DNA of 64,000 nucleotides from positions 806,001-870,000 of the forward strand of contig NZ_CP035758.1 of assembly GCF_004208415.1 (NCBI RefSeq). Reading direction: 5' to 3'. Below are positions 1 through 64,000 of this stretch, one piece after another; position 1 is the stretch's first letter, and the number at the start of each line of letters is the position of its first letter. The notes beneath the pieces are model-generated. The model ran no database searches. It had not been told where the DNA came from and worked only from the letters and a program-made list of their open reading frames with translations. The translations under genes and the position numbers were made by a program. This DNA is from Ktedonosporobacter rubrisoli (GTDB taxonomy: Bacteria; Chloroflexota; Ktedonobacteria; Ktedonobacterales; Ktedonobacteraceae).

Positions 1-395
1 CCGCCCTGGAGAGTACAGGCTATGCCTTCACAGTCTTTCTCGCCAGTGGAGGCCATGTTAGTGTCTCGATTATAGAAACTGTGATCCGCGGCCTGATCGC
101 GCCATTTGGCCACGGCACCTGGACTGGCATTTTGGGGGCCGTGCTGTTTCAGCAGAGCACGAAGCAACATTTCCGTATCACGCGCCTGGTCCTGCTGACC
201 TACCTCTTCGTCTCACTTCTTCATGGCCTCTGGGATGGATTGCCGCACTCCATCTATCTGATAGTCTGGCCGGGCATTCCTCTCTCTCTTACCACTCTGG
301 GCATCGGCCTGCTCGGCATAATTCTGCTCATCGTCGTCTACAGGCGCTCTATTCGGCAGCAACTCGCGCTCCTTAGGGCACGACCGTTGCCCTGA
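1..395 (+). CDS. PrsW-family intramembrane protease, C-terminal part
   Basis: The frame is open from the left edge (reading from base 3) to the stop at 393-395, so the start lies outside the window. About 130 residues are visible. PrsW proteins are multi-pass glutamic-type membrane proteases. The visible part has the family's ALESTGYAF stretch (late FxxxE-type motif), then GHGTWTGILGA and HGLWDGLP with the conserved histidines, and ends with a hydrophobic helix and a basic tail. Family assignment is from these motifs; the substrate is unknown. Confidence 0.75.
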   Translation, partial: ALESTGYAFTVFLASGGHVSVSIIETVIRGLIAPFGHGTWTGILGAVLFQQSTKQHFRITRLVLLTYLFVSLLHGLWDGLPHSIYLIVWPGIPLSLTTLGIGLLGIILLIVVYRRSIRQQLALLRARPLP

Positions 396-688
396 GCCGT
401 CACGCACATAACATATTAATAACTGGACAAGCGTGCTGCAAGCAGTCCACAGCCAGTTAGATAAGGTCTCGCCTGGACGGATGGATGATTCGTGTAGAGC
501 AAGGGCCGACTTTTTAGCGCCTGCCCAGCCAGCTAAAATTAGCGCTTCGTCAGGATATTAGCCCAGCCTTAAAAAGTTGCTGCGCTGCTGACATACCGTT
601 GTCACAGGCCGGATGTATACTTCTAATAGTAAAGAGATCAAGTATGACTCATGAAATAGCTCACTAGCAAAGAAAGGCAGTAATATAT

Positions 689-1093
689 ATGGCCAGGCTA
701 CTTGGACCCGACTTCATTAGCTTACAAGTACGCGACCTCTCAGCTTCACGCACATTCTATACAGAAACTCTTGGCTTGACGATTGATGAGCGCTTCACAT
801 CTGCAGATTTTGTCCTCTTCGATACTAACTCGATTCCCTTAGGCATCAGTCAGGCAAAAGTAAATCTGGCAGAAGCGCCCCAGCCAGGTTGGGGCTTTAC
901 ACTCTGGCTCGACTGCGATCATGTCGATGAGCTACACGCCAGGTTGGAAGCGGCAGGAGTTACGATCGTTACGCCGCCTTTCAATAGTCCGTTCGGTCGC
1001 GCGCTCGTCTTTGCTGATCCCGATGGATATCGCATCACTGCCAATGAGAATCCCTGGGAGCGCTTCCCTTTAGGCGGCCGCAAAAAGCTTTAA
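689..1093 (+). CDS. VOC-family (glyoxalase/bleomycin-resistance-like) protein
   Basis: This 134-residue protein has the length and beta-alpha-beta-beta-beta repeat pattern of a single-subunit vicinal-oxygen-chelate protein. The N-terminal half contains FISLQVRDLSASRTFYTETLG and the C-terminal half GRALVFADPDGYRITANENP, with the family's late FADPDG turn. Members bind a metal or small ligand as dimers and act as lyases, dioxygenases or drug binders; the substrate cannot be read here. An AAGAAAGG stretch lies upstream of the ATG. It stands alone, with a TetR/hydrolase operon downstream in the same direction. Confidence 0.8.
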   Translation: MARLLGPDFISLQVRDLSASRTFYTETLGLTIDERFTSADFVLFDTNSIPLGISQAKVNLAEAPQPGWGFTLWLDCDHVDELHARLEAAGVTIVTPPFNSPFGRALVFADPDGYRITANENPWERFPLGGRKKL

Positions 1094-1183
1094 AACATCT
1101 ATCAAGGGATACAAACTTCTCATTTAGCCCATGAAAGGATCTTCCTCGGTCATTCCTGGCTGGCTCACTTCACCAGCCAGGTC

Positions 1184-1240
1184 TTGACATTTGCTAGACC
1201 GGTCGGTACAATAGAAACAGCAGCTAGACCAGTCGGTACA
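1184..1240 (+). promoter_or_regulatory. Promoter with two TetR operators upstream of the TetR gene
   Basis: TTGACA (1184-1189) and TACAAT (1207-1212) are 17 bp apart, a near-consensus vegetative promoter. Two direct copies of an 18-bp site, GCTAGACCRGTCGGTACA, lie at 1193-1210 and 1223-1240. The first fills the spacer and overlaps the -10; the second ends 10 bp before the start codon. The TAGACCRGTC core resembles operators described for Bacillus LmrA/YxaF, which fits autorepression by the TetR gene at 1251. Confidence 0.8.
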
Positions 1241-1250
1241 GGAGGATCTC

Positions 1251-1832
1251 ATGGAGACAGAAGGAACGCGGAAACGCATCATTACCACTACCGTTGAACT
1301 GATGGAGGCACAAGGCTATCATGCCACAGGCTTGAACCAAATCCTCCAGCAGAGCGCGGCGCCGAAAGGCTCGCTCTACCATCACTTTCCTGGGGGAAAA
1401 GAAGAGCTGGCGGCGGAGGCGATTTCGCTAGCCGGGCAGGCCATTACGAATGATCTCGATGCCCTTATCGCGGAGGGTACGGATTTGGGAACGGCGCTCT
1501 CTCTGCTCGCCGCCTTCTTTCGCGAGCGTCTCCAGATATCTCATTTTCAAAAAGGCTGTCCCCTGGCTACGGTCACATTAGAGATGGCGGCCACCAGCGA
1601 TCCTGTACAGCAGGCCTGTCGCGCCGTCTACCACGCCTGGCTGGCACGCCTCGAACACTTGCTGATTGCCTCGGGCTGCGAAGCAACAAGGGCCCCTGCG
1701 CGAGCGCTCTTTGTGCTCTCGACAATTGAAGGGGCGCTCTTACTCTGTCGGGCCGAGCGCAGTACACATCCCCTAGAAGAGGCGATGGATGAGCTCCGGC
1801 TCCTTTTTGCAGGAGATACCAAAGCACGATGA
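1251..1832 (+). CDS. TetR-family regulator, LmrA/YxaF-like
   Basis: A 193-residue repressor. The N-terminal 50 residues form the TetR helix-turn-helix: TRKRIITTTVELMEAQGYHATGLNQIL, then SAAPKGSLYHHFPGGKEEL, whose KGSLYHHFPGGKEEL ending is typical of the LmrA/YxaF branch. The C-terminal half is the helical ligand and dimer domain with QKGCPLATVTLE. GGAGG stands 8 bases before the ATG. The stop overlaps the start of the metallo-hydrolase at 1829 (ATGA), so the two are co-translated. Autoregulation is likely from the operator pair just upstream; the inducing ligand is unknown. Confidence 0.88.
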   Translation: METEGTRKRIITTTVELMEAQGYHATGLNQILQQSAAPKGSLYHHFPGGKEELAAEAISLAGQAITNDLDALIAEGTDLGTALSLLAAFFRERLQISHFQKGCPLATVTLEMAATSDPVQQACRAVYHAWLARLEHLLIASGCEATRAPARALFVLSTIEGALLLCRAERSTHPLEEAMDELRLLFAGDTKAR

Positions 1833-2557
1833 ACCTAACTGACCATTCTCCCTACCCAAAAGCTTCAGTCATTGATGAAGCACCAAGGCCACAAATGCGC
1901 ATGATTGCTCATCATGTCTGGCAGTTGTATAACCGTTTTCCGGCCAACCTCTTCAACGTCTATCTCATTGAGGATGTACTCGTTGACGCCGCCACACGCT
2001 GGGATGCTTCCAGTCTGCTCAAACAGCTGACAAATATCCCCCTTTCGCAAGTAGCCCTGACCCATTGCCACCCCGATCATCAAGGAGCTGTAAAACAGAT
2101 CTGCATGACGCGCGGCGTCCCTCTGGCCTGTCCTGAAGGGGACGTTGCGAGCATGGAGGGACATGCGCCCATGGTTCCTGGAACCGTCGCCATAAAAATA
2201 ATGCAACTGGGCTTCGCCGGACCAGCATATGCAGTCCAACGGTGCTTGCATGATGGCGACGAGATAGCCGGTTTTCGTGTCATCCATACACCCGGACATA
2301 CGCCTGGACATGTGATACACTTTCGCGAATCCGATCGGGTAGCACTTGTAGGGGACGTGTTGCGCAATAACCATCCCATCACGGGCAAAACTGGCCTGTA
2401 TGAGCCGCCAGACGTCTTTACGCTGGATCGCGAAGAGAACCGGCGCTCCATTCGTAAGCTTGCGCAATTACGCCCGGCTCTCCTCTGCTTCGGCCATGGG
2501 CCTGTGCTCTACGATATGGAGCAGCTTGATCGCTTTGTCGCCCGCCTCCCATCCTGA
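1829..2557 (+). CDS. Metallo-beta-lactamase-fold hydrolase
   Basis: A 242-residue MBL-fold enzyme. The metal-binding motif reads THCHPDHQG (about residue 77), followed by the later ligands in HTPGHTPGH and GDV, and a final FGHGP. Residues are those of a two-metal hydrolase of the glyoxalase II/lactonase type rather than a true beta-lactamase; no signal peptide is seen, so it is probably cytoplasmic. It overlaps the TetR gene by four bases and is presumably controlled by it, suggesting removal of a small toxic or signalling compound. Confidence 0.85.
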   Translation: MNLTDHSPYPKASVIDEAPRPQMRMIAHHVWQLYNRFPANLFNVYLIEDVLVDAATRWDASSLLKQLTNIPLSQVALTHCHPDHQGAVKQICMTRGVPLACPEGDVASMEGHAPMVPGTVAIKIMQLGFAGPAYAVQRCLHDGDEIAGFRVIHTPGHTPGHVIHFRESDRVALVGDVLRNNHPITGKTGLYEPPDVFTLDREENRRSIRKLAQLRPALLCFGHGPVLYDMEQLDRFVARLPS

Positions 2558-2577
2558 GTTGAATGCCAGGAGAGATA

Positions 2578-2616
2578 GGCCCGCTTGTTCATTTTGAAGA
2601 GGATAGCAAGCGGGCC
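2578..2616. terminator. Hairpin between convergent genes
   Basis: A perfect 10-bp stem, GGCCCGCTTG with CAAGCGGGCC, around a 19-nt loop lies between the ends of the metallo-hydrolase and the GH3 gene. It lacks a clear T-run, so it may serve as a bidirectional stop or RNA-end stabiliser. Confidence 0.55.
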
Positions 2617-2667
2617 ACTTAGACAGGCTAATTATCGCTGCAAGCTAGCGCTAAAGGGTCCAGAGAG

Positions 2668-5148
2668 CTAGAGCCACTTTCGGGAGCCGGTCAGCACAAA
2701 GCGGGCAGTTGCGCGAATATCCTGCGACGAAGCCCCAACCAGCACCTCAAACTCCCCAGCTTCAGCGATCCAGGCATGGGTCTTATCATCAAAATATGCA
2801 AGTGCTTCATCATTGAGCGAGAGCGTCACGCGCTGGCGTTCGCCAGGCTCAAGAGCTATTTTGGCAAAGGCTTTGAGCTCTTTCTCAGGGCGCTGCAAGT
2901 TCGCCTGAATGTCACGAATATAGAGCTGCACCACCTCCTGACCGCGGCGCTGACCGGTATTGCGCACATCGATGGAGACCTGCAGGCTCTCGCCGGGTGC
3001 TATCGCTTCTTGGCTCAACTGTAGTGAACTGTAAGCAAATTCTGTATAGGAACGCCCAAAGCCGAACGGGAAAAGCGGGGAAATCTTCTTCTTCTCATAG
3101 TAACGATAGCCAATAAAGATGCCCTCGCCATAACGAATCTTGCCGTTCTCGCCGGGGAAATTGAGATAGGCCGGATTGTCTTCAAGGCGTTGAGGAAATG
3201 TCTGCGGCAACTTGCCCGAAGGATTGACCTCGCCAAAGAGCACGTCGGCGATGGCATTGCCACATTCCTGACCTGGATACCAGGCTACCAGGACCGCAGC
3301 CACGCTATCAAGCCAGGGCATAGCGACGGGCGAACCAACATTGAGCACGACGACAGTGTGCGGATTGACCTCCGCAACTCTGGCAATCAGCTCATTTTGG
3401 GCTGACGGCAATTCCATAGTGCGCCGATCGAAACCTTCGCTCTCCCATTCGCCGCCCAGTCCCGCGAAAATAAGCGCCACATCAGAACGAGCCGCCAGCG
3501 TCACGGCCCGCTCCAACATATCAGCGGGAAGCGGTGGCAGACAGCCCAGACGAAAAGCTGCCATCAGCAAATCTGCTCTCTTGCTGTATTCAAGCGTGAG
3601 CTCATACTCCTGGCCTGCAGTTAGCACAACGCTATGCGTGAGCTCGGCCGAGCCCATACCAAAGTACGTATCGCCCGGCTCCTGCTTGCTCCAGTTATCG
3701 ATAATTTCCTCTCCAGCCAGCGAGAGGCGGCTCAAGCCCGCGCTGGTTAAGCTGAAACTATAGGTTCCCGTCACAGGCGGCACAAAATATCCCCTGGCCC
3801 GCAAGGCAAACTGTTGCGAGTCTACAGATTCGGGCAGCTTATCCAACAGGATCAATTCCGCAGATAGTTGCTGCTCGGTCCAGATTGGCGTACCTGTTGG
3901 CTCGCTTCCATTAAAATATTCGAGGCTCAGGCCGTGGCTTGAATGCTCACGATTGGCAAAGATGTGCTCATGATCGAGCAGAGGCAACAACTTATGATTG
4001 GTGCAGCCGGGCTCATAGCCAAGCGTAATCTGATCGCCGGCGCAGGCCTGCACGCCTTCAAAAGGAGTAACCACGTAATGAGGATTGACCTGCGCGCTTC
4101 CCCCACCCATCATATAGGCCTCTTTAGCACCGGGCCCAATGATCGCCAGTGATTTCAGCTGTTCGCGCTGCAGCGGGAGCATATCGCGCTCATTTTTGAG
4201 CAAAACTATACCTTCGGCGGCCGCCTCGCGAATCAGGCGACGATGCTCAGGGCGATCAAGCGCCTGCTCCTTCTCCTCCTGGGAATTGGCAAACATTCCA
4301 GTTCTCTGCAACAAGCGCATCAGACGCCGCACGCTGGCATCGATAGTGCTTTCAGCAACTTCCCCATCCCTGACGGCCTGCAGCAACTTCTCGCCTCTCC
4401 ACTGTCCCGGACCAGGCATCTCCAGATCGAGGCCAGCATTGAGCGAGGCCGCCGTGCTTTTGACCGATAAAAACCAGTCAGAGATTACCACGCCATCGAA
4501 GCCCCATTCCTGGCGTAAAATATCTTGCAAAAGGTAAGGATGCTCGCTGGCCGCAACTCCATTGACCAGATTATATGCCGCCATCAGGGCCCAGGTGTGG
4601 GCCTCGCACACGGCCGCGCGAAACGGTGGAAGATAGATCTCTCGCAAGGCTCGCTCATCGACTTCGGCGCTGATGCTCGTCCGCTCGTACTCGGAATCGT
4701 TACATACATAGTGCTTTACCGTTGCCCCAACTCCCTGACTCTGCACTCCCGTAATATAGGCAACCCCCATACGTGCGGTCAGGTAGGGATCTTCGGAGAA
4801 GCTTTCAAAATTGCGCCCGGCCAGCGGCGAGCGATGCATATTGACAGTGGGAGCCAGCAGGACACGCGCGCCCTTCGTGCGGGCCTCCTGGCCCAGAGCC
4901 TGGCCAATGCGCTCAACCAGTGCGGTATTCCAGGTGGCCGCCAAGGATGTGCCGTCAGGAAAGCAAGCCGCAGTCGTCCCGCCGAACATGGTATCTCCAC
5001 GCGCTCCGTTCGGACCATCCGTAACCTTCAAAGCCGGAATGCCAAGCCGCTCGATAGCAACTGTATGCCACATATCTGAGCCGGCCAACAGCGAAACTTT
5101 TTCCTGTAGTGTCATCTGCTGCAATAGATCTTCGCAAAAATCAGCCAT
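2668..5148 (-). CDS. Glycoside hydrolase family 3 beta-glucosidase with PA14 insert
   Basis: An 826-residue enzyme that removes beta-linked glucose-type sugars from non-reducing ends. The TIM-barrel domain comes first with LLAPTVNMHRSPLAGRNFE and KHYVCNDSEYER; the nucleophile is the Asp of VISDWF (about residue 224). The sandwich domain starts near residue 300 (GIVLLKNE). A PA14 sugar-binding domain of about 140 residues (around 395-540, SLEYFNG to FSLTSAG) is inserted in it, and a fibronectin-III-like domain closes the protein. No signal peptide is visible. AGGGAGG precedes the ATG. It is divergent from the DUF899 gene. Confidence 0.93.
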   Translation of the reverse strand: MADFCEDLLQQMTLQEKVSLLAGSDMWHTVAIERLGIPALKVTDGPNGARGDTMFGGTTAACFPDGTSLAATWNTALVERIGQALGQEARTKGARVLLAPTVNMHRSPLAGRNFESFSEDPYLTARMGVAYITGVQSQGVGATVKHYVCNDSEYERTSISAEVDERALREIYLPPFRAAVCEAHTWALMAAYNLVNGVAASEHPYLLQDILRQEWGFDGVVISDWFLSVKSTAASLNAGLDLEMPGPGQWRGEKLLQAVRDGEVAESTIDASVRRLMRLLQRTGMFANSQEEKEQALDRPEHRRLIREAAAEGIVLLKNERDMLPLQREQLKSLAIIGPGAKEAYMMGGGSAQVNPHYVVTPFEGVQACAGDQITLGYEPGCTNHKLLPLLDHEHIFANREHSSHGLSLEYFNGSEPTGTPIWTEQQLSAELILLDKLPESVDSQQFALRARGYFVPPVTGTYSFSLTSAGLSRLSLAGEEIIDNWSKQEPGDTYFGMGSAELTHSVVLTAGQEYELTLEYSKRADLLMAAFRLGCLPPLPADMLERAVTLAARSDVALIFAGLGGEWESEGFDRRTMELPSAQNELIARVAEVNPHTVVVLNVGSPVAMPWLDSVAAVLVAWYPGQECGNAIADVLFGEVNPSGKLPQTFPQRLEDNPAYLNFPGENGKIRYGEGIFIGYRYYEKKKISPLFPFGFGRSYTEFAYSSLQLSQEAIAPGESLQVSIDVRNTGQRRGQEVVQLYIRDIQANLQRPEKELKAFAKIALEPGERQRVTLSLNDEALAYFDDKTHAWIAEAGEFEVLVGASSQDIRATARFVLTGSRKWL

Positions 5149-5400
5149 AGTTCCCTCCCTTTTCTGGCCTGAGGCCCTGGATATTCTCCAGATTGACGGC
5201 TAGCTCAGCGGTCCAGCAACGAGAAAACACGCTCACAATCTCTCCATCCCTTCATAGATAGTGTCTAAAGCACCCGCGTCTGCCAGCTACTAAATTATAC
5301 AGTCAGCTGGCCTTATTCCGACACTATACGCAAGCATTCTGCAAAAACTGGCTGCCAGAAATGAGCAAGATCAGAGAAGCTATCTTCTTTCTTAGCTAAT

Positions 5401-5439
5401 AGAATAGATTTTGTTGCAATTTGCAAGCAACGCTATTCT
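5401..5439. promoter_or_regulatory. Nested dyad in the 345-bp gap between GH3 and DUF899 genes
   Basis: The divergent gap 5149-5493 contains no gene. At 5401-5439 an outer repeat AGAATAG/CTATTCT encloses an inner repeat GTTGC/GCAAC around AATTTGCAA, about 55 bases before the DUF899 start. This looks like an operator or a short RNA hairpin. Its GATTTTGTTGC half is also found in the operator of the MarR gene at 29.8 kb. Which gene it serves is unknown. Confidence 0.5.
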
Positions 5440-5493
5440 CTCTAACGGGAATCATACCGCGCCTCGCGCGGGGAGAGGAAGAAGGAAACACTG

Positions 5494-6300
5494 ATGAACA
5501 CACATGATCAGCACAATTTCACGAGCGGTAGTGACAGCGCTGCGCTGCCTGCGATAGTCGACAGGGCGAGCTGGCAAGCGGAACTTGATAAGCTGCTAGT
5601 TCGAGAAAAGGCCCACACCCGCGAAGGCGATGCAATCGCGGCGGCTCGTCGGCGACTCCCGATGGTGGAAGTGGACCCCACAATTACGCTGATCGGCCCG
5701 CACGGACCGCTCACGCTGTTGGAGGCCTTCGAGGGCCGCAAGCAGTTGATCGCCTACTTTTTTATGTGGCACACGGGTCAACCTGCAGCTGCCCAGTGTG
5801 AGGGCTGCACCAAATACAACGGCCAGGTGCGCGAGCTGTCATATCTGCATTCCCGCGATGTGACCTATGCCACCTTCTGCCAGGGCCCCTACGAAGAGAG
5901 CGCTCGCTACCGCGACTTTATGGGCTGGGATGCCCCGTGGTACTCGGTGCAGGACTCCGCCGAGGCCCTGCTCGCCGGGCGCCCGGTCGGCGAGTTCTAC
6001 CTGGTATGCTACCTGCAGCACGGCGGCCGCGTGTTCGAGACCTACTGGACCAAAGGCCGTAGCGTTGAGGTAATGTCTCCCAGCTATGGGTTGTTGGACA
6101 AGACTATCTACGGACGACAGGAGAAGTGGGAGGACTCGCCCGCCGGTTGGCCGCAACTCTGGGGAGAAAATACCGCCGAACCCCATCCCTATCGCATGCG
6201 CGGACGTCCCATTCCCCAATGGTCCCGGCTGGCGGCTGGACACTCCGACGATCTCGGCACCAGTGCTCCCGCCACAACCTCGCACTGTTGTGGCGACTAA
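5494..6300 (+). CDS. DUF899 thioredoxin-like protein
   Basis: A 268-residue DUF899-family protein. The segment GRKQLIAYFFMWHTG, QCEGCTKYNGQ and FCQGPYEESARYRDFMGW is characteristic of this thioredoxin-fold family, and the CEGC pair stands near the usual redox position. The C-terminus is histidine and cysteine rich, ending SHCCGD. The enzymatic role of the family is not established. The start is supported by GGAAGAAGGA upstream. A metal-linked DUF2182 membrane gene follows about 180 bases later. Confidence 0.85.
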   Translation: MNTHDQHNFTSGSDSAALPAIVDRASWQAELDKLLVREKAHTREGDAIAAARRRLPMVEVDPTITLIGPHGPLTLLEAFEGRKQLIAYFFMWHTGQPAAAQCEGCTKYNGQVRELSYLHSRDVTYATFCQGPYEESARYRDFMGWDAPWYSVQDSAEALLAGRPVGEFYLVCYLQHGGRVFETYWTKGRSVEVMSPSYGLLDKTIYGRQEKWEDSPAGWPQLWGENTAEPHPYRMRGRPIPQWSRLAAGHSDDLGTSAPATTSHCCGD

Positions 6301-6477
6301 ACTATGATCTGCGATCAGCACTGATCGCAAGCGGTCATTCCGCATGAAATCGGCATCACAATAGATACAAGGACTGAACGTCTGAGTAGCTGCCGCGCCT
6401 TTCTGTGCCTGTACACAATGCTCGCTTGCATTGGATGCATGCCTCAAGGTGCGGCAGTGTTCCGCAAGGAGGGACAT

Positions 6478-7224
6478 ATGAGCTTGCAACGGGAACGCCC
6501 CCTCATCCTGGCATTACTGCTGATCCTGACCGCTGCGTCGTGGGCGCTTTTGATCTGGCAGTCTACCACAGCAGAAATGATGGATATGAGCCTGACGATG
6601 GATATGGAGGCTGGCTTGTTTCTTGGCCTCTGGACTGTGATGATGGTGGCGATGATGTTTCCCGCAACCACCCCCATAAACCTGGCTTTCGTACAAGCTC
6701 AGTACGAGAGATCAAACCGTAAGCATGCCTTTGTCCCTATCTTGATCTTTGTAGGCGCATACTTGCTGATCTGGACGCTCTTCGGAGGGCTGGCCTATCT
6801 CGGCGCGAACGCGGCCTCGGAATTAGCACGAAGCGTTCCCTGGCTCATGCTGAACGCCTCCCGCATCGGTGGAGGCGTTCTTATCCTGGCTGGCCTTTAC
6901 CAGTTCACACCCTTCAAACGTGCCTGCCTGACAACCTGCTGCAAACCCCAGCAGTTCATGTTTGAGAGATGGCGCGACGGCCGCATCGGCGCCTTGCACA
7001 TGGGCCTCTCCCATGGGTTCGCTTGCCTGGGAGCAAACTGGTTGCTCTGTATCCTGCTCTTCCCTCTGGGCATCATGAATTGGGCTGCGATGCTCGTGCT
7101 AACCGTTGTAATCTTCGCAGAAAGGGTTTTTCCACAGGCAGTGCGCATTGCTCAAGTGGTGGGGCTGGCCTTGATCCTCTATGGCATCTTTATGATCGTC
7201 ATGCCCGCCGCTCACTCAATGTAG
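6478..7224 (+). CDS. DUF2182 multi-pass membrane protein
   Basis: About 248 residues with five or six membrane segments. The start is set at 6478 because AAGGAGGG lies just before it; an in-frame ATG at 6418 has no such site. DUF2182 features are MMVAMMFPATTPI after the first segments, then a cysteine-rich loop ACLTTCCKPQQF and MGLSHGFACLGANW. The family is described as a predicted metal-binding membrane protein; function is not proven. It may be co-expressed with the upstream DUF899 gene. Confidence 0.85.
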   Translation: MSLQRERPLILALLLILTAASWALLIWQSTTAEMMDMSLTMDMEAGLFLGLWTVMMVAMMFPATTPINLAFVQAQYERSNRKHAFVPILIFVGAYLLIWTLFGGLAYLGANAASELARSVPWLMLNASRIGGGVLILAGLYQFTPFKRACLTTCCKPQQFMFERWRDGRIGALHMGLSHGFACLGANWLLCILLFPLGIMNWAAMLVLTVVIFAERVFPQAVRIAQVVGLALILYGIFMIVMPAAHSM

Positions 7225-7370
7225 CCGAGAAATCGCTAGCGCAGGAAAAGGCAGCACGTAACAAATAGCTATGGCTTCTAAATTCTGCTGCCTACTCAAC
7301 GGCCTGGGCCGGGGATGCAAACGTGCCAAAGGGATATGAAGGGCATTTCGCTAATAAGTGCGGGGAGAGC

Positions 7371-7886
7371 CTAGCGCTTACGCTTATCCCAGCCTTGCTG
7401 AGTAGAGGGGCGAAGATTTACCTCAGGCTTCTCCCAATCAATAACCTGCTGGGAGAAGAGATTTGAAGTCACCACATTAGTTGTCTGCTCTCCATAGAAG
7501 CTTAAGCGCTCGGTAAAAGCTTCAAGGTGCTCCATTGAGCTAAGAGCAACCTTGAGCAGTGCACAATAGTTTCCACTGAGCTTATACATCTCAAGAATCT
7601 CTGGAAACTTCTCGGCGCTGCTGGTCTTAAACAGACAGTGATCAGGGAAACAGCGCAGCTGGATAAAGACCAGCAAGGGCAAACCAAGCTTTGTAACTTC
7701 CACTTGCGCCCCATAGCTGGTGATAATGCCGGCATCTTCTAACTTGCGCACCCGCTCAGCGGTAGCCGGAGCCGATAAGCCTACGCGCCTGCCCAGCTCA
7801 TTATAGGAAAGACGCGCATCCTTCTGCAGCTCGCGCAAAATCTTCCAATCGGTCTGATCGAGAGATCTTTCTGACTGTAAAGCCAT
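7371..7886 (-). CDS. Lrp/AsnC-family regulator
   Basis: A 171-residue regulator starting at MALQSERSLDQTDWKIL; the start at 7886 is chosen because the family begins a few residues before LDQTDWKILRELQKDAR, and AGGAAAGG lies upstream. The helix-turn-helix is LSYNELGRRVGLSAPATAERVRKLEDAGII, followed by the ligand-binding RAM half ending near FYGEQTT. It is divergent from the MFS exporter with 140 bases between, a usual layout for control of an efflux gene by an amino-acid-responsive regulator. The ligand is not evident. Confidence 0.9.
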   Translation of the reverse strand: MALQSERSLDQTDWKILRELQKDARLSYNELGRRVGLSAPATAERVRKLEDAGIITSYGAQVEVTKLGLPLLVFIQLRCFPDHCLFKTSSAEKFPEILEMYKLSGNYCALLKVALSSMEHLEAFTERLSFYGEQTTNVVTSNLFSQQVIDWEKPEVNLRPSTQQGWDKRKR

Positions 7887-8026
7887 TTCCCAAATTACCT
7901 TTCCTACTAAAAGAAAGTATAGCACATTTCGTTCTGACCGCTATTCCTCCCCGGCAAGCACGCTGCTAATATGAAGCGCAACTTAGCGCAAACCATCAGC
8001 TAGTAAACATAGAAGGCATATTTTTC

Positions 8027-9250
8027 ATGTCACCAAGGACTCAAAGCCATTTAATCGAGGTAGGACAGGAGCCTCTCACGCGCACTAACCCGCGCATCAT
8101 CTTGCTTACGCTGGGCATGTTCGCCCTGGGCACCGATGCCTTTATCGTCGCGGGAATCCTGCCTGTCATTGCTCACGAGACCGGAGTAAGCGAGGGGCTG
8201 GTCGGGCAGTTGATTACAGTTTTCGCCTTAACCTATGGCCTGGGAGCGCCGCTTCTGGCAGCCTTGGCAGGGCGCTTGTCGCCTGAACGTGTCCTGGTTG
8301 GCGCCCTGGGCTTACTTGCTCTTGCCAATCTTGCCTCGGCACTCTCTCCCTCGTTCCTGTTCTTATTGCTCTCGCGCATTCTGGCCGGCTGTTTTGCGGC
8401 TGCCTATACGCCGCTGGCCTTCGCCGTGGGTATCAAGCTTGCGCCTGCGGCCAAAAGGGGCCAGGCTCTGGCCCTGGTGGTAAGCGGATTAAATATTGCA
8501 ACGGTGCTGGGCGCTCCGCTCGGCACCTGGGTTGGCGAATACTTTGGCTGGAGGCTCTCCTTTACGCTCGTAGCTGCGCTGGCCGGCCTTGCCTTCCTTG
8601 CCCTGCTGATCTGCGGACTTCCCAAATCAGCGCCGCCAGCACCGCTCTCTCTCTCACAACGGCTGCTACCAATTACACAGCCGCGCATAGTCCTGGCCCT
8701 CCTGCCAGCGCTGTTGTGGAATACAGGCGTCTATATCATGTACCCCTACGTGGCTTTGCTTTTACAGCAGCAGATTCACATCTCAGATGTAAGCTTCCTA
8801 CTCGCCTGCTTTGGCCTGGGCATCGTATGTGCCAACTGGATAAGCGGAAGGCTGGCTGACAGCTTTCGGCCCCATTGGCTTGTCCTGATCTTTCTAGGAG
8901 CTCTGCTGGTCGTACAGTTTGCCCTTCCCTTGCTTACCACCACGCTCATCAGCGGAGCGATCCTGCTCTTGCTCTGGGGAATGAGCTTTGCCTCGCTCTT
9001 TATTCCCCAGCAGCAGCGCTTGCTCAATATTGCGCCAGAGCATGCAAACGTTCTTTTAGCCCTCAACAACTCGGGCCTGTACCTGGGCATCTCCGCTGGA
9101 GCTGCCGTGGGCGGCCTGGCTCTGCGCTACTTCGCCGTTCCCCAGTTGGCCTGGATAGGCGTTTTGAGCATCCTTAGCGCAGCGCTCATCGTAGCCATTA
9201 CGCCCCGCTTGAACCGCAAGGCCGCCCAAAAGAAAAAAGCTAAGGCCTGA
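8027..9250 (+). CDS. MFS exporter, DHA1/AraJ-like
   Basis: A 407-residue protein with 12 predicted membrane segments. The start of the first helix, LGMFALGTDAFIVAGILPVIA, and the following QLITVFALTYGLGAPLLAALAGRLSPERVL loop between helices 2 and 3 are typical of the DHA1 drug or arabinose-exporter group. It ends with a lysine-rich cytoplasmic tail. It is divergent from the Lrp gene, which probably regulates it. Substrate cannot be predicted. Confidence 0.88.
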   Translation: MSPRTQSHLIEVGQEPLTRTNPRIILLTLGMFALGTDAFIVAGILPVIAHETGVSEGLVGQLITVFALTYGLGAPLLAALAGRLSPERVLVGALGLLALANLASALSPSFLFLLLSRILAGCFAAAYTPLAFAVGIKLAPAAKRGQALALVVSGLNIATVLGAPLGTWVGEYFGWRLSFTLVAALAGLAFLALLICGLPKSAPPAPLSLSQRLLPITQPRIVLALLPALLWNTGVYIMYPYVALLLQQQIHISDVSFLLACFGLGIVCANWISGRLADSFRPHWLVLIFLGALLVVQFALPLLTTTLISGAILLLLWGMSFASLFIPQQQRLLNIAPEHANVLLALNNSGLYLGISAGAAVGGLALRYFAVPQLAWIGVLSILSAALIVAITPRLNRKAAQKKKAKA

Positions 9251-9269
9251 AAAATGTCGGCAGGCATAA

Positions 9270-10196
9270 TCAGACAAGCAGGACAACCCTGCCTCGCCCA
9301 TGGCCGCGCTGACTGTATTCATGGGCCTGCCGGGCTTCGGCGAGTGGGAATGTCTTACCAACGCTCACCTTAAGCCGCCACTCCTCGATCAGCTGCACTG
9401 CTGCCTGCAGGATAGAGCGCGAAGGGTGTGCAGCAATCATTTTTGCCTGAATTCCACGCGCCTGCGCCTGTTCCAGAGGCGGTAACGCTGCAAGCGAGCT
9501 AAGCTTTCCTCCAGGCTTGAGCGTAGCCAGAGAGCTGCGCATGGTCCTTTCTCCAACCCCTTCGAGCACCAGGTCTACATCCTTGACCACGCTCTCAACT
9601 GGCGTTGTGGTATAATCGACAACCTCATCAGCACCCAGTGAGCGTACAAACTCCAGATTTGCCGTAGAGGCTGTGCCAATCACATAAGCTCCCTTCCATT
9701 TCGCCAATTGGACGGCAAACAGACCTACCCCGCCGGCAGCCCCTTGAATCAACACGCGTTGCCCAGCCTCAAGCTCGCCCTCATCGAAAAGTCCGCGCCA
9801 GGCTGTCGTTACCCCCACAGGGATAGAGGCAGCTTCGGCAAAGCTGAGAGCTGCTGGCTTGAGCACGAAGGCTTCCGCCGGAGCCGTAATATACTCGGCA
9901 TATGTACCATTGCCTCTCCCAAGGACTGCCTGCCCAACCTCGAACGAGGTTACCCCCGGACCAAGGCCTTCAATTATGCCGGCCACATCATCGCCAGGAG
10001 TATAGGGGAATGTTACTGGCATGAAATCTTTTGCCAGGCCCTGGCGAATCTTCCATTCTAGCGGGTTCACGCCTGCTGCTTGGACGCGAAGAAGCACTTC
10101 GCCCTCCTGCGGCTCTGGGCGCGGCTGCTGTTCAAGTTTAAGTTCTTCGGGTCCACCATAGCGATAGACGCGAATTACGCTCATTGTTGTAGACAT
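9270..10196 (-). CDS. NADP-dependent quinone-reductase-like oxidoreductase (MDR superfamily)
   Basis: A 308-residue medium-chain dehydrogenase of the zinc-free quinone reductase type. The GroES-like half has AAGVNPLEWKIRQG and YTPGDDVAGIIEGLG; the Rossmann half has VLIQGAAGGVGLFAVQLAKW. No structural-zinc cysteines are seen. It should reduce quinones or enones with NADPH. It is the paralogue of the enzyme at 11,890-12,864. Convergent with the MFS gene, with only 19 bases between. Confidence 0.88.
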   Translation of the reverse strand: MSTTMSVIRVYRYGGPEELKLEQQPRPEPQEGEVLLRVQAAGVNPLEWKIRQGLAKDFMPVTFPYTPGDDVAGIIEGLGPGVTSFEVGQAVLGRGNGTYAEYITAPAEAFVLKPAALSFAEAASIPVGVTTAWRGLFDEGELEAGQRVLIQGAAGGVGLFAVQLAKWKGAYVIGTASTANLEFVRSLGADEVVDYTTTPVESVVKDVDLVLEGVGERTMRSSLATLKPGGKLSSLAALPPLEQAQARGIQAKMIAAHPSRSILQAAVQLIEEWRLKVSVGKTFPLAEARQAHEYSQRGHGRGRVVLLV

Positions 10197-10628
10197 CGAT
10201 CTACTCTTCCTTTCCTCTTTGGCCTTCTCATCTGTCGGGCTATGGCTTGTTCTCAGCTTACAAGCCGCCCGCAGGCACTTGCTATTTTCGCAAGGATATT
10301 ATGCATAAAATTCGGCAAGTTTTTACGGCAAGGCAGACTACACATCCTATCCAGTTAAGGCTCGGGCATCCAACTAACTGGAAGCCAGCCACACAAGATT
10401 ACAGAAGTGATAGATGATCCTCGCCCTCTTAAGGGTAAGGGCTGCCAACCCATTTGGGCAATCAGCAAAGGGAGCAGATCGTTGGCTAAACAACGTATGA
10501 GAGAATGTGTTGGTTTTTCAGAGCCTTAACATTCCCCACCGGGCGAAATAGTATGCCCACATACCCATTCACATGCTCAGCCTCCTACAAGGCGTCATCC
10601 CTCCTTTCGGCTATGATACTGCCCTTCC
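10197..10628. other. 432-bp gap with a decayed coding fragment
   Basis: No gene is seen. Around 10,430-10,495 the plus strand reads RVRAANPFGQSAKG and then DRWLNNV before a stop. The same peptide with mostly third-base changes occurs at 11,648 (RVRAANPLGQAAKG). This pattern points to two remnants of one former protein-coding family, not a regulatory repeat. I do not recognise the protein. Confidence 0.45.
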
Positions 10629-11015
10629 CTATTTGGTCTGCTCGACATCGTTGCTCATTCCTAGCGAAACAACATAGGTGGGAGTGATGCGCAGGATCTC
10701 AGGGCCAAACTCCTCAACAATCTGCTTACCTCCTTCTGGAAGAGCCTGAACGGTTCCTCGGATCTCAACGAAGCGCGGATTCCAGGGAGGCAAGATATCA
10801 TCAACCACAAAAGCCACGCGCCCATGAGCAAGCGCCTCACGGTATTTTCTACTTGGGACGATATTGAGCCCGCCAATATCGATGGTATCGTGCTCAGGAT
10901 TGTAACGAAAGCCAACAGGGACGACATGAAGATCGCCCTTCTGGCTGACCGTTGCCAACCTGCCGAGACGTTGGCTCTGTAAATAGGCAATTTCTGCCTG
11001 TGTAAATTTGCTCAT
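10629..11015 (-). CDS. PPOX-class (pyridoxamine oxidase-like) flavin/F420 protein
   Basis: A 128-residue split-barrel protein of the PPOX class. The pattern LATVSQKGDLHVVPVGFRYN, IDIGG, SRKYREALAHGRVAFVVDD and FVEIRGTV matches small F420- or FMN-dependent oxidoreductases. Such proteins work as dimers and reduce diverse substrates. It lies downstream of a MerR-type promoter at 11,205-11,236 reading toward it, with a leader of about 190 bases, so the adjacent MerR protein is the probable activator. Confidence 0.85.
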   Translation of the reverse strand: MSKFTQAEIAYLQSQRLGRLATVSQKGDLHVVPVGFRYNPEHDTIDIGGLNIVPSRKYREALAHGRVAFVVDDILPPWNPRFVEIRGTVQALPEGGKQIVEEFGPEILRITPTYVVSLGMSNDVEQTK

Positions 11016-11204
11016 CTTTTCTCATCCTTTCTAACTTCTCAGGTAGTGAAGGGGCTTCGGTCGCAGGGGATAAAGCCCGCTCATCATCCCCTTCTCGATC
11101 GGCCTATCAAGTATTGTGCAATCGGCGGAAGAGCCCGGCCATAAGCAAGCATACCCTGCTTCTTTTTCGTGCTTTCCCACCGATATTGCCTTACGCACGC
11201 CCGG

Positions 11205-11236
11205 AGTATAAACTATATAGTTAGCTAGAAGGTCAA
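11205..11236 (-). promoter_or_regulatory. MerR-type promoter with 20-bp spacer
   Basis: On the minus strand TTGACC (11,231-11,236) and TATACT (11,205-11,210) are 20 bp apart, the over-long spacing typical of promoters untwisted by MerR proteins. The spacer contains the perfect 12-bp palindrome AACTATATAGTT (11,211-11,222). It points toward the PPOX gene and lies 25 bases upstream of the MerR start, so it could serve both activation and autoregulation. Confidence 0.7.
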
Positions 11237-11260
11237 GTCTTTTTGAGAAGGGAACAGGTA

Positions 11261-11635
11261 ATGTTAATCAAGGAACTAGCGGAAAAGACAGGCTTAACGC
11301 CTCAGACTATTCGCTTTTACGAGAAAGAGGGCTTCCTTGACAAACGCTATATCCGACGCAGGGAGAATAACTATCGAGACTATGCCGAGGAGGCGGTAAA
11401 ACAACTCCTGGACCTCAAAGCAGGCCAGGTAGCAGGTTTTACCTTAGCGGAGCTCAAACAATATAGAGAAGCAATTGAGGCCCATGAACTGACAACTCAG
11501 GAGCAAGTGGCGTTTTTTCGGCAGAAGATTCATGATATCGGCGAAAAGATAGCAGAATTGGAGCGGATTCAAGCTAACTTTACGGCATTAATGCACGCCA
11601 AAGAAACTGGATCTGCTTGTTCCAGGATGCAATGA
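11261..11635 (+). CDS. MerR-family regulator
   Basis: A 124-residue regulator. The start at 11,261 is preferred because the MerR fold begins MLIKELAEKTGLTPQTIRFYEKEGFL. The winged helix covers about residues 1-70, followed by a long coiled coil (QVAFFRQKIHDIGEKIAELERIQ) and a short end with a single cysteine, ACSRMQ, too few ligands for a typical heavy-metal sensor. It likely senses an organic compound or redox state and activates the divergent PPOX gene. Confidence 0.88.
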   Translation: MLIKELAEKTGLTPQTIRFYEKEGFLDKRYIRRRENNYRDYAEEAVKQLLDLKAGQVAGFTLAELKQYREAIEAHELTTQEQVAFFRQKIHDIGEKIAELERIQANFTALMHAKETGSACSRMQ

Positions 11636-11647
11636 AGGACGCACAAG

Positions 11648-11790
11648 AGTAAGGGCCGCCAATCCGCTCGGACAAGCAGCAAAGGGTACAGGTTATTGGG
11701 CAGGCAACCTAGTATGCAAGCGGAGGAACAGCGCCACTCACGTTGTGAAAAGATTCCCTTATAGGAGCCCTAGAGCTCTCTTTCGAGAGA
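11648..11790 (+). pseudogene. Decayed coding fragment, paralogue of the one at 10.43 kb
   Basis: The plus strand reads RVRAANPLGQAAKGTGYWAG and on through LVCKRRNSATHVVKRF. The first 14 residues match the fragment at 10,430 with changes mostly in codon third positions. No start or full domain remains. The parent protein is not recognised. Confidence 0.4.
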
Positions 11791-11889
11791 TCCAGGCGAA
11801 TGGAGCGTCCCATATACGCGCTGCAATAGCCAGATCAGGAGCTCCATTCGTCATGTCGACCTTTAGATCAGGTATTAAGGGCAGTAAGC

Positions 11890-12864
11890 TTATTCTACAA
11901 CGCTCAAGACTATTTTCCCCTGTACATGCTGGCGCTCGACAAGCTCGTGTGCCTGGCGAGCCTCTGCGAGAGGAAACACAGTTTCAACGGCAACGCGCAC
12001 GCGCTCAGACTCGATAAGTCCGGCGATTTCAAGAAGCTGCGTCCTGTCTGCATGCAGTCTCGGATGATTTGTGCTAACTGTAACGCCCATTTGTGCAGCA
12101 CGTTCAGCACTGGCGTTGCCCAGGTTCACAGGAATCAACCGCCCACCGCGCTTAAGCACAGAGAGCAGACGATCCTGGCCCGCGCCACCTGCCGCATCAT
12201 AGACCAGATCTACCTCGCGAACTGCCTGCTCCACAGAAGTGGTTGTATAATCGATAAATTGATCGCAGCCCAGATCAAGTAGGAATTTCTCATGGCGCCC
12301 GGATGCTACAGCAATGACGCGTGCGCCTTTGAGCTTGGCTAATTGCACTGCGAGGTGACCAACCCCGCCGGCAGCGCCATTTATCAGGACGCTCTGGCCC
12401 GCTGCCAGATCCTGATAGAGAAACTGCCAGACCGTCAGTCCCGCCATCGGTAGCGCCGCCGCCTGGATATGCGTAATGCCGGCTGGTTTAGGGGCCAGGT
12501 CCGCCATGGGAGCCGTGGTATATTCAGCGTACGTCCTGCCTGTCTGAGGAAAGCGCAGCATGCCAAAGACCGCATCTCCCACCTGAAATTCTGTAACATC
12601 GGGTCCAACAGCCTCAATAATCCCTGAAGCATCAGAGCCCGGAATACTGGGCTTGGGAAGATTAGGGCGAAGATGCTCTGGAACATCGGGGAAACCAGCG
12701 CGAGCTCGCCAATCAGCAGCATTCATGCCCGCAGCATAGATACGCATAAGCACCTCGCCCGGTCCAGCAACGGGACGAGGCACCTCCTCATATTGCAGGA
12801 CCTCGGGTCCTCCTGAGCGGTGAATGCGTATGGCCTTCATAGTTGTGTCGGTGGAAGTTAGCAT
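11890..12864 (-). CDS. NADP-dependent quinone-reductase-like oxidoreductase (MDR superfamily)
   Basis: A 324-residue enzyme with MKAIRIHRSGGPEVLQYEEVPRP at the start of the GroES-like domain and VLINGAAGGVGHLAVQLAKLKG in the NADPH-binding domain. It lacks zinc ligands. AGGAG seven bases before the ATG at 12,864 supports that start, giving an eight-residue lead before MKAIRIHR. It is divergent from the TetR gene at 13,084, its probable repressor. Same family as the enzyme at 9,270-10,196, so the two may have overlapping roles in removing reactive carbonyls or quinones. Confidence 0.9.
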   Translation of the reverse strand: MLTSTDTTMKAIRIHRSGGPEVLQYEEVPRPVAGPGEVLMRIYAAGMNAADWRARAGFPDVPEHLRPNLPKPSIPGSDASGIIEAVGPDVTEFQVGDAVFGMLRFPQTGRTYAEYTTAPMADLAPKPAGITHIQAAALPMAGLTVWQFLYQDLAAGQSVLINGAAGGVGHLAVQLAKLKGARVIAVASGRHEKFLLDLGCDQFIDYTTTSVEQAVREVDLVYDAAGGAGQDRLLSVLKRGGRLIPVNLGNASAERAAQMGVTVSTNHPRLHADRTQLLEIAGLIESERVRVAVETVFPLAEARQAHELVERQHVQGKIVLSVVE

Positions 12865-12969
12865 ATATTCTCCTATCTGTGTAGAGCCTTAACCCAGGGG
12901 CAAAACCCATTGCGTTTGCGCAATCTCGGCCCCTCGTCTAGAATAGTAAGGGAGAAGAGCCCAACAATC

Positions 12970-12991
12970 CACAGACAATGCCGGTTCTGTG
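12970..12991. promoter_or_regulatory. Candidate operator between oxidoreductase and TetR genes
   Basis: An inverted repeat CACAGA/TCTGTG with a 10-bp centre lies in the 219-bp divergent gap. TetR proteins often bind such dyads between themselves and their target. Only position and symmetry support this. Confidence 0.35.
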
Positions 12992-13083
12992 TCGGGTAAC
13001 GAACACGAGAAGAAAACTGTTGGTTAATGAGGAACTGGTCCGGCGAAAATGGGCTCAAAGCTATAGAGACAGGAGTAGGCGCG

Positions 13084-13680
13084 ATGGAAAAAGCCAGAAG
13101 GAACGCTGACCGACGTATCGAGCGAACGCGACAGCTGCTGCGGCAAGCCTCGATTGAGATCCTTCAGGAGAAAGGCTTTCAAGCCACAAGTGTACAGGAG
13201 ATTGCCGAGCGGGCCAACCTCAATCGTGGAACCTTTTATGCCCACTTTCCTGATAAATATGCCTTGTTAGAGTCGCTTGTACGTGAGAGGTTTGAGCAAC
13301 TGGTTTGCTCCCTTCCTCCTGTATCCAGCTGGGAGAGAAGGGAGGTCCAGCAGCTCATTTGCATAATATTAGAAGACTTCCGAGACGTCTATCGACAGTG
13401 CCATTCTCTGGGAACGATAAGCCCACTGGTCACAGAGATCATCCAGGAGGAATTGGCAGGGCTGCTTCTGAGCTGGCTACAAGAGCTGAAGAAAGGGGCA
13501 AGATGGGGAACTGTTGCTAAAGAAACTGTAGCGAGAGCTATGAGTTGGGCTATCATAGGGGAAGCTCTCCAGTGGAGTAAAGAGCCCGGCAGAGCATCTT
13601 CAGACCAGGTAGCCCATGATCTCTTAGCGCTGCTTCTAGAAGGTGTAGAGCATCTGGCTCCAGCTGCGCGAGCAGAGTAA
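13084..13680 (+). CDS. TetR-family regulator
   Basis: A 198-residue regulator. The start at 13,084 follows AGGAG with good spacing; an in-frame start at 13,027 is less likely. The helix-turn-helix is TRQLLRQASIEILQEKGFQ, SVQEIAERANLNRGTFYAHFPDK. The C-terminal domain resembles the TetR_C_7 or similar group without clear ligand cues. It is divergent from the NADPH-dependent oxidoreductase, the likely target. Confidence 0.88.
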   Translation: MEKARRNADRRIERTRQLLRQASIEILQEKGFQATSVQEIAERANLNRGTFYAHFPDKYALLESLVRERFEQLVCSLPPVSSWERREVQQLICIILEDFRDVYRQCHSLGTISPLVTEIIQEELAGLLLSWLQELKKGARWGTVAKETVARAMSWAIIGEALQWSKEPGRASSDQVAHDLLALLLEGVEHLAPAARAE

Positions 13681-13699
13681 TCTACATCACTATCTCTCT

Positions 13700-13845
13700 T
13701 TCTCGACAAACTCTCTAGAGAGCAAATTTGCTTACACAGCTTTGCGCAGATACATAGCTGGCGCATAACTGAAGATCACATACCTCGGCTCCTGTAGCGC
13801 CACAAACTCTACTACACTTACTCCCAACTCACATTTCTAAAGCCA
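13700..13845 (-). pseudogene. Remnant of a methyltransferase 3' end
   Basis: The minus strand reads DLQLCASYVSAQSCVSKFAL followed by a stop inside CTCTCTAGAGAG. This aligns with the last residues DPQFCAVSYLQRLCGSKPAL and stop of the intact methyltransferase at 17,465-18,325, and the DNA similarity continues for roughly 130 bases. It is a decayed second copy of that gene's end. The two copies are in the same orientation and bracket the Tet(X)-like cassette. Confidence 0.6.
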
Positions 13846-13855
13846 TGCAACAAAA

Positions 13856-13905
13856 GAACATGTTCGCAACGAACACTTGCGTAACGAACATGTTCGTGTT
13901 ATACT
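13856..13905 (+). promoter_or_regulatory. Promoter and operators of the TetR-tetX-like operon
   Basis: TTGCGT (13,877-13,882) and TATACT (13,900-13,905) are 17 bp apart and the ATG follows seven bases later, giving a nearly leaderless message. GAACATGTTC occurs at 13,856-13,865 and again, extended to CGAACATGTTCG, at 13,885-13,896 inside the spacer; an imperfect CGAACACTTGCG lies between. These are strong candidates for operators of the TetR protein at 13,912. Confidence 0.75.
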
Positions 13906-13911
13906 ATCTCC

Positions 13912-14652
13912 ATGAAGACACACAAGCATACTTCAGCGCCGCGCAGCCGGCGCGAGCGACCAGCCAAACCAGCCTTGACACGGCAGGGCATTATCGATGC
14001 CGCGCTCACCATCCTGCGTGAAGAGGGACTTCACAAGGTTACCATGCGTCGTATTGCGGAAGCGCTGGATACAGGGCCAGCATCATTGTATGTCTACGTA
14101 CGCGATACTGCCGATCTGCACGTGCAGATCCTTGATGCCCTCCTGGCTGAAGTCACCGAGCCGTCCCTAGCGGAGGGGACATGGCGTGACAAGCTGAAAG
14201 AGCTGCTGACGCGCTATTCACACGTCCTCTTCAAGTATCCAGAAATCGCACGGATGACCTTGAGCAGGCATCTCAGCGGTCCTAACTACCTGGCCCTACT
14301 GGAGCAGCTCCTCGCCCTCTTGAAGGAGGGGAACATGGCTGACCGCGAGGCCGCCTGGGTGGTCGATCTACTGCTTCTATATGCAACAGCGATCACTGCG
14401 GAGCACAGCACTCGTGAGTCCTCGGTGGAGGCTGTTGCCGAAGACTCGGCCCTCGTTGAGGCAATTAGCAGCAGTGACGCGAGTGTATATCCTTCTATTG
14501 CCCAGCTCAGCCATGAGCTTCTTTCCGGCAGCAGTTCCGACCGCTTCGCATGGGGCATCGACGTTCTCCTCTCCGGGGCCTTCAGCACTCCTGGTATCAT
14601 CGCAGAGCCGGGTAAAACAGAGTTCAGACGAACAATAGAGCGTCAAGAATAG
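13912..14652 (+). CDS. TetR-family regulator of the Tet(X)-like monooxygenase
   Basis: A 246-residue repressor. A basic lead (RSRRERPAKPAL) precedes the helix-turn-helix TRQGIIDAALTILREEG, VTMRRIAEALDTGPASLYVYVRD; GPASLYVYV is typical of the group with a TetR_C-type ligand domain. The remaining 170 residues are helical. The monooxygenase gene starts 15 bases after its stop, so the pair forms an operon, and the palindromic operators upstream suggest autorepression released by the substrate of the monooxygenase. Confidence 0.9.
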   Translation: MKTHKHTSAPRSRRERPAKPALTRQGIIDAALTILREEGLHKVTMRRIAEALDTGPASLYVYVRDTADLHVQILDALLAEVTEPSLAEGTWRDKLKELLTRYSHVLFKYPEIARMTLSRHLSGPNYLALLEQLLALLKEGNMADREAAWVVDLLLLYATAITAEHSTRESSVEAVAEDSALVEAISSSDASVYPSIAQLSHELLSGSSSDRFAWGIDVLLSGAFSTPGIIAEPGKTEFRRTIERQE

Positions 14653-14667
14653 AAAGGAAATATTCCC

Positions 14668-15807
14668 ATGGAATCACATGTAACAATAATCGGCGCCGGT
14701 CTCGGTGGACTCACGCTTGCCAACGTGCTGCTTAGGCATGGAATAGAGGCCACAATTTACGAGCTGGAGGCATCGCCTTCGGCTCGTCATCAAGGGAGCA
14801 TCCTTGATATGCACGAAGAGTCAGGTCAGCTTGCCTTGCGCAAGGCTGGACTCTTTGAAGCCTTTCGCTCCCTGGTGATCCCGGCGGGCGACGCCATGCG
14901 CATACTTGACAAGACTGGCATGGTTCACTGGGAAGACAGCAGTGACGGCAGCCGACCAGAAGTTGAGCGCGGGGATCTCCGCCGAATCTTGCTCCAAACG
15001 CTGCCAGAGCGCTGCATTCATTGGGAAAGCAAGGTGAAGAGCGTCGTCAAATTAGCAGAGGGAAAACATCAGGTCACCCTGGCGAGCGGAGAAACGTTCA
15101 CGACTGATCTCTTGATCGGTGCGGATGGAGCCTGGTCAAAGGTCAGGCCCTTGCTCTCAGGAGAACAGCCCATCTACGCGGGCATCTCCTTCATAGAGAC
15201 GCACCTCCTTGACGCAGGTGTCCGCCATCCTGAGCTCGCAGCGCTGGTGGGTCGCGGCTCAATGTTTGCCCTCAGCGATGAAAAGGGCCTGCTAGCTCAC
15301 AACGATGGCAAGAACTGTATCACTCTCTATATCGCGCTCAAGACCTCAGAACCGTGGGAAACTGCCAGTGGAAGCGGCGCTCACCATCCCCAGGCAATCA
15401 AACGGGATCTGCTCAAGCACTTTTCTAACTGGGATGCCCGGTTACGTGCCCTCATCGTTGAGAGCGAGGATGAACTGCTTCCTCGCCACATCTATGCACT
15501 CCCCGTGGGGCATCATTGGGAACGTGTTCCCGGGGTAACCTTGCTAGGTGATGCCGCGCACTTGATGTCACCATTCGCCGGTGAGGGGGCCAATCTCGCT
15601 ATGCTCGATGGAGCGGAGCTGGCAGAAGCCCTTCTGGCGAACCCGGACAATGTGGAAACAGCGCTTGCCAGCTATGAAGCAGCCATGTTTCCGCGGAGTG
15701 AGGCGGCGGCCCGGGAAGCGCAGAGGAACCTCATGATCAGCTTCCAGGCAGATGCTCCACAAGGCATGCTTGATCTGATGGCTTCTTATACATCCCAGAA
15801 AGGATAA
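14668..15807 (+). CDS. Tet(X)-like FAD-dependent monooxygenase
   Basis: A 379-residue class A flavin monooxygenase. The FAD site is VTIIGAGLGGLTLANVLLRHG at the N-terminus; the mid-protein RHQGSILDMHEESGQLALRKAGL and the late LLGDAAHLMSPFAGEGANLAM align with the diagnostic motifs of Tet(X) (GGSLDLH..SGQ..L and GDAAHLMPPFAGQGVN). Tet(X) enzymes hydroxylate and inactivate tetracyclines; soil relatives with the same motifs may act on other aromatics. Linkage to a TetR gene supports a resistance role but does not prove the substrate. AAAGGAAAT precedes the ATG. Confidence 0.85.
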   Translation: MESHVTIIGAGLGGLTLANVLLRHGIEATIYELEASPSARHQGSILDMHEESGQLALRKAGLFEAFRSLVIPAGDAMRILDKTGMVHWEDSSDGSRPEVERGDLRRILLQTLPERCIHWESKVKSVVKLAEGKHQVTLASGETFTTDLLIGADGAWSKVRPLLSGEQPIYAGISFIETHLLDAGVRHPELAALVGRGSMFALSDEKGLLAHNDGKNCITLYIALKTSEPWETASGSGAHHPQAIKRDLLKHFSNWDARLRALIVESEDELLPRHIYALPVGHHWERVPGVTLLGDAAHLMSPFAGEGANLAMLDGAELAEALLANPDNVETALASYEAAMFPRSEAAAREAQRNLMISFQADAPQGMLDLMASYTSQKG

Positions 15808-15967
15808 GCAATGTGGGGTACGCACTCTAGCGCGTCTATCCCCTCTCAGTCTTCGACAGCTCTTATTCTGATGGCAACTCGCAAATCTGCTTCGTCGATC
15901 AGGAAAGCAGTCTATAGGACATACATTCATATGAGTTGTCATCTGTTCGAACATAGGAGGGCACTTC

Positions 15968-16831
15968 ATGACAAATGTAACACTTATCCCTGATATCACC
16001 TATGCCAAAGTCGATGGCAAAGTACTTCAGCTCGATCTCTACCTACCCGACATAAAGGGACCAGTTCCTACAGTCATCTACCTGCACGGAGGCGGCTGGG
16101 GACGCGGCGACAAAGCAGACAACGCGGAGACGCGTCTGAAACCCGCAGCCGCCCAGGGCATTGCTGTGCTCTCAGCAAACTACCGCCTCACGCCAGCGGC
16201 AGTCTATCCAGCGCAAATCCATGATGTTAAGGCTGCGGTACGCTGGACCCGGGCACATGGAGCCGAGTACGGACTGGAGACCGACGCGCTTGGCCTGTGG
16301 GGAGTATCCGCTGGCGCGATGCTTGCCTCGCTCGCTGGCCTCACGCCCCATGATCCTGCCCTTGAAGGCATCCTTGGTGAAGACAGGGACCAATCGAGCC
16401 TTGTGCAGGCTATCGCTCATTGGTTCGGCCCAACCGATTTCGTGACGACGGCAACGCGGACGCCTCTGGAAGCTCACATCGTGCCGCCCCCATTCGAACG
16501 TGCGCTCTTTGGCCCGGGGTCCGACGACGAGATTGCTGCCAAAGCTCGGGAGGCGAGCCCGCTCTACCGCGTCTCTGCCAAAGCTCCACCTTTTCTCATC
16601 CTGCACGGCGACCGTGATCGTATGGTCCCAATTGCCGATGCAGAGGCGTTCCACACAGCCCTTTCCCGCTGTGGCGCGCACTCGACATTCGTCTCGCTAG
16701 GCGGAGCCGGGCACGAGGATCCTGTGTTCAATAGCGCTTTGAACATCGCGATCACTGTCGCGTTTCTCCGCGCTAACCTGGTATCCTCGGCTACCTCACT
16801 TGCCACCTTCTCGCCTCAGCGAGGAAGATGA
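15968..16831 (+). CDS. Alpha/beta hydrolase, BD-FAE/esterase-lipase type
   Basis: A 287-residue carboxylesterase-like enzyme. It has the oxyanion motif YLHGGGWGRGDK, the nucleophile in WGVSAGAMLASL, the acid in LHGDRDRMVPI and the histidine in GGAGHED. It is probably a cytoplasmic esterase. AGGAGGG lies before the ATG. It is 160 bases behind the monooxygenase gene and 39 bases ahead of a PPOX gene. A truncated second copy of its 3' half lies at 18.8-19.1 kb, showing this cassette has been duplicated locally. Confidence 0.9.
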   Translation: MTNVTLIPDITYAKVDGKVLQLDLYLPDIKGPVPTVIYLHGGGWGRGDKADNAETRLKPAAAQGIAVLSANYRLTPAAVYPAQIHDVKAAVRWTRAHGAEYGLETDALGLWGVSAGAMLASLAGLTPHDPALEGILGEDRDQSSLVQAIAHWFGPTDFVTTATRTPLEAHIVPPPFERALFGPGSDDEIAAKAREASPLYRVSAKAPPFLILHGDRDRMVPIADAEAFHTALSRCGAHSTFVSLGGAGHEDPVFNSALNIAITVAFLRANLVSSATSLATFSPQRGR

Positions 16832-16869
16832 TTGCTTTATATACTTCTGTCAAAAAGGAGAACTAAGAT

Positions 16870-17256
16870 ATGATTTCTGAACAACAAGCTGCGCTCCTGG
16901 CCCAACCGAAAACAGCGATCATTGGGGTCAATCGTGCCAGTGGTGCGCCACAACTCACCGCCGTCTGGTATATCTGGGATGGCAAAGACTTCATCTTTTC
17001 TACCACGAAGGACCGGGCAAAATATGCGAACATCAAGCGCAATCCCGCCGTATCGCTTCTTGTCGAGGACTCGGCTACCTTAACGTCTGTCGTGGCCTAT
17101 GGACAAGCTGAGATTATTGAGCACAACATCGCCGAGTTGACGCGCCCCATCATTGAAAAGTATGTGCCAGAAGCCAGGCGCGAGGAAATTCTCACAAGTG
17201 TGACCAATGATTCATTGCGGGTTATCGTTGTGCTTCATCCCGAGAAAATCATTTAG
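16870..17256 (+). CDS. PPOX-class F420-dependent oxidoreductase
   Basis: A 128-residue split-barrel protein of the TIGR03618 type. PQLTAVWYIWDGKDFIFSTTKDRAKYANIKRNPAVSLLVED is the family's cofactor-binding core. AAAAGGAGA lies before the ATG. It closes the plus-strand cassette that begins with the TetR gene at 13.9 kb. Its last bases also occur at 19,130-19,163 in a chimeric remnant. Such enzymes reduce ring systems, including tetracycline precursors in some actinobacteria, so cooperation with the monooxygenase is possible but unproven. Confidence 0.87.
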   Translation: MISEQQAALLAQPKTAIIGVNRASGAPQLTAVWYIWDGKDFIFSTTKDRAKYANIKRNPAVSLLVEDSATLTSVVAYGQAEIIEHNIAELTRPIIEKYVPEARREEILTSVTNDSLRVIVVLHPEKII

Positions 17257-17460
17257 CGAATGGGTTTTCTCGACCCCATCGACCTCAATCTGCTTGCCCA
17301 AATTGGCATCAGCGAAAATGGCTTTCTTTCTGCCGTCTGACAAAGAGGACATCATGATGGCAAGCTTTACGCCATCCCGCTCGACACGCATCCCTACGTC
17401 ATGTACTACAATACCGATATTTGTCAGAAGGCTGGCCTGTTGGATGCAGATGGCAACCTG
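17257..17460 (+). pseudogene. Broken sugar-binding protein of an ABC transporter, internal fragment
   Basis: Directly after the PPOX stop and in the same frame the DNA reads GFLDPIDLNLLAQIGISENG, FLSAV, a TGA at 17,338 where the family has Trp, then GKLYAIPLDTHPYVMYYN, TDICQKAGLLDADGN. This is the middle of a family 1 extracellular sugar-binding protein. The N-terminus with its signal peptide is missing and the frame ends at the palindrome at 17,455. Its C-terminal end is found 1.8 kb downstream, just before the two permease genes. Confidence 0.75.
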
Positions 17461-17478
17461 CTCTCTAGAGAGCAGGTT
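17455..17478. repeat. 24-bp perfect palindrome
   Basis: AACCTGCTCTCT and its exact reverse complement meet at a TCTAGA centre. It covers the end of the binding-protein fragment and the stop codon of the methyltransferase. The core CTCTCTAGAGAG also occurs in the methyltransferase remnant at 13.7 kb, where the outer bases do not pair. It could be a terminator or cruciform and may mark the recombination joint. Confidence 0.6.
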
Positions 17479-18325
17479 TGCTTCCACAGAGCCGCTGAAG
17501 ATACGAAACAGCACAAAACTGCGGATCACGCATCTCTTCGAGGGCCTGCTCACGTAGCGTCGTAATATCTGCCGCATTAGCTCCCAGCTGGCGTATCAAG
17601 AAAGGTTCTGCGAGATGAAAGACAACTTCCCAATCCTGCACCATCTCCTGATGGGCCTCTGTCCCGGCTGACCAGTTGAGGATGAAGGCTTCTTGCTGCA
17701 GATCGATAAAGCCGGCTTGCGTAAACAGGCGTGCTTGCATAGCAGTAATCCCCATATGCTCGCCAGCTCCCGTAAAGCTGAGCCCCGCTATACGTAACGC
17801 CTGCTGGCCCAGGAGGATAAGTTGGGTAAAGGCCGCACTATTTGTTACACTGGTTCCTTCTCCTTCCAGGCTAAGCATATGACCTCCCGGCCTCAAGATA
17901 CGCCAGCATTCAACTAGCAGAGAGGGCCAGTTAGCTGGTGAGAGAAAAAACGCAATGAGGCGCGCATGGATCAGATCAAAGGTCTGATCTGGGAAGTCCA
18001 GAGGAGCTGTAGCGTTCATAACGCGAAAATCGATACGCTCCAGGCCTCGTTCTCCTGCCAGCCAACGTCCATACGCTGTCATCAAGTGGCTGATATCAAC
18101 ACCAGTAAGCACAAGATCGGGACGCTGCTGAGCGAGTGAAAGAAGCCATTCGCCGGGTCCGCAGGCAAGATCAAGCACCTGCGCATCTGTGTTCAATGAC
18201 AGCTTTGCGGGCAAAAGTCCACAATGCAGGCTCAGCAAGCGGGCCTGGCGCATCAAGCGTGCCATCTCTGCGGCATTTTCGGCATCCAACGGATAAGAAG
18301 AATGAGTATGCTGTTCTGTCGTCAA
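17465..18325 (-). CDS. SAM-dependent class I methyltransferase
   Basis: A 286-residue methyltransferase. Motif I is VLDLACGPGEWLLSLAQ (about residue 70), followed by LTGVDISHLM, the acidic MNATAPLDFPDQTFDLIHAR and LRPGGHMLSLE, as in the Methyltransf_25/11 group acting on small molecules. The start codon is TTG at 18,323-18,325, supported by GGAAGGAGA just before it. It lies between the two pieces of the sugar-binding protein gene and on the opposite strand, so it was probably carried in by rearrangement. Substrate unknown. Confidence 0.87.
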   Translation of the reverse strand: MTTEQHTHSSYPLDAENAAEMARLMRQARLLSLHCGLLPAKLSLNTDAQVLDLACGPGEWLLSLAQQRPDLVLTGVDISHLMTAYGRWLAGERGLERIDFRVMNATAPLDFPDQTFDLIHARLIAFFLSPANWPSLLVECWRILRPGGHMLSLEGEGTSVTNSAAFTQLILLGQQALRIAGLSFTGAGEHMGITAMQARLFTQAGFIDLQQEAFILNWSAGTEAHQEMVQDWEVVFHLAEPFLIRQLGANAADITTLREQALEEMRDPQFCAVSYLQRLCGSKPAL

Positions 18326-18603
18326 CCGTTTCTCCTTCCAGATAGGAAATACAGCAGTAAATTATTTTTCAGCTTTTTGATAAAATATCATAAGTGAGAG
18401 CTCCATAGAACTTACTCAGAAATAGATGCAGAGATTAAAGAAACTCAACTTAGCGCTACTAATCAAGTATAAATGAAAGTAGAATAAGTTGCAATCAGAT
18501 AAGCATGGAAGCATGCAAACTGCGAGAAGCGCATATTAGATTACTTTCTGTCGTATCAGGCTGGCTGCTCCCATAAGCAACCGCTGGCGGTCCTTGACGA
18601 ACA

Positions 18604-18790
18604 TCAGGAGCCTTTAAAGGGTATAGTAATGCTCTTTTCCAGCAGCTTCTTGCGCCTAACAAAGCGCTGGAAGATTAGCATAGCAATAAAAATCAGAGCG
18701 AATAGAGGCAGGTCCAGGCCGCTGGACTGCATTCCAAAGGTTATAAAGTCTAGAAAAAAGTGGATGAAAATCACCAGGGGCAGATAAAGC
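18604..18790 (-). pseudogene. C-terminal fragment of a multi-pass membrane protein
   Basis: The minus strand reads LYLPLVIFIHFFLDFITFG, a short loop, then FALIFIAMLIFQRFVRRKK and a stop. The helix with IHFFLDF resembles the last conserved helix of YhfC/PrsW-type membrane proteases, but too little remains to be sure. Upstream coding sequence is replaced by the hydrolase remnant at 18,790, so this is a truncated gene at a recombination joint. Confidence 0.5.
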
Positions 18791-19163
18791 CAGGAGCACT
18801 CGATGAAGACTGGAACCAAGCGAGCCTTGTGCAGGCTATCACTCACTGGTTCGGCCCAACCGATTTCGTGACGATGGCAACGCGGGCGCCTCTGGAAGCT
18901 CACATCGTGCCGCCCCCATTCGAATGTGCGCTCTTTGGCCCGGGGTCCGACGACGAGATTGCTGCCAAAGCTCCACCTTTTCTCATCATGCACGGCGACC
19001 GTGATCGTATGGTCCCAATTGCCGATGCAGAGGAATTCCACGCAGCCCTTTCCCGCTGTGGCGCGCACTCGACGTTCGTCTCGCTAGGCGGAGCCGGGCA
19101 CGAGGGATAGCCGATGATCCTAAGCGGGTTATTGTCGTGCTTCATCCCGAGAAAATCATTTAG
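18790..19163 (+). pseudogene. Chimeric remnant: hydrolase 3' half joined to PPOX 3' end
   Basis: From about 18,790 to 19,108 the sequence is a near-identical copy of 16,376-16,720 of the esterase gene (QASLVQAITHWFGPTDF to GGAGHEG). A 36-bp segment is missing exactly between two direct copies of TGCCAAAGCTC. It then passes directly into a copy of the last bases of the PPOX gene (GTGCTTCATCCCGAG to TTTAG). The nucleophile half of the esterase is absent, so it cannot be active. Confidence 0.8.
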
Positions 19164-19239
19164 CAAAGTGCTAAGCAAGGGCAAAGGGAGGATAAATCCC
19201 AGCAGGAGCGCTGTGTGATTTTCGCCAGCATCCTGCTGA

Positions 19240-19363
19240 GATTTAGCAATGCTCTTCCAAGGCAGTACTACATGGACAACTGACGCCCAAACAAGCCGTC
19301 GCTCAGTTCAGGACAGGCTTACAAAAGCTCATCGATACTCCGTCTCCCGTATCGAATAAGTAA
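19240..19363 (+). pseudogene. C-terminal remnant of the sugar-binding protein
   Basis: The last 100 bases read KAVLHGQLTPKQAVAQFR, TGLQKLIDTPSPVSNK and a stop at 19,361-19,363, the usual end of family 1 sugar-binding proteins. The frame is broken just upstream. It lies 29 bases before the first permease gene, where an intact binding-protein gene would normally sit, and pairs with the fragment at 17,257. Confidence 0.65.
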
Positions 19364-19392
19364 GTTGGACAGGAAGACAAGAGGAGTTATTT

Positions 19393-20346
19393 ATGTCTGA
19401 TACTACCTTGAAACCGATTGCCCCCATGGAGAGACGCAGCCCCCTGGCGCCCAGCCTTGCACGCTCCAGGTATTGGCGCACCAGCTTGACGGGCCTGGCC
19501 TTCGTCCTCCCATTTCTGATTCTTTACGTCCTTTTCCTGCTCTGGCCTATCATCCTTGGGTTGGGCATGAGCTTCTACAACTGGAGCCTCGCAGATGCAG
19601 GAAAATTTCTTGGCTTCGGCAACTATCTTGAACTCTTCGCCGATAGCGATTTCTGGTCCTCGCTCTGGCATACTATCACCTTCACAGTGATCAGCACGCC
19701 AATCTTTGTGATATTTGGCCTTAGCCTGGCTTTGCTGGCCAATCGCGCCATACCCGCGCGCTGGCTCTTCCGCCTCTCCTTCTTCGCTCCTTTTGTGTTG
19801 CCGGTCTCCATCGTGGTTATTCTCTGGAACTGGCTATTCCAGCCTGGCTATGGCTTCATCGACAACGCATTCGCGTTCATTGGCTGGTCGCAGGTGGACT
19901 GGCTGAACGATCCTAATCTTGCGATGCTCGCTGTCATCGTTGTCACACTCTGGTGGACGGTGGGCAGCAACTTTCTTCTCTACCTCGCCGGCTTACAGCA
20001 GATCCCACAGGAATTGTACGAAGCTGCCGCTATTGATGGCGCGGGCGCCAGGGCAAAGACGCTCTGGGTCACTTTGCCTCTGCTGGGCAGAATCACTATG
20101 CTGATCGTCATTCTGCAGGTTATCGCCTCATTACAGGTCTTTGGCCAGATATATTTGCTCACGCAGGGTGGCCCCAATTTTGCTACCCGCCCGGTAATCC
20201 AGTACATCTACGAAACAGGCTTCTCGTCTTATCGCATCGGCTATGCCTCAGCCATCTCTTACATCCTGTTCATTCTGATCCTAATATTTACTGTGGGAAA
20301 TTTCTTGCTGTTTGGTCGTCAGGAGAGAAGGAGTGAAGCCTTATGA
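19393..20346 (+). CDS. Sugar ABC transporter permease, MalF/UgpA type
   Basis: A 317-residue inner-membrane permease with six membrane segments. LTGLAFVLPFLILYVLFLLWPI begins the first helix; the cytoplasmic EAA loop is YEAAAIDGAGARAKTLWVTLPLL, which contacts the ATPase. GAGGAG precedes the ATG. The stop overlaps the next permease start (ATGA). The cognate binding-protein gene just upstream is broken, and no ATPase gene is present, as is common for this family, where a shared MsmK/MalK ATPase is used. Confidence 0.93.
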   Translation: MSDTTLKPIAPMERRSPLAPSLARSRYWRTSLTGLAFVLPFLILYVLFLLWPIILGLGMSFYNWSLADAGKFLGFGNYLELFADSDFWSSLWHTITFTVISTPIFVIFGLSLALLANRAIPARWLFRLSFFAPFVLPVSIVVILWNWLFQPGYGFIDNAFAFIGWSQVDWLNDPNLAMLAVIVVTLWWTVGSNFLLYLAGLQQIPQELYEAAAIDGAGARAKTLWVTLPLLGRITMLIVILQVIASLQVFGQIYLLTQGGPNFATRPVIQYIYETGFSSYRIGYASAISYILFILILIFTVGNFLLFGRQERRSEAL

Positions 20347-21218
20347 CAACGCACATGATAGAACAGGCCCCGCAGGCCACTGCAGCCAGGAAACGGCTCG
20401 CCCTTAATCTACCCAACAGTACAGCCTTTATTGTGCTGCTCATCCTGGCCATCCTCTGGATCTTGCCGATACTCTGGGGAATTGATACCTCGCTTAAGCC
20501 AGAAGCGGAAACTACGACAATCCCGGCGAGCTGGTTCCCTTCGGCCTTCACTTTCCTGGCCTTTGAGCGCGTTATTAGCAATAGCGATCTACCTATATGG
20601 TACTTTAACAGCGCCCTCACCTCTATCGTAATCACTGTCGCCACGGTGATAACTTCCAGCCTGGCCGCCTTCGCCTTCTCACACATCCCTTTCCTTGGCC
20701 GCAAGTTCCTCTTCTGGCTGATCCTCGCGGGAATCATGGTTCCCGGCGCGGTCCTCATCATCCCGCTCTTCACGCTGGTTCAATCGTTCGGCATGGTAGA
20801 TACTTACTGGGGAATTATCTTACCACAGATAGCATCGCCGGTCTCCATGTTCATCTTCAAGCAATACTTTGATGGCATTCCGCGCGACTTTGAGGAGGCA
20901 GCCCTCCTCGATGGAGCCAGCAGGCTGCGCATTTACTGGCAGATCTGGATGCCGCTAGCGCGTCCGGCGATTTCTGCGGTAGCAATCCTTGCCTTCGTCA
21001 CATCCTGGAACAATTTCCTCTGGCCCTTTATTGTGATCACAGGCAACCATATGATGACAATACCGGTCGGGCTGGCAACCATTCAGACCTCCTATGGCCT
21101 GCGTTACGCCCAGATCATGGCCTCGGCCATCCTCGCCGGTCTGCCGATCATTGTGGTCTTCCTTTTCTTCCAACGGCAAATCGTCCAGGGTCTGGCCGCC
21201 AGCGGCCTGCGTGGCTAG
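20343..21218 (+). CDS. Sugar ABC transporter permease, MalG/UgpE type
   Basis: A 291-residue permease with six membrane segments and the EAA loop FEEAALLDGASRLRIYWQIWMPLARP. WGIDTSLKPEAETTTIPASWFP after the first helix is typical of the MalG group. It is translationally coupled to the upstream permease. Together they form the membrane channel of a carbohydrate importer that, here, lacks an intact binding protein. Confidence 0.93.
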   Translation: MTTHMIEQAPQATAARKRLALNLPNSTAFIVLLILAILWILPILWGIDTSLKPEAETTTIPASWFPSAFTFLAFERVISNSDLPIWYFNSALTSIVITVATVITSSLAAFAFSHIPFLGRKFLFWLILAGIMVPGAVLIIPLFTLVQSFGMVDTYWGIILPQIASPVSMFIFKQYFDGIPRDFEEAALLDGASRLRIYWQIWMPLARPAISAVAILAFVTSWNNFLWPFIVITGNHMMTIPVGLATIQTSYGLRYAQIMASAILAGLPIIVVFLFFQRQIVQGLAASGLRG

Positions 21219-21239
21219 CTTTTTAAGGCCCTGCCAGAC

Positions 21240-21331
21240 GCTCAGCGCTCGCCAGAAAGAGGTGGATGTCATCTTTTGCCAAGCCAGGAAACGGCGGCAA
21301 TTGTTTGCCACCCTCCAGGCGAGCGCTGAGC
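21240..21331. terminator. Long-armed inverted repeat between convergent genes
   Basis: GCTCAGCGCTCGCC (21,240-21,253) and its exact complement GGCGAGCGCTGAGC (21,318-21,331) flank 64 bases. It sits between the permease operon and the phosphotransferase gene, both ending here, and probably stops or protects both transcripts. No T-run is seen. Confidence 0.5.
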
Positions 21332-21359
21332 CTATGGGAGCGAAAGATCAGCAGAACTT

Positions 21360-22424
21360 CTACTCAACTTCTTCGCAGCCGCTCCCGCTCATTATCTTTG
21401 CGACAAATTCGGCGGGTAGCTGGGCCAGGGTCTGCGTAGCCACGGTGAGCTCGCTGTCAGGCGCCAAAACATCCCGGAACAATGTGACGGCATCAGCTCT
21501 GGCTTCCTCGCCCCAGTTATCCCGGAAAAATACATCCCGGGCACACTCGATTACGTCTTGCACCACGCGTTCATAGCGATAGTAGGCAAGCACAATCCAG
21601 TCGATTTCCGCCTCTCCGTATCCCGCAAAAAAGGCCAGCTTTCCAGGCTGCAGCTCGCTATCTGCGGCCGATACTCTTATAAAGAGAAAATCCCGCTCTT
21701 TAGGAGCCAGCATTACTTCATCCCAATCAAGGACAAACACGCGCCCTTGCGCATCACGCAGCAGGTTGGCCGGATGCAGATCGGCATGGCAGATAACATA
21801 GGGCGGATTGCGTTTGTCCAGCACTTGCCCTAGCGTTTCCAGGGCAATAATTGCAGTGTGCAGCGTTGCTTGCTTTTCAAGCCAGGCGGCACGAAGCTCG
21901 CGCCTTGAGGGGCTCGTCTCTTCGTGCATCAAAGCTAGCTGGCTTTCAAAAGCGCGTAGCCAGCGCACATACTCTGTGGTATCAAAGCTCTCTTTGCGTA
22001 GAGCCTCAAAACCAGAGGAGGGCAAGCTAACCTGGTGAACGCGCCGAAAGATTGCTCCTACTTCCTCCCACTGCGCATCAGTCATCCCCGTCCAACTCGT
22101 CTCGCCAACAAGAAAGGGATACACGAGCACGTTCCAGTCATCTATCCGCGTCCACAGGCTGCCGCTTTTGGTAGGAACCGGGGCCACAACTCCTGCAATG
22201 CCTTGCTCTTTCAGATAGTAAGGAATCTGGCTGGTGGGTTCATAAAGCGATCCTTGCTTGACTTTGAGCAAATAGACGCTTCCCTGCTCACTCATTACAC
22301 GATATACGCCCGCGTTAGAATCCAGGCCCAGGGCCAGAAACTCAATTGTCGCGGGACTCAAAGCGTACTGCTCACGGCAACAGGAGTACAAACGTTCCAA
22401 AGAAAGAGCTGGTTGCTCACGCAT
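21360..22424 (-). CDS. Aminoglycoside phosphotransferase-family kinase
   Basis: A 354-residue APH/choline-kinase-fold protein. The catalytic loop is YVICHADLHPANLLRD (about residue 215) and the metal-binding motif VLDWDEVMLAPKERDF, with DWD in place of the usual DxD. The N-lobe has VYLLKVKQGSLYEP with the ATP lysine. Length and layout resemble spectinomycin- or macrolide-type phosphotransferases, but the antibiotic, if any, cannot be named. It is preceded by an unusually long leader (22,425-22,909), which suggests translation-dependent control. Confidence 0.82.
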   Translation of the reverse strand: MREQPALSLERLYSCCREQYALSPATIEFLALGLDSNAGVYRVMSEQGSVYLLKVKQGSLYEPTSQIPYYLKEQGIAGVVAPVPTKSGSLWTRIDDWNVLVYPFLVGETSWTGMTDAQWEEVGAIFRRVHQVSLPSSGFEALRKESFDTTEYVRWLRAFESQLALMHEETSPSRRELRAAWLEKQATLHTAIIALETLGQVLDKRNPPYVICHADLHPANLLRDAQGRVFVLDWDEVMLAPKERDFLFIRVSAADSELQPGKLAFFAGYGEAEIDWIVLAYYRYERVVQDVIECARDVFFRDNWGEEARADAVTLFRDVLAPDSELTVATQTLAQLPAEFVAKIMSGSGCEEVE

Positions 22425-22909
22425 AATCTATAGTATCCTCTCATTTGCTTTATCTTCACTTATATTTCGTTTTCTTCTCTTCCTACTCCTGCTATTCAGC
22501 AGGCACATATATCTTGGCTCAGCATTCTCAACTCCTGCATTATGGCTAAGAGCATCGAGCCAGTGCACCTGGTTAAGCGCAGTAACGCGTAATACAGGCA
22601 AGCGCTCCTATCCTGAGCTGAACGCTACAAGCGCACGAATCACGAAGACAAGGCGCAAAGTCAGAAATTACAAGCATGACAATGTGATTTGCTCAATAGT
22701 AGGTAGAGAGTTTATGGAGAGTACCAATGGAGGCAAAAAAAGGCGCAAAGGCTCCCCAGGCGAAGAAGATTCCCCGAGGCCCGGCTACAAGCGGCTAATG
22801 AAGGGCTTCAGGGAGGACATCACTGCGGATATACATGCATGCCCTCCTTAAGTGCATTTAGTGATAATACTCAACAAAGAGAGTATACTACAGCCACCAG
22901 CCCTGTCAA
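22425..22909 (-). promoter_or_regulatory. Long leader and promoter of the phosphotransferase gene
   Basis: This 610-bp gap (22,425-23,034) holds a minus-strand promoter, TTGACA (22,904-22,909) and TATACT (22,882-22,887) 16 bp apart. The transcript would have a leader of about 450 nt. It carries AAGGAGGG (22,842-22,849), a 13-codon mini-ORF (22,795-22,836, MYIRSDVLPEALH) and then CCTGGGGA...GCGCC followed by seven T (22,735-22,741). The order promoter, mini-ORF, T-run, gene resembles ribosome-sensing attenuators of resistance genes. The ABC exporter leader at 26.6-27.0 kb has the same order. Confidence 0.6.
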
Positions 22910-23034
22910 GCATTCTCTTCGTCACGCTTTCTCTTCTGGCTTGCCGCCACGCCAATTTGGCCACGCTGGCAAGCACGTAGCAGATCGGCCTTATGAGGAT
23001 GCGCACTATCCACGCATCCCCACAAACCTGGGGC

Positions 23035-24804
23035 CTATTCGCTCTGAAGCGCGCCAGTCCACAAGTGTTGCATCTCCTCGCATTCCGTCAATAGTTCGCT
23101 CAGCGTACCTTGCGCTACTATCTGCCCTTCCTGCAAAACAAGGATACTATCGGCGCAGCGTAGCGCTGCTTCGCGGTGGGAAACTACCAGGCACGTGTGC
23201 TCCCTGTGAGCACGGATGCGTTGCCAGAGCTGCCGTTCTGTCTCAGCATCGAGAGCACTTGAGAGATCGTCACAAACCAGGAGTTCCGGCGTGCGAGCGA
23301 ACATGCGCGCGGCAGCCGTACGCTGAATCTGGCCGCCAGAAAGCCTGATCCCTCTGGGTCCGATCAGCGTCTCAAGCCCAACAGCCAGAGTTTCTACGTC
23401 CCGCTCCATAACCGCCAGATAGATAGCCTCCTCAAGCGCGCGCTCAGTGAGCGGGAGACCTAAGGCAATATTTTCGCCAAGCGTTGTGCTGAACAGATTG
23501 GGCCTCTGTCCCGTATAGGCACTCTGTGGTGGAACAAAAAATGCGCCTGGCTTCTTTACAAGTTCGCCATTCCAACATATTTCGCCCTCTTGCTTCGGCA
23601 GCAGGCCGAGCAAGGTTCGCAGCAAAGTAGTCTTGCCAGAGCCGATACGCCCGGTAATTACGATAAACTGCCCCCGCTCCAAGCGAAGATTGATGCTTGT
23701 AATACCCCGTGCAGTACCTGGATAACGATAGCTCACATTTTTCAATTCCAGAAGCTCTAAAGGCTTCTCAAGCCGGGGCAGACCGAAAGGCTCCTGGCTT
23801 GAGACCACTTCCCGGTAGATGGGGCTCGGCATGATCAGCGCTGCCGGCGCCGCATTGGGCAGCAATTCTATTAAACGCTCCTGAGCCACCGCGAGCTGGC
23901 GATAGGCAGTAATCTGCCCTATGACCTCGCCGCTGAACCTGGCCAGCGTAGCCATATAGGCTACGAATAAGGTAAAATCCCCCACAGTAAAGCTACCTGC
24001 CCGCAAAGCGCTTCCCGCCAGAAGCAAAATCAGCCCGGTTCCGATGCTTGTAATTCCTGTCCCAAACACGCCCAACACCACATTGCTAAACAAATTTTCC
24101 TGCAACGAGGTCACGCGGCGTCGATTGTTCAAGCGATGGAAGCGCTTCACAACGCTAGAGGTTGCTCCGGCCACCTGAATAGCCTGCACCACGCCAAACA
24201 TCTCCACCAGGTAACTGCTCACCGCCCCTGACGCCTCGCGGCTCCTGCGCCGATAGCCCTCCACATGCTTGCCAAGAGCGTTCACAATGATATTGCCCAG
24301 GAGCAGAGGAAGGATCGCGACAAGCGTAAGTTGCAAGTTGATGTGTATCATGATGACCAGCGCCACTAGAGTCTCAACGCCCATGCCACCAAAGACAAAC
24401 GCCCACATAATCAGCAAAAAGCCTGGACTTACAGTATCGCGCTGCAGGCGGCTAATCATATCGCCACTATCTCGGGGTAGCGCGCCAGCGCCGGGAAGCT
24501 GTAGCAAATGTTCTAGCAGATTAGCCCGAAGCAGCTCGCGCGTTTTGAAGATGGGCAAACGCTCAGTGAGCATGACAGCGAATAAATTGAGCCCGCGAGC
24601 TAGCATATAGCCCAACATTAAGCCAACCAGGCCCCAGATAGTTGCATCAAGCTGGCGATAGTGCGTCAGACGGTCGAGGATCTGCTGGACAAGTAGGGCT
24701 GGCACTAGCGGCAAGAGGCGGCGCGGCAGCTGCAATAAAACTGTCAAGATGTAATTTTTGCGCGTGAAGATGAGCAGTTGCCAGACAAATGAGCGCGTCT
24801 TCAT
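23035..24804 (-). CDS. ABC exporter subunit with degenerate catalytic site
   Basis: A 589-residue half-transporter: six membrane helices (residues 1-320) then an ATPase domain. Walker A is ITGRIGSGKTTLLRTL, the signature LSGGQIQRTAAARMF is canonical, but Walker B reads LLVCDDLSSALD with Asp where the catalytic Glu is expected. Its start overlaps the stop of the partner gene (ATGA). The pair forms a heterodimer in which the site built on this subunit's Walker motifs should be inactive. Likely an exporter of drugs or peptides. Confidence 0.9.
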   Translation of the reverse strand: MKTRSFVWQLLIFTRKNYILTVLLQLPRRLLPLVPALLVQQILDRLTHYRQLDATIWGLVGLMLGYMLARGLNLFAVMLTERLPIFKTRELLRANLLEHLLQLPGAGALPRDSGDMISRLQRDTVSPGFLLIMWAFVFGGMGVETLVALVIMIHINLQLTLVAILPLLLGNIIVNALGKHVEGYRRRSREASGAVSSYLVEMFGVVQAIQVAGATSSVVKRFHRLNNRRRVTSLQENLFSNVVLGVFGTGITSIGTGLILLLAGSALRAGSFTVGDFTLFVAYMATLARFSGEVIGQITAYRQLAVAQERLIELLPNAAPAALIMPSPIYREVVSSQEPFGLPRLEKPLELLELKNVSYRYPGTARGITSINLRLERGQFIVITGRIGSGKTTLLRTLLGLLPKQEGEICWNGELVKKPGAFFVPPQSAYTGQRPNLFSTTLGENIALGLPLTERALEEAIYLAVMERDVETLAVGLETLIGPRGIRLSGGQIQRTAAARMFARTPELLVCDDLSSALDAETERQLWQRIRAHREHTCLVVSHREAALRCADSILVLQEGQIVAQGTLSELLTECEEMQHLWTGALQSE

Positions 24805-26588
24805 GGAAGCATCTCCTCGGAATGAGCTAACCGCAACAATTTGTAGTAATAGGATGCAGGATCTTTGGCGAGCATGTGACGAGGAGCATATTCCAGCATA
24901 CGCCCTTCGGCCAGGACCATAACCTGATCCACGCGCTCAATCGTGCTCAGACGATGGGCGATCACCAGAGCAGTGCGCCCGGCCATAAGCTGTCTCGTCG
25001 CCCGGATCAGTATCTTCTCGGTCGCCGGGTCCAGACGCGCCGTAGCCTCATCCAGAATGATCAATTGTGGATCTTGCAGGAAGACACGAATACAGGCCAG
25101 TAGCTGAGCTTCTCCAGCTGAAAGCCCGCCGCCATCACTGCTCAGTGCCGTATCCAGACCCTGCGGCAAGCGCCTGTACCACTCAGTGATTCCCAGGCGC
25201 TCAATAGCCTGTAAGATACGCTGGTCAGAAATAGACTCAGTGAAAAGAGTAAGATTGTCACGCAAGGTGCCACGGAACAACTGCACATCCTGCGTTACCA
25301 GTCCAATACGTCTGCGCAAGTCGTCAAGGCGCGCCTGGCGAAGATCCTGGCCACCCAGAAAGACAGAACCGCAGGTAGGATCATAGAAGCGCATAAGCAA
25401 ACGAATGAGGGTCGTCTTGCCGCTAGCAGTTCGTCCAATCAAGCCCATAATTTCACCCGCCGCAAGGCGAAACGAGATATCCTGCAAAACAGGCTGCCCT
25501 TTCTCATAGGCAAAGGAGACGTCTTCAAAGCTCACAGATAGAGCTCCCACAGGGAAATCTACTCCCGGCCCATCCTGAACCCGGCTTTGGGTGTGATAGA
25601 TCTCATTAATGCGTTCGAGACTAGCGACGGCCTGTTGAAAACTGCTAAGTTGCTCTGCCATATCATAGATGTAGGCAAGCAACTGGCCTGTATAGAGCAA
25701 CAACATCACAACAGTGGCAATCGTGAACTGGCCTTGCACAAAAAAGAGCGCGCCAAGGATGAGGGTAATGAGCAGGCTAAGTGCCTCTAGAACCACTTCC
25801 GCGCCCTCAAAGGCTGCCCAGAAGGCAGTGCGCTTCATCTCAGCCGCATCTTCCTGGCGCTGCAAACGAAAATAGCGCCGCAGAATATAGCAGACCGCAC
25901 CACAGGAGGCAATATCTTCAAGACAGGTAAACACTTCACCCCAAAAGCTACTTAGTTCCGCCTGGGTTTGCAAGTGCAGCTTATAGTACGTGATAGCTAT
26001 CTTCTGTATATAGAGTAGGATGATATTGCCCAGCAGAAAGATGGCAGTCATCACAATCCCGAACCAGATACTCTCCCGCGCCATCAGCAGCAGCACGCCC
26101 ACTACCAGGAGACCACAACCCAGGAAACGAATCACAAACTGTGAGAAAAAGTGGGATAGAATCTCTACATCACCATCAACCCGGGCGAGCAACTCGCCAG
26201 GTGTATGGGCCGTGTGGAAGGAGTGATCCAGCTTCAGACAGCGGTACATAAGATCCGCGCGCAACTGATTTGTGGCGTTCCAGCCTACATTCTCAGAGAA
26301 GTAGCTGGCTCCCGCCGAGACCAATCGACCACCAATGGCCACCACAAGATAGAAAATAGCTTGAGTAGTCAAGCTCTGAATTGCGCTATTGTGCTGCACA
26401 TCATCAATAAAGGCACGAATGATCTGCGGACCCAGCAATTCAAGCACAATGCTGCTCACAAGCAAGAATACCATACAGGCAACGCTGAAGCACTGAGAGC
26501 CCAGATAGGTGGCAAATAGCACTCCGTATTGCCGTAGCGCCATTCGTGGTAATACACGGCGACGCTGGCCGGATTGAGAAGCATTCAT
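24801..26588 (-). CDS. ABC exporter subunit, catalytic partner
   Basis: A 595-residue half-transporter with six membrane helices and an ATPase domain. Walker A is IGRTASGKTTLIRLL; Walker B LIILDEATARLDPATE has the catalytic Glu; the signature is degenerate, LSAGEAQLLA. This is complementary to the partner at 23,035: its Walker motifs plus the partner's LSGGQ give one competent ATP site, its LSAGE plus the partner's CDD one degenerate site, as in BmrCD or TM287/288-like heterodimers. First gene of the operon, behind a leader of about 415 nt. Confidence 0.9.
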   Translation of the reverse strand: MNASQSGQRRRVLPRMALRQYGVLFATYLGSQCFSVACMVFLLVSSIVLELLGPQIIRAFIDDVQHNSAIQSLTTQAIFYLVVAIGGRLVSAGASYFSENVGWNATNQLRADLMYRCLKLDHSFHTAHTPGELLARVDGDVEILSHFFSQFVIRFLGCGLLVVGVLLLMARESIWFGIVMTAIFLLGNIILLYIQKIAITYYKLHLQTQAELSSFWGEVFTCLEDIASCGAVCYILRRYFRLQRQEDAAEMKRTAFWAAFEGAEVVLEALSLLITLILGALFFVQGQFTIATVVMLLLYTGQLLAYIYDMAEQLSSFQQAVASLERINEIYHTQSRVQDGPGVDFPVGALSVSFEDVSFAYEKGQPVLQDISFRLAAGEIMGLIGRTASGKTTLIRLLMRFYDPTCGSVFLGGQDLRQARLDDLRRRIGLVTQDVQLFRGTLRDNLTLFTESISDQRILQAIERLGITEWYRRLPQGLDTALSSDGGGLSAGEAQLLACIRVFLQDPQLIILDEATARLDPATEKILIRATRQLMAGRTALVIAHRLSTIERVDQVMVLAEGRMLEYAPRHMLAKDPASYYYKLLRLAHSEEMLP

Positions 26589-27038
26589 GGATTAGCAGTT
26601 CCTCTAACTTTCTGGGTTCAAGAGAAAGCGACACGAGCAACCGCTGAAGTTTATCGGTGGTCTCCGCTCATCCTGCTAAGCACACATGCACATGGAAACA
26701 CCATGGAATTCCATTCGCACAGATATCTTAAAAGCAGCGGGAGCGTTGTTCAGAGAATTAGCATGAAGTGGAGCTTCACCGGTTGCACATGCCGCACACG
26801 CCGGTGAGAGTTACGATTCCACACCCGTTAGAATAGTCTATGGGCCGTAGAAAAACGAGGCGCACGCAGGCAAAAAAGGGCAGAGCAATCCCCAGGGCCA
26901 TAGAAACTAACTTTACCATATGAACTTTGTGGTAAAACAGGCTTATGCCTCATTGCCATCTGTGCATCTCCAGATGAGGATCAAACGGTTAAACAGGTGT
27001 ATAGAAGCGAGTATACAAGATCTTCTCCAGTCTTGCAA
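26589..27038 (-). promoter_or_regulatory. Long leader and promoter of the ABC exporter operon
   Basis: The 582-bp divergent gap (26,589-27,170) has a minus-strand promoter, TTGCAA (27,033-27,038) and TATACT (27,010-27,015), 17 bp apart. The leader holds a mini-ORF of five codons (26,950-26,967, MHRWQ) after CTGGAG, then CCCTGGGGA...GCCC with six T (26,872-26,877), a TCACCGG/CCGGTGA hairpin near 26,777-26,806, and over 200 further bases before the first gene. The arrangement parallels the phosphotransferase leader at 22.4-22.9 kb. Confidence 0.55.
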
Positions 27039-27170
27039 GGGAAGGCAGATTCTTGACGGAACTATAGCAGTAATGCTTTAATATAGCCCTAATTATAATT
27101 GTGCGCCTAAAAACGGCTTGATGCTATATAGACTATGCAGGAAGCCTGGTAGATTTTAAGGAGCACGTTT

Positions 27171-27608
27171 ATGTCTGGACGCAAATCACGACGTCAGCGA
27201 GCGCATATAGACACAGACCAGCGAGCGCTTCAGAGGGACGTGCCCATTCCTGGCAAATGGTGGATCGTAAGCATTCCTGGCGCGGCTATAATCGGGGCAG
27301 CTCTGGGCTACTTTTTCCTCTCTAACACGCTCCCCATCGCCTTTAGAGTGCTTCTAGGAGCATTTCTGGTCACAGCAGGCCTGGCCCTCCTGACCTTCTT
27401 TCTCAGGGGAGCCATTCTTGATCCGGGGGCGGCTCTTAGCGCACTCTTCAGCTCCGCTCTAGAAAGCTGCCAGGTGGGATGCTGCCTCTATCTGGCTATA
27501 GCTTTTATCGCACTGTTCGGAGGAGTGAGCGGATTATTGTTCAGCCACGTATTGCTTGCTACAACCCTCAAGAACATAGCCAACGTCATTCCATACATCC
27601 ACTGGTGA
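27171..27608 (+). CDS. Small membrane protein of unknown function
   Basis: A 145-residue protein. A basic, water-soluble N-terminus (SGRKSRRQRAHIDTDQR) is followed by hydrophobic stretches at about residues 32-52, 57-79 and 97-128. AAGGAG lies before the ATG. I do not recognise a family. It is divergent from the ABC exporter operon and followed by a decayed HAD gene. Confidence 0.6.
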   Translation: MSGRKSRRQRAHIDTDQRALQRDVPIPGKWWIVSIPGAAIIGAALGYFFLSNTLPIAFRVLLGAFLVTAGLALLTFFLRGAILDPGAALSALFSSALESCQVGCCLYLAIAFIALFGGVSGLLFSHVLLATTLKNIANVIPYIHW

Positions 27609-27629
27609 CATTCCAAAGGCAATGTCTCA

Positions 27630-28023
27630 TGCTTGCTTCCCGAATGCCTCGATCAGCTGGCGATAAAGGTTATGATAAACTGCATACACTAACCACCCAC
27701 ATTACAAACAATGCGGTAACTGTTACCTATTCGGGCGGGCCATTCCTGGAAGCCTCAGCATTGGGTATCCATAAGGGCTGGGCGCTGGCCGAGCTTTGTA
27801 AGCAACTTGGCTACAGTCGCGAAGAAGTTGTTGCCTTTGGCGATATGCCTAATGATCTTCCAATGTTATCATGGGCCGGAACAGGGATAGCGGTTGCCAA
27901 TGCCCATGCCGCTGTACTACGAGAAGCCGACGAGGTTACCTTACCAACGAAGAAGAAGGTGTAGCTGTATATCTGGAACCACTGCTCACAGAATATCAAG
28001 CAGGAGACGCCACTGCATCGTGA
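27630..28023 (+). pseudogene. Cof-type HAD phosphatase, truncated and frameshifted
   Basis: The reading frame shows only the C-terminal part of a HAD-IIB (Cof) phosphatase: SGGPFLEASALGIHKGWAL, then the motif IV region VVAFGDMPNDLPMLSWAG and VANAHAAVLREADEVT. The N-terminal motif with the nucleophile Asp is absent. After ADEVTL the frame runs to a false end; a shift of one base restores TNEEEGVAVYLEPLL to the stop at 28,021-28,023. It cannot be an active enzyme. Confidence 0.75.
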
Positions 28024-28090
28024 GATGCACTACGCCTCACGATGTATGTACAAGCATCCTCGCTCACTCCAAGCAGGCCAGCACGCCAAC

Positions 28091-28564
28091 TTAGCCCATC
28101 AGGCTAGCACCTAAAGTATCCTCACCCGGGGCCCAGAACGTCTTCTCGATCGAAAATGCATAGGCTGTTTCGCCATGGCGGCCCAGATATTCCAGCCTCT
28201 CCCGGGCTTCCTGAGCTGAGGGTTGATGCCCTTGAGGAACCCACCAGAGAGCATAGTGAGGCCCATCTATGGCCTGGAACCACTGCTGGCCCTGCTTTAT
28301 TACTTTCAAATGCTCACTTTTATAAACAAAATTGACATAATCTTCAAGCGTAGCCCAGACCGAGACATTGGCAATAAGCATATGGTCTTCATACAGATCG
28401 GTTTCTTTAGCTGTACTTCCTGGTCCACCTCTTCGCCAAATAAAGCCCTGGCTTTTGCGAGCCAACGCATCGATAACTGGTCGCAAAGCTACATAACCTG
28501 CCATCCCTGGGTCATTCAGAGGAGCCCGCAAACGACCAATATTAACCTGAGCAAGATGGTACAT
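28091..28564 (-). CDS. DUF3291 domain protein
   Basis: A 157-residue protein. The start at 28,564 is chosen because DUF3291 proteins begin MYHLAQVNIGRLRAPLNDP, with AAAGGAACAAGGG just upstream, although the frame is open further. It contains GFIWR, NVSVWATLEDYVNFVY and HYALWWVPQGHQPSAQEA, features of the ABM-like fold of DUF3291. Function is not established; relatives may be monooxygenases. Confidence 0.83.
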   Translation of the reverse strand: MYHLAQVNIGRLRAPLNDPGMAGYVALRPVIDALARKSQGFIWRRGGPGSTAKETDLYEDHMLIANVSVWATLEDYVNFVYKSEHLKVIKQGQQWFQAIDGPHYALWWVPQGHQPSAQEARERLEYLGRHGETAYAFSIEKTFWAPGEDTLGASLMG

Positions 28565-28709
28565 CCCTTGTTCCTTTCTACTCCATTCCAGGGAGGATAT
28601 CCTTTCTCCCTGAGCACGAGGATAGTAGAAGTGAGCGCTGATAACAAGGGAGGGATTTATTCCGGTATCTCTGACTACCAGGATACTGAATGGAGGCTTG
28701 GTCTCATTT

Positions 28710-29584
28710 TTACTTTGCTCCTGAGCTATCTTCATACTCGCTCTGCTCACACATCAACTTGAGGAGTTTGGCCGCCGTGTCCGTTTCTGCCACCGGAAGA
28801 AGCACGCGCATGTAGAGTCCCTGGTCATAAGAGAACTGAACAGTGATCGGCTGGAGATGCAGACTTCCGATTTGGGGATGGGAGAATGCGATAGGAAGTT
28901 CACGTTGCTGCCGTACTTCGTGGAGCAGCCACCAGGCATGAAACTCAGGGCTAACCTCCTGCAGTTGCTCAATCATAGAAGTGAACCAGGCATCATCGAG
29001 GTGTTGTCCACTCTGCATACGAAATATTGCCAGCAGTGTGCGAGCCTCTTGTTCCCAATTTAGCATTAAGCTACGAAGACGCGGATGCGCAAAGTGATGC
29101 CAAACAACGTTGCGCTCTTCAGCAGGATAGTTTCCCCAATCATCAAGAAGCGTTTCGGCTCTATTCCAGGCCAGCACATTCCAATAGCATCGCGAATATG
29201 AGCCGGTGATGGTTCGAGAGCTGCAAGCATAGCCTGAAAGTACGGCTTGAGAGTTCTAGAGAGTAGAGGTGACTGAGGAGGAAGTGGCTGCCGGGCCAGC
29301 TGAAATAGATGGACCCGCTCATCCGTGTTGAGTCGGAGAACATGAGCCAGATTTTCTATCACCTCTCTGGAGACTTGAATAGGGCGACCTTGCTCCAGCC
29401 AGGTGTACCAGGTCGCGCTAATTCTAAGTAATTCAGCTATATCTTCACGTCTGAGACCAGGCGTACGACGTCTTGGCCGCATTGGTAGACCAATTTTTTC
29501 CGGCCTGAGGCTTTCACGCCGCGTGCGCAAGAAGTCTGCCAATTCTTTGCGGCGATCCTCGTCGGAATCGTTGTGCTTGACCAT
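28710..29584 (-). pseudogene. MmyB-type HTH regulator split by a frameshift
   Basis: The first part (29,584 to about 29,175) has the N-terminal HTH RRRTPGLRREDIAELLRIS, ATWYTWLEQGR. The second part (to 28,710) has the MmyB ligand-binding domain VLAWNRAETLLDDWGNYPAEE, then SPEFHAWWLLHEVR. Both belong to one protein of about 290 residues; one missing base near 29,175, between AIG and VLAWNRA, separates them. It is either a recent loss or a sequence error. A second MmyB relative, also damaged, lies at 35 kb. Confidence 0.8.
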
Positions 29585-29732
29585 TTGCTCCTCATCACTC
29601 TACATCAAGGCTTTATCGCTACAAGTATATTCCATACAGCCTGTATTCGCACCCGATAAAAAGGAAAGCTATTCTGGCCATTCTTGCTCACGTTCCGTCA
29701 CTGCCGTGCCGGGACAAGGCACAATCTTGCTA

Positions 29733-29791
29733 TTGCTAACCAGAGAGTACAGTGCTATACTCTTAGCAGATTTTGTTGCGTATGGCAACAA
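29733..29791 (+). promoter_or_regulatory. Promoter and operator of the MarR gene
   Basis: TTGCTA (29,733-29,738) and TATACT (29,756-29,761) are 17 bp apart. Just downstream, TTGTTGC and GCAACAA form a perfect inverted repeat around GTATG (29,773-29,791), the kind of site MarR proteins bind. It would block early elongation or initiation. Confidence 0.7.
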
Positions 29792-29807
29792 TAACAGGGA
29801 GAGAGAT

Positions 29808-30311
29808 ATGGAAGAGAAGGTATCGCCATTGCCCACAACAGGCAGCTTGCTGCGCGAAGTTGCGCGCCTTCACCTACAGCTGCAACGCAACTGCGTGGCC
29901 TATTGCACGGGAACTACGACGACGCAATGTACTGTCCTCACAGCATTGGGAAGAAGCGGGCCCGTCACGCTTATTGAGCTCAGCCGCCGCATTGGCTTTG
30001 ACAAAAGTTGGACAAGCCGAGCAGTAGAGCAGCTCGCCAGGGAAGGCTTGATAGAGAAGTTGCCAAATTCTACGGATCGTCGCACCATTTGCCTTTCACT
30101 TTCTGCCTGTGGTCGGGAGCGCCTGGCTGAGATCAACCGCACACTCAACGATTTAGCTGATCAGGCCCTTGCCCATATCCCCGTTCAGGAACATGAGACC
30201 ATCAGCACTGCCTTGCATTGGCTGCATAAGGGCCTCCTTGAGCTGACAGAGGAAAAGCAACTTGCCTCTGACCCGCCTGCTGAAGGTGGCTCCCTATGCG
30301 GGTGCGACTAG
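29808..30311 (+). CDS. MarR-family regulator
   Basis: A 167-residue regulator starting at 29,808 (GGGAGAGAG upstream). The winged helix is VTLIELSRRIGFDKSWTSRAVEQLAREGLIEKLPNSTDRRT. It has unusual cysteines, RNCVAYCTGTTTTQC near the N-terminus and a CGCD tail, suggesting thiol or metal sensing; this is an inference. It probably controls itself through the dyad at 29,773. The gene it would regulate downstream is missing: an IS1182 element lies 32 bases after its stop. Confidence 0.87.
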   Translation: MEEKVSPLPTTGSLLREVARLHLQLQRNCVAYCTGTTTTQCTVLTALGRSGPVTLIELSRRIGFDKSWTSRAVEQLAREGLIEKLPNSTDRRTICLSLSACGRERLAEINRTLNDLADQALAHIPVQEHETISTALHWLHKGLLELTEEKQLASDPPAEGGSLCGCD

Positions 30312-30323
30312 CCAGGCCAACTG

Positions 30324-31957
30324 CTAGAGCATCGGTCAAGTAATCAAGCGGCATCCTGGAGGTCAGCTTGAAACAACTGGGAGCGGGCCAGAACGTGTAA
30401 ATTGTGGACGACAGCGCAACGGCGCAGATCGAGGAGGTTCTTGCGCAATCCGCGATAGCGAGCACGGCGTCCTTGCCACTGACCGATATGAGCCAGAGTA
30501 TGCTCGACGGCAACCCGTTCGCGCAATTTGGCCCGCCCCTGCGAGGTCTGTTGGAGCTCTCGTAACTCGATGAGCAAGGCTTCATCAGGATGAATGCTCA
30601 CGCTGCGTCCCTTGGAACTGGTGGTGCATTGAGCTTTCAGGGGGCACTCCGCACACGTCTCTTTGGGGAAATGGACTACACCGCCGGGCACAAATGGCAT
30701 CTCCTGCTTGGCGGGACACTGAATGGTCTGTCGCTCCCAGTTCAGCATAAAGGCTTGTTTGTGAAACCGTTTGCCATTGCGAACGGGCCAGGCTTTGCAA
30801 AATACTTCCAGTTCGTCGCCGCGCTCGCGAACCAGATGACTACTCAAATAGGCCCGATCAATATGCAATTCTTTCAAGGAAGCCGCTTGCTGGGCCAAAT
30901 CTTCGCTGATCACTTCGGTCACGCTGGCTTCGGGCGCATTCGCTGGAGTAATACCCACTGCTCGGATGAGACAGGTGTCCAGATCGTGGAGCACATGCCG
31001 CTTGTAGCCATCCACGCGCACGCTGCGACTTTTGCGTCCATGCCGCATCTCGGAATCTTCGACGCTGATGCGTCGATCTTTTGCCACTCCTTTGATCAGG
31101 CTTGCCTTTCCTTTCTCATCGACTTCTACATCTTGCGCCTGGATCTGTTGTGCAACTGAAAGAGACGGCTGAGCCATTTGCGCATCTTCCTGTTGCAGGG
31201 TCTGCACCCAGGTTTCCACGGCTTGTAACACGTTCAAGACCAAGGTCAGCGCCTCATCTTTCTCGATTTGTTGGTCCCAGTCGCGATCCAACGCCGCTTT
31301 CAGACTGCTCTCACAGACTAACTCTGCTCCAGCCTCCTTCGCTACCTCAACCAGATCCCTCTCCTGCTGATCAGCCACCACGCGCATCACCTTTTTGAGC
31401 GCGTGTCCTACCAGGTTATACGTATCCTCGACTCGCCCAGCTCCCCATAATGGGCTGCTATCCAGTGCAGCACGTAATGCCCGTGCTCCAAATCCCTGAC
31501 TCTGGCTGGCAAGCTCGATGGTTCGCTCAATGAGCCGCCGATCCATCTGAGCTTCGATGAGCCGCTTTCGGAAAGCTACCAGTGTGCCTTTGCTGAACGG
31601 TGCCTGCTCCGTATCCAGACAATCCAATACCAACTGCCAGCGTCGATCCATAAGGGTTGCTTCAATCACCTCATCATCCGAGACGCCCGTGTCCGCTTGG
31701 ACAATGGTCGCAAGGGCTAATTGCGCAGGCGGAATGGGAGGCTGCCCACGGAGACTCGGTGCATAGAGCGTCGCCAGCTCTCCTTGAAATGCGTCATCAA
31801 AGAGCTCGTGGCGGTGATGACGGAGAAAGACAAACAATTTCGCTCGTTTGATGAGGGTGATGATAGTCCGCTCAAGAGATGAGAGTTCAACCGGAGGATG
31901 CCAGGTTGAAGGACCCATGTGATACTCGCTTTCCGCAAGCTCTCTGGAATGCTCAAG
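30324..31957. mobile_element. IS1182-family insertion sequence
   Basis: The transposase gene occupies nearly the whole element. Possible short end repeats CTAGAGCATC (30,324) and AATGCTCAAG (31,948-31,957) agree at eight of ten bases in inverted orientation; no target duplication is obvious, so the borders are approximate. Confidence 0.5.
30344..31918 (-). CDS. IS1182-family transposase
   Basis: A 524-residue DDE transposase, intact. The N-terminal domain has FDDAFQGELATLYAPSLRGQPP and the helix-turn-helix region; the catalytic residues are likely the Asp of ALDSSPLWGAGR, the Asp of ELHIDRAYLSSHL and the Glu of ERVAVEHTLAHIGQW. A C-terminal cysteine cluster (CPAKQEM, CAECPLKAQC) is typical of IS1182. 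It lies just downstream of the MarR gene on the opposite strand and may have removed that regulator's target. Confidence 0.93.
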   Translation of the reverse strand: MGPSTWHPPVELSSLERTIITLIKRAKLFVFLRHHRHELFDDAFQGELATLYAPSLRGQPPIPPAQLALATIVQADTGVSDDEVIEATLMDRRWQLVLDCLDTEQAPFSKGTLVAFRKRLIEAQMDRRLIERTIELASQSQGFGARALRAALDSSPLWGAGRVEDTYNLVGHALKKVMRVVADQQERDLVEVAKEAGAELVCESSLKAALDRDWDQQIEKDEALTLVLNVLQAVETWVQTLQQEDAQMAQPSLSVAQQIQAQDVEVDEKGKASLIKGVAKDRRISVEDSEMRHGRKSRSVRVDGYKRHVLHDLDTCLIRAVGITPANAPEASVTEVISEDLAQQAASLKELHIDRAYLSSHLVRERGDELEVFCKAWPVRNGKRFHKQAFMLNWERQTIQCPAKQEMPFVPGGVVHFPKETCAECPLKAQCTTSSKGRSVSIHPDEALLIELRELQQTSQGRAKLRERVAVEHTLAHIGQWQGRRARYRGLRKNLLDLRRCAVVHNLHVLARSQLFQADLQDAA

Positions 31958-31964
31958 ATGTCAA

Positions 31965-31997
31965 AAAGCGGGCGAGAACACGTGTCTCGCCCGCTTT
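31965..31997 (-). terminator. Strong hairpin terminator
   Basis: A perfect 13-bp stem, AAAGCGGGCGAGA with TCTCGCCCGCTTT, around ACACGT-type loop. On the minus strand it is followed by TTTTT, so it ends the PPOX/ABM/EthD operon and keeps its transcript out of the IS element. Confidence 0.85.
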
Positions 31998-32018
31998 GCA
32001 GAAGGGGTAGAGGAGGGA

Positions 32019-32423
32019 TCAGAGGCTCCTCTTAGGCTGGGCAACATGTTCGGGTCGAACGACAATGATAAAATGTGCCATTCCTGGTTGATCCCACGGG
32101 TAGGTGTCCCGCCCGAGATACCGTTTCGTCAGGGCATTGAGAAAGAGCAGATCGGGATCTTCCTCGATGCGAACCACCTTCCCGCGTATCTCAAGGTTGC
32201 GGTACGGGTTGTTCGGATCAACAATGGAAAGCGCGAGACGAGGATCACGCTCGAGATTGCGGAACTTCTGGCGATCTCTGGTTTGACTGAAACGGATGTG
32301 GTTGCCATCCCAGTCGAACCAGACCGGGGTGTTCTGTGGCTCACCGTTCGGCCCGATGGTGGCGACATGGGCCAGGGTGGCTGTGTGCAGCAAATCAGTG
32401 TATTCCTGTAGAATATCTGCCAT
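32019..32423 (-). CDS. PPOX-class F420-dependent oxidoreductase
   Basis: A 134-residue split-barrel protein starting at MADILQEYTDLL (AAGGAAAC upstream). LAHVATIGPNGEPQNTPVWFDWDGNHIRFS and KFRNLERDPRLALSIVDPNNPYRNLEIRGKV are the typical core, and the late YLGRDTYPWD fits the F420-binding group. It is the last gene of a three-gene operon with ABM and EthD proteins, which suggests a pathway acting on polyketide-like or aromatic molecules. Confidence 0.88.
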   Translation of the reverse strand: MADILQEYTDLLHTATLAHVATIGPNGEPQNTPVWFDWDGNHIRFSQTRDRQKFRNLERDPRLALSIVDPNNPYRNLEIRGKVVRIEEDPDLLFLNALTKRYLGRDTYPWDQPGMAHFIIVVRPEHVAQPKRSL

Positions 32424-32445
32424 CTGCGTGTGTTTCCTTTCATCC

Positions 32446-32760
32446 TTAAAGCAGTTTAGCAGTCGAACCAACGACGCTTAATCTGGTCGGTGCAGTCAGC
32501 GGCACTTCAGGAGAACTTTCGACCAGCGCTGTTCTCCATGCTTGCAGTGACCCGAGTTGGAAAAACGTCTGTTCTGCTTCTTCATGCTCGCAGAAAAGGA
32601 AGTGGAGAAAGGTCTTTCCGTCCTCTTTGACAAAGATGCTCGATCCAATATCCGTTCGACCTAAGGTCCGCAGGTCCTCTAGAATCCGACGAATATACTT
32701 CTGGTTCTCTGCCGCGTACTCCGCTCGCACTGTGTACTGAATGTGTGTAATGATCATCAC
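32446..32760 (-). CDS. ABM-fold (antibiotic biosynthesis monooxygenase-like) protein
   Basis: A 104-residue protein with a single dimeric alpha+beta barrel: THIQYTVRAEYAAENQKYI, SSIFVKEDGKTFLHFLFCEHEEAEQTF. This matches the small ABM/quinol monooxygenase superfamily. AAGGAG precedes the start, where ATG is doubled. Middle gene of the operon, 22 bases from the PPOX gene. Confidence 0.7.
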   Translation of the reverse strand: MMIITHIQYTVRAEYAAENQKYIRRILEDLRTLGRTDIGSSIFVKEDGKTFLHFLFCEHEEAEQTFFQLGSLQAWRTALVESSPEVPLTAPTRLSVVGSTAKLL

Positions 32761-32845
32761 TCATCATCTCCTTTTACGTAGTCAACCTCAAGTGGCTGAA
32801 GTGATCAGAGCCGCGCACGCGCTGCAAACAACCTCGCCTAACAGA

Positions 32846-33166
32846 TCAGTCATGAGCACTCTCAAGCTCCTCTACCTCATACACCATGCTTCGCACTTGA
32901 GCATGGTGGGCTAAATTGGCAACGTCTTGCGAGACTGCTTGGCCTTGGGGAGATTGGAATGCCTTCTGGAGCGCCTCCATGGTGTCCCACTCTGCCTCGG
33001 CTATCCAGTAATAGGGTTCGCCTCGAAGCGCAGTAGCGTGACAACCAGCCGTGTAGCGTCGCAGGCTAGGCAATTGCCTGACCAATGGGATATGCACCTC
33101 GCGATAGTGGCGTTCAAACGCAACGGGATCGGCTGGGGTATTCCAGAGTACGAGAAACTTAACCAT
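32846..33166 (-). CDS. EthD-domain protein
   Basis: A 106-residue protein of the EthD family: MVKFLVLWNTPADPVAFERHY, HIPLVRQLPSLRRY and AEAEWDTMEALQKAFQSPQGQAV. The fold is the same dimeric barrel as ABM proteins; EthD is needed for ether degradation in Rhodococcus and relatives act in polyketide ring cleavage or cyclisation. First gene of the minus-strand operon, divergent from the sigma factor at 33,459. Confidence 0.88.
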   Translation of the reverse strand: MVKFLVLWNTPADPVAFERHYREVHIPLVRQLPSLRRYTAGCHATALRGEPYYWIAEAEWDTMEALQKAFQSPQGQAVSQDVANLAHHAQVRSMVYEVEELESAHD

Positions 33167-33458
33167 GTCGTCCTCACTTTCAGATGGTGTTTTATGGAAG
33201 TACTCTACTCATGAAACTGTTGGAAAGCACAAAACTGTTCGGTCTGACAGGAATATTTTTCGTCACCTGCTCCATTGGGTCTGAGCAGGTGAGGACTGCT
33301 TGAACCAATGGCAAAGAACCTGCACCATGTGGCAGAATGAGCGTGCTTGAGACAACAGGCCAGCACCGGTGATCTGAGTGCGGCTTTTGATGAGCAAGGA
33401 AAGAGCAGCGAGAAGAAAGATGTACAGTGTGACAGGGAAACACCGGCAAGCTGATTGT

Positions 33459-34496
33459 ATGAATGAGGCTCCGATCACAGACCAGGCGAGTCTGGACCAG
33501 TCTTCTTGTGGTCTGTTGTTCGAATCCTATCGCCATGAGCTGCTCCTGCACTGTTATCGTCTCCTGGGGTCACTTCATGATGCCGAGGATGCAGTGCAAG
33601 AGACGATGTTGCGCGCCTGGCGACACTTTGACACGTTCACCCAGAAGGGTCCAGGATCGCTGCGCGCCTGGCTGTACAAGATTGCGACTAATACCAGTTT
33701 GGACCTGCTTAAGAAACGCTTGCCGCGCACGCTGCCCACCGCAGCCACACCGCCGTGGGACCCGGACAGGCCGGTTGCCAAGAGGGAAGCTGAGGAGCTC
33801 TGGCTTGAGCCGTTCCCTAACAGTTGGCTGGCGGAGGCGACGGAGAACCCGGAAGCTCGATATACCAGAGGCGAAAGCGTGTCCTTGGCCTTCCTCACCG
33901 CCCTCCAACTACTTCCGCCTCGCCAGCGGGCCATTTTGCTCCTCTCGGATGTGCTAGACTGGCGCGCCGTCGAGATCGCGCAACTGCTTGAGATCTCGGG
34001 AGGAGCGGTGAACAGCGCTTTGCACCGCGCCAGAGTGACGCTGGAAAAGAATTATCCAAGCTTGCAGCGAGAGATGGCGCAAGTGGATCGCGTGGATGCA
34101 GCCACGAAGATGTTGCTTACCCGCTATCTCCAGGCGTGGGAAACAGGTGATGTGAATGGACTCGTGGCACTTCTCAAAGAAGACGCGACGCTCTCCATGC
34201 CTCCGATCCCTTCGTGGTATCAGGGACGAGAAGCGATTCGTACCTTTTTCCGTGCGGTCTTATTCCCTTCTGGTGTGCAGAATCGGTGGCGTTTATCTCC
34301 GACGCGTGCCAATGGACAACCGGCATTTGTCGTGTATCGAGCTGACGAGGCAACGAGGGCCTACCGAGCGTTCGCGCTACAAGTTGTCACCCTCGATGCG
34401 ACGCTGAGCGATCTGCCGCAGGTCGCCTCTGTGACAGCATTCCTTGAGCCAGAACTCGTCACCTCCTTCGGTTTCCCGCTTCAACTCTGCCAATAA
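33459..34496 (+). CDS. ECF sigma factor with SnoaL-like C-terminal domain
   Basis: A protein of about 345 residues. Region 2 is YRHELLLHCYRLLGSLHDAED, AVQETMLRAWRHFDTF; region 4 is LQLLPPRQRAILLLSDVLDW, AVEIAQLLEISGGAVNSALHRAR. The last 120 residues (LLTRYLQAWETGDVNGLVALLKEDA onward) form a SnoaL/NTF2-like domain as in the TIGR02960/SigJ group, where it replaces an anti-sigma factor. The start is uncertain; 33,420 is also possible. It may drive the divergent EthD operon. Confidence 0.88.
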   Translation: MNEAPITDQASLDQSSCGLLFESYRHELLLHCYRLLGSLHDAEDAVQETMLRAWRHFDTFTQKGPGSLRAWLYKIATNTSLDLLKKRLPRTLPTAATPPWDPDRPVAKREAEELWLEPFPNSWLAEATENPEARYTRGESVSLAFLTALQLLPPRQRAILLLSDVLDWRAVEIAQLLEISGGAVNSALHRARVTLEKNYPSLQREMAQVDRVDAATKMLLTRYLQAWETGDVNGLVALLKEDATLSMPPIPSWYQGREAIRTFFRAVLFPSGVQNRWRLSPTRANGQPAFVVYRADEATRAYRAFALQVVTLDATLSDLPQVASVTAFLEPELVTSFGFPLQLCQ

Positions 34497-34642
34497 AGGC
34501 ATGACCCCACACTTGCACCTCATTGGTTTCCTGAGTACAGCATTTCTTGACCGATGCTCTAGGCTCGCCATCGCAGCAACAGTAGCGAAGATCACACAGC
34601 CACCTTTGGGCACGCTTGCGCACACCCAAGGAAAATCCAAAG

Positions 34643-34764
34643 GATGTATGCGCTTAGACAATGATCCGTATACAGTAGTGAGAGCATGATCAACCTGCAA
34701 ATCTAAGATGTATGCGCTTATAGAAACTATCTGCATACACCATCGAGCAAGATTAGAGTATGAT
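34643..34764. repeat. Two diverged direct repeats of about 60 bp
   Basis: GATGTATGCGCTTA begins each unit (34,644 and 34,709) and CATGATCAACC or TATGATCAACC ends each, with a GTATACA/GCATACA core between. They lie in the gap between the sigma factor and the chimeric frame, at the border where plasmid-like sequence begins. Confidence 0.6.
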
Positions 34765-35757
34765 CAACCCTCTTACACCGCGCGCCATTTTTTGCCGGTG
34801 ATGTTCGTCGACAACTCTTTTATTGATACCAATCTCAAAGCCATGCGCCGCAAGAGATTGCGAGATGCCTTTGGCTTTCTTTGGTTCGTATCCGTGTGCC
34901 TCGCACCACTTTGCATAAGCGGTCATGATAGCGCTGTTGGCTACCCATGCCCCTTTCACTCTTTTACAGCACGCTCTCAACCATAAGCCAACCGTGTTTT
35001 GTCCTGATAGCTGTGCCTGTGGAAGATGGTGAACCACTTCAGGTGCAGGAAGCCTCTGGCCTGCGTATTGATACCACTGTGCCAGAAGCTGCTCCAGTTT
35101 GCGCGGCGTGTCTGCTCCCTCCAACGGAGTATACACGGTAACTTTGAGATCCGGCGTATCAAAGACCTGAAAGGTAAGCCGTTCAAACATAAGATATCCC
35201 ATCTGTGGATGATTAAGCGTTTTCTGCCCTTCTTGCCCACCACGCACTTCATGATCGGGCCACCAGGCGCGAAATTCAGGACTTGCAAGCATGAGATCAT
35301 GAATCAATTCGGCCAGCCGGACGTCTCCAGGACAGCGGGCACAACTGCTGCGGAATTGGGCTAAGAGCTGTCGCGCATCTTCTTCCCAATTAACAACGAA
35401 TTGCCGATTCAAGGGATTGGTGAAGATACTCCAGATCGTATTGCGCTCACGCGGGGCGGTCATCAGACGAAAATCTCCAAAGACCGCGCATCCAGCAGCG
35501 TTCCAGGCCAGGACATCCCAGCGTCTTCCTGACACAAAGGCAGGGCGCGTGCCAAACTGATCAAGGAAATGTTGTAAGGTTGGGCTCACGATCTCAGTGT
35601 CTGACAAAAGCGCCGGAGGCGGCTGCTGATGTGCTAAGAGGAAAAGATGGTTTCTTTCATTAGCATCCAAACGCAACGTTTGTACCAGGCGCTCTACAAT
35701 GACTGGACACCTATGAAAATAATGTTCTCCCTTGTACATGACGAATCCGTAGCCCAA
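34753..35757 (-). pseudogene. Chimeric frame: MmyB-like regulator body fused to phage primase C-terminus
   Basis: One open frame of 334 codons made of unlike parts. Residues 15-250 are an MmyB-type regulator without its N-terminal HTH (LRLDANERNHLFLLAHQ, GRRWDVLAWNAAG, SPEFRAWWPDHEVRG). From about residue 256 (34,990 downward) it reads LWLRACCKRVKGAWVANSAI, YAKWCEAHG, ending RGVRGLIIL, the winged-helix Pox_D5-type end of P4-like primases. The first 14 residues belong to neither. It probably arose by recombination at the border of the plasmid-like element; whether it is expressed is unknown. Confidence 0.7.
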
Positions 35758-35833
35758 ACAGAGGGACTACGGATCAATGTACACCACTTTACCATTGCCG
35801 GATAGCCGGAAAGGAAAAGGAAGGGAGACCATT

Positions 35834-36712
35834 ATGATCCGGGAATCATGGAAAACGATAGCACTCGCAAGAGCCGAAATTATCACTGACCTATGGGAAG
35901 TTGCTAAAGCATATGCGGGCCGTGCCGCCGAATGGGTATTGTTCCTATGCATGGTCGTTAACATTGTTGAAATGCTGCCAGGTGTGAATATCGCTGGCTG
36001 GATATTGAACACGGTACTTGGTGTCCAGGTCGTGATGCTGGACATCGGCGGAATGAGTTTAGGCACGATGGCATCTCATATCCGCGAGCAAGGGAATGCA
36101 GAAGCAGCAAAGAAGGCCGATGTCACCAGCAAATTTTTAATCGGATTGATGGTAGTTACTTTGCTCCTGGTTTCCATCGGCATGCTTTTCCCGGCGATAA
36201 AGCTTTATACGGACATGGGCGAAAAAGGGCTTATCCTCGTTCGCGTGGTGATGACCGTGATTTACGGCCATGTAATTCATTCGTTGCGCAGTACCAGCAA
36301 GACTCAACCAGTACCGGCAACACCGCCCGCTGCCGTACCGGATAGTGCGGAACTGGAGGCTATCATCCGTGGAATTCTGGTTCCAGTACTGGCGCAGTAC
36401 CGCACCGATGCAAGAGCGGATATTGCGGAACAGGTAAAACAAGCACTTTCTCTGGTTGCTATTGCCGGTGAGAAAGAAATGCCATCTGTCAGTTCTTCCG
36501 ATAGGAAGAGGCTATCCCCTGCTCCCACTTCGCTTGCGTCCGTGCGCCGGATGGAAGAGGGCTATGCCAGCCGGGAAACGCGTTTATCAGACGCCCACCA
36601 GGCGCTCTTGCAGGAGGGAATACGCCCAACAGGAGATACGTTGTCCAGGCGAGCACGTTGCAATCGTGCTGTGGCGCTTAACTGGCTGAAAGCGCAGAAA
36701 ATCGCCGGATAA
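35834..36712 (+). CDS. Membrane protein with C-terminal HTH-like region
   Basis: A 292-residue protein; the start at 35,834 follows GGAAGGGAG. Three or four hydrophobic segments lie in the first 160 residues (WVLFLCMVVNIVEMLPGV, WILNTVLGVQVVMLDIGG, FLIGLMVVTLLLVSIGMLF). The last 55 residues (RLSDAHQALLQEGIRPTGDTL onward to ALNWLKAQ) look like a helix-turn-helix. No family recognised. It is the first gene of the plasmid-like region and ends at a good terminator. Confidence 0.65.
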   Translation: MIRESWKTIALARAEIITDLWEVAKAYAGRAAEWVLFLCMVVNIVEMLPGVNIAGWILNTVLGVQVVMLDIGGMSLGTMASHIREQGNAEAAKKADVTSKFLIGLMVVTLLLVSIGMLFPAIKLYTDMGEKGLILVRVVMTVIYGHVIHSLRSTSKTQPVPATPPAAVPDSAELEAIIRGILVPVLAQYRTDARADIAEQVKQALSLVAIAGEKEMPSVSSSDRKRLSPAPTSLASVRRMEEGYASRETRLSDAHQALLQEGIRPTGDTLSRRARCNRAVALNWLKAQKIAG

Positions 36713-36723
36713 ATCAATAACGG

Positions 36724-36760
36724 GGCTTGTGTGTCATCACGTGACGGGCAAGCCTTTTTA
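36724..36760 (+). terminator. Rho-independent terminator
   Basis: GGCTTG and CAAGCC with a paired interior (GTCATCACGTGAC) are followed directly by TTTTTAT, 12 bases after the stop of the membrane-protein gene. Confidence 0.85.
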
Positions 36761-36799
36761 TTTCGTTTAATTCCGATTCCAGTGTGAGAATCGTACTAC

Positions 36800-37078
36800 T
36801 CAAGTACCGGAACTACCCTTCGGTACTGAAATACCAAGCATTTCCTCGTATCTGTCGAGTAGTTCCAGGAAAGTGATGTGGCCGAGATGCTGCTGGTAGC
36901 GCAGCATCCACATATCCTTATAGGTTTCCTCATTCAGAGGACGCGGGACAGGAACCGGCTTCCCCTGTTCTTCCATGAAATCAAAAAAAGCGTCTAGCTG
37001 CGTCACGAATTCAGAGAAGCTATCTTCTGTCGGTTCAATGATTGGCTCAACGAAGGAAAACATCGAATTATCGAGCAT
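36800..37078 (-). CDS. Small acidic protein of unknown function
   Basis: A 92-residue acidic protein rich in Glu, Asp and Phe (FVEPIIEPTEDSFSEFVTQL, AFFDFMEEQGK) with no known motif. AGGGAGGGT precedes the ATG. It is plasmid-type cargo next to the gene cut by the Tn3 element. Confidence 0.55.
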   Translation of the reverse strand: MLDNSMFSFVEPIIEPTEDSFSEFVTQLDAFFDFMEEQGKPVPVPRPLNEETYKDMWMLRYQQHLGHITFLELLDRYEEMLGISVPKGSSGT

Positions 37079-37291
37079 ATGACCCTCCCTCGCCTATGGT
37101 ATGCAATGCGGTTATGGCACTATTTTACCATGACACAAGCGATGGCCGGAAGTGTGGCGGAATGGAATGACCCTTTTCGGTGCGTTGCGCAGAAATAGCC
37201 TATCACTAAAAATTCCCTTAGCGCCTGTTTCCGCACGAATGTGCATAGCGCCCTTTTTTTGTCCCTGGTGGTTCAATTGTTTGTTTTACCC

Positions 37292-37432
37292 CTAAGAAGA
37301 AATATGTTCTATCTTGCCGTCGCCGGATATAAAAAGGGCGGTGATAAATGTGCGCCGCTTGGCAAGTTCCGGCAGGCGAAGCCATAAGTTGCGGTACTGT
37401 GCAATATCCGGGAACGCAATAGAATAACTAGC
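37292..37432 (-). pseudogene. C-terminal piece of the nuclease-like gene cut by the transposon
   Basis: Read on the minus strand from the transposon edge it gives ASYSIAFPDIAQYRNLWLRL, PELAKRRTFITALFISGDG and ends HISS-stop at 37,292-37,294. It continues the frame of 41,458-41,931 exactly when the transposon and one TTTAG are removed. Without the transposon the gene would encode 204 residues. See that entry for function. Confidence 0.88.
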
Positions 37433-37437
37433 TTTAG

Positions 37438-37475
37438 GGGGTCATGGCAGAATATTCCCAGAATTGTACGCTAAG
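37438..37475. repeat. Left terminal inverted repeat of the Tn3 element
   Basis: 38 bp beginning GGGGTCATGGCAG and ending GTACGCTAAG. It matches the right repeat except for one base (T for C near position 28). Similarity continues about 18 bp further inside (GACGAGAATATGAGGATT). Confidence 0.93.
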
Positions 37476-37634
37476 GACGAGAATATGAGGATTCTTGCGG
37501 CGTTCAGCCACCCCCATCTCAACTTCTGTGAATATTAATGAGTATTTGATATTATGTTTCATGAGATGGGATATTGATGCATGGTTGCAAGGATTTTTAG
37601 CGCCTTCTGATGCTGTCTCATCAAACGACCCTCC

Positions 37635-40610
37635 TTATTCCCTCTTGAACCATTCTGCATTTGGGTTTCGGAGGGGGCGGAAGGGGGCTTGCAGCGGCTC
37701 TTTCGGCCAGATGTAGTCACCATTGAGGCTGATATGCTCCCAGCCAAGCGGAGAGGTATGCGGCAACAGTTCATCCGGGATAATAACGCCGCTGTTTCTG
37801 AGTTCGGTAATGGCACGGTTCAGGTAGACCGCGTTCCACAGGATAATGGCGGATACGACCAGGTTCAGCCCGGAAGCGCGGTAACGCTGGTTTTCCAGCG
37901 TGCGGTCATGAAACTCCCCATGCCGGTGAAAGAATACGCTACGCGCCAGAGAGTGACGGGATTCTCCCTTGTTGAGGGTGCCGTGTGAGCGTTTCCGCAA
38001 CTCAGGATCGCTAATCCAGTCCAGGGTAAAACAGGAACGCTCTATCTTGCCTATCTCCTTCTGGGCTTTCGCCAGGCTATGCTGGCGCGGATAGGCACGT
38101 AGCTTGCGCAACAGTACCGAAGGCGCACAGCTGCCTGCCTTGATAGAAGCGGCAAAATGCAGGGTTTCCTCCCAGGTGGCTTCGATATGCCTGAGATCCA
38201 CCGTACCTCCCATCAGTGGGGAGAACACCTCATAGTGGGTGCTTTCCGGCATCCGGTACAGTTTTCGCTCTGCCAAATCCCGGATGCGCGGAGAGAATCG
38301 GATTCCCAGCAGATGAAACAAGGCAAAGATATGGTCTACGGCTCCTGCCGTGTCCGTAAAATGTTCGATAATCTTGAGCGTCGTCTCATGATGCATGATG
38401 GCATCCAGTACGTAGGGTGCTTCGCCAATGCTGGGAGCGATAGGTTGCAGGCCGAAGCCGCCGAACATGTCGCTTTGATGTCCATATAACAACAGGCCGG
38501 GGTCGATGCCGTGTTTGGCGTTATGGCCTGCGCGGTCTTTTCCACGCCCGCCAGAAAGGAAGAACTGCCCATCTGACGAAGAGATCTGTCCGCTGCCCCA
38601 GAAAGCGGCGAGAGGTTCGGCATGCAGGGCATCTACCAGCAGCGCGGTCGCCGGTTTATAGGTTTCATCGCGCACATACCATTCAGCTATCCAGACGAGT
38701 TTGGCATGCGTCAGTTCGCCGGAACTGCGGGCCATGCGTGACAGGCCAAGATTGGTAGCGTCAGCCAGGAGCACGCTCATCAGCGCAAGCATATCCGAAG
38801 GCGGCTCTCCGTTGCGCAGATGCCCGAAGCAGTCGGCAAATCCTGTCCAGTGATTGACCTCCATCAGTAGGTCGGTGATACGCACACGCGGCAGCATTCT
38901 GTAAAGCCGGTATGACAGCTCCTCTGCTTCCGGGGGCGTGCTGCGTTTAATAGGAGATATAGATAATCCTTCCTCATTGAGAACAGCATCAGGTAATTGG
39001 CCGGACTCCGCCAAATCTGCGACGGTCTTCATACGGGTTTCCAGTGCTTCCATACGCTGATCGCGCCAGTCCTCAAAACGTGTCGGGATGCCCAGATTCA
39101 GGTCGCCTTTCTCTTTCTTCTCGATATAGACGGTCTTGGGAAGGAGATATTCATCAAAGGGGCGGAATGCGCGGCTGCCTTCCACCCAGATGCTTCCGGC
39201 AAGGCGGTCACGCAGCTCCACCATGACGGCCACTTCCCACACCTGGCGCTTCTTCTTGACTTCCGCCGCCCACATCAGTTTCTTCCATTTGGGTTGCAGG
39301 AAAGCAACCGGCAGGTTTTCTTTCGCTACCCTCCGATGGGTGGCGTACATTCCCCGTAGCATCTCCAGCGCTGCCAGTAACGGGTCGCCGGGAGTGGCCG
39401 CGCAGAAGGTGAAATGTTCAAGCAGCAAGGGGGCAAGCCTGCGGATAGTAGCATGGCGTTCCAACACATCCTCCAAGCTATCATCGCGTGTGGCCTGGAT
39501 GGCGGCTTCTGCGGCTTTCACCACTTCGGCCAGCCTGTCCCAGCCAATATCTTTCTCGATGGCGCTGTCTGTATCGCCTCCGGTATCATGGGCGGCAAGC
39601 ACGGACTTCGCCAGCTTCAGCAAGGTTTTGGAGGTCTTCTTCAGCACCTTTGCCCTTTCTGACAGATGCTCTTTATGGGATTTTTCTGCGGAACGGAACA
39701 CAGTGCCTATCATTTTACCGGCCATAGCGAGTGCGGCATCAATCAGCAGTGTTTCGGTTTCCCGCGCAAAGACGATGAGTGAGGCAATCCGACGTGCCTC
39801 ATCCTGGCGGGAAAGGTGCTGGGCATCCATGATAGCCACTTCCCGGACGATAGCCATATAACGCGCACGGTGGATACGCTGTTCACGATCCGGCGCTACC
39901 GCAAGCCTGCGCACCGTGTTCAACCGTTCCAGTATGCCTGTGAGGTTCTTGAGCTTGGGCATTTCCTGCCACTGGCGTAGCCAGGCAAACGGCGAGGTTT
40001 TTTCTTCCTCTTTGACGATAAGCAGTGCTTCCAGAGCGATTTTGCAGGCAGCATCCAGTCCGGCAGTCAAGGACTTATAGGCTTGCTGCCGAGCGGTTGC
40101 CCTTGCGGCAAGCGCAATTCGTTCTATCATGGCGGTTGCCGGGAGCAAAATGCGCTTCTGCTGTAGCCAGGTCAGCATCGCCGCTACAATGGCTTCACCC
40201 TTTTCGGTGCCATTGGCTTCTGTGACGGCAGCTTTAGAAAGGGCACGCAGGTCGGAAGCCTGGAACGAGCGCATACCGAGATATGATAGCAGTTCGCTGC
40301 TATGCTCGCGCCGGGTTTCATCACGTTGTGCATACCGTTGGAACACTTTTGGAGCAATGGCAAGCTGCTCGGCTATAAATCCGAGGAGTTCCTCTGGCGG
40401 CGTTTCATCCTGTCCCAGCACCCGTCCCGGATAGCGCATGTAAGCCATATGTACGGCAAAGCCCAGCCGATTCTCTGGCCGCCGCCGTTTCCTTATCAAC
40501 GCCATGTTGTCCTCAGACAAGCTGTAGTATTTGATGATAGTCGCCGGATCTGTCGGCGGATTGAACAACGCAGTGCGTGACTGCGCAGAGAGAATCTCAT
40601 GCTTCTTCAT
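37635..40610 (-). CDS. tnpA: Tn3-family transposase
   Basis: A 991-residue replicative transposase of normal length. The N-terminal part (residues 1-150, SRTALFNPP, YYSLSEDN, RRPENRLGFAVHMAYMRYPG) binds the ends. The catalytic DDE domain has Asp in LLADATNLGLSRMA (about 617), Asp in SSDGQFF (about 680) and Glu in LNKGESRHSLAR (about 900). All are present, so the enzyme should be active. It is divergent from the resolvase gene. Confidence 0.96.
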   Translation of the reverse strand: MKKHEILSAQSRTALFNPPTDPATIIKYYSLSEDNMALIRKRRRPENRLGFAVHMAYMRYPGRVLGQDETPPEELLGFIAEQLAIAPKVFQRYAQRDETRREHSSELLSYLGMRSFQASDLRALSKAAVTEANGTEKGEAIVAAMLTWLQQKRILLPATAMIERIALAARATARQQAYKSLTAGLDAACKIALEALLIVKEEEKTSPFAWLRQWQEMPKLKNLTGILERLNTVRRLAVAPDREQRIHRARYMAIVREVAIMDAQHLSRQDEARRIASLIVFARETETLLIDAALAMAGKMIGTVFRSAEKSHKEHLSERAKVLKKTSKTLLKLAKSVLAAHDTGGDTDSAIEKDIGWDRLAEVVKAAEAAIQATRDDSLEDVLERHATIRRLAPLLLEHFTFCAATPGDPLLAALEMLRGMYATHRRVAKENLPVAFLQPKWKKLMWAAEVKKKRQVWEVAVMVELRDRLAGSIWVEGSRAFRPFDEYLLPKTVYIEKKEKGDLNLGIPTRFEDWRDQRMEALETRMKTVADLAESGQLPDAVLNEEGLSISPIKRSTPPEAEELSYRLYRMLPRVRITDLLMEVNHWTGFADCFGHLRNGEPPSDMLALMSVLLADATNLGLSRMARSSGELTHAKLVWIAEWYVRDETYKPATALLVDALHAEPLAAFWGSGQISSSDGQFFLSGGRGKDRAGHNAKHGIDPGLLLYGHQSDMFGGFGLQPIAPSIGEAPYVLDAIMHHETTLKIIEHFTDTAGAVDHIFALFHLLGIRFSPRIRDLAERKLYRMPESTHYEVFSPLMGGTVDLRHIEATWEETLHFAASIKAGSCAPSVLLRKLRAYPRQHSLAKAQKEIGKIERSCFTLDWISDPELRKRSHGTLNKGESRHSLARSVFFHRHGEFHDRTLENQRYRASGLNLVVSAIILWNAVYLNRAITELRNSGVIIPDELLPHTSPLGWEHISLNGDYIWPKEPLQAPFRPLRNPNAEWFKRE

Positions 40611-40796
40611 GGGGGCTTACTCAGAAATTGTATAGGGAGGATGTCTCATCAAACGCTCGTTTGATGATGCAGGGAGGGTGTCACGTTATTTTTACGGGAA
40701 AGTCGGATATTTTTGTATCATTCTATTGTCTCATTAATTATAGTCGCAAATACGCATCATTGCATAATAATAATGAGATAAGAAGGCAAGCACAGC
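40611..40796. promoter_or_regulatory. Divergent promoter and probable res site of the Tn3 element
   Basis: The 186 bases between transposase and resolvase genes are AT-rich and hold the inverted repeat TCATCAAACG/CGTTTGATGA (40,649-40,670) and further short dyads before the resolvase start. In Tn3-type elements this interval contains the resolution site and both promoters; the exact subsites are not assigned. TCTCATCAAACG recurs at 37,615 near the transposase end. Confidence 0.55.
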
Positions 40797-41384
40797 ATGA
40801 ATAAACAGGTCGGATATGCGCGGGTCAGTTCCCATGCCCAGGATTTGCAACTGCAAATTGATGCGCTCCGCAAAGCCGGTTGTGCTGAAGAACACATCTT
40901 CATTGATAAGGTGTCCGGTGCCCGTACCGAGCGTCCCGGCCTCAATGCCTCCCTGGAACTATTGCAGCCCGGCGATACCCTGACAGTCTGGAGGCTGGAT
41001 CGTCTCGGTCGTTCCATGCCGCATCTGGTTGCCCTGGTGGAAGGCTTGCTCAAGCGTAAGATTGGGTTTCGTTCCCTCTGTGACGGCTCCATTGACACAA
41101 CAACCGCATCCGGCGAGCTGATGTTTAATATCTTCTCGTCCCTGGCACAGTTTGAGCGCCGTCTTATCCAGGAACGCACTAAGGCAGGACTGGCTGCCGC
41201 GCGTGCCCGTGGGCGTAAAGGCGGCAGGAAACAGACCATAAGCGATGACCCGCGAGTCAAAACCGCCAAGCGCATGCATAAGGATCACGGCATGAGCATC
41301 GCTCATATCTGCCAAATCCTCAAAATCTCCCGTGCTACTTTCTACAGATATATCGCCTTACCAGAAGAAAAAAGCGCTGCCTGA
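40797..41384 (+). CDS. tnpR: Serine resolvase of the Tn3 element
   Basis: A 195-residue serine recombinase. GYARVSSHAQDLQLQIDAL carries the catalytic Ser; DRLGRSMPHLVALVEGL and SLAQFERRLIQERTKAGL follow, and the C-terminal HTH is MSIAHICQILKISRATFYRYI. It resolves cointegrates made by replicative transposition. It starts 186 bases from the transposase start, on the other strand. Confidence 0.95.
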   Translation: MNKQVGYARVSSHAQDLQLQIDALRKAGCAEEHIFIDKVSGARTERPGLNASLELLQPGDTLTVWRLDRLGRSMPHLVALVEGLLKRKIGFRSLCDGSIDTTTASGELMFNIFSSLAQFERRLIQERTKAGLAAARARGRKGGRKQTISDDPRVKTAKRMHKDHGMSIAHICQILKISRATFYRYIALPEEKSAA

Positions 41385-41419
41385 CCTCTGTAGGCAACAG
41401 AAATCCTCATATTCTCGTC

Positions 41420-41457
41420 CTTAGCGTACGATTCTGGGAATATTCTGCCATGACCCC
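41420..41457. repeat. Right terminal inverted repeat of the Tn3 element
   Basis: Begins CTTAGCGTACG and ends GCCATGACCCC at 41,457, directly followed by the TTTAG duplication. Inverted copy of 37,438-37,475 with one mismatch. Confidence 0.93.
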
Positions 41458-41931
41458 TTTAGGGTCATCCATGCGCTGTAAAAGCTCTGCAAGCGCACCA
41501 AGAAAGTAGTTCACGCGCATAGACGGATATGATCCTATGCCCTTGACCTCAATAATCCAGCGAGCATTACCTTTACTGGCGTGAATGTCTATACCACGCG
41601 TTTTTCCCCATTTAACATCATAATTCCAGCCATCTGCCGCAAGCCAGTTGGCTATGTGCTGTTTTACAGCATCTTCAGAATGCACATCAAACGCGGCGTT
41701 TGGAGAATTAGGCTGTATTCGCAATGGGGCAGTATCCAACAGGTAGTTACCTATTTTACCGTCGTCCCGATGTATCCTATTAACCACCTTCCTTTGCGCC
41801 AGAAGACGGCAAACGCTGTTGACGGGTTGCTGGAGGCTATTCTTTCCCAGGATTTTGTTTGTCAGTTCCCGGTCGGTTAGACCGGAGAATTGTTGAAGGG
41901 TAGAGATGATCTTTTCGGCAAGGATAGTCAT
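41458..41931 (-). pseudogene. Nuclease-like gene interrupted by Tn3, N-terminal piece
   Basis: 158 codons from the ATG at 41,931 to MDDPK at the transposon. With the piece at 37,292-37,432 it restores a 204-residue protein. An N-terminal winged-helix-like part (LTDRELTNKILGKNSLQQPVN) precedes DGWNYDVKWGKTRGIDIHASKG, WIIEVKGIGS, which has the D...ExK spacing of PD-(D/E)xK nuclease folds. It may have acted in restriction or DNA processing. In its current form the frame runs into the transposon end and stops. Confidence 0.85.
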
Positions 41932-41955
41932 TGGCAGAATATTCTCACTTCACGG

Positions 41956-42450
41956 CTAAACTGGCGGCTTTCTTTTTCCCTGCATCACTTCAATAGCCAG
42001 TTGCCCGTCATCCATTTCCATAATCCTGTTCAGGGTGCCTTCACGGATTTCGTCTGCCAGTTTAAGGCTGGCGGCGAGCACCCCGCGAAGTTTAACGAGT
42101 TGTGCGGTAAGCCTGTCAATTTCCTTGCCCTGGTCGGCGCTGGTCATCTCTTTCTCGAACCGGCGCAACTGCTCCTCATAAAGCCACAGGTCTTCAAGCT
42201 GACTGCCATGCACTTCATAGACGCGGTTGATAGCCAAATCATCCATGACATGCGGCTTTTCCCTGGCCTGCTGCAAGCTGCCATATACTTCTTCAGCCGC
42301 TTCCAGCATTCCATCTATCATCCATGCCACACGGGGCATTTCCGTAATTTTCAGCCATTGGGGAGAAGGGCCTGTTTTCATTCGTTCCTGACTTACCTCA
42401 AAAGCGGTTGCGGCAAAGCGTCGCAACCGCACAAAATCATTTATTATCAT
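41956..42450 (-). CDS. Plasmid protein of unknown function
   Basis: About 164 residues, mostly helical and charged, with a possible coiled coil near LEDLWLYEEQLRRFEKEM and IDRLTAQLVKLRGVLAASL. The start at MIINDFVRLRRFA (42,450) is chosen because upstream codons overlap the primase gene. No domain recognised. It follows the primase gene by 44 bases and precedes the interrupted nuclease-like gene, so the three probably form an operon. Confidence 0.55.
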   Translation of the reverse strand: MIINDFVRLRRFAATAFEVSQERMKTGPSPQWLKITEMPRVAWMIDGMLEAAEEVYGSLQQAREKPHVMDDLAINRVYEVHGSQLEDLWLYEEQLRRFEKEMTSADQGKEIDRLTAQLVKLRGVLAASLKLADEIREGTLNRIMEMDDGQLAIEVMQGKRKPPV

Positions 42451-42494
42451 CTTACTATGACGCAAGCCGTCTTTTGTCAAAGGGTAATCGGGGG

Positions 42495-43463
42495 TTAGAG
42501 CTGCCGTGAGGTTTGGGTTGCTTTTTCGATGGTCATCTCCCCATAGGTCGCGCCGTCGCTGCGGTGTACAGTGTCCCATTTCTGTTGCAGCTCTTCATCC
42601 TGCCGGTACATATTCGATGCTTTGAAAAGCCGCTCCACCTGCCCTTCGTCTCCATTCGTCCAGTAGACCAGCATGGCGATAAGGGCAAGCTGTGCTTCGG
42701 AGCGGCTGCGGTAGCCAGTGATATCGCCAGAACATAAACGGGTGAACTTGGCTCCGTTCCTGGCCTCGCCTGCTTTTTTCAGCAATGCCTGGTCATCCCG
42801 CGTAATGGGCTGGTAGCGCCTGATAGTCTCCGGTTCGGGACGTGGCTGCTGCCTGGGCGGTTTCAGTAGCGCATAAATTTGATGGATGGCTTCCTGGTCT
42901 GTCCGGATCTCGCGCTGCTCCCCTACCCGCTCGCCGGTAATGGTGATGTAGCGCTTCGCCGCGTACATCTCGCCCTTGTCCGATTTCATGCCGAGGACAG
43001 GATGGCCGTTTTCTGCTGGCAGACTCCCTCGCAGGAAAATATGCAGTCCTTTCCCGCTGGGGCTTACCTCCGTGTAGGATTGCGCCAGGTCGAACACCTG
43101 CCTGGCGGTTCGGGTGATGCGCCGCACGCCGTCTATGTCCCGCAGGCAGTTGTCGAGGTCAATGACGACGATGCCGCTATTCTCCAGCATGAACCCGACG
43201 CCCTGATAGTGGCCGGTATCGAGCGCGGCCATTGCCTGCGTGTAACTGCACCAGCCCTGCGGGTCGTCCACGCTGGCAGCTCTGCCGCCTGGTTGAAACG
43301 GTGGCTTTTTCGGCTTGTCCTTGCCGGGGATGTGCTGGTATTTCCAGAGCACCCATTGCGGGATGGATTTGAGCAGCTCCGGCACATTGCCGCTGTGTAT
43401 CCGTTCGGCAATCCCGCCGTCCGCCAGTACCATCCCCCTGCCCCCCCACCCGTGTTTACTCAA
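42495..43463 (-). CDS. Phage/plasmid primase N-terminal-type protein (NrS-1 polymerase-like)
   Basis: About 322 residues from a TTG at 43,463, or 312 from the ATG at 43,433 after a G-rich stretch. SIPQWVLWKYQ, then GVGFMLENSGIVVIDLDNCL and SPSGKGLHIFLRGS are the catalytic core of bifunctional primase-polymerase-like proteins; SRSEAQLALIAMLVYWTNGDEGQVERLFKAS is the following helical domain of NrS-1-like proteins. The usual helicase half (D5_N and AAA+) is missing; a C-terminal primase fragment lies 7.5 kb away in the chimeric frame at 34.8 kb. Confidence 0.78.
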   Translation of the reverse strand: MSKHGWGGRGMVLADGGIAERIHSGNVPELLKSIPQWVLWKYQHIPGKDKPKKPPFQPGGRAASVDDPQGWCSYTQAMAALDTGHYQGVGFMLENSGIVVIDLDNCLRDIDGVRRITRTARQVFDLAQSYTEVSPSGKGLHIFLRGSLPAENGHPVLGMKSDKGEMYAAKRYITITGERVGEQREIRTDQEAIHQIYALLKPPRQQPRPEPETIRRYQPITRDDQALLKKAGEARNGAKFTRLCSGDITGYRSRSEAQLALIAMLVYWTNGDEGQVERLFKASNMYRQDEELQQKWDTVHRSDGATYGEMTIEKATQTSRQL

Positions 43464-44538
43464 AACTGCCGAGGTGCAGTATCGTGGCTATTTTGTGCTG
43501 TCAGGCAAGGGATTTATGCCGCCTTCAACACAGGCTCTTTTTTTGTTGACAGTTTCTCATGAGCGTCCTATGTTATTTTGGGTTATTTTTATGATGTGCT
43601 TAATATTGTGCTGTGGTGTTCATTCTGAGACGCCCATTTGTTCAATGGGCATGAAACTGTACGGAGTGTGTCAGAGAATAGCCTGGCGTGATGGATAAAG
43701 ATAAAAAAGTTTCTATATCGGCTACATTGAGTGTACCGACATGTTTCGGCAGACCTGCTATGGCAGCAGCCTGCTAAATAAATATTTCAACCGTTGGATG
43801 ATTATCAGAACGTGCGGTTACATTGCCCAGGCGGCAATCGGGGATTGCATCTCATTCTTAACGATGCAATCATCTAGTCTCTCTATGCGTAACGTCAAAC
43901 GAGCGAGCGCGGAAGAGTAGCGGAATGGAATATAAACAGGCTAGTTTTGTAGCCGCAGGCTCCAGCGTTCTACCTCTTTCCTCTCTTCCTCGTTGCCCCA
44001 GCGGCTATTTTCTTAATAGCAATCTGATGCAGCCTGATTTCAGGCATCCTATGCCTCCCCCCCGTTCTCTGTCAAGGTAAATTTCCTGTATCACTCAGGA
44101 TGCCGGTCTAAGGCAAAGATGGCCGGTTCCCCATTTTCATTTTGCCGAGCCTGCGCCGCCTGTGGCGGCGCACTCAGCCATATATTATGCGCGGCGCTGT
44201 GAGCCGCGCACAGTTTTATAACTTGCCAGAGGGGGGATAGCGAAGCTGTGCGAAGCGTAAGGGGGGAGATGCGCAAATCATCGCCCCCCTTCTTAAACAA
44301 ATAGGCTATGTGAGCGAAGCGAACTCCGTTTATAGGGATGAATGGTAAAGAAGGGACTCCTTCTTTACGCGAACGAAAGGCTCGTATGCCTTGAGTTCGC
44401 AAAGCACAAGGATGGATTTTTGTAGGGTGTTGTATGTGCCTTTCTAAAGTTCTCTATATATATTTATTTGGGATAAGAAGGATAAGGAATTTAGACGCCG
44501 AATTGTGGCCTATAATACAGTAGTATAGCGGTTTATTA
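43464..44538. other. Gene-poor stretch next to the origin with hairpins and a promoter
   Basis: No convincing gene. A plus-strand promoter TTGACA (43,546) and TATGTT (43,569) is 17-spaced. Hairpins are GCCCATT/AATGGGC (43,632-43,650), TGCGCCGCC/GGCGGCGCA (44,152-44,172), TGCGCGGC/GCCGCGCA (near 44,189-44,211) and GTAAAGAAGG/CCTTCTTTAC (44,345-44,368). The part after 44,440 is AT-rich and leads into the iterons. This could hold countertranscript RNA or single-strand origin functions. Confidence 0.5.
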
Positions 44539-44916
44539 GGAGAGTCAAAGCTATATAATTGATCCTTTTTTCCAAGTCTGGAGAGTCAGAACTATACATT
44601 GAGCGGCTATTAGAGAGTCAAAACTATATATTTGTGGTTTTTAGAGAGTCAAAACTATATATTCGGCGAGTTAGAGCTATAGATTTGCTTGTGGATAAAA
44701 TGCTTTTTAGTGTGGTATTTTTGTAACGAATAGTTTTTAGAGAGTCAAAACTACAGATTTTTCTACGATTTGCAGGATATCAAATTAAAAGAGAGTCAAA
44801 ACTATATATTACCTGGGGATAACTCTAAATTTAAGAGGCTGATGAGTACAAAGTTTGGAGAGTCAAAGCTATATATTGAAGCCTTTTTCTATTTTGGAGA
44901 GTCAGAACTATATATT
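44539..44916. repeat. Iteron array (eight good copies, one weak)
   Basis: Direct repeats of about 21 bp, core GAGAGTCAAAACTATATAT, at 44,539, 44,580, 44,612, 44,643, 44,739, 44,790, 44,857 and 44,896, with a degenerate copy near 44,666. Variants have CAGAACTAT or CAAAGCTAT. The surrounding DNA is AT-rich. This is the hallmark of an iteron-controlled plasmid origin. The last copy lies inside the end of the rep gene and encodes IYSSDSP. Confidence 0.9.
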
Positions 44917-45962
44917 TTGTGTTTTATTTCCTTAGTACGTGTGTTTGCCTTAATCGAATCTGATACAAAATGTGGGTTTGGATGTAGTGAAAACATTGCA
45001 TCAATAAGCTTGCTCCGCTTGGAGCTTTCTAACACTTTATCAATGTGATAAATTATTAAGATCTTTTTTTCTTTCATTTCTTCAAGAGCAATTTCTACAT
45101 CGCGCAAATTACCTGAAAGTTTAGCGTATTTAGTAAGACCAAAATCCCGAATAATAGTTGTGAGTGATATAGTATAGGGGATATGTATGCTAGCTTGGGT
45201 GAAATGATGGCTCATGCGTTTGTGGAGTTGCCGGGCAATAACGCTCCTATAACTCATCACTTTTTCGTAATTTATTTGTCTGAAGGTCAGATCTTCAATG
45301 CTTTTTGTTACTAAGGAGTTAAATCTAACGAAGGCTTTGGTGCTTTTACCTTTTGTTTTCCAATCTTCGCGGGTTTGAAGGCCCACTGTTTCAAATATAT
45401 TGGATATAACAATGGCTTTGCCCTCTTCGTTTGTAACTGTGAGGTTTGTCCTGGCGCATATCATCAGTGCGTCTTTAAGCTGTTGGATGCTGTAGCTGTG
45501 ATCGTTTTTCTTTAGTTCTTCTTGCAACTGATAAAGGGTAAATGTAACACCGGCCATACCATCCAGAAAGTACCCCTGTCCTTCGGCCATAAATTTTCTA
45601 AGTGCATCCTCAATTATTTCCTCACGTTTGGACGGATAATAATAACGGGCGATACCATCTTTATCTTTTATGACGGCAGGGCTTATCTGTACTTTATATT
45701 TGTGTGTTCTACATTCAAATTCCCGTTCCAATAAGTCGAGAAACTTATCAGCAATTCGTTCGACCTTTCCATAGGTGTATTTCGGAATAAAGTCATATAG
45801 TTCAATCGTATTGGAATAGTCCTTGTCTTGTGGCAACAGCATTTCAAAGAGGGTAAGCTGTTGAGGCTTAGAGTGATCATAGTTCTCAAGCTTTTTTGAT
45901 ACGGCCACAGCTAGAACTTTTGGTGCTTCATCCAATTTCTTTTTGCTTTTACTTGTGGTCAT
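44889..45962 (-). CDS. Plasmid replication initiator (Rep)
   Basis: A 357-residue protein placed directly beside the iterons. It has QQLTLFEMLLPQDKDYSNTIELYDFIPKY near the start, a winged-helix-like body (SYSIQQLKDALMICARTNLTV) and a second one (SLTTIIRDFGLTKYAKLSGNLRDVEIALEEMKEKKI), the two-domain plan of iteron-binding initiators. The exact Pfam family is not certain; RPA/TrfA-like is the best guess. AACGAGGTG precedes the ATG. It should bind the repeats, open the origin and limit copy number. Confidence 0.72.
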   Translation of the reverse strand: MTTSKSKKKLDEAPKVLAVAVSKKLENYDHSKPQQLTLFEMLLPQDKDYSNTIELYDFIPKYTYGKVERIADKFLDLLEREFECRTHKYKVQISPAVIKDKDGIARYYYPSKREEIIEDALRKFMAEGQGYFLDGMAGVTFTLYQLQEELKKNDHSYSIQQLKDALMICARTNLTVTNEEGKAIVISNIFETVGLQTREDWKTKGKSTKAFVRFNSLVTKSIEDLTFRQINYEKVMSYRSVIARQLHKRMSHHFTQASIHIPYTISLTTIIRDFGLTKYAKLSGNLRDVEIALEEMKEKKILIIYHIDKVLESSKRSKLIDAMFSLHPNPHFVSDSIKANTRTKEIKHKIYSSDSPK

Positions 45963-46074
45963 GCCGTTTTTCCAATTTACACCTCGTTTTTAATTTAGGG
46001 TTTTGGCGTGTCCCCTTACTCGTCCACAATCCGACTTAATCCGTACTTTATAAACAGGACATTAATTGCCTCAA

Positions 46075-46410
46075 TTAGCATTGATTTTCTGACTTCGCCT
46101 TTTGCAGCAAAATTAAAGCCTCTTCTGTGATTTCGCTAATTTCCCTGCCCTCCGTCGCCGCCTGTATGTCTAGCCACTTTGCGGTTGAGGGTTTGAGATA
46201 AACGCCTTTTTTGGTACGCTGTTCTTTAGCTTTTTTATGCTGGGATACCGGGATAGCAGTATCTTGGGATACTGGTATATCAGGCAGTTGAGATACTAAG
46301 GTATTAGTATCTTGTTCTATTACTTGTTGCTGTGTGCTGAGAACTGCGCCGAATGAGCTTTTAATTTTTGGGCGTTGCCTGGTCTGCGGGGCGGTCTTTT
46401 GGGCAGGCAT
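46075..46410 (-). CDS. Small ParB-like/ribbon-helix-helix partition partner
   Basis: A 111-residue protein that begins two bases after the ParA stop. The C-terminal 45 residues, KKGVYLKPSTAKWLDIQAATEGREISEITEEALILLQ, look like a ribbon-helix-helix DNA-binding unit; the N-terminal half is a linker rich in Gln, Thr and VSQ repeats. Its DNA contains palindromes (46,257-46,274 and 46,291-46,312) like the repeats upstream of parA. By position it is the centromere-binding partner of ParA. Confidence 0.65.
   Translation of the reverse strand: MPAQKTAPQTRQRPKIKSSFGAVLSTQQQVIEQDTNTLVSQLPDIPVSQDTAIPVSQHKKAKEQRTKKGVYLKPSTAKWLDIQAATEGREISEITEEALILLQKAKSENQC
46257..46312. repeat. Palindromes inside the partition gene
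   Basis: CAGTATC/GATACTG around TTGG (46,257-46,274) and AGATACTAA/TTAGTATCT around GGTA (46,291-46,312) are both perfect and share the GTATCT and GATACT words of the repeats at 47.25-47.71 kb. They could be additional binding sites within the coding sequence. Confidence 0.55.
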
Positions 46411-46411
46411 G

Positions 46412-47208
46412 TTAAGCTATCTCCTTAGTTTGCAATCTATTCTTTGTCAGAGTATCCTTAAACAAGGTTCTCGCCAGTCTGCTCCAATATTTGCCTAGAT
46501 CCTTGTCAACGTCGCTTATATCCGCCCTGTTTCCTACGGCCTTTTTGTATCCCGTGCGGCGTGGCAGCACTTCACTATATAGCTCCTGGGCGTAGTCACT
46601 TCTTAAAATTTCTAATATTCTGCGGTCTTCGCCTTCGCGTATATCGTACATGGTGGCTATGATGCCCCATAATTTTATAGCCGTGTTTACTTCGCTTTCC
46701 TTGATTTCATCAATCTGCGCCAGGGTTTGCGGTAATGTCCTGATACCCATTTCCTCTGTTGCCATTGGGACTATAACAAAGTCACTCGCGCCTAAAACGT
46801 TACGTGTCAAGAGGCCGATTGCTGGCGGACTGTCCATCAGGCAGATGTCAAACTCGCCATCATACAATCTAAGGCGCTGCCGTAATAATGCTTGTGGATT
46901 GTTATAACTCGCTATTACTAGCTCTGCTTCTGCCAGTTTGGTATTAGCTGGCAATATATACAGGTTTTCCATGAGCTGAACAGGTTCTATTCTGACCTGG
47001 CCGCGCTTATCTAGTAACATTTCCGCCATGCTTGGGTTAATGGCTTCTTTTGTTTCAAGGTCAATAAAATATTCTGTCAAGCTACTTTGCCCGTCCATAT
47101 CCACTAGCAGCGTTTTTAACCCTCTGCGAGCTGCGGCTGTGCCTAGTGATATTGTGGTGGTTGTCTTTCCTACCCCCCCTTGTTGCTGGATATGCCATAT
47201 TTAACCAT
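46412..47208 (-). CDS. parA: ParA-family partition ATPase with disrupted start
   Basis: The protein reads IWHIQQQGGVGKTTTTISLG (deviant Walker A), LLVDMDGQSSL, DICLMDSPPAIGLLTRNVLGASDFVIVP and so on, about 264 residues, typical of plasmid ParA. The matching start is ATG GTT AAA at 47,208, but one base is missing before ATATGG, so the ATG is out of frame; in the main frame a TAA stands right before an ATA codon at 47,200. Either a sequence error, a non-standard start or a recent frameshift. ParA drives segregation with the gene at 46,075. Confidence 0.8.
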
Positions 47209-47246
47209 TGATCCTGCTCCGTTATTGTAAAACAAGCAGTAGCAAC

Positions 47247-47712
47247 AAGTATCTTAGTAGTCAAAGAGATAAATAAATTAAAGCACCAATAGATTAATTT
47301 ATTTATATATTGATAATTTTATATCTCAGTATCCTAGTAGATTGGTCGTCCTGGTTACTACCAATGGGAGGGTATTTCATTAGGGACACAATAATAACAA
47401 GTACCTTAATAGCCAAAGAGACAAATAAATTAAGGTACCAATAGATTAATTTACCTATATATTGGTAGCTCCATATCTTGGTATCTCAGTATCCCAATAG
47501 ACTTGCCGCTCTGCTACTGACAACAGATGATGTTTCATCAGAAAAACAGTAGCAGCAAGCATCTTGGTAGCCAGAGAGACAAATAAATTAAGACACTAAT
47601 AAATTAACTTACCTATATATTGGTAGCTCCGTATCTTGGTATCTCAGTATTCTAGTAGATTAATCGCTCCGGTTACTGATAATAGATGATATTTCGCTAG
47701 AAAAGCACCAAA
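47247..47712. repeat. Three tandem ~155-bp repeats upstream of parA, centromere-like
   Basis: Units start at 47,247, 47,399 and 47,557 with AAGTATCTTAGTAG or close variants, continue with AAATAAATTAA and TACCTATATATTGGTAG, and contain GTATCTTGGTATCTCAGTAT. The DNA is strongly AT-rich. Tandem repeats just upstream of a parA operon are the usual form of a plasmid centromere and operator. No gene lies in 47,209-47,749. Confidence 0.75.
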
Positions 47713-47749
47713 TTAGCCATAGGAATTAAGAATAGCTGTATCGTTGCCA

Positions 47750-47983
47750 TTAAGTGATATACCCTCTCCGCTCTTTCGTTGCCCTCTGTTTCTGAAAAGC
47801 AACCTGCGCTTCGTCGCTGGTAGGGTAGGGGATACTACGCACCTGGCCGGGCCGTCCTATTCGTCCCCATTCACGGATGAGGCACTGATTTCCGAACAGG
47901 TCAGGCTGTAGATCCAGCCTATAAAAACGCTTCATATTCCTGGCTGGGTCAATATGGTAGAGCGTAACGGGGGCAGGGGCCAT
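47750..47983 (-). CDS. WGR-domain protein
   Basis: A 77-residue protein, essentially one WGR domain: TLYHIDPARNMKRFYRLDLQPDLFGNQCLIREWGRIGRPGQ. WGR domains bind nucleic acid ends and occur in PARPs and in bacterial plasmid proteins of unknown role. It starts two bases after the true end of the recombinase gene, so the two are co-transcribed. The frame is continuous with the frameshifted recombinase only by accident. Confidence 0.82.
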   Translation of the reverse strand: MAPAPVTLYHIDPARNMKRFYRLDLQPDLFGNQCLIREWGRIGRPGQVRSIPYPTSDEAQVAFQKQRATKERRGYIT

Positions 47984-47985
47984 AA

Positions 47986-48559
47986 TCAATCTCCACTTCC
48001 TTGTTTGAGATATTGGTACAACGTCTCGCGGCTGATGCCGTATTCTCTGGCAAGGTGCTTCTTCTTCTCGTTTGCATTCACCCGCCGACGCAACTCCTCG
48101 ATTTTCTCCGGATAATGATTTCTTGCGTCCCTTATACACTCCGCGCTTCTTGGCGAGGACAATCCCTTCCTGTTGGCGTTCCCTAATCAGGTCGCGCTCG
48201 AACTGTGCCACTCCTCCCAACACGGCAAGCATAAGGTTAGCCAGAGGCGAGTCATCACCAGTGAATGTAAGGTTTCCCTTAATGAACTGTACGCATATTC
48301 CGCGACTGGTCTGGGTTTTGACAATCTGCCGGAGGTCATCCAGGTTACGGGCGAGCCTGTCCATGCTGTGAACCACGATGGTATCGCCTTCACGGGCATA
48401 GTTTAATAGTTCCTGCAATTTGGGGCGTTCTGTGTTTTTACCGGATGCCTTGTCAATGAAGAGGCGATCCAGCTCTCCCATGTCTTCGAGCTGGCGGGCC
48501 TCGTTCTGGTCGTAGCTGCTAACCCTCACATACCCGATGCGTTGTCCCTTAGATGCCAT
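47986..48559 (-). pseudogene. Serine recombinase, frameshifted in the HTH linker
   Basis: The catalytic domain is intact: IGYVRVSSYDQNEARQLEDM, HSMDRLARNLDDLRQIV, GGVAQFERDLIRERQQEGI. After GRKKSLS the frame shifts; one frame over the DNA reads EKIEELRRRVNANEKKKHLA, REYGISRETLYQYLKQGSGD and stops at 47,986, the expected C-terminal helix-turn-helix. One base is missing near 48,107. The product of the present frame lacks DNA-binding specificity and runs into the WGR gene. It is a plasmid resolvase/invertase relative. Confidence 0.8.
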
Positions 48560-48788
48560 TTTTACCCCATTTTGTCAGGATAGACTCTAAGAGATAACAT
48601 GACATATGTCAATAAATAAGATTATCAATCCTACTCTGACATGGTTGGAGGTGCTTCTTGACTGTCCGGTTAGGGTGTACCCCAGATACACACTCTTGGT
48701 ACAAGCTCGTCATTTGCTGAAGTCTACTTTTGGGGTAGTGGATATTATGTAATGCGTCCGGCGATTACCACCGGACGCTTACCAGTAA

Positions 48789-49289
48789 TTAGATAACCTT
48801 ATTCTGCCATGCTTCCGGTGTGAGCAGAGAAGTCTGCATTTGCTCAGTACCGCAGCACTTAAACCATGTCGGGCTGGGATTGTTCGTGTAATACCATTTG
48901 CCGTCTTCCATACGGTAGAAGTACACCCATTCCGTCCATGCCTCTTCAAGCATAGCGCATAGCTCATCATAGTTTTTGTAATGCCGGGCTTCCGTGTCGG
49001 TCTCGTTCCGATCACGCGCATAGGCTGTGCATATCTTGCCGTATTTCTTTTCATGCGCCTGGCGTTGCGCTTCCGTCATATGGATAGTGTCAAACGGGTG
49101 CTTTTCGCCTATCTCTTCACCGAGGGAAGACAGGTCGCCTAATGCAAGTAGCTGCTTAATCTTCTCTATGTCCTGGTAGTGCTCATAGAGGATTTTTCCA
49201 TTGTGCGACGGATAGCCATCCCAATGACAGTAGATAACGTCATAGCTGCCATCTAAGTTCTGTATGCCAATATTTGAACGTGTACCCAT
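48789..49289 (-). CDS. Conserved phage/plasmid protein of unknown function
   Basis: A 166-residue protein beginning MGTRSNIGIQNLDGSYDVIYCHWDGYPSHNG, a conserved opening seen in uncharacterised phage and plasmid proteins. The centre has a helical charged part, the end WYYTNNPSPTWFKCC. AAAGGAGAA stands before the ATG. No catalytic motif recognised. Confidence 0.7.
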   Translation of the reverse strand: MGTRSNIGIQNLDGSYDVIYCHWDGYPSHNGKILYEHYQDIEKIKQLLALGDLSSLGEEIGEKHPFDTIHMTEAQRQAHEKKYGKICTAYARDRNETDTEARHYKNYDELCAMLEEAWTEWVYFYRMEDGKWYYTNNPSPTWFKCCGTEQMQTSLLTPEAWQNKVI

Positions 49290-49748
49290 AAACTTCTCCT
49301 TTTCGTTATCGGAGGCTGCCCCTATGCAGCCTCGCTTCCGGCGAAAGGAAATGCCGGTAGCTGGAAGCGATGCGGGTCATAGCATTTTGTTGCGCGAGGA
49401 ATGGCGCGAAGCGACAGGGGAAAATGCGTTATTGACGCGCTCGCGCTATCGGCTTGCCTCGCCGGGATAAGCGAGATGCAAAGGGAGTGGGCAGTAGGGG
49501 AAGAATATGGTGAGCAAAATTCAAGACAGGGATGCTATCGGGAATAGAAGGTTATCGGTAGCATTGTCAATGCCGGAGAAAGCGCCTGCCCATGACCGTG
49601 ATACCGACCACGGATGCAGCCCCGTATAACTATGGATAGGCTCCCAAGTTATCACCAGGCGCTTGAATTACTGAAACGTAGTTTGAACAAAACGCACCAT
49701 ACCACAAGGCTCAGGCGAGGTTTTATGTATCTGCATCTTTCTGCGAGG
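49290..49748. other. 459-bp gap without a recognised gene
   Basis: Contains GC-rich sequence with repeated GCGAAGCGA/GCGCGAGG words up to about 49,470, then mixed sequence. It precedes the minus-strand gene at 48,789 and may hold its promoter. A plus-strand frame at 49,614-49,832 overlaps the next gene and has no family match. Confidence 0.4.
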
Positions 49749-51260
49749 CTATTTAACAGTAAAGATAATTTCAAATTCACCAGCGAATACATGTTGATAG
49801 GATTCAAGCTCATGTTTAAATCTGTCGCTTAGATAACCAATAAAGCTCCAGCTAGATTTTTCCTGGTCGTTCCAGTAATCAAGCACAAGATCTTCCAGAC
49901 TTTTTGTTTTGAGCAGATAAGCGAACTCCTCCATCTCATTAACCGCGCATAGTATAAGCGGAGCCTGCTCTATAAGGGTAGAAGCTAGCCCTGCCTCTAC
50001 TAGCTTATTCCTGACAATTTCCCGAAGCCGTTCAAGCTCAGGCCCCATTAAACGCCAATTTTCCAACGTAACAACACAAATAAATGGGCGTTTCATCGGA
50101 TTATACGGATATTGCTGTGGCCTATATTTACCATTTTTATAGGCTTCAAGGGCTTGATAGGATTGTACTGCTGCTTTGCCTATCACTTCAAGTTGAGCAT
50201 GTAGCTCCATGTCATCCTGAATATTCGTCCGTGCGCCGATGGTCATACGTTTCGTCTTGCACTCTACGAGCATAAAAGAGGTAGGCTGATCGATGATCCA
50301 ATCGGCCCGCTTAGGTCGCGTATCAGGTTCTTCTGGGTAGACCGTAGACGACGTGCCAATAAGCGTTTTTTCAAGCATGTCACCGACATAATCTTGGAAC
50401 GCAGTGCCGAATGCCTGATCAAAGCCTGGCTCCTTGACCAGATCGTAGAACAAACCTGAGCTAATGCGCCAGAACAGCAGGGTAGGGATAGGACAAATAT
50501 GAGATGCGCGATTATTTAATTCTGTAAGAATTAAGGGGTAACTCTGAAGAGTATGGAACTGATACATAAATGTGTTATCGAGCTTACGTTCGGCTGTTAA
50601 ACGTTGCTTCAGCTCTTTCATAGGCAGTGAGTATAACTGTATAAATTTGTCATAATCAGCCTGAGTGATACCTGGTAGTGACAGATCATCAAGCGGATAA
50701 TGTACACCGAGGTATTGGGTAACATACTTAATCCACAAGATAGCCCCAATCGTAAATAGCTGCTTTGGTAATAAGCCCGTTTTTGCTTTTACTATTGGCT
50801 CGACTGACAGATGTCCAAAAATATGACTATAACGAACCATAGCTGCCTTGCTGGGATGCTCTGTCTGATATTTAAATTGTTGATGAGGAATACGGACAGT
50901 GACTTCCTGCAAAATTTTTTTATCGTCCACTAAATACTGAGAAATATAATTCTCTAACTCCCTTAGCTTGTTGATTAGGCTCGCAAAGGTATCCCATTTG
51001 CGACCAGTGTACCGCGTACTTGGCTGAGAATTACAGACAATAATTGCTTCACGAGCAAGAATTTCCATTTCCCAGGGAAGAATGAGGCGCTCGTCTGAAT
51101 ACACGGCCCGATGCACTTCCATATCTGCTGGGAATGGGGATGGTGTACGAACGGCCTTAAATGCAGAGTAAACCTTGATAACGCCTAATGTGTCATTAAG
51201 ATCAAGTTTCCTTAAAGCATTTCTTAGTGGCGTCCAGCCCCCATAAGCGTTGTTAATCAT
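49749..51260 (-). CDS. Large protein with PD-(D/E)xK nuclease-like core
   Basis: About 503 residues from MINNAYGGWTPLRNALRK; the frame is open further to a GTG at 51,311. Near residue 340 it reads RPKRADWIIDQPTSFMLVEC, KTKRMTIG, fitting the D...ExK active site of restriction-like nucleases; a helix-rich part follows. The N-terminal 300 residues (YTGRKWDTFASLI, SLPGITQADYDKFIQLYSLP) have no match I know. Its place beside other unknown genes and a type I R-M system suggests anti-phage or DNA-processing activity, which is inference. Confidence 0.65.
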   Translation of the reverse strand: MINNAYGGWTPLRNALRKLDLNDTLGVIKVYSAFKAVRTPSPFPADMEVHRAVYSDERLILPWEMEILAREAIIVCNSQPSTRYTGRKWDTFASLINKLRELENYISQYLVDDKKILQEVTVRIPHQQFKYQTEHPSKAAMVRYSHIFGHLSVEPIVKAKTGLLPKQLFTIGAILWIKYVTQYLGVHYPLDDLSLPGITQADYDKFIQLYSLPMKELKQRLTAERKLDNTFMYQFHTLQSYPLILTELNNRASHICPIPTLLFWRISSGLFYDLVKEPGFDQAFGTAFQDYVGDMLEKTLIGTSSTVYPEEPDTRPKRADWIIDQPTSFMLVECKTKRMTIGARTNIQDDMELHAQLEVIGKAAVQSYQALEAYKNGKYRPQQYPYNPMKRPFICVVTLENWRLMGPELERLREIVRNKLVEAGLASTLIEQAPLILCAVNEMEEFAYLLKTKSLEDLVLDYWNDQEKSSWSFIGYLSDRFKHELESYQHVFAGEFEIIFTVK

Positions 51261-51404
51261 ACAAACAATTATATTTATCCCGTCAAGTCGGGTGCGAGGC
51301 TGCACTCCCACCCGGACAGCTTTCCGTATCTGATCACGTCTTCAGATAACGCGGTCGCGAATTTATAGATTAGCAGACAGGAGTTGGGGCTTAGGCTGTC
51401 TCTT

Positions 51405-51470
51405 AATTCGGTGAGTAGACATATTTGTCCGCTAAGTCACATTTCACAATTTAATAGACACCCCATCATA
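51405..51470. other. Possible solitary IS end or regulatory dyad
   Basis: In the 356-bp gap 51,312-51,667, TGTCTCTTAA and TTAATAGACA form an imperfect inverted repeat around GTAGACATATTTGTCCGCTA. It looks like an insertion-sequence end, though no transposase is present. Confidence 0.35.
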
Positions 51471-51590
51471 CCGACGCACGCTCGCCTCCTAATTCATAAA
51501 TTCGTGGAGAATGAACAGTAGGGAAAGAAAGAATATTTTTCAGAAAGGCGATATTTCGGGTTATATCTCACTGGCAGCGTTAAGCAGAAT

Positions 51591-51626
51591 AAATAGCTAC
51601 CGACCCTAAATTATCGGTAGCTATTT
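51591..51626. terminator. Strong bidirectional hairpin terminator
   Basis: AAATAGCTACCGA and TCGGTAGCTATTT form a perfect 13-bp stem with a 10-nt loop and T-rich flanks on both strands. It is 42 bases after the stop of the zinc-ribbon/HEPN-like gene, which it should terminate. Confidence 0.85.
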
Positions 51627-51667
51627 ATTGATGTTGCTTAATTGCCGAAATCAAATCTGGAAACGGC

Positions 51668-52675
51668 TTACACTAATTTTCTCAGCTCGTCGGCCAGCTT
51701 TGTAACAAGTTCAGCAAGTCGGCTTACTGCTCCTTCCCGAATGACAAGCCGCTGCCCGATGACATAGGTAGTATCTCCTGATTTAGTGATATAGTCCTGG
51801 TCAACGATGCCTTCACAGTGGGCAAAAAGGTGGCGTTGCTGGAACAACCGCAAGAGGTCAGCCATTTCGGCAGGTGTTAGGAGGTCTGCATATCCCTTGC
51901 CGGTTGCAGCATTCCACAGAGCTGATCCTTCGGATAGATTCTGGAAGACATTCTTCCTACGCCGCGTGGTCGGGGCCGCAGGAGTGCGGTCAAAGAGGGC
52001 TTCTGCTAACCGCTGGAAAGCCCCTACCAACCGCCCCATGTTGTTTTCCAGGATTTCGCGTACTGTATTCTTTGCGGCATCTGCGTCGGCTACGGCCTGC
52101 ACTGCCTCTCGTATAGCAAGTAAAGCCGATAGGGATTTCTGTACCGCTTCGATGGTCTGCGAGAAGGTGCTTTCTGCCGAATTATGACCACAGGCAGGAC
52201 AGAAGAATGCGGCTCCGAGGGAGGAATATCGGCAGCCACATTGCTCACAGGTAAATTTCTGCCTCAATTCTTCGGCGGCACTAATAGGAATAATCAGCGT
52301 CGGAGCGCCTGGTTTGTAGGACATGGACATGTTAATAAAGCCAGGGCGCTGCCTGCGGTTAAAATCGCGTGCATCCTGAGAGAGTGCCTGGCCGATTTTG
52401 CCCTGGATATAATTGATTCCGGCCTGGCGGATATACTCTTGCTGCTCCGAGGTACTCCACTCGGTTGCTTTCGCTTCCTCACGACAGATCGGACAGAACA
52501 CTTGAGCATCACTGACCTTCTGCTTCCAGTCCTCCATTAGAACCTTAAAGTCAGCCTGACACGCTTCAGAGGGACAACGCCGATCAAAGTAACCGTCGTT
52601 ATCAGTAGGCATCGAGATGGTAATTTGGCTTCCGGCCTCTATCTTTTTTAGCTCTCGGAGAATATTATCAAACAC
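51668..52675 (-). CDS. Zinc-ribbon protein with HEPN-like C-terminal domain
   Basis: A 335-residue protein. Cysteine pairs CPSEAC and CPIC (residues 34-62) and CEQCGC with CPACGH (about 142-164) form two zinc ribbons. The last 90 residues are helical with LLRLFQQRHLFAHCEGIVDQDYI, an R-x4-H motif as in HEPN ribonucleases, followed by YVIGQRLVIREGAVSRLAELV. Zinc-ribbon/HEPN proteins are found in anti-phage and RNA-cleaving systems; activity is not proven here. It ends in its own terminator and follows the C39-like gene by 30 bases. Confidence 0.6.
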   Translation of the reverse strand: MFDNILRELKKIEAGSQITISMPTDNDGYFDRRCPSEACQADFKVLMEDWKQKVSDAQVFCPICREEAKATEWSTSEQQEYIRQAGINYIQGKIGQALSQDARDFNRRQRPGFINMSMSYKPGAPTLIIPISAAEELRQKFTCEQCGCRYSSLGAAFFCPACGHNSAESTFSQTIEAVQKSLSALLAIREAVQAVADADAAKNTVREILENNMGRLVGAFQRLAEALFDRTPAAPTTRRRKNVFQNLSEGSALWNAATGKGYADLLTPAEMADLLRLFQQRHLFAHCEGIVDQDYITKSGDTTYVIGQRLVIREGAVSRLAELVTKLADELRKLV

Positions 52676-52705
52676 TTACACCTTCTATTCCACTCAATGA
52701 GTGTT

Positions 52706-53170
52706 TTAATATGTTACTGTCTTGGAGTCTGCTACAGCGAGAAACTCATTATGAAACACGGCCCCCTGACTTCTACGTTGCAGAATATACTCCCCTATAT
52801 CCACATGTGGAGGAGCATTATCAGCAGGGTCTATGATCCCCAGCTCGTCCACGGCAACAATATGTGAATACTTTATATGAGGAACATCGAACATTAAAAG
52901 GCCAACTACGCTGCCTCTATATTGTGGCAGGCTATACAACTCCATAAACGGACGATACTCTATGAGAAAGCCTTCATCTCTAAGATATGTCTCCCACCAC
53001 CCATAAAATTTACCCTCTTCCGAAATTTTGGGATATTTCTCACTATCTTGCAGAACACGCTCATAGCTGTATTGATGTCCCATGACCATTGCTACAACAC
53101 AAATTGTACAGTCTGTTTTACCCCTTTGGGGAATTCGTTGAATCATCTTCTCCACCTGGATTTTTCCCAA
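52706..53170 (-). CDS. C39/papain-like cysteine peptidase-fold protein
   Basis: A 154-residue protein. RIPQRGKTDCTICVVAMVMG has the Q...DC..C pattern of C39-type peptidases, and YSHIVAVDELGIIDPAD supplies the His and Asp. No membrane or ABC domain is attached, so it is a stand-alone cytoplasmic protein. Possible roles are toxin maturation or deubiquitination-like processing. It is 30 bases upstream of the zinc-ribbon/HEPN-like gene in the same direction and may be co-expressed. Confidence 0.6.
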   Translation of the reverse strand: MGKIQVEKMIQRIPQRGKTDCTICVVAMVMGHQYSYERVLQDSEKYPKISEEGKFYGWWETYLRDEGFLIEYRPFMELYSLPQYRGSVVGLLMFDVPHIKYSHIVAVDELGIIDPADNAPPHVDIGEYILQRRSQGAVFHNEFLAVADSKTVTY

Positions 53171-53243
53171 TGTATGGGATAGGTGGGTTAATTATACAGC
53201 TCCCTCTATCAACGTACAAGCCAGACGCAGCCGTAGCGGACGG

Positions 53244-53906
53244 TTAGACCGCGCAAAGCCTGTTTGCTGCCAGAGCGTGATACCTAGTATCCAGTTCGAT
53301 GCCAAGATATCTGCGGCCTAAGCTCTTTGCTGCGTGAAGGGTAGAGCCAGAACCGGCAAACGGGTCAAGCACTAGGCCGTCATAGGTTGAAAACGTCTCC
53401 ACCAGTGGCAGAAGCGCCGAGAGGGGTTTCTCGGTCGGATGCAGCCTATTGCCGCTGTAAACGAAGTCAATTACGTCGCCAATCGGGTATTCCGGCTCGT
53501 TCGGATAGCCCTTCGCCAACAGATACGCGCATTCATGCTGGTAACGCAGGTGACGCGAGCCGGAAGTGTAACGCTTCGGAAATACCAGATGCCCAACGAT
53601 GCGGAACCCTGCGGCGCGGAAAGCGTTCATAAAGCGATCTGCCTGCGGCCATCCATAGAAGCTGACGCAGAAGCTATTGCGGGCAAGGACGCGGTACATT
53701 TCGGCAAAGGCCGGTTTCAGCCAAGCATCGTTATCATCGTTCTGGATGCTGCGGCCTGAGCGATCCTGGTATCGGGTAATATAGGGCGGGTCAGTGAGAA
53801 TGAAGTCAACACTTCCGGCTGAAATCTGAGGCATGACACGTAAGCAGTCGCCATGAATAATGGTATTGCTGTTGATAGTTTCAAATGTGAGCGGTGCGGA
53901 AGTCAT
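53244..53906 (-). CDS. N6/N4 DNA methyltransferase
   Basis: A 220-residue adenine or cytosine-N4 methyltransferase. The start at 53,906 follows AAAGGAGAT with good spacing. Motif IV TDPPYITRYQDRSGR comes first and the SAM motif VLDPFAGSGSTLHAAKSLGRRYLGIE last, the beta-type order. LHPTEKPLSAL precedes motif I. No nuclease partner is beside it, so it is likely a solitary plasmid methyltransferase that protects against restriction. An in-frame extension to 54,059 is not supported. Confidence 0.92.
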   Translation of the reverse strand: MTSAPLTFETINSNTIIHGDCLRVMPQISAGSVDFILTDPPYITRYQDRSGRSIQNDDNDAWLKPAFAEMYRVLARNSFCVSFYGWPQADRFMNAFRAAGFRIVGHLVFPKRYTSGSRHLRYQHECAYLLAKGYPNEPEYPIGDVIDFVYSGNRLHPTEKPLSALLPLVETFSTYDGLVLDPFAGSGSTLHAAKSLGRRYLGIELDTRYHALAANRLCAV

Positions 53907-54141
53907 CGGCTTATCTCCTTTTACGTTGTTAGGAACTGCCGAAAAGCGGGAACCGGCGCGGCTGCCAGCTCCGACGCGGGGCACCTGTCTGCACAAGCGA
54001 AGCGCGGAAGATGGGGCGGGAGGAACTGGCATGCCCTGCGGCGGGCTTCCGCTAGACAAGTGACCGAAAACAACGAAAAAGGAATAAGGCGTACCGTTCT
54101 GCCGGTACGGAACCCGTCAGCGGGCAATCTATAGAGAACTG

Positions 54142-54327
54142 TTACTGTGGGTTAGAGAGGGATTGCTGAAAGGCCGCTGCTACGAGCTTCTTCTGCTGCC
54201 TTAGCCAAGCATCCTCGGATGGCGTCAAAGGATGATTGACGAGCAAGATATCCTGCCTCGACTTCGGTAAGGCAGTCGAGGCTGTAACCAAAGGTTTCTT
54301 GCCAGAATATGTCGGATTCTTGTCCAT
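54142..54327 (-). CDS. Possible small protein
   Basis: A 61-codon frame (SRQDILLVNHPLTPSEDAWLR) between the methyltransferase and the ParDE genes. An overlapping frame of 63 codons in another register is equally open (54,152-54,343). Neither has a clear ribosome site; at most one is real. Confidence 0.25.
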   Translation of the reverse strand: MDKNPTYSGKKPLVTASTALPKSRQDILLVNHPLTPSEDAWLRQQKKLVAAAFQQSLSNPQ

Positions 54328-54379
54328 GCTTTGACTTTAGCATATGTATTGCCGCAGGGGTAACAAAAAGTGGAAGGAT

Positions 54380-54664
54380 TCAGCTATGAACAGGTAAATC
54401 CCTGGCGCTATGCGGAATATGCAAAATAACAATGTCGTCGGCCTGGAGTGTATAGAGTATCAGGTAGTTGCCGAAGGGAAGCTTTCGGATGTCCTCACCG
54501 TATTCCGGTGCGAGTGGATATCCTCGCGGTGCGTGGGCGATGTGACGACAACGTTCCCGGATTTCTTGTACGAAAGAAAGGGCACGGGCGGGATTATCGA
54601 GCGCAATATAGTCCGCGATGCTCTCCAGGTCGGTTTCCGCCTGCGCCGTGAAAATACAGAACAT
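54380..54664 (-). CDS. parE: ParE-type toxin
   Basis: A 94-residue RelE/ParE-superfamily toxin: FTAQAETDLESIADYIALDNPARALSFVQEIRE, then APEYGEDIRKLPFGNYLILYTL and VILHIPHSARDL. ParE proteins poison DNA gyrase. The antitoxin gene ends five bases before it. It stabilises the plasmid-like element by killing cells that lose it. Confidence 0.9.
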   Translation of the reverse strand: MFCIFTAQAETDLESIADYIALDNPARALSFVQEIRERCRHIAHAPRGYPLAPEYGEDIRKLPFGNYLILYTLQADDIVILHIPHSARDLPVHS

Positions 54665-54668
54665 GAGG

Positions 54669-54941
54669 TTACTGCATGTCCTGGTATTTTTTCTCCAGGC
54701 GGGTCAATACCTCTTCCGCAGGCTTGGTATTGCCTGCTTTAAGGTCGGCAAGCCCCTGCCGTACCCCTGCTTTGATACTTTCCGCTTCCTGCTGCTGTAA
54801 CTGGCGCTTGTGCTTCCAGTCGCGGATAGCATCCCGGAACACTTCACTGCTGGAGGCGTAATCCCCGGATTCTACGGCAAGCCTGATGGTAGCCGCCATT
54901 TCCACCGGCAAAGCGACGGTCATACGTTCAATTTGTGACAT
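54669..54941 (-). CDS. parD: ParD-type antitoxin
   Basis: A 90-residue ribbon-helix-helix antitoxin: MTVALPVEMAATIRLAVESGDYASSSEVFRDAIRDWKHK, with a charged flexible tail (GNTKPAEEVLTRLEKKYQ) that would wrap the toxin. Start taken at MSQIERMTV (54,941). It binds its own promoter in known systems. Paired with the ParE gene. Confidence 0.9.
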   Translation of the reverse strand: MSQIERMTVALPVEMAATIRLAVESGDYASSSEVFRDAIRDWKHKRQLQQQEAESIKAGVRQGLADLKAGNTKPAEEVLTRLEKKYQDMQ

Positions 54942-55223
54942 AAAGGGCATTATTATATAATTTGAACAATAGTAACACGAATTCATACTTTTTCATACTA
55001 AAATGTGCAAAATCATGCCGCTGCTTCGACCAGCTTTGGCCCTGTAGTCGGGATGACCGTTGCGGATCGCCAGCTCCAATGATAACCATGTCGGGAAAAT
55101 CCACCGGAGGATTCCAATTTCAGCGATCTGAAGGGCCAAAGTCTAGCCAAATGGCGGCGTTACTGATAGAATTGAAGAGAAAATTCCGGCAAATAACGAG
55201 CTGACATATTTGCAAAAACTGGC

Positions 55224-55246
55224 ATTAATCGTTAATTTGCTATACT
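55224..55246 (+). promoter_or_regulatory. Extended -10 promoter of the hsd operon with a small dyad
   Basis: In the 309-bp gap 54,987-55,295, TGCTATACT (55,238-55,246) is an extended -10 about 50 bases before hsdM, and ATTAA-TCG-TTAAT (55,224-55,236) lies just upstream as a possible operator. No other gene is seen in the gap. Confidence 0.6.
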
Positions 55247-55295
55247 GTCGGTGAACAAGCTCGTAATAAACAAATATTAATTTCTAGGACAGACG

Positions 55296-56858
55296 ATGGT
55301 TAGCCAAGAATTAAAAAAGACGCTTTGGGCGGCGGCAGATAAGCTACGTTCCAACATGGACGCAGCCGAGTATAAGCATATTGTCCTCGGCCTTATTTTC
55401 CTCAAATATGTTTCCGACACGTTTTCTGAACGCCAGACAGAGCTGCGCCACAAGTTCACTGATCCCGATGATGAATATTATCTTCCCGACCAGGACAGCC
55501 TGGAAAGAGAACTGGAAGATCGTGACTATTATACGGAGGCCAATGTATTCTGGGTGCCGGAAGATGCACGTTGGGAGAGTATACGCAATAATGCGAAGCA
55601 GCCCAACCTGGGTAAGCTGATAGATGACGCGCTCGTTGCCATTGAGACTGAGAACCCTCGCCTGAAGAATATCCTGGATAAACGCTTTGCCCGGACGGAG
55701 TTGGAACCTGGCAGGCTGGGCGAGCTGGTTGACCTTATTTCCAAAATTGGTTTTGGGGGAAAGGAAAAAGCTCGTGACGTATTGGGCGAGGTCTATGAGT
55801 ATTTCCTCGGCCAGTTTGCCACCGCTGAAGGAAAGAAGGGTGGGCAGTTCTATACTCCTGCCTCTGTTGTCAAAGTGATTGTGGAAATCATCGCACCACA
55901 TAGAGGCAAGGTATATGATCCCTGCTGCGGCTCCGGCGGGATGTTTGTACAGTCTGAGAAATTCATCGAATCTCATGGCGGGAGATTTGGCGACATCAGC
56001 ATTTACGGGCAGGAAGGCAATCCTACGACCTGGAGGCTGGTGGCAATGAACCTCGCTATCAGGGGAATGGATTTCAACCTGGGCAAAGAGCCTGCTGATA
56101 GTTTCACCCGCGATCAGCACCCAGACTTACGGGCGGATTATATTATGGCGAATCCTCCTTTTAATATCTCCGACTGGTGGAATGAAAAACTGACTGGGGA
56201 CGCACGCTGGGAGTATGGTACTCCGCCTGCTGGCAATGCAAACTATGCGTGGCTGTCACATATTTTGTATCACCTGAAACTTTCCGGTTTGGCAGGCGTC
56301 GTGTTGGCAAATGGTTCTATGTCTTCTACCCAGAACAGCGAGGGGGCAATCCGCAAAGAAATGATCGAGCGTGATGTCGTGGATTGCATGGTGGCCTTGC
56401 CCTCACAACTTTTCTTCAATACACAGATTCCGGCTTGCCTCTGGTTCCTGGCAAAAGATAAACGCACTAATGGTCGTGACCGGCGCGGAGAAACCTTATT
56501 CATTGACGCCCGCAAGTTGGGACGTATGGATACCCGCGTAACTCGTGTGTTTGATAACGAGGATATTACCAAAATTGCAACTGTTTACCATGCTTGGCGA
56601 GCAGATAGCGAAACCACAGAAAAATACCAGGACATTCCTGGCTTTGCATATGCTGCTAAAAAAGAGGAGATTAAGGAGAACGGTTATGTTCTTACGCCAG
56701 GGCGCTATGTTGGAGCAGAAGAAACTGAAGATGATGACGGAGCTTTTGGTGAAAAGATGGTCTATTTAACACAACAACTAAAAGAACAGATGGAAGAAGG
56801 GGAGAGCCTGGACAATGAAATCCGCCAGCAACTTAAGAAGGTGGGGTATGGATTCTGA
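55296..56858 (+). CDS. hsdM: Type I restriction-modification methyltransferase subunit
   Basis: A 520-residue HsdM. The N-terminal helical domain is ELKKTLWAAADKLRSNMDAAEYKHIVLGLIFLKYVSD. The SAM motif is VYDPCCGSGGMFVQSEKF (about residue 207) and the catalytic motif IMANPPFNISDWW (about 286), so it makes N6-methyladenine. Length is normal. The stop overlaps the start of hsdS. Two HsdM, one HsdS and two HsdR form the restriction enzyme. Confidence 0.96.
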   Translation: MVSQELKKTLWAAADKLRSNMDAAEYKHIVLGLIFLKYVSDTFSERQTELRHKFTDPDDEYYLPDQDSLERELEDRDYYTEANVFWVPEDARWESIRNNAKQPNLGKLIDDALVAIETENPRLKNILDKRFARTELEPGRLGELVDLISKIGFGGKEKARDVLGEVYEYFLGQFATAEGKKGGQFYTPASVVKVIVEIIAPHRGKVYDPCCGSGGMFVQSEKFIESHGGRFGDISIYGQEGNPTTWRLVAMNLAIRGMDFNLGKEPADSFTRDQHPDLRADYIMANPPFNISDWWNEKLTGDARWEYGTPPAGNANYAWLSHILYHLKLSGLAGVVLANGSMSSTQNSEGAIRKEMIERDVVDCMVALPSQLFFNTQIPACLWFLAKDKRTNGRDRRGETLFIDARKLGRMDTRVTRVFDNEDITKIATVYHAWRADSETTEKYQDIPGFAYAAKKEEIKENGYVLTPGRYVGAEETEDDDGAFGEKMVYLTQQLKEQMEEGESLDNEIRQQLKKVGYGF

Positions 56859-58204
56859 TGAGCGAATACCTATTTAAAGACATTCTGCTAGAAACAAAGG
56901 ATGGCGAATGGGGAAAAGGAGAACCGGGGGAAGATCTTGTCAGAATGAAGGTTATCCGGGGAACTGATTTTGAGGCCGTCAGAAATTTTCGGCTCGACGA
57001 CGTTCCAGAACGATTTATTCCTCGCCATATTGCAGAGCGTAAATCTCTCAAGCCATACGATATTCTTCTTGAAACGGCGGGTGGTACGAAAGACCAACCT
57101 ACAGGCCGTTCTGTGATTCTGAAACCTGAACTTTTTAATAAAACAGATTTGCCTATCACTTGCGCAAGTTTCAGTCGTTTCTTGAGAGTTCATTCTGATA
57201 TTGCAGACCCAGAGTATATATTCTGGTGGCTTCAATATATGTATGAAAGCAGAAGGATAGAAGTCTTCCATGTACAGCATACAGGCGTTGCACGTTTCCA
57301 ATATACACTATTTGCAACCACAACAAGTATCAACTTGCCTCCGAACGATGAACAACGCGAAGTCGTAAGGCTTCTTTCCTGCCTTGATAAGAGAATTGAA
57401 CTGAACCAGCGTATGAATAAGACGCTTGAAGGCATAGCACAGACGCTTTTCAAATCATGGTTCGTGAATTTTGATCCAGTAAAAGCCAAAGCCGAAGGGC
57501 GCAAGCCTGAAGGCATGGATGAAGCTACTGTTGCACTGTTTCCTTCAACTTTCATTGAATCCATACTTGGACCTATTCCAAAGGGATGGGCAATAAGCGA
57601 AATAGGAAAAGAAGTTGAAGTAGTAGGAGGTTCAACACCGAGCACGCAAGAAGCAGCTTACTGGGAGAATGGTGATTTTTACTGGGCTACACCTAAAGAC
57701 CTTTCTAAACTAAAATCTCCAATTCTACTTGATACAGAACGTAAAATTACGGAGCTTGGAGTAAGACAAATCGCTTCGGGTCAATTACCTATTGACACGA
57801 TTCTTCTCTCTTCTCGCGCACCAGTAGGATATATAGCGTTAGCAAAGGTTCCTACTTCGATAAATCAAGGTTTTATTGCAATGAAGTGCACCAAAGAGCT
57901 TTCTTCATATTTTGTTTTAAATTGGACATACCATACATTAGAAGAAATTAAAGCGCGGGCTACAGGGACTACTTTTGCGGAAATCAGCAAATCTGTTTTC
58001 AGACCTATCAAGGTTATAGTTCCCAGCAAATCTATAATCCAAGAGTTTAATAGTATTGCCAAACCAATTTACGATAGAATAGCAGAAAATGATCTCAACA
58101 TATCTTCTTTAATGAATCTTCGCAATTTACTACTTCCTCGCCTCATCTCTGGCAAACTGCGGGTAGACAAGGTTAGTGAAACAGTAGAGGCATTGGCACT
58201 ATGA
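56858..58204 (+). CDS. hsdS: Type I restriction-modification specificity subunit
   Basis: A 448-residue HsdS with two target-recognition domains. The first covers residues 1-180; the central conserved helix is [48 protein letters not shown]; the second follows from [21 protein letters not shown], and the end is [14 protein letters not shown]. It sets the bipartite DNA target. AT content rises in the second domain, a usual sign of exchange of recognition domains. It overlaps hsdR by four bases. Confidence 0.94.
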
Positions 58205-61200
58205 CACACATCACGGAAGATCAGCTTGAACAAGCGGCATTGGGCTGGTTCCGGGAACTAGGCTATCAGGTGGTCTTCGGCCCGGACATAGCCCCACCGC
58301 CAGACGGAACTGCACCTGAGCGCGATAATTACCGCCAGACCATCCTTATGGAGCGCCTGAAAACCCGGCTCCAGATTATCAATCCGGCCATTCCTGCGGC
58401 TGCCATAGATGATGCTATTCACCAGATTCTTGCACCAAACCTGCCCACTGTGATCCAGATTAACCGGCAGTTCCACCACTGGCTGCGCGATGGCGTCAAG
58501 ATACAATATCAGCGGGGTAACGAGACTGTGGGTGATCAGGTCTATCTGGTGGATTTCACTGAACCGACAAAGAATGACTGGCTAGTGGTCAACCAATTTT
58601 CCATTCGAGGCACTCAACATACGCGCCGCCCTGACATTATCGTCTTCCTGAACGGACTGCCGGTAGCCGTGTTGGAGCTGAAGAACCCTGCTGATGAGGA
58701 AGCCGATATCTGGAAAGCTTTCGACCAGCTTCAAACCTACAAAGAGCATATCCCCGACTTGTTCAACACCAATGAAATGCTGATTATCTCCGATGGCGTA
58801 ACAGCTCGCATGGGGTCATTGACTGCCGATAAGGAGCGCTTCTCCACCTGGCGCACCATTGACGGCCACGCTATTGACCCGCTAGGCACAATGAGAGAAC
58901 TGGAAACGCTGATAAAAGGCGTCTTCAACAAGGAATTTCTACTGGATTACCTCCAGAACTATATCCTTTTTGAGGAAGATAAAGAAGGAATCGTCAAAAA
59001 AATCGCCGGATATCACCAGTTCCATGCAGTACGATTGGCTATGACCAGGACGCTTGCCGCCGCTGCGGTTGACGGCGACCGCAAGGCTGGCGTGGTATGG
59101 CATACGCAAGGCTCCGGCAAGAGCATCTCTATGGCCTGTTATGCTGGTAAGGTCATGACGAACCCGGAAATGAAGAATCCGACTATCGTCGTCGTTACCG
59201 ACAGGAACGACCTGGACGGCCAGCTTTTCGGCACCTTCAGTATGGCAAAGGATTTACTCCGCGAAACGCCAGCACAGGCTGATAACCGCAAAGGCTTACG
59301 GGAATTGCTTGCTAACCGGCCATCGGGCGGTATTATCTTTACCACCATCCAGAAATTCACGCCGGGTGAGGATGAGGATAGCTTTCCCTTGCTATCCGAG
59401 CGGCATAATATCGTCGTTATCTGTGATGAAGCTCACCGTACTCAATATGGCCTGGAAGCCCGCCTGAACAAAAAAGGCGAGTTTGAATACGGGTATGCAA
59501 AGCATATGCGCGATGCCCTGCCCAATGCAACCTTCATTGCCTTCACAGGAACGCCTGTTTCCCAGACCGACCGTGACACGCGGGCGGTATTTGGGCCGGA
59601 TATCCATGTCTATGATATGGAGCAGGCGGAAAAAGACCAGGCCACGGTTAAAATCTACTATGAGGGACGGCTCGCCAAGCTGGAGCTGAACGATGACGAA
59701 AATCTTCGGATTGACGAAGAAGTCGAGGAGCTGACGGAAGACCAGGAGGAAAGCGCGGCTGCAAAGACCAAATCCCGCTGGGCGGCACTCGAAAAACTGG
59801 TCGGAACAGAACCACGCTTAAAGCAAATCGCCGCCGATATCGTACAGCATTTTGAAAATAGGCTCAGGGTTATTGACGGGAAAGCAATGGTCGTCGCCAT
59901 GAGCCGTGACATCTGCGCCCGCCTGTATAATGCTATCATTGAGTTACGCCCCGAATGGCACGATGATGACCCCAAAAAGGGTGTCATAAAGATAGTTATG
60001 ACAGGTTCCGCCAGCGATAAAGCCATCTTGCGCCCTCATCTGTACTCCAAGCAAGTCAAAAAGGATTTGGAGCAACGGTTTAAAGACCCTGGTGATCCCT
60101 TCAAAATCGTCATTGTGCGGGACATGTGGCTTACAGGCTTTGATGCACCCTGCCTGCATACCATGTACATTGATAAGCCCATGCGTGGGCATAGCTTAAT
60201 GCAAGCCATAGCCCGCGTGAATCGTGTCTTTAAGGATAAACCTGGTGGTCTGGTTGTCGATTATATCGGCATCGCAAACGAACTGCGTGAAGCGCTGAAC
60301 GAATACACTGCCAGTGGCGGAAAAGGGGAGCCAACGGAAGTTATTGAGAAAGCCTTTGATTTCTTCCTTGAAAAACTCAGCGTAGCGCGTGGCATGATGC
60401 ATGGCTTTGATTATTCGGATTATGAAACCGATGCCTTTGAGCTATTACCTGGCGCGGCGGATCATATCCTGGGTCAGAAAGATGGGCTGAAACGCTTTGC
60501 CGATTGCGTCAGTGCCATGAGCCAGGCGTTTGCCTTATGCAGTACCTATGAAGACGCGATTCCACACCGGGAAGAAGTGGCCTTCCTGCAAGCCATTAGA
60601 GCCGCTATTACCAAGCACGACACCGCATCCAGCAAAATTGATGATGAGCGGCGGGAACATGCGCTCAGGCAAATTGTCAGCAAAGCGATTGCCGCAGACG
60701 GAGTGGTGGATATCTTCGCAGCGGCAGGGCTGAAGAACCCGAATATCGGACTTTTATCCGATGATTTTCTCAATGATGTACGCCTGCTTCCTCATAAGAA
60801 TCTGGCGGTGGAGCTGCTGGAACGACTGCTCAAGAATGATATTCAATCCCGTTTTAAGAACAATGTAGTGCAAAATAAGAAATTCTCCGATCTCTTGCAG
60901 CAATCCCTCAACAAATACCGCAACCGCTCTATTGAAACGGCCCAGGTGATCGAAGAATTGATAGCGATGGCCCAGGAATTTAAGGCAGCGGCGGAACGTG
61001 GCGAGGATTTAGGATTAAGTGCCGAGGAAATAGCATTTTACGATGCCCTGGAAACAAATCAGGCAGCAGTAAGGGAATTGGGTGATGCGGTGCTTAGGAA
61101 AATTGCGACAGAACTCACTACCCAACTGCGTAAAAATATATCGGTTGATTGGTCTGTACGCGATACAGTCAGGGCAAGGCTGAGGCTTTTAGTAAAGCGG

Positions 61201-61296
61201 ATACTACGAAAATACAAATATCCGCCTGATTTAGAGCAACGCGCCATTGATTTAGTGCTCCAGCAAGCTGAAACATTATCGGCAACCTGGGTATAG
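58201..61296 (+). CDS. hsdR: Type I restriction-modification endonuclease/translocase subunit
   Basis: A 1,031-residue HsdR. The nuclease domain has [22 protein letters not shown] (D...ExK, about residue 140-165). The motor domain has Walker [26 protein letters not shown], the DEAH box [12 protein letters not shown] and motif [11 protein letters not shown]. The C-terminal helical part docks on HsdM. All key residues are present, so the system is probably functional. Restricts unmodified foreign DNA. Confidence 0.96.
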
Positions 61297-61302
61297 CTAC
61301 GG

Positions 61303-61360
61303 CTACGCCGCCGTTTCGGCCACCCATACCTTTGCTTTGTCCCCCTCGGCGGTCAGGCAA
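61303..61360 (-). pseudogene. Short C-terminal fragment of a duplicated gene
   Basis: The minus strand ends TAEGDKAKVWVAETAA-stop. Its last 30 bases closely match the end of the partial gene at 63,878 (VRARVAEPAA-stop). It is a remnant of that gene's 3' end. Confidence 0.4.
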
Positions 61361-61366
61361 TGCATT

Positions 61367-62611
61367 TTAACTTGCTATCGGCAATTCGGTTATCTGAGTG
61401 GTGTAATTCTGGCTTTTCATACTGCGCATCATCTGCCATTCCTGTTTTATGCCTGCTGCCGCATAAAACAGGGTATTGTCTCCGTACTTCCTGTTTACTT
61501 TATCGAGAGCAATCATAATCGTTTCCTGCTTCTTCTCATCGTTGGAAGTTAACAGGTCAAACTGCCGCTGACTTGCTGGCTTAAGCTCTAACAGTATGAT
61601 ACCGCCCTTGCGGTAGCGGTAGCCCGCCTTAAATATCTTCCTCACTGCCGAAACGGTCGCCTTTATAATATCGGGTGTATAACAGGTTTCTTTCGGCAGA
61701 TTTACCACACAGGACGGATGATACTGTGCGCCGTTGAATCTGCTGGTTTCAAAATAAACAAGTATATCCCTGGTAACTTCCTTCTGCTCCCGCAAACGTT
61801 CCGCTGCGCGTGTAGCATAGTATGTCATCGCCTCTTCCATATCCTTAAGCGTGGTTATGAAATAGCCGAAGGAACGGGAACATATTATCTGCTGCTTTGC
61901 TGGCGGCTGTGCTTCAAGCGGGATGCAGGGTATACCTTTTAGCTCATATACCATACGCAGGCCAGTTATCGTCATCTTCTTGCGTACCCAACTATCAGGC
62001 ATGTTTCTTAGTTCCCAGGCGGTGCGGATGCCCCTTTGCAGGAGCATTTCAAGCCGCTTATTTCCTACTCCCCATATATCCTCTACCGGAAAGCTTCTTA
62101 ATGCCTCCTCGATTTTCTGTGGGGTATCGAGCAGGACAACCCCGGAGCTTTTCTTGGCGATCTTATTCGCAACCTTTGCCAGTGTCTTTGAAGGGGCGAT
62201 GCCGACCGAAACAGGGATATGCGTCCATTTTTTTACCGTGTCACGGATGGTATTTCCGTAGGCCAGCAGATCATAACTCTTGAATGCTTTCAGATCTGCA
62301 AAGACTTCATCAATCGAATAAATTTCAATATCAGTGGTCAGCTCGCGCAAAGTCTGCACCACACGGCGGCTAAAATCGCCGTATAAGGTGTAGTTGCTGG
62401 AGAACACCGCCACATTGTGCTTCTTCAGCACATCCTTGATTTCAAAATAAGGCATTCCCAAATCAAGGCCAAGTGCTTTTGCTTCATTGCTCTTGGCTAT
62501 CACCATACCATCGTTGTTAGAAAGCACCACAACCGGCTTGCCGTTTAGCTTGGGCTGAAACACACGCTCACACGACGCATAGAAATTATTGCAGTCGATA
62601 AGGGCGAACAT
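61367..62611 (-). CDS. umuC: Y-family DNA polymerase, UmuC type
   Basis: A 414-residue translesion polymerase. [34 protein letters not shown] and [13 protein letters not shown] carry the catalytic acidic residues; [31 protein letters not shown] is the thumb helix-hairpin region. Length fits UmuC of polymerase V. Its start is six bases from the umuD stop, in an operon SRAP-umuD-umuC. It should copy damaged templates and raise mutation rate. Confidence 0.95.
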
Positions 62612-62616
62612 AAGCC

Positions 62617-63108
62617 TTATTCCAGAGTGGGTATTTTAAAGGGCTTGGTATTGCGGGATTGGGTCTTGCGTATTAATCCATCGTAGCGACCAAAAATACT
62701 GAAATCCATTTCCTCGGTTATCTTGATGGGTTTGAATTCAGGATTGGCAGGCACTAGCCATACCTGGTTTTTCACTTTGCGATAATACTTGCACGTATAT
62801 TCACCCAGGACGGAAGCGACGACAATATGGCCGTCCTGTACCTCCAATGCGCTATCGACAATAATAATATCGTCATTGAATATTCCGGCTTCTATCATGG
62901 AATTGCCACCAATTCTGAAGAGGAACACCGAAGCGCGGCGATGCCCCAGCATGAAGTTAGTTATATCAAGCTCTTGCTCCATGTAATCCTGGGCAGCAGA
63001 GGGATAACCGGCAGGCACCTGAAATATGGGCCGGAGGACAGGCGCGGAATATACCGGCTTCAATAGCGTTGCCGTATCTAACGGTCTAGCTACAGAGAGT
63101 TTATGCAT
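62617..63108 (-). CDS. umuD: UmuD-type S24 autoprotease
   Basis: A 163-residue UmuD. The self-cleavage site is in [19 protein letters not shown] (Ala-Gly). The catalytic Ser is in [13 protein letters not shown] and the Lys in [16 protein letters not shown]. Length is somewhat longer at both ends than E. coli UmuD. The start overlaps the SRAP gene by 19 bases, so it is co-translated with it. The processed form activates UmuC. Confidence 0.93.
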
Positions 63109-63716
63109 ATGATGTCCTTGTTGCTGGGGCTATTTACCGCCTTGCTGACTTTCCATGATTGCATCAAAGAAGCAGGGAACGGTTCCACCAGCAATTTCAA
63201 AGTTTCGACGGTAGAATTAGGAGCAAGCCATTGATAGACGGCATTATGACCTAAAATAACAGGCATTCTGCCATGTATGGGCTGCACTAACTCATTAGCA
63301 CTTACGGTCAGTATTGTAAAGCAAAGGCCAGTTCTGCCTTGCATCCATAATCCTGCAAAAGAAAAAATTCCCTGCTTAGGGCTGAAATAATAAGGCTGCC
63401 TGTCCTTTGGGCTAACTTTCTCCCACTCATAAAATCCATCGGCGGGAATAACGCAGCGTCTAAACTTGAAATCCTCTCTGGTAGCCGCTTTCTCGGATTG
63501 GACGTTTAACAGGAGAAATGACTTGCCCTTTATGGTCATAGGCATACCGAATCTGGCAAGTTTCAGCTCCCTTTCCTGGGAGGTAGTTTCGATAATGACC
63601 GGAGCGAGTTCTGTGGGCGCTATGTTGTAACTACCAGGCCATTCTATATTGCCTTCGGCTGCATAGAGTTGTTTTAACTCCGTAATCTTACGAGCCTGCC
63701 CAAAGCGACCGCACAT
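63090..63716 (-). CDS. SRAP/YedK-family abasic-site crosslinking protein
   Basis: A 208-residue SRAP-domain protein starting MCGRFGQ, with the catalytic Cys2 that bonds covalently to abasic sites in single-stranded DNA after removal of Met. SYNIAPTELAPVI, FRRCVIPADGFYEWEK and HGRMPVIL are the other active-site motifs (Asn, Glu, His). It overlaps umuD and leads the operon, linking abasic-site shielding and translesion synthesis. AT-rich 63,717-63,877 upstream should hold the promoter; no LexA box was recognised. Confidence 0.95.
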   Translation of the reverse strand: MCGRFGQARKITELKQLYAAEGNIEWPGSYNIAPTELAPVIIETTSQERELKLARFGMPMTIKGKSFLLLNVQSEKAATREDFKFRRCVIPADGFYEWEKVSPKDRQPYYFSPKQGIFSFAGLWMQGRTGLCFTILTVSANELVQPIHGRMPVILGHNAVYQWLAPNSTVETLKLLVEPFPASLMQSWKVSKAVNSPSNKDIICINSL

Positions 63717-63877
63717 GGCTTAATTCCATCTTCTTTATTCTTTAGTAGAATAGCACGGTATCAGGAATGAACTTAAAGAAGCGATTAACATTTTTTTTAT
63801 AAAAAATATAATCCAATTTCAGCACGCAGCAATAACTGTCATGAAATAGTCGTCATTATGAGGTATATCCCCTTAGC

Positions 63878-64000
63878 CTACGCCGCCGGTTCCGCCACCC
63901 TTGCCCTAACTTTTCCGCGCCCGGCTTCCAGACGGGACACATAGCCTTCCTGGGCTTTCTCTTCCTCCTCCTGCGGCGCATTGTCGTTGGCCGCTGCGGC
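63878..64000 (-). CDS. Partial plasmid gene at the window edge
   Basis: The last 40 codons of a minus-strand gene: NDNAPQEEEEKAQEGYVSRL, then EAGRGKVRARVAEPAA and a stop at 63,878. The acidic stretch suggests a flexible linker before a short end. The start lies beyond the window and no family can be assigned. A fragment with the same end lies at 61.3 kb. Confidence 0.5.
   Translation of the reverse strand, partial: AAAANDNAPQEEEEKAQEGYVSRLEAGRGKVRARVAEPAA

Follow-up and report, generated by a model that had tools for sequence, protein, structure and literature searches.

Two Conserved Leaders, Probably Ribosome-Sensing Attenuators of Related Design, Precede Resistance-Type Genes in Ktedonosporobacter rubrisoli

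The Locus and Its Two Leaders

The window, meaning the whole stretch of 64,000 nucleotides that was analysed, carries on its minus strand an overlapping pair of genes for half-size ABC exporters, together a heterodimeric exporter, and a gene for a phosphotransferase of the APH fold (Table 1). The NCBIfam model nearest to the latter is that of the spectinomycin phosphotransferase APH(9)-Ia. A search of plasmids returned distant exporters only. A transposase-like gene of 524 amino acids lies close to the resistance cluster (30344-31918), and 27479-27964 holds part of a HAD-type hydrolase gene that appears frameshifted and is probably a pseudogene.

Each unit is preceded by a long leader, here called leader A for the exporter pair and leader D for the phosphotransferase. 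As originally predicted, the 5' untranslated regions are about 415-450 nt long, with promoters 458 nt (phosphotransferase) and 422 nt (exporter) upstream of the start codons, and each contains a mini-ORF with a Shine-Dalgarno (SD)-like site. The two had also been taken for a single shared design, marked by the motif CTGGGGA...CC-T6/7, which is indeed present at 22759-22735 in leader D and at about 26897-26872 in leader A; the pattern CTGGGGAN{5,12}CCTTTTTT has exactly two matches in the 11.34-Mb genome, both in these leaders, against one for a reversed-pattern control. However, the motif site reads CCCAAGGGGYTA or CCCAGGGGATYA in the orthologues of leader A and CCTGAGGGYCC in the relatives of leader D, and, because the orthologues of neither leader keep the motif, it is a coincidence of this genome. 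Its roles differ as well, being codons in leader A and the terminator 3' arm with U-tract in leader D, and the similarity between A and D among orthologues is marginal (mean local score 13.0 versus 10.4 ± 1.7 for shuffled sequences). The motif was thus dropped as a common element, and the leaders fall into two separable classes: they are real and conserved, but they are not twins.

Near 22,735, one of the two places where a transcript end had been proposed, a terminator-like hairpin is expected; near 26,872, the other, there is none, the T-run being leader-peptide codons without a usable hairpin, so that an end at this site is ruled out. Small ORFs that run antisense to both motifs on the plus strand (MESTNGGKKRRKGSPGEE… and MGRRKTRRTQAKKGRAIP…) were set aside, as the frame and SD that are conserved lie on the minus strand. 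The lack of conservation of the motif would agree with long untranslated regions that regulate nothing and share a chance motif, but promoter, ORF and pairings are kept across genera with compensatory changes, which makes this explanation hardly credible.

Table 1. Features of the two leaders and the genes behind them (window coordinates)
Feature	Coordinates	Strand	Remarks
ABC exporter half 1	24801..26588	(-)	ABC_membrane + ABC_tran
ABC exporter half 2	23035..24804	(-)	overlaps half 1; heterodimeric exporter
APH-fold phosphotransferase	21360..22424	(-)	nearest NCBIfam model APH(9)-Ia, E 5.6e-52, below model cut-off
Leader A promoter TTGCAA-17-TATACT	27010..27038	(-)	orthologues keep promoter 390-490 nt 5' of exporter
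Leader A ORF's SD region (CTGGAG)	26960..26973	(-)	TGGAGACGC conserved in orthologues
Leader A ORF (MAMRHKPVLPQSSYGKVSFYGPGDCS...)	26828..26959	(-)	N-terminal part as in orthologues; core out of frame
Leader A core GCCCTGGGGATTGCTCTGCCCTTTTTTGCC	26869..26898	(-)	orthologues encode A-Q-G-x-T-L-P-F-L-P; best R1 match in window
S0 CTGCGTGCGCC	26859..26869	(-)	P-A-C-A codons in orthologues; partner H2a
H2a TCACCGGCGTGTGCGG	26792..26807	(-)	5' arm of hairpin H2; also S0 partner
H2b GCAACCGGTGAAG	26774..26786	(-)	3' arm of H2; also S3 partner
S3 CTTCAGCGGTTGCTC	26635..26649	(-)	partner of H2b (12/13) or of ribosome-binding site (10/11)
S4 GAGGAACTGC	26595..26604	(-)	exporter ribosome-binding site; predicted sequestration by S3
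Leader D promoter TTGACA-16-TATACT	22882..22909	(-)	promoter present too in relatives L138, L139
Leader D ORF's SD (AAGGAGGGC)	22841..22849	(-)
Leader D ORF MYIRSDVLPEALH-stop	22795..22836	(-)	relatives MHIQFCDAHPEALR-stop, MSIKFDAALPEALI-stop, MSIKFAAALPKALF-stop
CCCTGAAGCCC in leader D ORF, putative antiterminator	22803..22813	(-)	complements hairpin 5' arm
Leader D terminator-like hairpin GGGCCTCGGGG...CCTGGGGAGCC	22750..22782	(-)	-14.5 kcal/mol
Leader D U-tract (T7), 3' of TTTGCGCC	22735..22741	(-)
GGTACTCTCC, hairpin 3' arm partner in predicted read-through state	22716..22725	(-)	95.8% of cells paired

The Leader of the Exporter Pair

The original prediction would have failed had homologous leaders shared no conserved structure; both conserved structure and covariation are present. 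Leader A was set beside the leaders of the seven closest exporter orthologues outside this genome, which are 59-72% identical (genomes G004, G005, G010, G016, G017, G020 and G023), and a second copy in G005. Orthologues in the seven genomes share the promoter and an SD-led ORF encoding A-Q-G-x-T-L-P-F-L-P-A-C-A or a close variant. Nine sequences contain the same chain of mutually exclusive helices, S0:H2a, H2a:H2b, H2b:S3 and S3:S4, with the last falling on the exporter ribosome-binding site, and in the window these pair at 11/11, 7/7, 12/13 and 10/11 positions, respectively. The S0:H2a helix has 9-11 bp in the orthologues scored (L023, L044 and L029 also carry CTGCGTGCGCC in sequence), H2a:H2b is the pairing CTCACCGG/CCGGTGAG, and S3 and S4 change together, some genera having CGGTTgCTCT/AGAGgAACCG and others GGTTGTCCTC/GAGGACAACC. 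An extra hairpin between the end of the ORF and H2, compared by eye, changes from GCGGTC/GACCGC to CGCGATC/GATCGCG.

Leader A has no hairpin followed by a U-tract, and neither it nor its orthologues have a terminator with a 5' arm that could pair with the core. Both a helix that would hide the ribosome-binding site (S3:S4) and an alternative upstream pairing that would release it (H2b:S3) are found in the nine sequences, and a helix chain ending on the exporter ribosome-binding site predicts attenuation at the level of translation. In the off state, ribosomes would clear the ORF, H2a:H2b would form and S3 would be free to cover the ribosome-binding site; in the on state, an arrested ribosome would lead to S0:H2a and H2b:S3, leaving the site free.

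In this genome, the ORF differs from those of all orthologues by two +1 changes, one upstream of the core and one within its T-run, and as a result of these two extra bases the core is not in the reading frame of the SD-led start. The covariance model of the wider family described below (R1) finds the leader A core as its top match in the window, but the match is weak (E 0.042), covers the core only and is out of frame. Leader A may thus be impaired here. A decayed or re-framed relic, or else assembly errors, would leave the helices standing with the core unread in frame and the exporter constitutive or uninducible, and the absence of the exact family pattern from this genome agrees with this. 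Against it, all four helices, the promoter and the SD are intact, the ORF as read crosses S0 and stops before H2a, so that generic ribosome sensing could persist, and family members L230, L231 and L232 in the same genome are intact. Decay of this one copy is possible, if rather doubtful, and would not conflict with the reading preferred for the family at large.

The Leader of the Phosphotransferase

Relatives of leader D (n = 5) were found only by DNA search and a second covariance model, R2. Those in G019 and G020 each stand upstream of an ABC exporter pair, and that in G024 upstream of an MFS-like transporter, a name read from sequence. The copy in G023 (L277) precedes the closest phosphotransferase orthologue, with a gene named from its sequence as TnpB-like (IS200/IS605; L277 2464-3300) in between. 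Most other phosphotransferase homologues lack an obvious leader motif upstream. In G020, leader D is followed by ABC1, ABC2 and then the phosphotransferase, which is 60% identical to that of the window and starts 34 nt past ABC2; leader D in the window thus immediately precedes a gene that elsewhere holds third place in an operon. That it directly precedes the phosphotransferase here, next to a leader-exporter unit unrelated to it (window 21360-26588 compared with L276, G020:C1:5009500-5016500), suggests module shuffling. The fifth relative is an orphan, degenerate leader D copy with no resistance-type gene downstream (L280 / L140, G006:C6:132211-132362). Also seen, about 28 kb past the window, was an apparent remnant resembling the leader D hairpin and T-tract (L166, G000:C1:898050-898096).

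The leader D ORF has 13 codons and the form M-x-I-…-P-(E/K)-A-L-x-stop. Within it, CCCTGAAGCCC pairs with the hairpin 5' arm GGGCCTCRGGG, and ORFs with CCCTAAAGCCC have the arm GGGCTTTRGGG. In L277 and L278, a GAA to AAA change (PEAL to PKAL) is compensated by C to U in the hairpin arm; since it swaps Glu for Lys yet keeps the RNA pair, selection appears to see the RNA pairing. Over six sequences, 91.4% of cells are paired, as against at most 56.5% when slid, with 12 pairs changed on both sides, and none of 500 shuffles reaches this level. Beyond the U-tract lies an alternative partner for the hairpin 3' arm, GGTACTCTC, which is expected to be available only after read-through. The hairpin is not a textbook terminator, because TTTGCGCC separates it from the T7, and its arm pairing is weak in L277 and L278.

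This anatomy predicts transcriptional attenuation. Unhindered translation of the ORF to its TAG would cover CCCTGAAGCCC, letting the 5' arm pair with the 3' arm so that the terminator-like hairpin would halt transcription near 22,735. A ribosome stalled early in the ORF would instead leave CCCTGAAGCCC to capture the 5' arm, the 3' arm would pair further downstream, and transcription would read through into the phosphotransferase gene.

A Leader Family in Ktedonobacteria

The leader A orthologues fit the codon pattern of a wider family, A[QH][GS]xT[ML]PF[FL], which was modelled as R1 with the core GCCCANRGNNNNANTNTGYCC(T/A)TTT in an open short ORF. The core codons GCC-CAN-RGN-NNN-ACN-MTG-CCN-TTY have 38 matches in 47 genomes of the class, compared with none for the reversed-pattern control, and matches to a slightly stricter pattern in 400 genomes of the phylum are confined to the window's own family. 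With R1, 20 of the 47 class genomes give 78 matches at E<1e-6, four of these in this genome, and outside the window's family it matches once in each of two other families of the order. By sequence, the leader A core appears to belong to this Ktedonobacteria-wide family, whose members mostly end in a predicted intrinsic terminator; leader A itself is a core-sharing relative rather than a terminator-bearing member, because the downstream terminator that pairs with the core is absent. Rfam gave no match at or near the gathering threshold in the window or in 10 relatives, with two sub-threshold chance hits, and no description of the leader family was found in open-access papers, so the surmise of an undescribed leader class stands.

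In most members, a strong terminator (e.g., GGCCGTGGGTGATACAGCATTGATCACCCACGGCC-T7) lies 60-100 nt past the core, and the core bases GCCCAYRGCC repeat the sequence of its 3' arm, so that the terminator 5' arm also pairs with leader codons. In 23 aligned members, the alignments being fitted to the model, which favours the model structure, the terminator arms are 91.3% paired with seven double-change pairs, and none of 500 shuffles is as high in percentage or covariation score; pairing of the core with the 5' arm reaches 77.5%, compared with no more than 46% when slid, and its per-sequence covariation is modest, since 7-73 of 500 shuffles do as well, according to the measure used.

The core frame is interrupted by a stop in two of the 81 members collected, as against 16 and 47 for the other frames, and in 79 of the 81 the ORF ends 10-27 codons past the core start. 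Wobble positions 3, 15 and 24 of the core are almost invariant among the 81, and positions 14 and 16 vary. Near-invariant wobble bases suggest constraint on the RNA rather than on the peptide and weaken the idea of a drug-specific stalling peptide; for the TMPFF half (positions 13-27), in which they also occur, a search for a second partner gave a weak excess only. Since wobble positions conserved like coding positions point to RNA-level constraint, a ligand-binding riboswitch or a protein-binding RNA with an incidental ORF has to be weighed. Such an RNA would not account for the open frame with its nearby stop; Rfam families are without a match, a compact conserved aptamer is absent, and conservation falls on the terminator arms and on their copy in the ORF, all of which make it quite unlikely.

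The genes downstream were grouped into clusters that rest on BLAST linkage, with Pfam run on one or two proteins of each: ABC transporters (28), MFS transporters (15), class I methyltransferases (8), GNAT acetyltransferases (6 and two pairs), SpoU-type rRNA methylases related to NshR/TsnR (6), APH kinases (4 and 4), S9 peptidases (3) and MOSC proteins (2). To our knowledge, class I methyltransferases, S9 peptidases and MOSC proteins have no role in resistance. This gene content also bears on the possibility that the leaders sense amino-acid supply through Pro, Phe, Ala or Leu codons, as classical biosynthetic attenuators do. Such codons are abundant in the cores, but runs of a single codon are absent, and what follows the leaders are exporters, phosphotransferases, acetyltransferases and rRNA methylases, and genes for amino-acid biosynthesis are absent from the set examined; sensing of amino acids rather than drugs is very unlikely.

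Known Attenuators and Wider Meaning

Antibiotic-sensing leaders have mostly been described gene by gene, in Firmicutes and Proteobacteria. The closest parallel is bmrB of Bacillus subtilis, a leader peptide gene with alternative hairpins upstream of the heterodimeric multidrug ABC exporter bmrCD, which is induced by lincomycin, erythromycin and chloramphenicol via translation of bmrB (PMC4191407). Leader A resembles it in having a leader ORF and alternative hairpins before a heterodimeric ABC exporter; however, the bmrB terminator lies inside its own coding region (PMC4191407), whereas leader A has no terminator near the core and is predicted to sequester the ribosome-binding site instead. Feature by feature, a conserved SD-led ORF, with translation predicted, is present in the leader A orthologues and leader D, with the core frame broken in leader A of the window, and a terminator with an alternative antiterminator is predicted in leader D and the 23 aligned family members and absent in leader A. 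In ermC-type attenuation (PMC4191407) and the toiL uORF (PMC12121999), a leader ORF is followed by exclusive helices, the last of which hides a downstream ribosome-binding site, as the last helix of leader A would; leader A differs in its additional pairing of leader codons (S0) with H2a, its exporter pair and its peptide. In mef(E)/mel, a transcriptional attenuator with a leader peptide precedes drug efflux genes (PMC4335068), a layout that leader D and the terminator-bearing family resemble, with differences in sequence, host and the breadth of genes under one leader type.

Both leaders are conserved, with leader ORFs, mutually exclusive pairings and compensatory changes, and we infer from these that translation is the switch and that it acts in the directions given above. 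In anatomy, leader D and most family members fit transcriptional attenuation, and leader A fits translational attenuation. Because of the gene content and the precedents of bmrB-bmrCD (PMC4191407), toiL (PMC12121999) and mef/mel (PMC4335068), antibiotics that target the ribosome are likely, by analogy, to be the inducers. We consider it probable that both leaders are ribosome-sensing attenuators of two related designs before drug-resistance-type genes; the ribosome-mediated attenuation originally proposed for them is supported by the anatomy of both, and the single common leader design is not.

For the family, we lean slightly towards a broader account, in which a modular attenuator, whose codons A-(Q/H)-(G/S)-x are an antiterminator copy of a terminator arm, would have spread through Ktedonobacteria and reached eight or more kinds of resistance-type genes (with a dozen copies in one genome) as a cis-encoded antibiotic-response regulon. 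Leader A would be a translational branch of this attenuator, and leader D would follow the same principle in a second design, of independent or ancient origin.

Ktedonobacteria are deep-branching soil bacteria with large biosynthetic repertoires (PMC6497799), and here one leader type stands before exporters, drug-modifying enzymes and rRNA methylases. If this leader type works as predicted, a resistance response would be coordinated without a master regulator, and the leader could be used as bait for unrecognised resistance genes. The terminator-bearing versions and those predicted to hide the ribosome-binding site offer a natural comparison of the change from a transcriptional to a translational attenuator. 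Some of the family leaders (L217, L218, L259-L263 and L267), which end in S-M/V-P-I-S-(R/G)-G-x-P-P and lie upstream of genes for ABC transporter ATP-binding subunits, may be a distinct branch.

Follow-up and report, generated by a model that had tools for sequence, protein, structure and literature searches.

An IncA/C-class replicon in a 54.8-kb element, very probably an integrated plasmid, in the chromosome of Ktedonosporobacter rubrisoli (Chloroflexota)

For IncC plasmids, a published study describes a single DnaA box together with 11-14 iterons, each 19 bp long (PMC7433901). SGI1, an integrated island with its own rep and an iteron origin 3' of it, has been demonstrated experimentally to replicate after excision, and was compared in the same paper with actinobacterial ICEs of the pSAM2 type (PMC7433901). 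The latter are likewise integrated and have a dedicated origin and rep. Closer to the organism studied here, related genera of Ktedonobacteria own second replicons that resemble chromids, measure 1.5-3.5 Mb and have parA close to the predicted origin (PMC13289182); in these replicons of megabase size, from the same bacterial group, no Rep was found by Pfam.

The locus described here shares with the IncA/C (IncC) replicon, for example pYR1, a homologous initiator (~36% identity over ~90%), ~20-bp iterons 3' of rep and a DnaA box; it differs in the iteron sequence, the Chloroflexota host and the integrated state, and in having ParA and a small partner, whereas in pYR1 mobI lies beside rep. By analogy, the element would work most like SGI1, although the Rep of SGI1 carries RepA_C (PF04796), a domain not found in the present Rep, and SGI1 encodes xis and needs an IncC helper plasmid, whereas this element has an IncA/C-class Rep and a serine recombinase. 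The pSAM2-type ICEs, in contrast, use rolling-circle initiators, while here an iteron initiator, presumably of the theta type, is combined with a serine recombinase.

We analyzed a window of 64,000 nucleotides, positions 806001-870000 of the single 11.34-Mb contig NZ_CP035758.1, the marker-gene completeness of which is 95%. The replication and partition genes in this window very probably form the core of an integrated plasmid, a 54.8-kb element inserted site-specifically in the chromosome, since there is one 11.34-Mb contig, a single chromosomal gene is divided between the two ends of the element, and the right end carries a large serine recombinase. The integrated element is 54,781 bp long, and the window carries its left 28.3 kb (35693-64000). 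The features at the left border are:

34753..35692, minus strand: C-terminal part of the interrupted regulator, MmyB-like ligand-binding domain (PF17765, 3.4e-51; the frames of relatives are intact)
35693..35696, no strand: attL core TCTA, left end of the element (junction analysis; the right end is contig 896474, beyond the window)
35693..64000, no strand: left 28.3 kb of the presumed integrated plasmid (junction analysis)

The exact left border was derived from the split regulator gene. The regulator ORF (34753-35757) can be aligned to its relatives, which have intact frames of 413-421 codons with an N-terminal HTH, only from residue 20 onward. Its missing N-terminal part is found at contig 896700-896467, 54,781 bp from the left border and adjoining the large serine recombinase; both halves are ~80-92% identical to the intact relatives. 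The left and right junctions have TCTA in common, and rejoining the chromosomal flanks yields a single open regulator frame of 388 aa. The integration target is an HTH/MmyB-type regulator gene. The attP site rebuilt from the element ends, GTGTTCAAGCGTTCTACAATGACTGGACACC, is an imperfect palindrome with a dyad of 14/25, which was reached in 93 of 20,000 shuffles. The G+C content falls from ~53% to ~40-48% near 43.5 kb and is low across 44-64 kb compared with ~53% outside, and to the right of the element end there are ordinary chromosomal genes again. Long direct repeats were looked for as element borders and none were found. A tRNA as the left att site was ruled out, because neither the Rfam scan nor the tRNA scan of the window gave a hit.

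The single-contig assembly, as well as a contamination estimate of 11.75% (though similar-size relatives show 11-17%), would be compatible with an assembly chimera, that is, a free plasmid that was linked to the chromosome only during assembly. We consider this very improbable, because complementary halves of one gene at the ends, a 4-bp core shared by both, and a border with a serine recombinase are not what a random misjoin would give. The split gene also contradicts the reading of the whole contig as a megaplasmid or chromid with the module as its native origin and the chromosome-like genes as cargo. Such a reading could draw on the chromid-like replicons of related genera mentioned above, but with a contig of 11.34 Mb that is 95% marker-complete, and with the module inside a 54.8-kb insertion with defined ends, it is scarcely credible. 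An earlier note on this DNA had left the choice between an integrated plasmid and a megaplasmid with chromosomal-type cargo; the split gene and the border recombinase decide for the former. Its view that the left 34 kb are chromosomal is confirmed, and the borders are at 35693, contig 841693, on the left and at contig 896474 on the right, the latter beyond the stretch that the note covered, both with TCTA.

The large serine recombinase (690 aa; Resolvase, Recombinase and Zn-ribbon domains) ends at attR and has an intact reading frame. Related integrases in other genomes were not found beside pieces of this regulator. The integrase frame crosses the att site (contig 896461-896478), with 690 aa in the integrated form and 726 aa in the circular one, so the C-terminus would differ between the two states. 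It is conceivable, if rather doubtful, that the element alternates between the chromosomal state and an autonomous IncA/C-type plasmid, and that the 690- and 726-aa forms of the integrase bias the direction of recombination.

The replication region of the presumed integrated plasmid comprises:

44540..44916, no strand: iteron array, putative replication origin region (eight iterons and one degenerate copy, 20 bp each; 3' position family-wide)
44690..44698, no strand: perfect DnaA box TGTGGATAA within the iteron array (sequence match)
44889..45962, minus strand: rep, predicted replication initiator of the IncA/C RepA family (homology; tentative C-terminal winged-helix match to RepE/Pi/pPS10 RepA)

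Rep has 357 aa and an intact reading frame, and sequence comparison identifies it as a member of the IncA/C RepA family: TBLASTN found relatives on 1301 plasmids (at least 80% of the protein covered in 1270), and the best IncA/C-family RepA relatives, including that of IncC pYR1, are 35-40% identical over ~90% (1e-64, 36% over 90% for IncC RepA). At the DNA level, the plasmid search returned only fragments of at most 68 bases. There was no meaningful match to Rep in Pfam, NCBIfam or PHROGs, nor among PDB sequences, whether Rep was used singly or as a profile. The blank in Pfam is a library gap, since the IncC RepA itself is without a Pfam match, and Pfam-only screens, as reported for the second replicons of Ktedonobacteria, are blind to this initiator class. 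The structure model of Rep, built from two sequences, has low confidence (mean pLDDT 42) and only residues ~239-345 are usable; in this model residues 239-345 align best to RepE54 (Z 8.5), Pi (Z 7.6) and pPS10 RepA (Z 7.3). The apparent resemblance of the C-terminal ~100 residues to the winged-helix initiators RepE, Pi and pPS10 RepA is taken as no more than supporting evidence, because these Z values are close to those of unrelated models.

Eight iterons GAGAGTCAAAACTATATATT with at most two mismatches each are located at 44540, 44581, 44613, 44644, 44740, 44791, 44858 and 44897, and a degenerate ninth one, with five mismatches to GAGAGTCAAAACTATATATT, at 44666. In 6-kb sequences simulated with an identical dinucleotide composition, 0 or 1 match occurred at up to five mismatches. 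The array overlaps the 3' end of rep and continues beyond it. The iteron core TATAGGTTTG (one mismatch) occurs five times in the window in the orientation of rep, compared with a shuffle mean of 0.035, and is also enriched in the rep sense in three relatives (Pseudoalteromonas, P. rhodesiae and Alcaligenes); this search detected no iteron array in FeN3W or Azospirillum. Wherever an array could be identified in a relative, it lies 3' of rep; this holds for IncC pYR1, two Halomonas, Pseudoalteromonas, Alcaligenes, P. rhodesiae, Marinobacter and an environmental MAG. The iteron sequence differs among the relatives, and a DnaA box is often present on their plasmids. Thus both the eight iterons and the adjacent initiator of the earlier note are real, the latter being a true homolog of plasmid replication proteins; the counter-evidence named in the note, a Rep without kinship to iteron-binding proteins or a lack of repeat conservation in relatives, was looked for and not observed.

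Among 400 Chloroflexota genomes the initiator is present in this one and in none of the 399 others, and the Ktedonobacteria relatives searched have no homolog of it. One relative was found among genome contigs, in a MAG, and none among viral contigs. In a tree of 15 members, the branch of Rep also contains the MAG and the alphaproteobacterial members (100/99), and the gammaproteobacterial plasmids are placed elsewhere. With only 39% identity to its nearest relative, Rep was not acquired recently from known plasmids. What is new is an IncA/C-class replicon that occurs in Chloroflexota on a serine-integrase element; no paper on such an element in Chloroflexota was found in the open-access literature. 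It extends to Chloroflexota the class of IncA/C RepA replicons, otherwise seen here on Proteobacteria plasmids and in one MAG.

The presumed partition module lies upstream of rep, in the same direction, and consists of a gene of 111 codons, then parA and three direct repeats of ~158 bp:

46075..46410, minus strand: candidate ParA partner, 111 aa, downstream of parA (weak PHROG Arc-like hit; two C-terminal helices in a low-confidence model)
46412..47208, minus strand: parA, type Ib-like, without N-terminal HTH (PF13614, AAA_31/ParA, 6.8e-34; frame broken at C7 as deposited)
47229..47711, no strand: three ~158-bp direct repeats upstream of parA (TRF score 432; three copies aligned)

As deposited, parA runs from the ATG at 47208 through MVKYGISSNKGG to a stop, and the rest (VGKTTTT...) lies one frame away; the break is a C7 run (47173-47179) within the Walker A motif. 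A genuine mutation, an error at the homopolymer or a slippage site could each explain this break. A real defect would suggest either that selection no longer maintains partition or that slippage yields ParA. Hence the ParA of the earlier note stands as a family match with a broken frame, and the parts of its 'complete' replication and partition module do lie together, but completeness is unproven, given the disrupted parA frame of the deposited sequence. Separately, 460 kb of sequence contain four G/C runs of 7, and three of these fall inside the element.

The small DNA-binding partner of the earlier note corresponds to a gene that is in place, while its family hits are weak (Arc-like repressor, E 0.11); it is probably a ribbon-helix-helix protein. 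The tandem centromere-like repeats proved to be real and are a probable centromere/operator. The N-terminal stretch of the partner gene (46160-46320) and the repeats (47209-47720) have 48 7-mers in common, for example in AGTATC/GATACT contexts, compared with at most 46 in 1000 synonymous shuffles; this overlap may mark a binding site inside the gene or be a by-product of the tandem repetition. The excess of centromere motifs in the partner gene was significant in the window and not in the one related Ktedonobacteraceae parA locus tested. Three ParA relatives in the family have no repeats of the 158-bp type, and their genomes are without this Rep. Palindromic repeats of ~35 bp and of the TATACCTATAG type precede a different parA locus in the genome of another member of the Ktedonobacteraceae.

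The remaining annotated features of the element in the window are:

37438..41457, no strand: nested Tn3-family transposon (56-bp inverted repeats with one mismatch; NF033527, 2e-296; TSD TTTAG)
37635-40610, minus strand: TnpA of the Tn3-family transposon (NF033527, 2e-296)
40797-41384, plus strand: probable TnpR (by inspection only)
42495..43463, minus strand: plasmid/phage-type primase, Prim-Pol with NrS-1-like domain (phrog_1829, 1.3e-67; PF22763, 3e-17)
47750..48559, minus strand: serine resolvase fused to a WGR domain (PF00239, 4.4e-36; PF05406, 2.9e-18)
49749..51311, minus strand: GapS1-like protein, putative defence (NF047931, 5e-16, well below the NCBIfam cut-off)
53244..54059, minus strand: DNA methyltransferase, N6_N4_Mtase (PF01555, 1.9e-30)
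54380..54986, minus strand: ParE toxin (54380-54664; PF05016, 2e-19) and RHH/ParD-like antitoxin (54669-54986; PF01402, 6.9e-6)
55296..61296, plus strand: type I restriction-modification operon hsdM, hsdS, hsdR (domain matches)
61367..63716, minus strand: UmuC-like polymerase, UmuD/LexA-like S24 peptidase and SRAP protein (domain matches)

The primase, ParDE and serine resolvase, which the earlier note had counted to the replicon backbone, were all recovered by domain matches; the resolvase-WGR protein has a probable role in multimer resolution. The Tn3-family transposon is a secondary insertion that splits a ~210-codon frame of no known function, as the TSD and the joined frame agree. This insertion and the frame defect of parA would fit a degenerate relic, integrated and dead, which is a version of the integrated-plasmid explanation that differs only in the ability to leave or replicate. 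Rep, the iterons, the DnaA box and the integrase frame are, however, intact, and the one-base change at the C7 run could be a sequencing error; we regard a dead relic as possible but unlikely. Phage-family matches of the serine recombinase, the primase and a DarB-like antirestriction/helicase protein (1899 aa, contig 869878-875577, right of the window, high in G+C within a low-G+C element) might point to a phage-plasmid or prophage instead of a plasmid, but no capsid, terminase, portal or tail family was found among the proteins scanned with PHROGs or Pfam, and such an origin appears very unlikely.

Building on the observed anatomy, borders and homology, the following course of events can be proposed for an integrated plasmid. 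The large serine recombinase most likely recombined the plasmid attP with attB in the HTH/MmyB-type regulator gene, with the crossover at TCTA, and in the integrated state the element would be replicated passively. After excision to a circle, Rep would bind the iterons just 3' of rep; together with DnaA at the DnaA box close by, it would melt the neighbouring AT-rich DNA and start theta replication, as expected from the family. Segregation of the plasmid would be the task of ParA and its small partner, with the ~158-bp repeats serving as both centromere and operator. With the rep gene, iterons, integrase and attB, a ready candidate for an origin and for a site of integration is available to those who build genetic tools for Ktedonobacteria.

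Right of the window the element encodes a TraG/VirD4-like coupling protein whose relatives occur on plasmids; one such relative has mobC and a relaxase gene next to it. No PF03432-type relaxase was found in the element, the larger ORFs scanned had no Pfam match to a MOBH relaxase or an MPF_F transfer system, and these scans showed nothing of a transfer apparatus beyond the TraG/VirD4-like protein. Two proteins of 485 and 368 aa beside the TraG-like gene (L003:13045-15596, where L003:3878 is contig 869878) have no Pfam or PHROGs match, and the 485-aa protein had no match among plasmids. Within the window, the GapS1-like protein clusters with the methyltransferase, and these may be undescribed defence genes.
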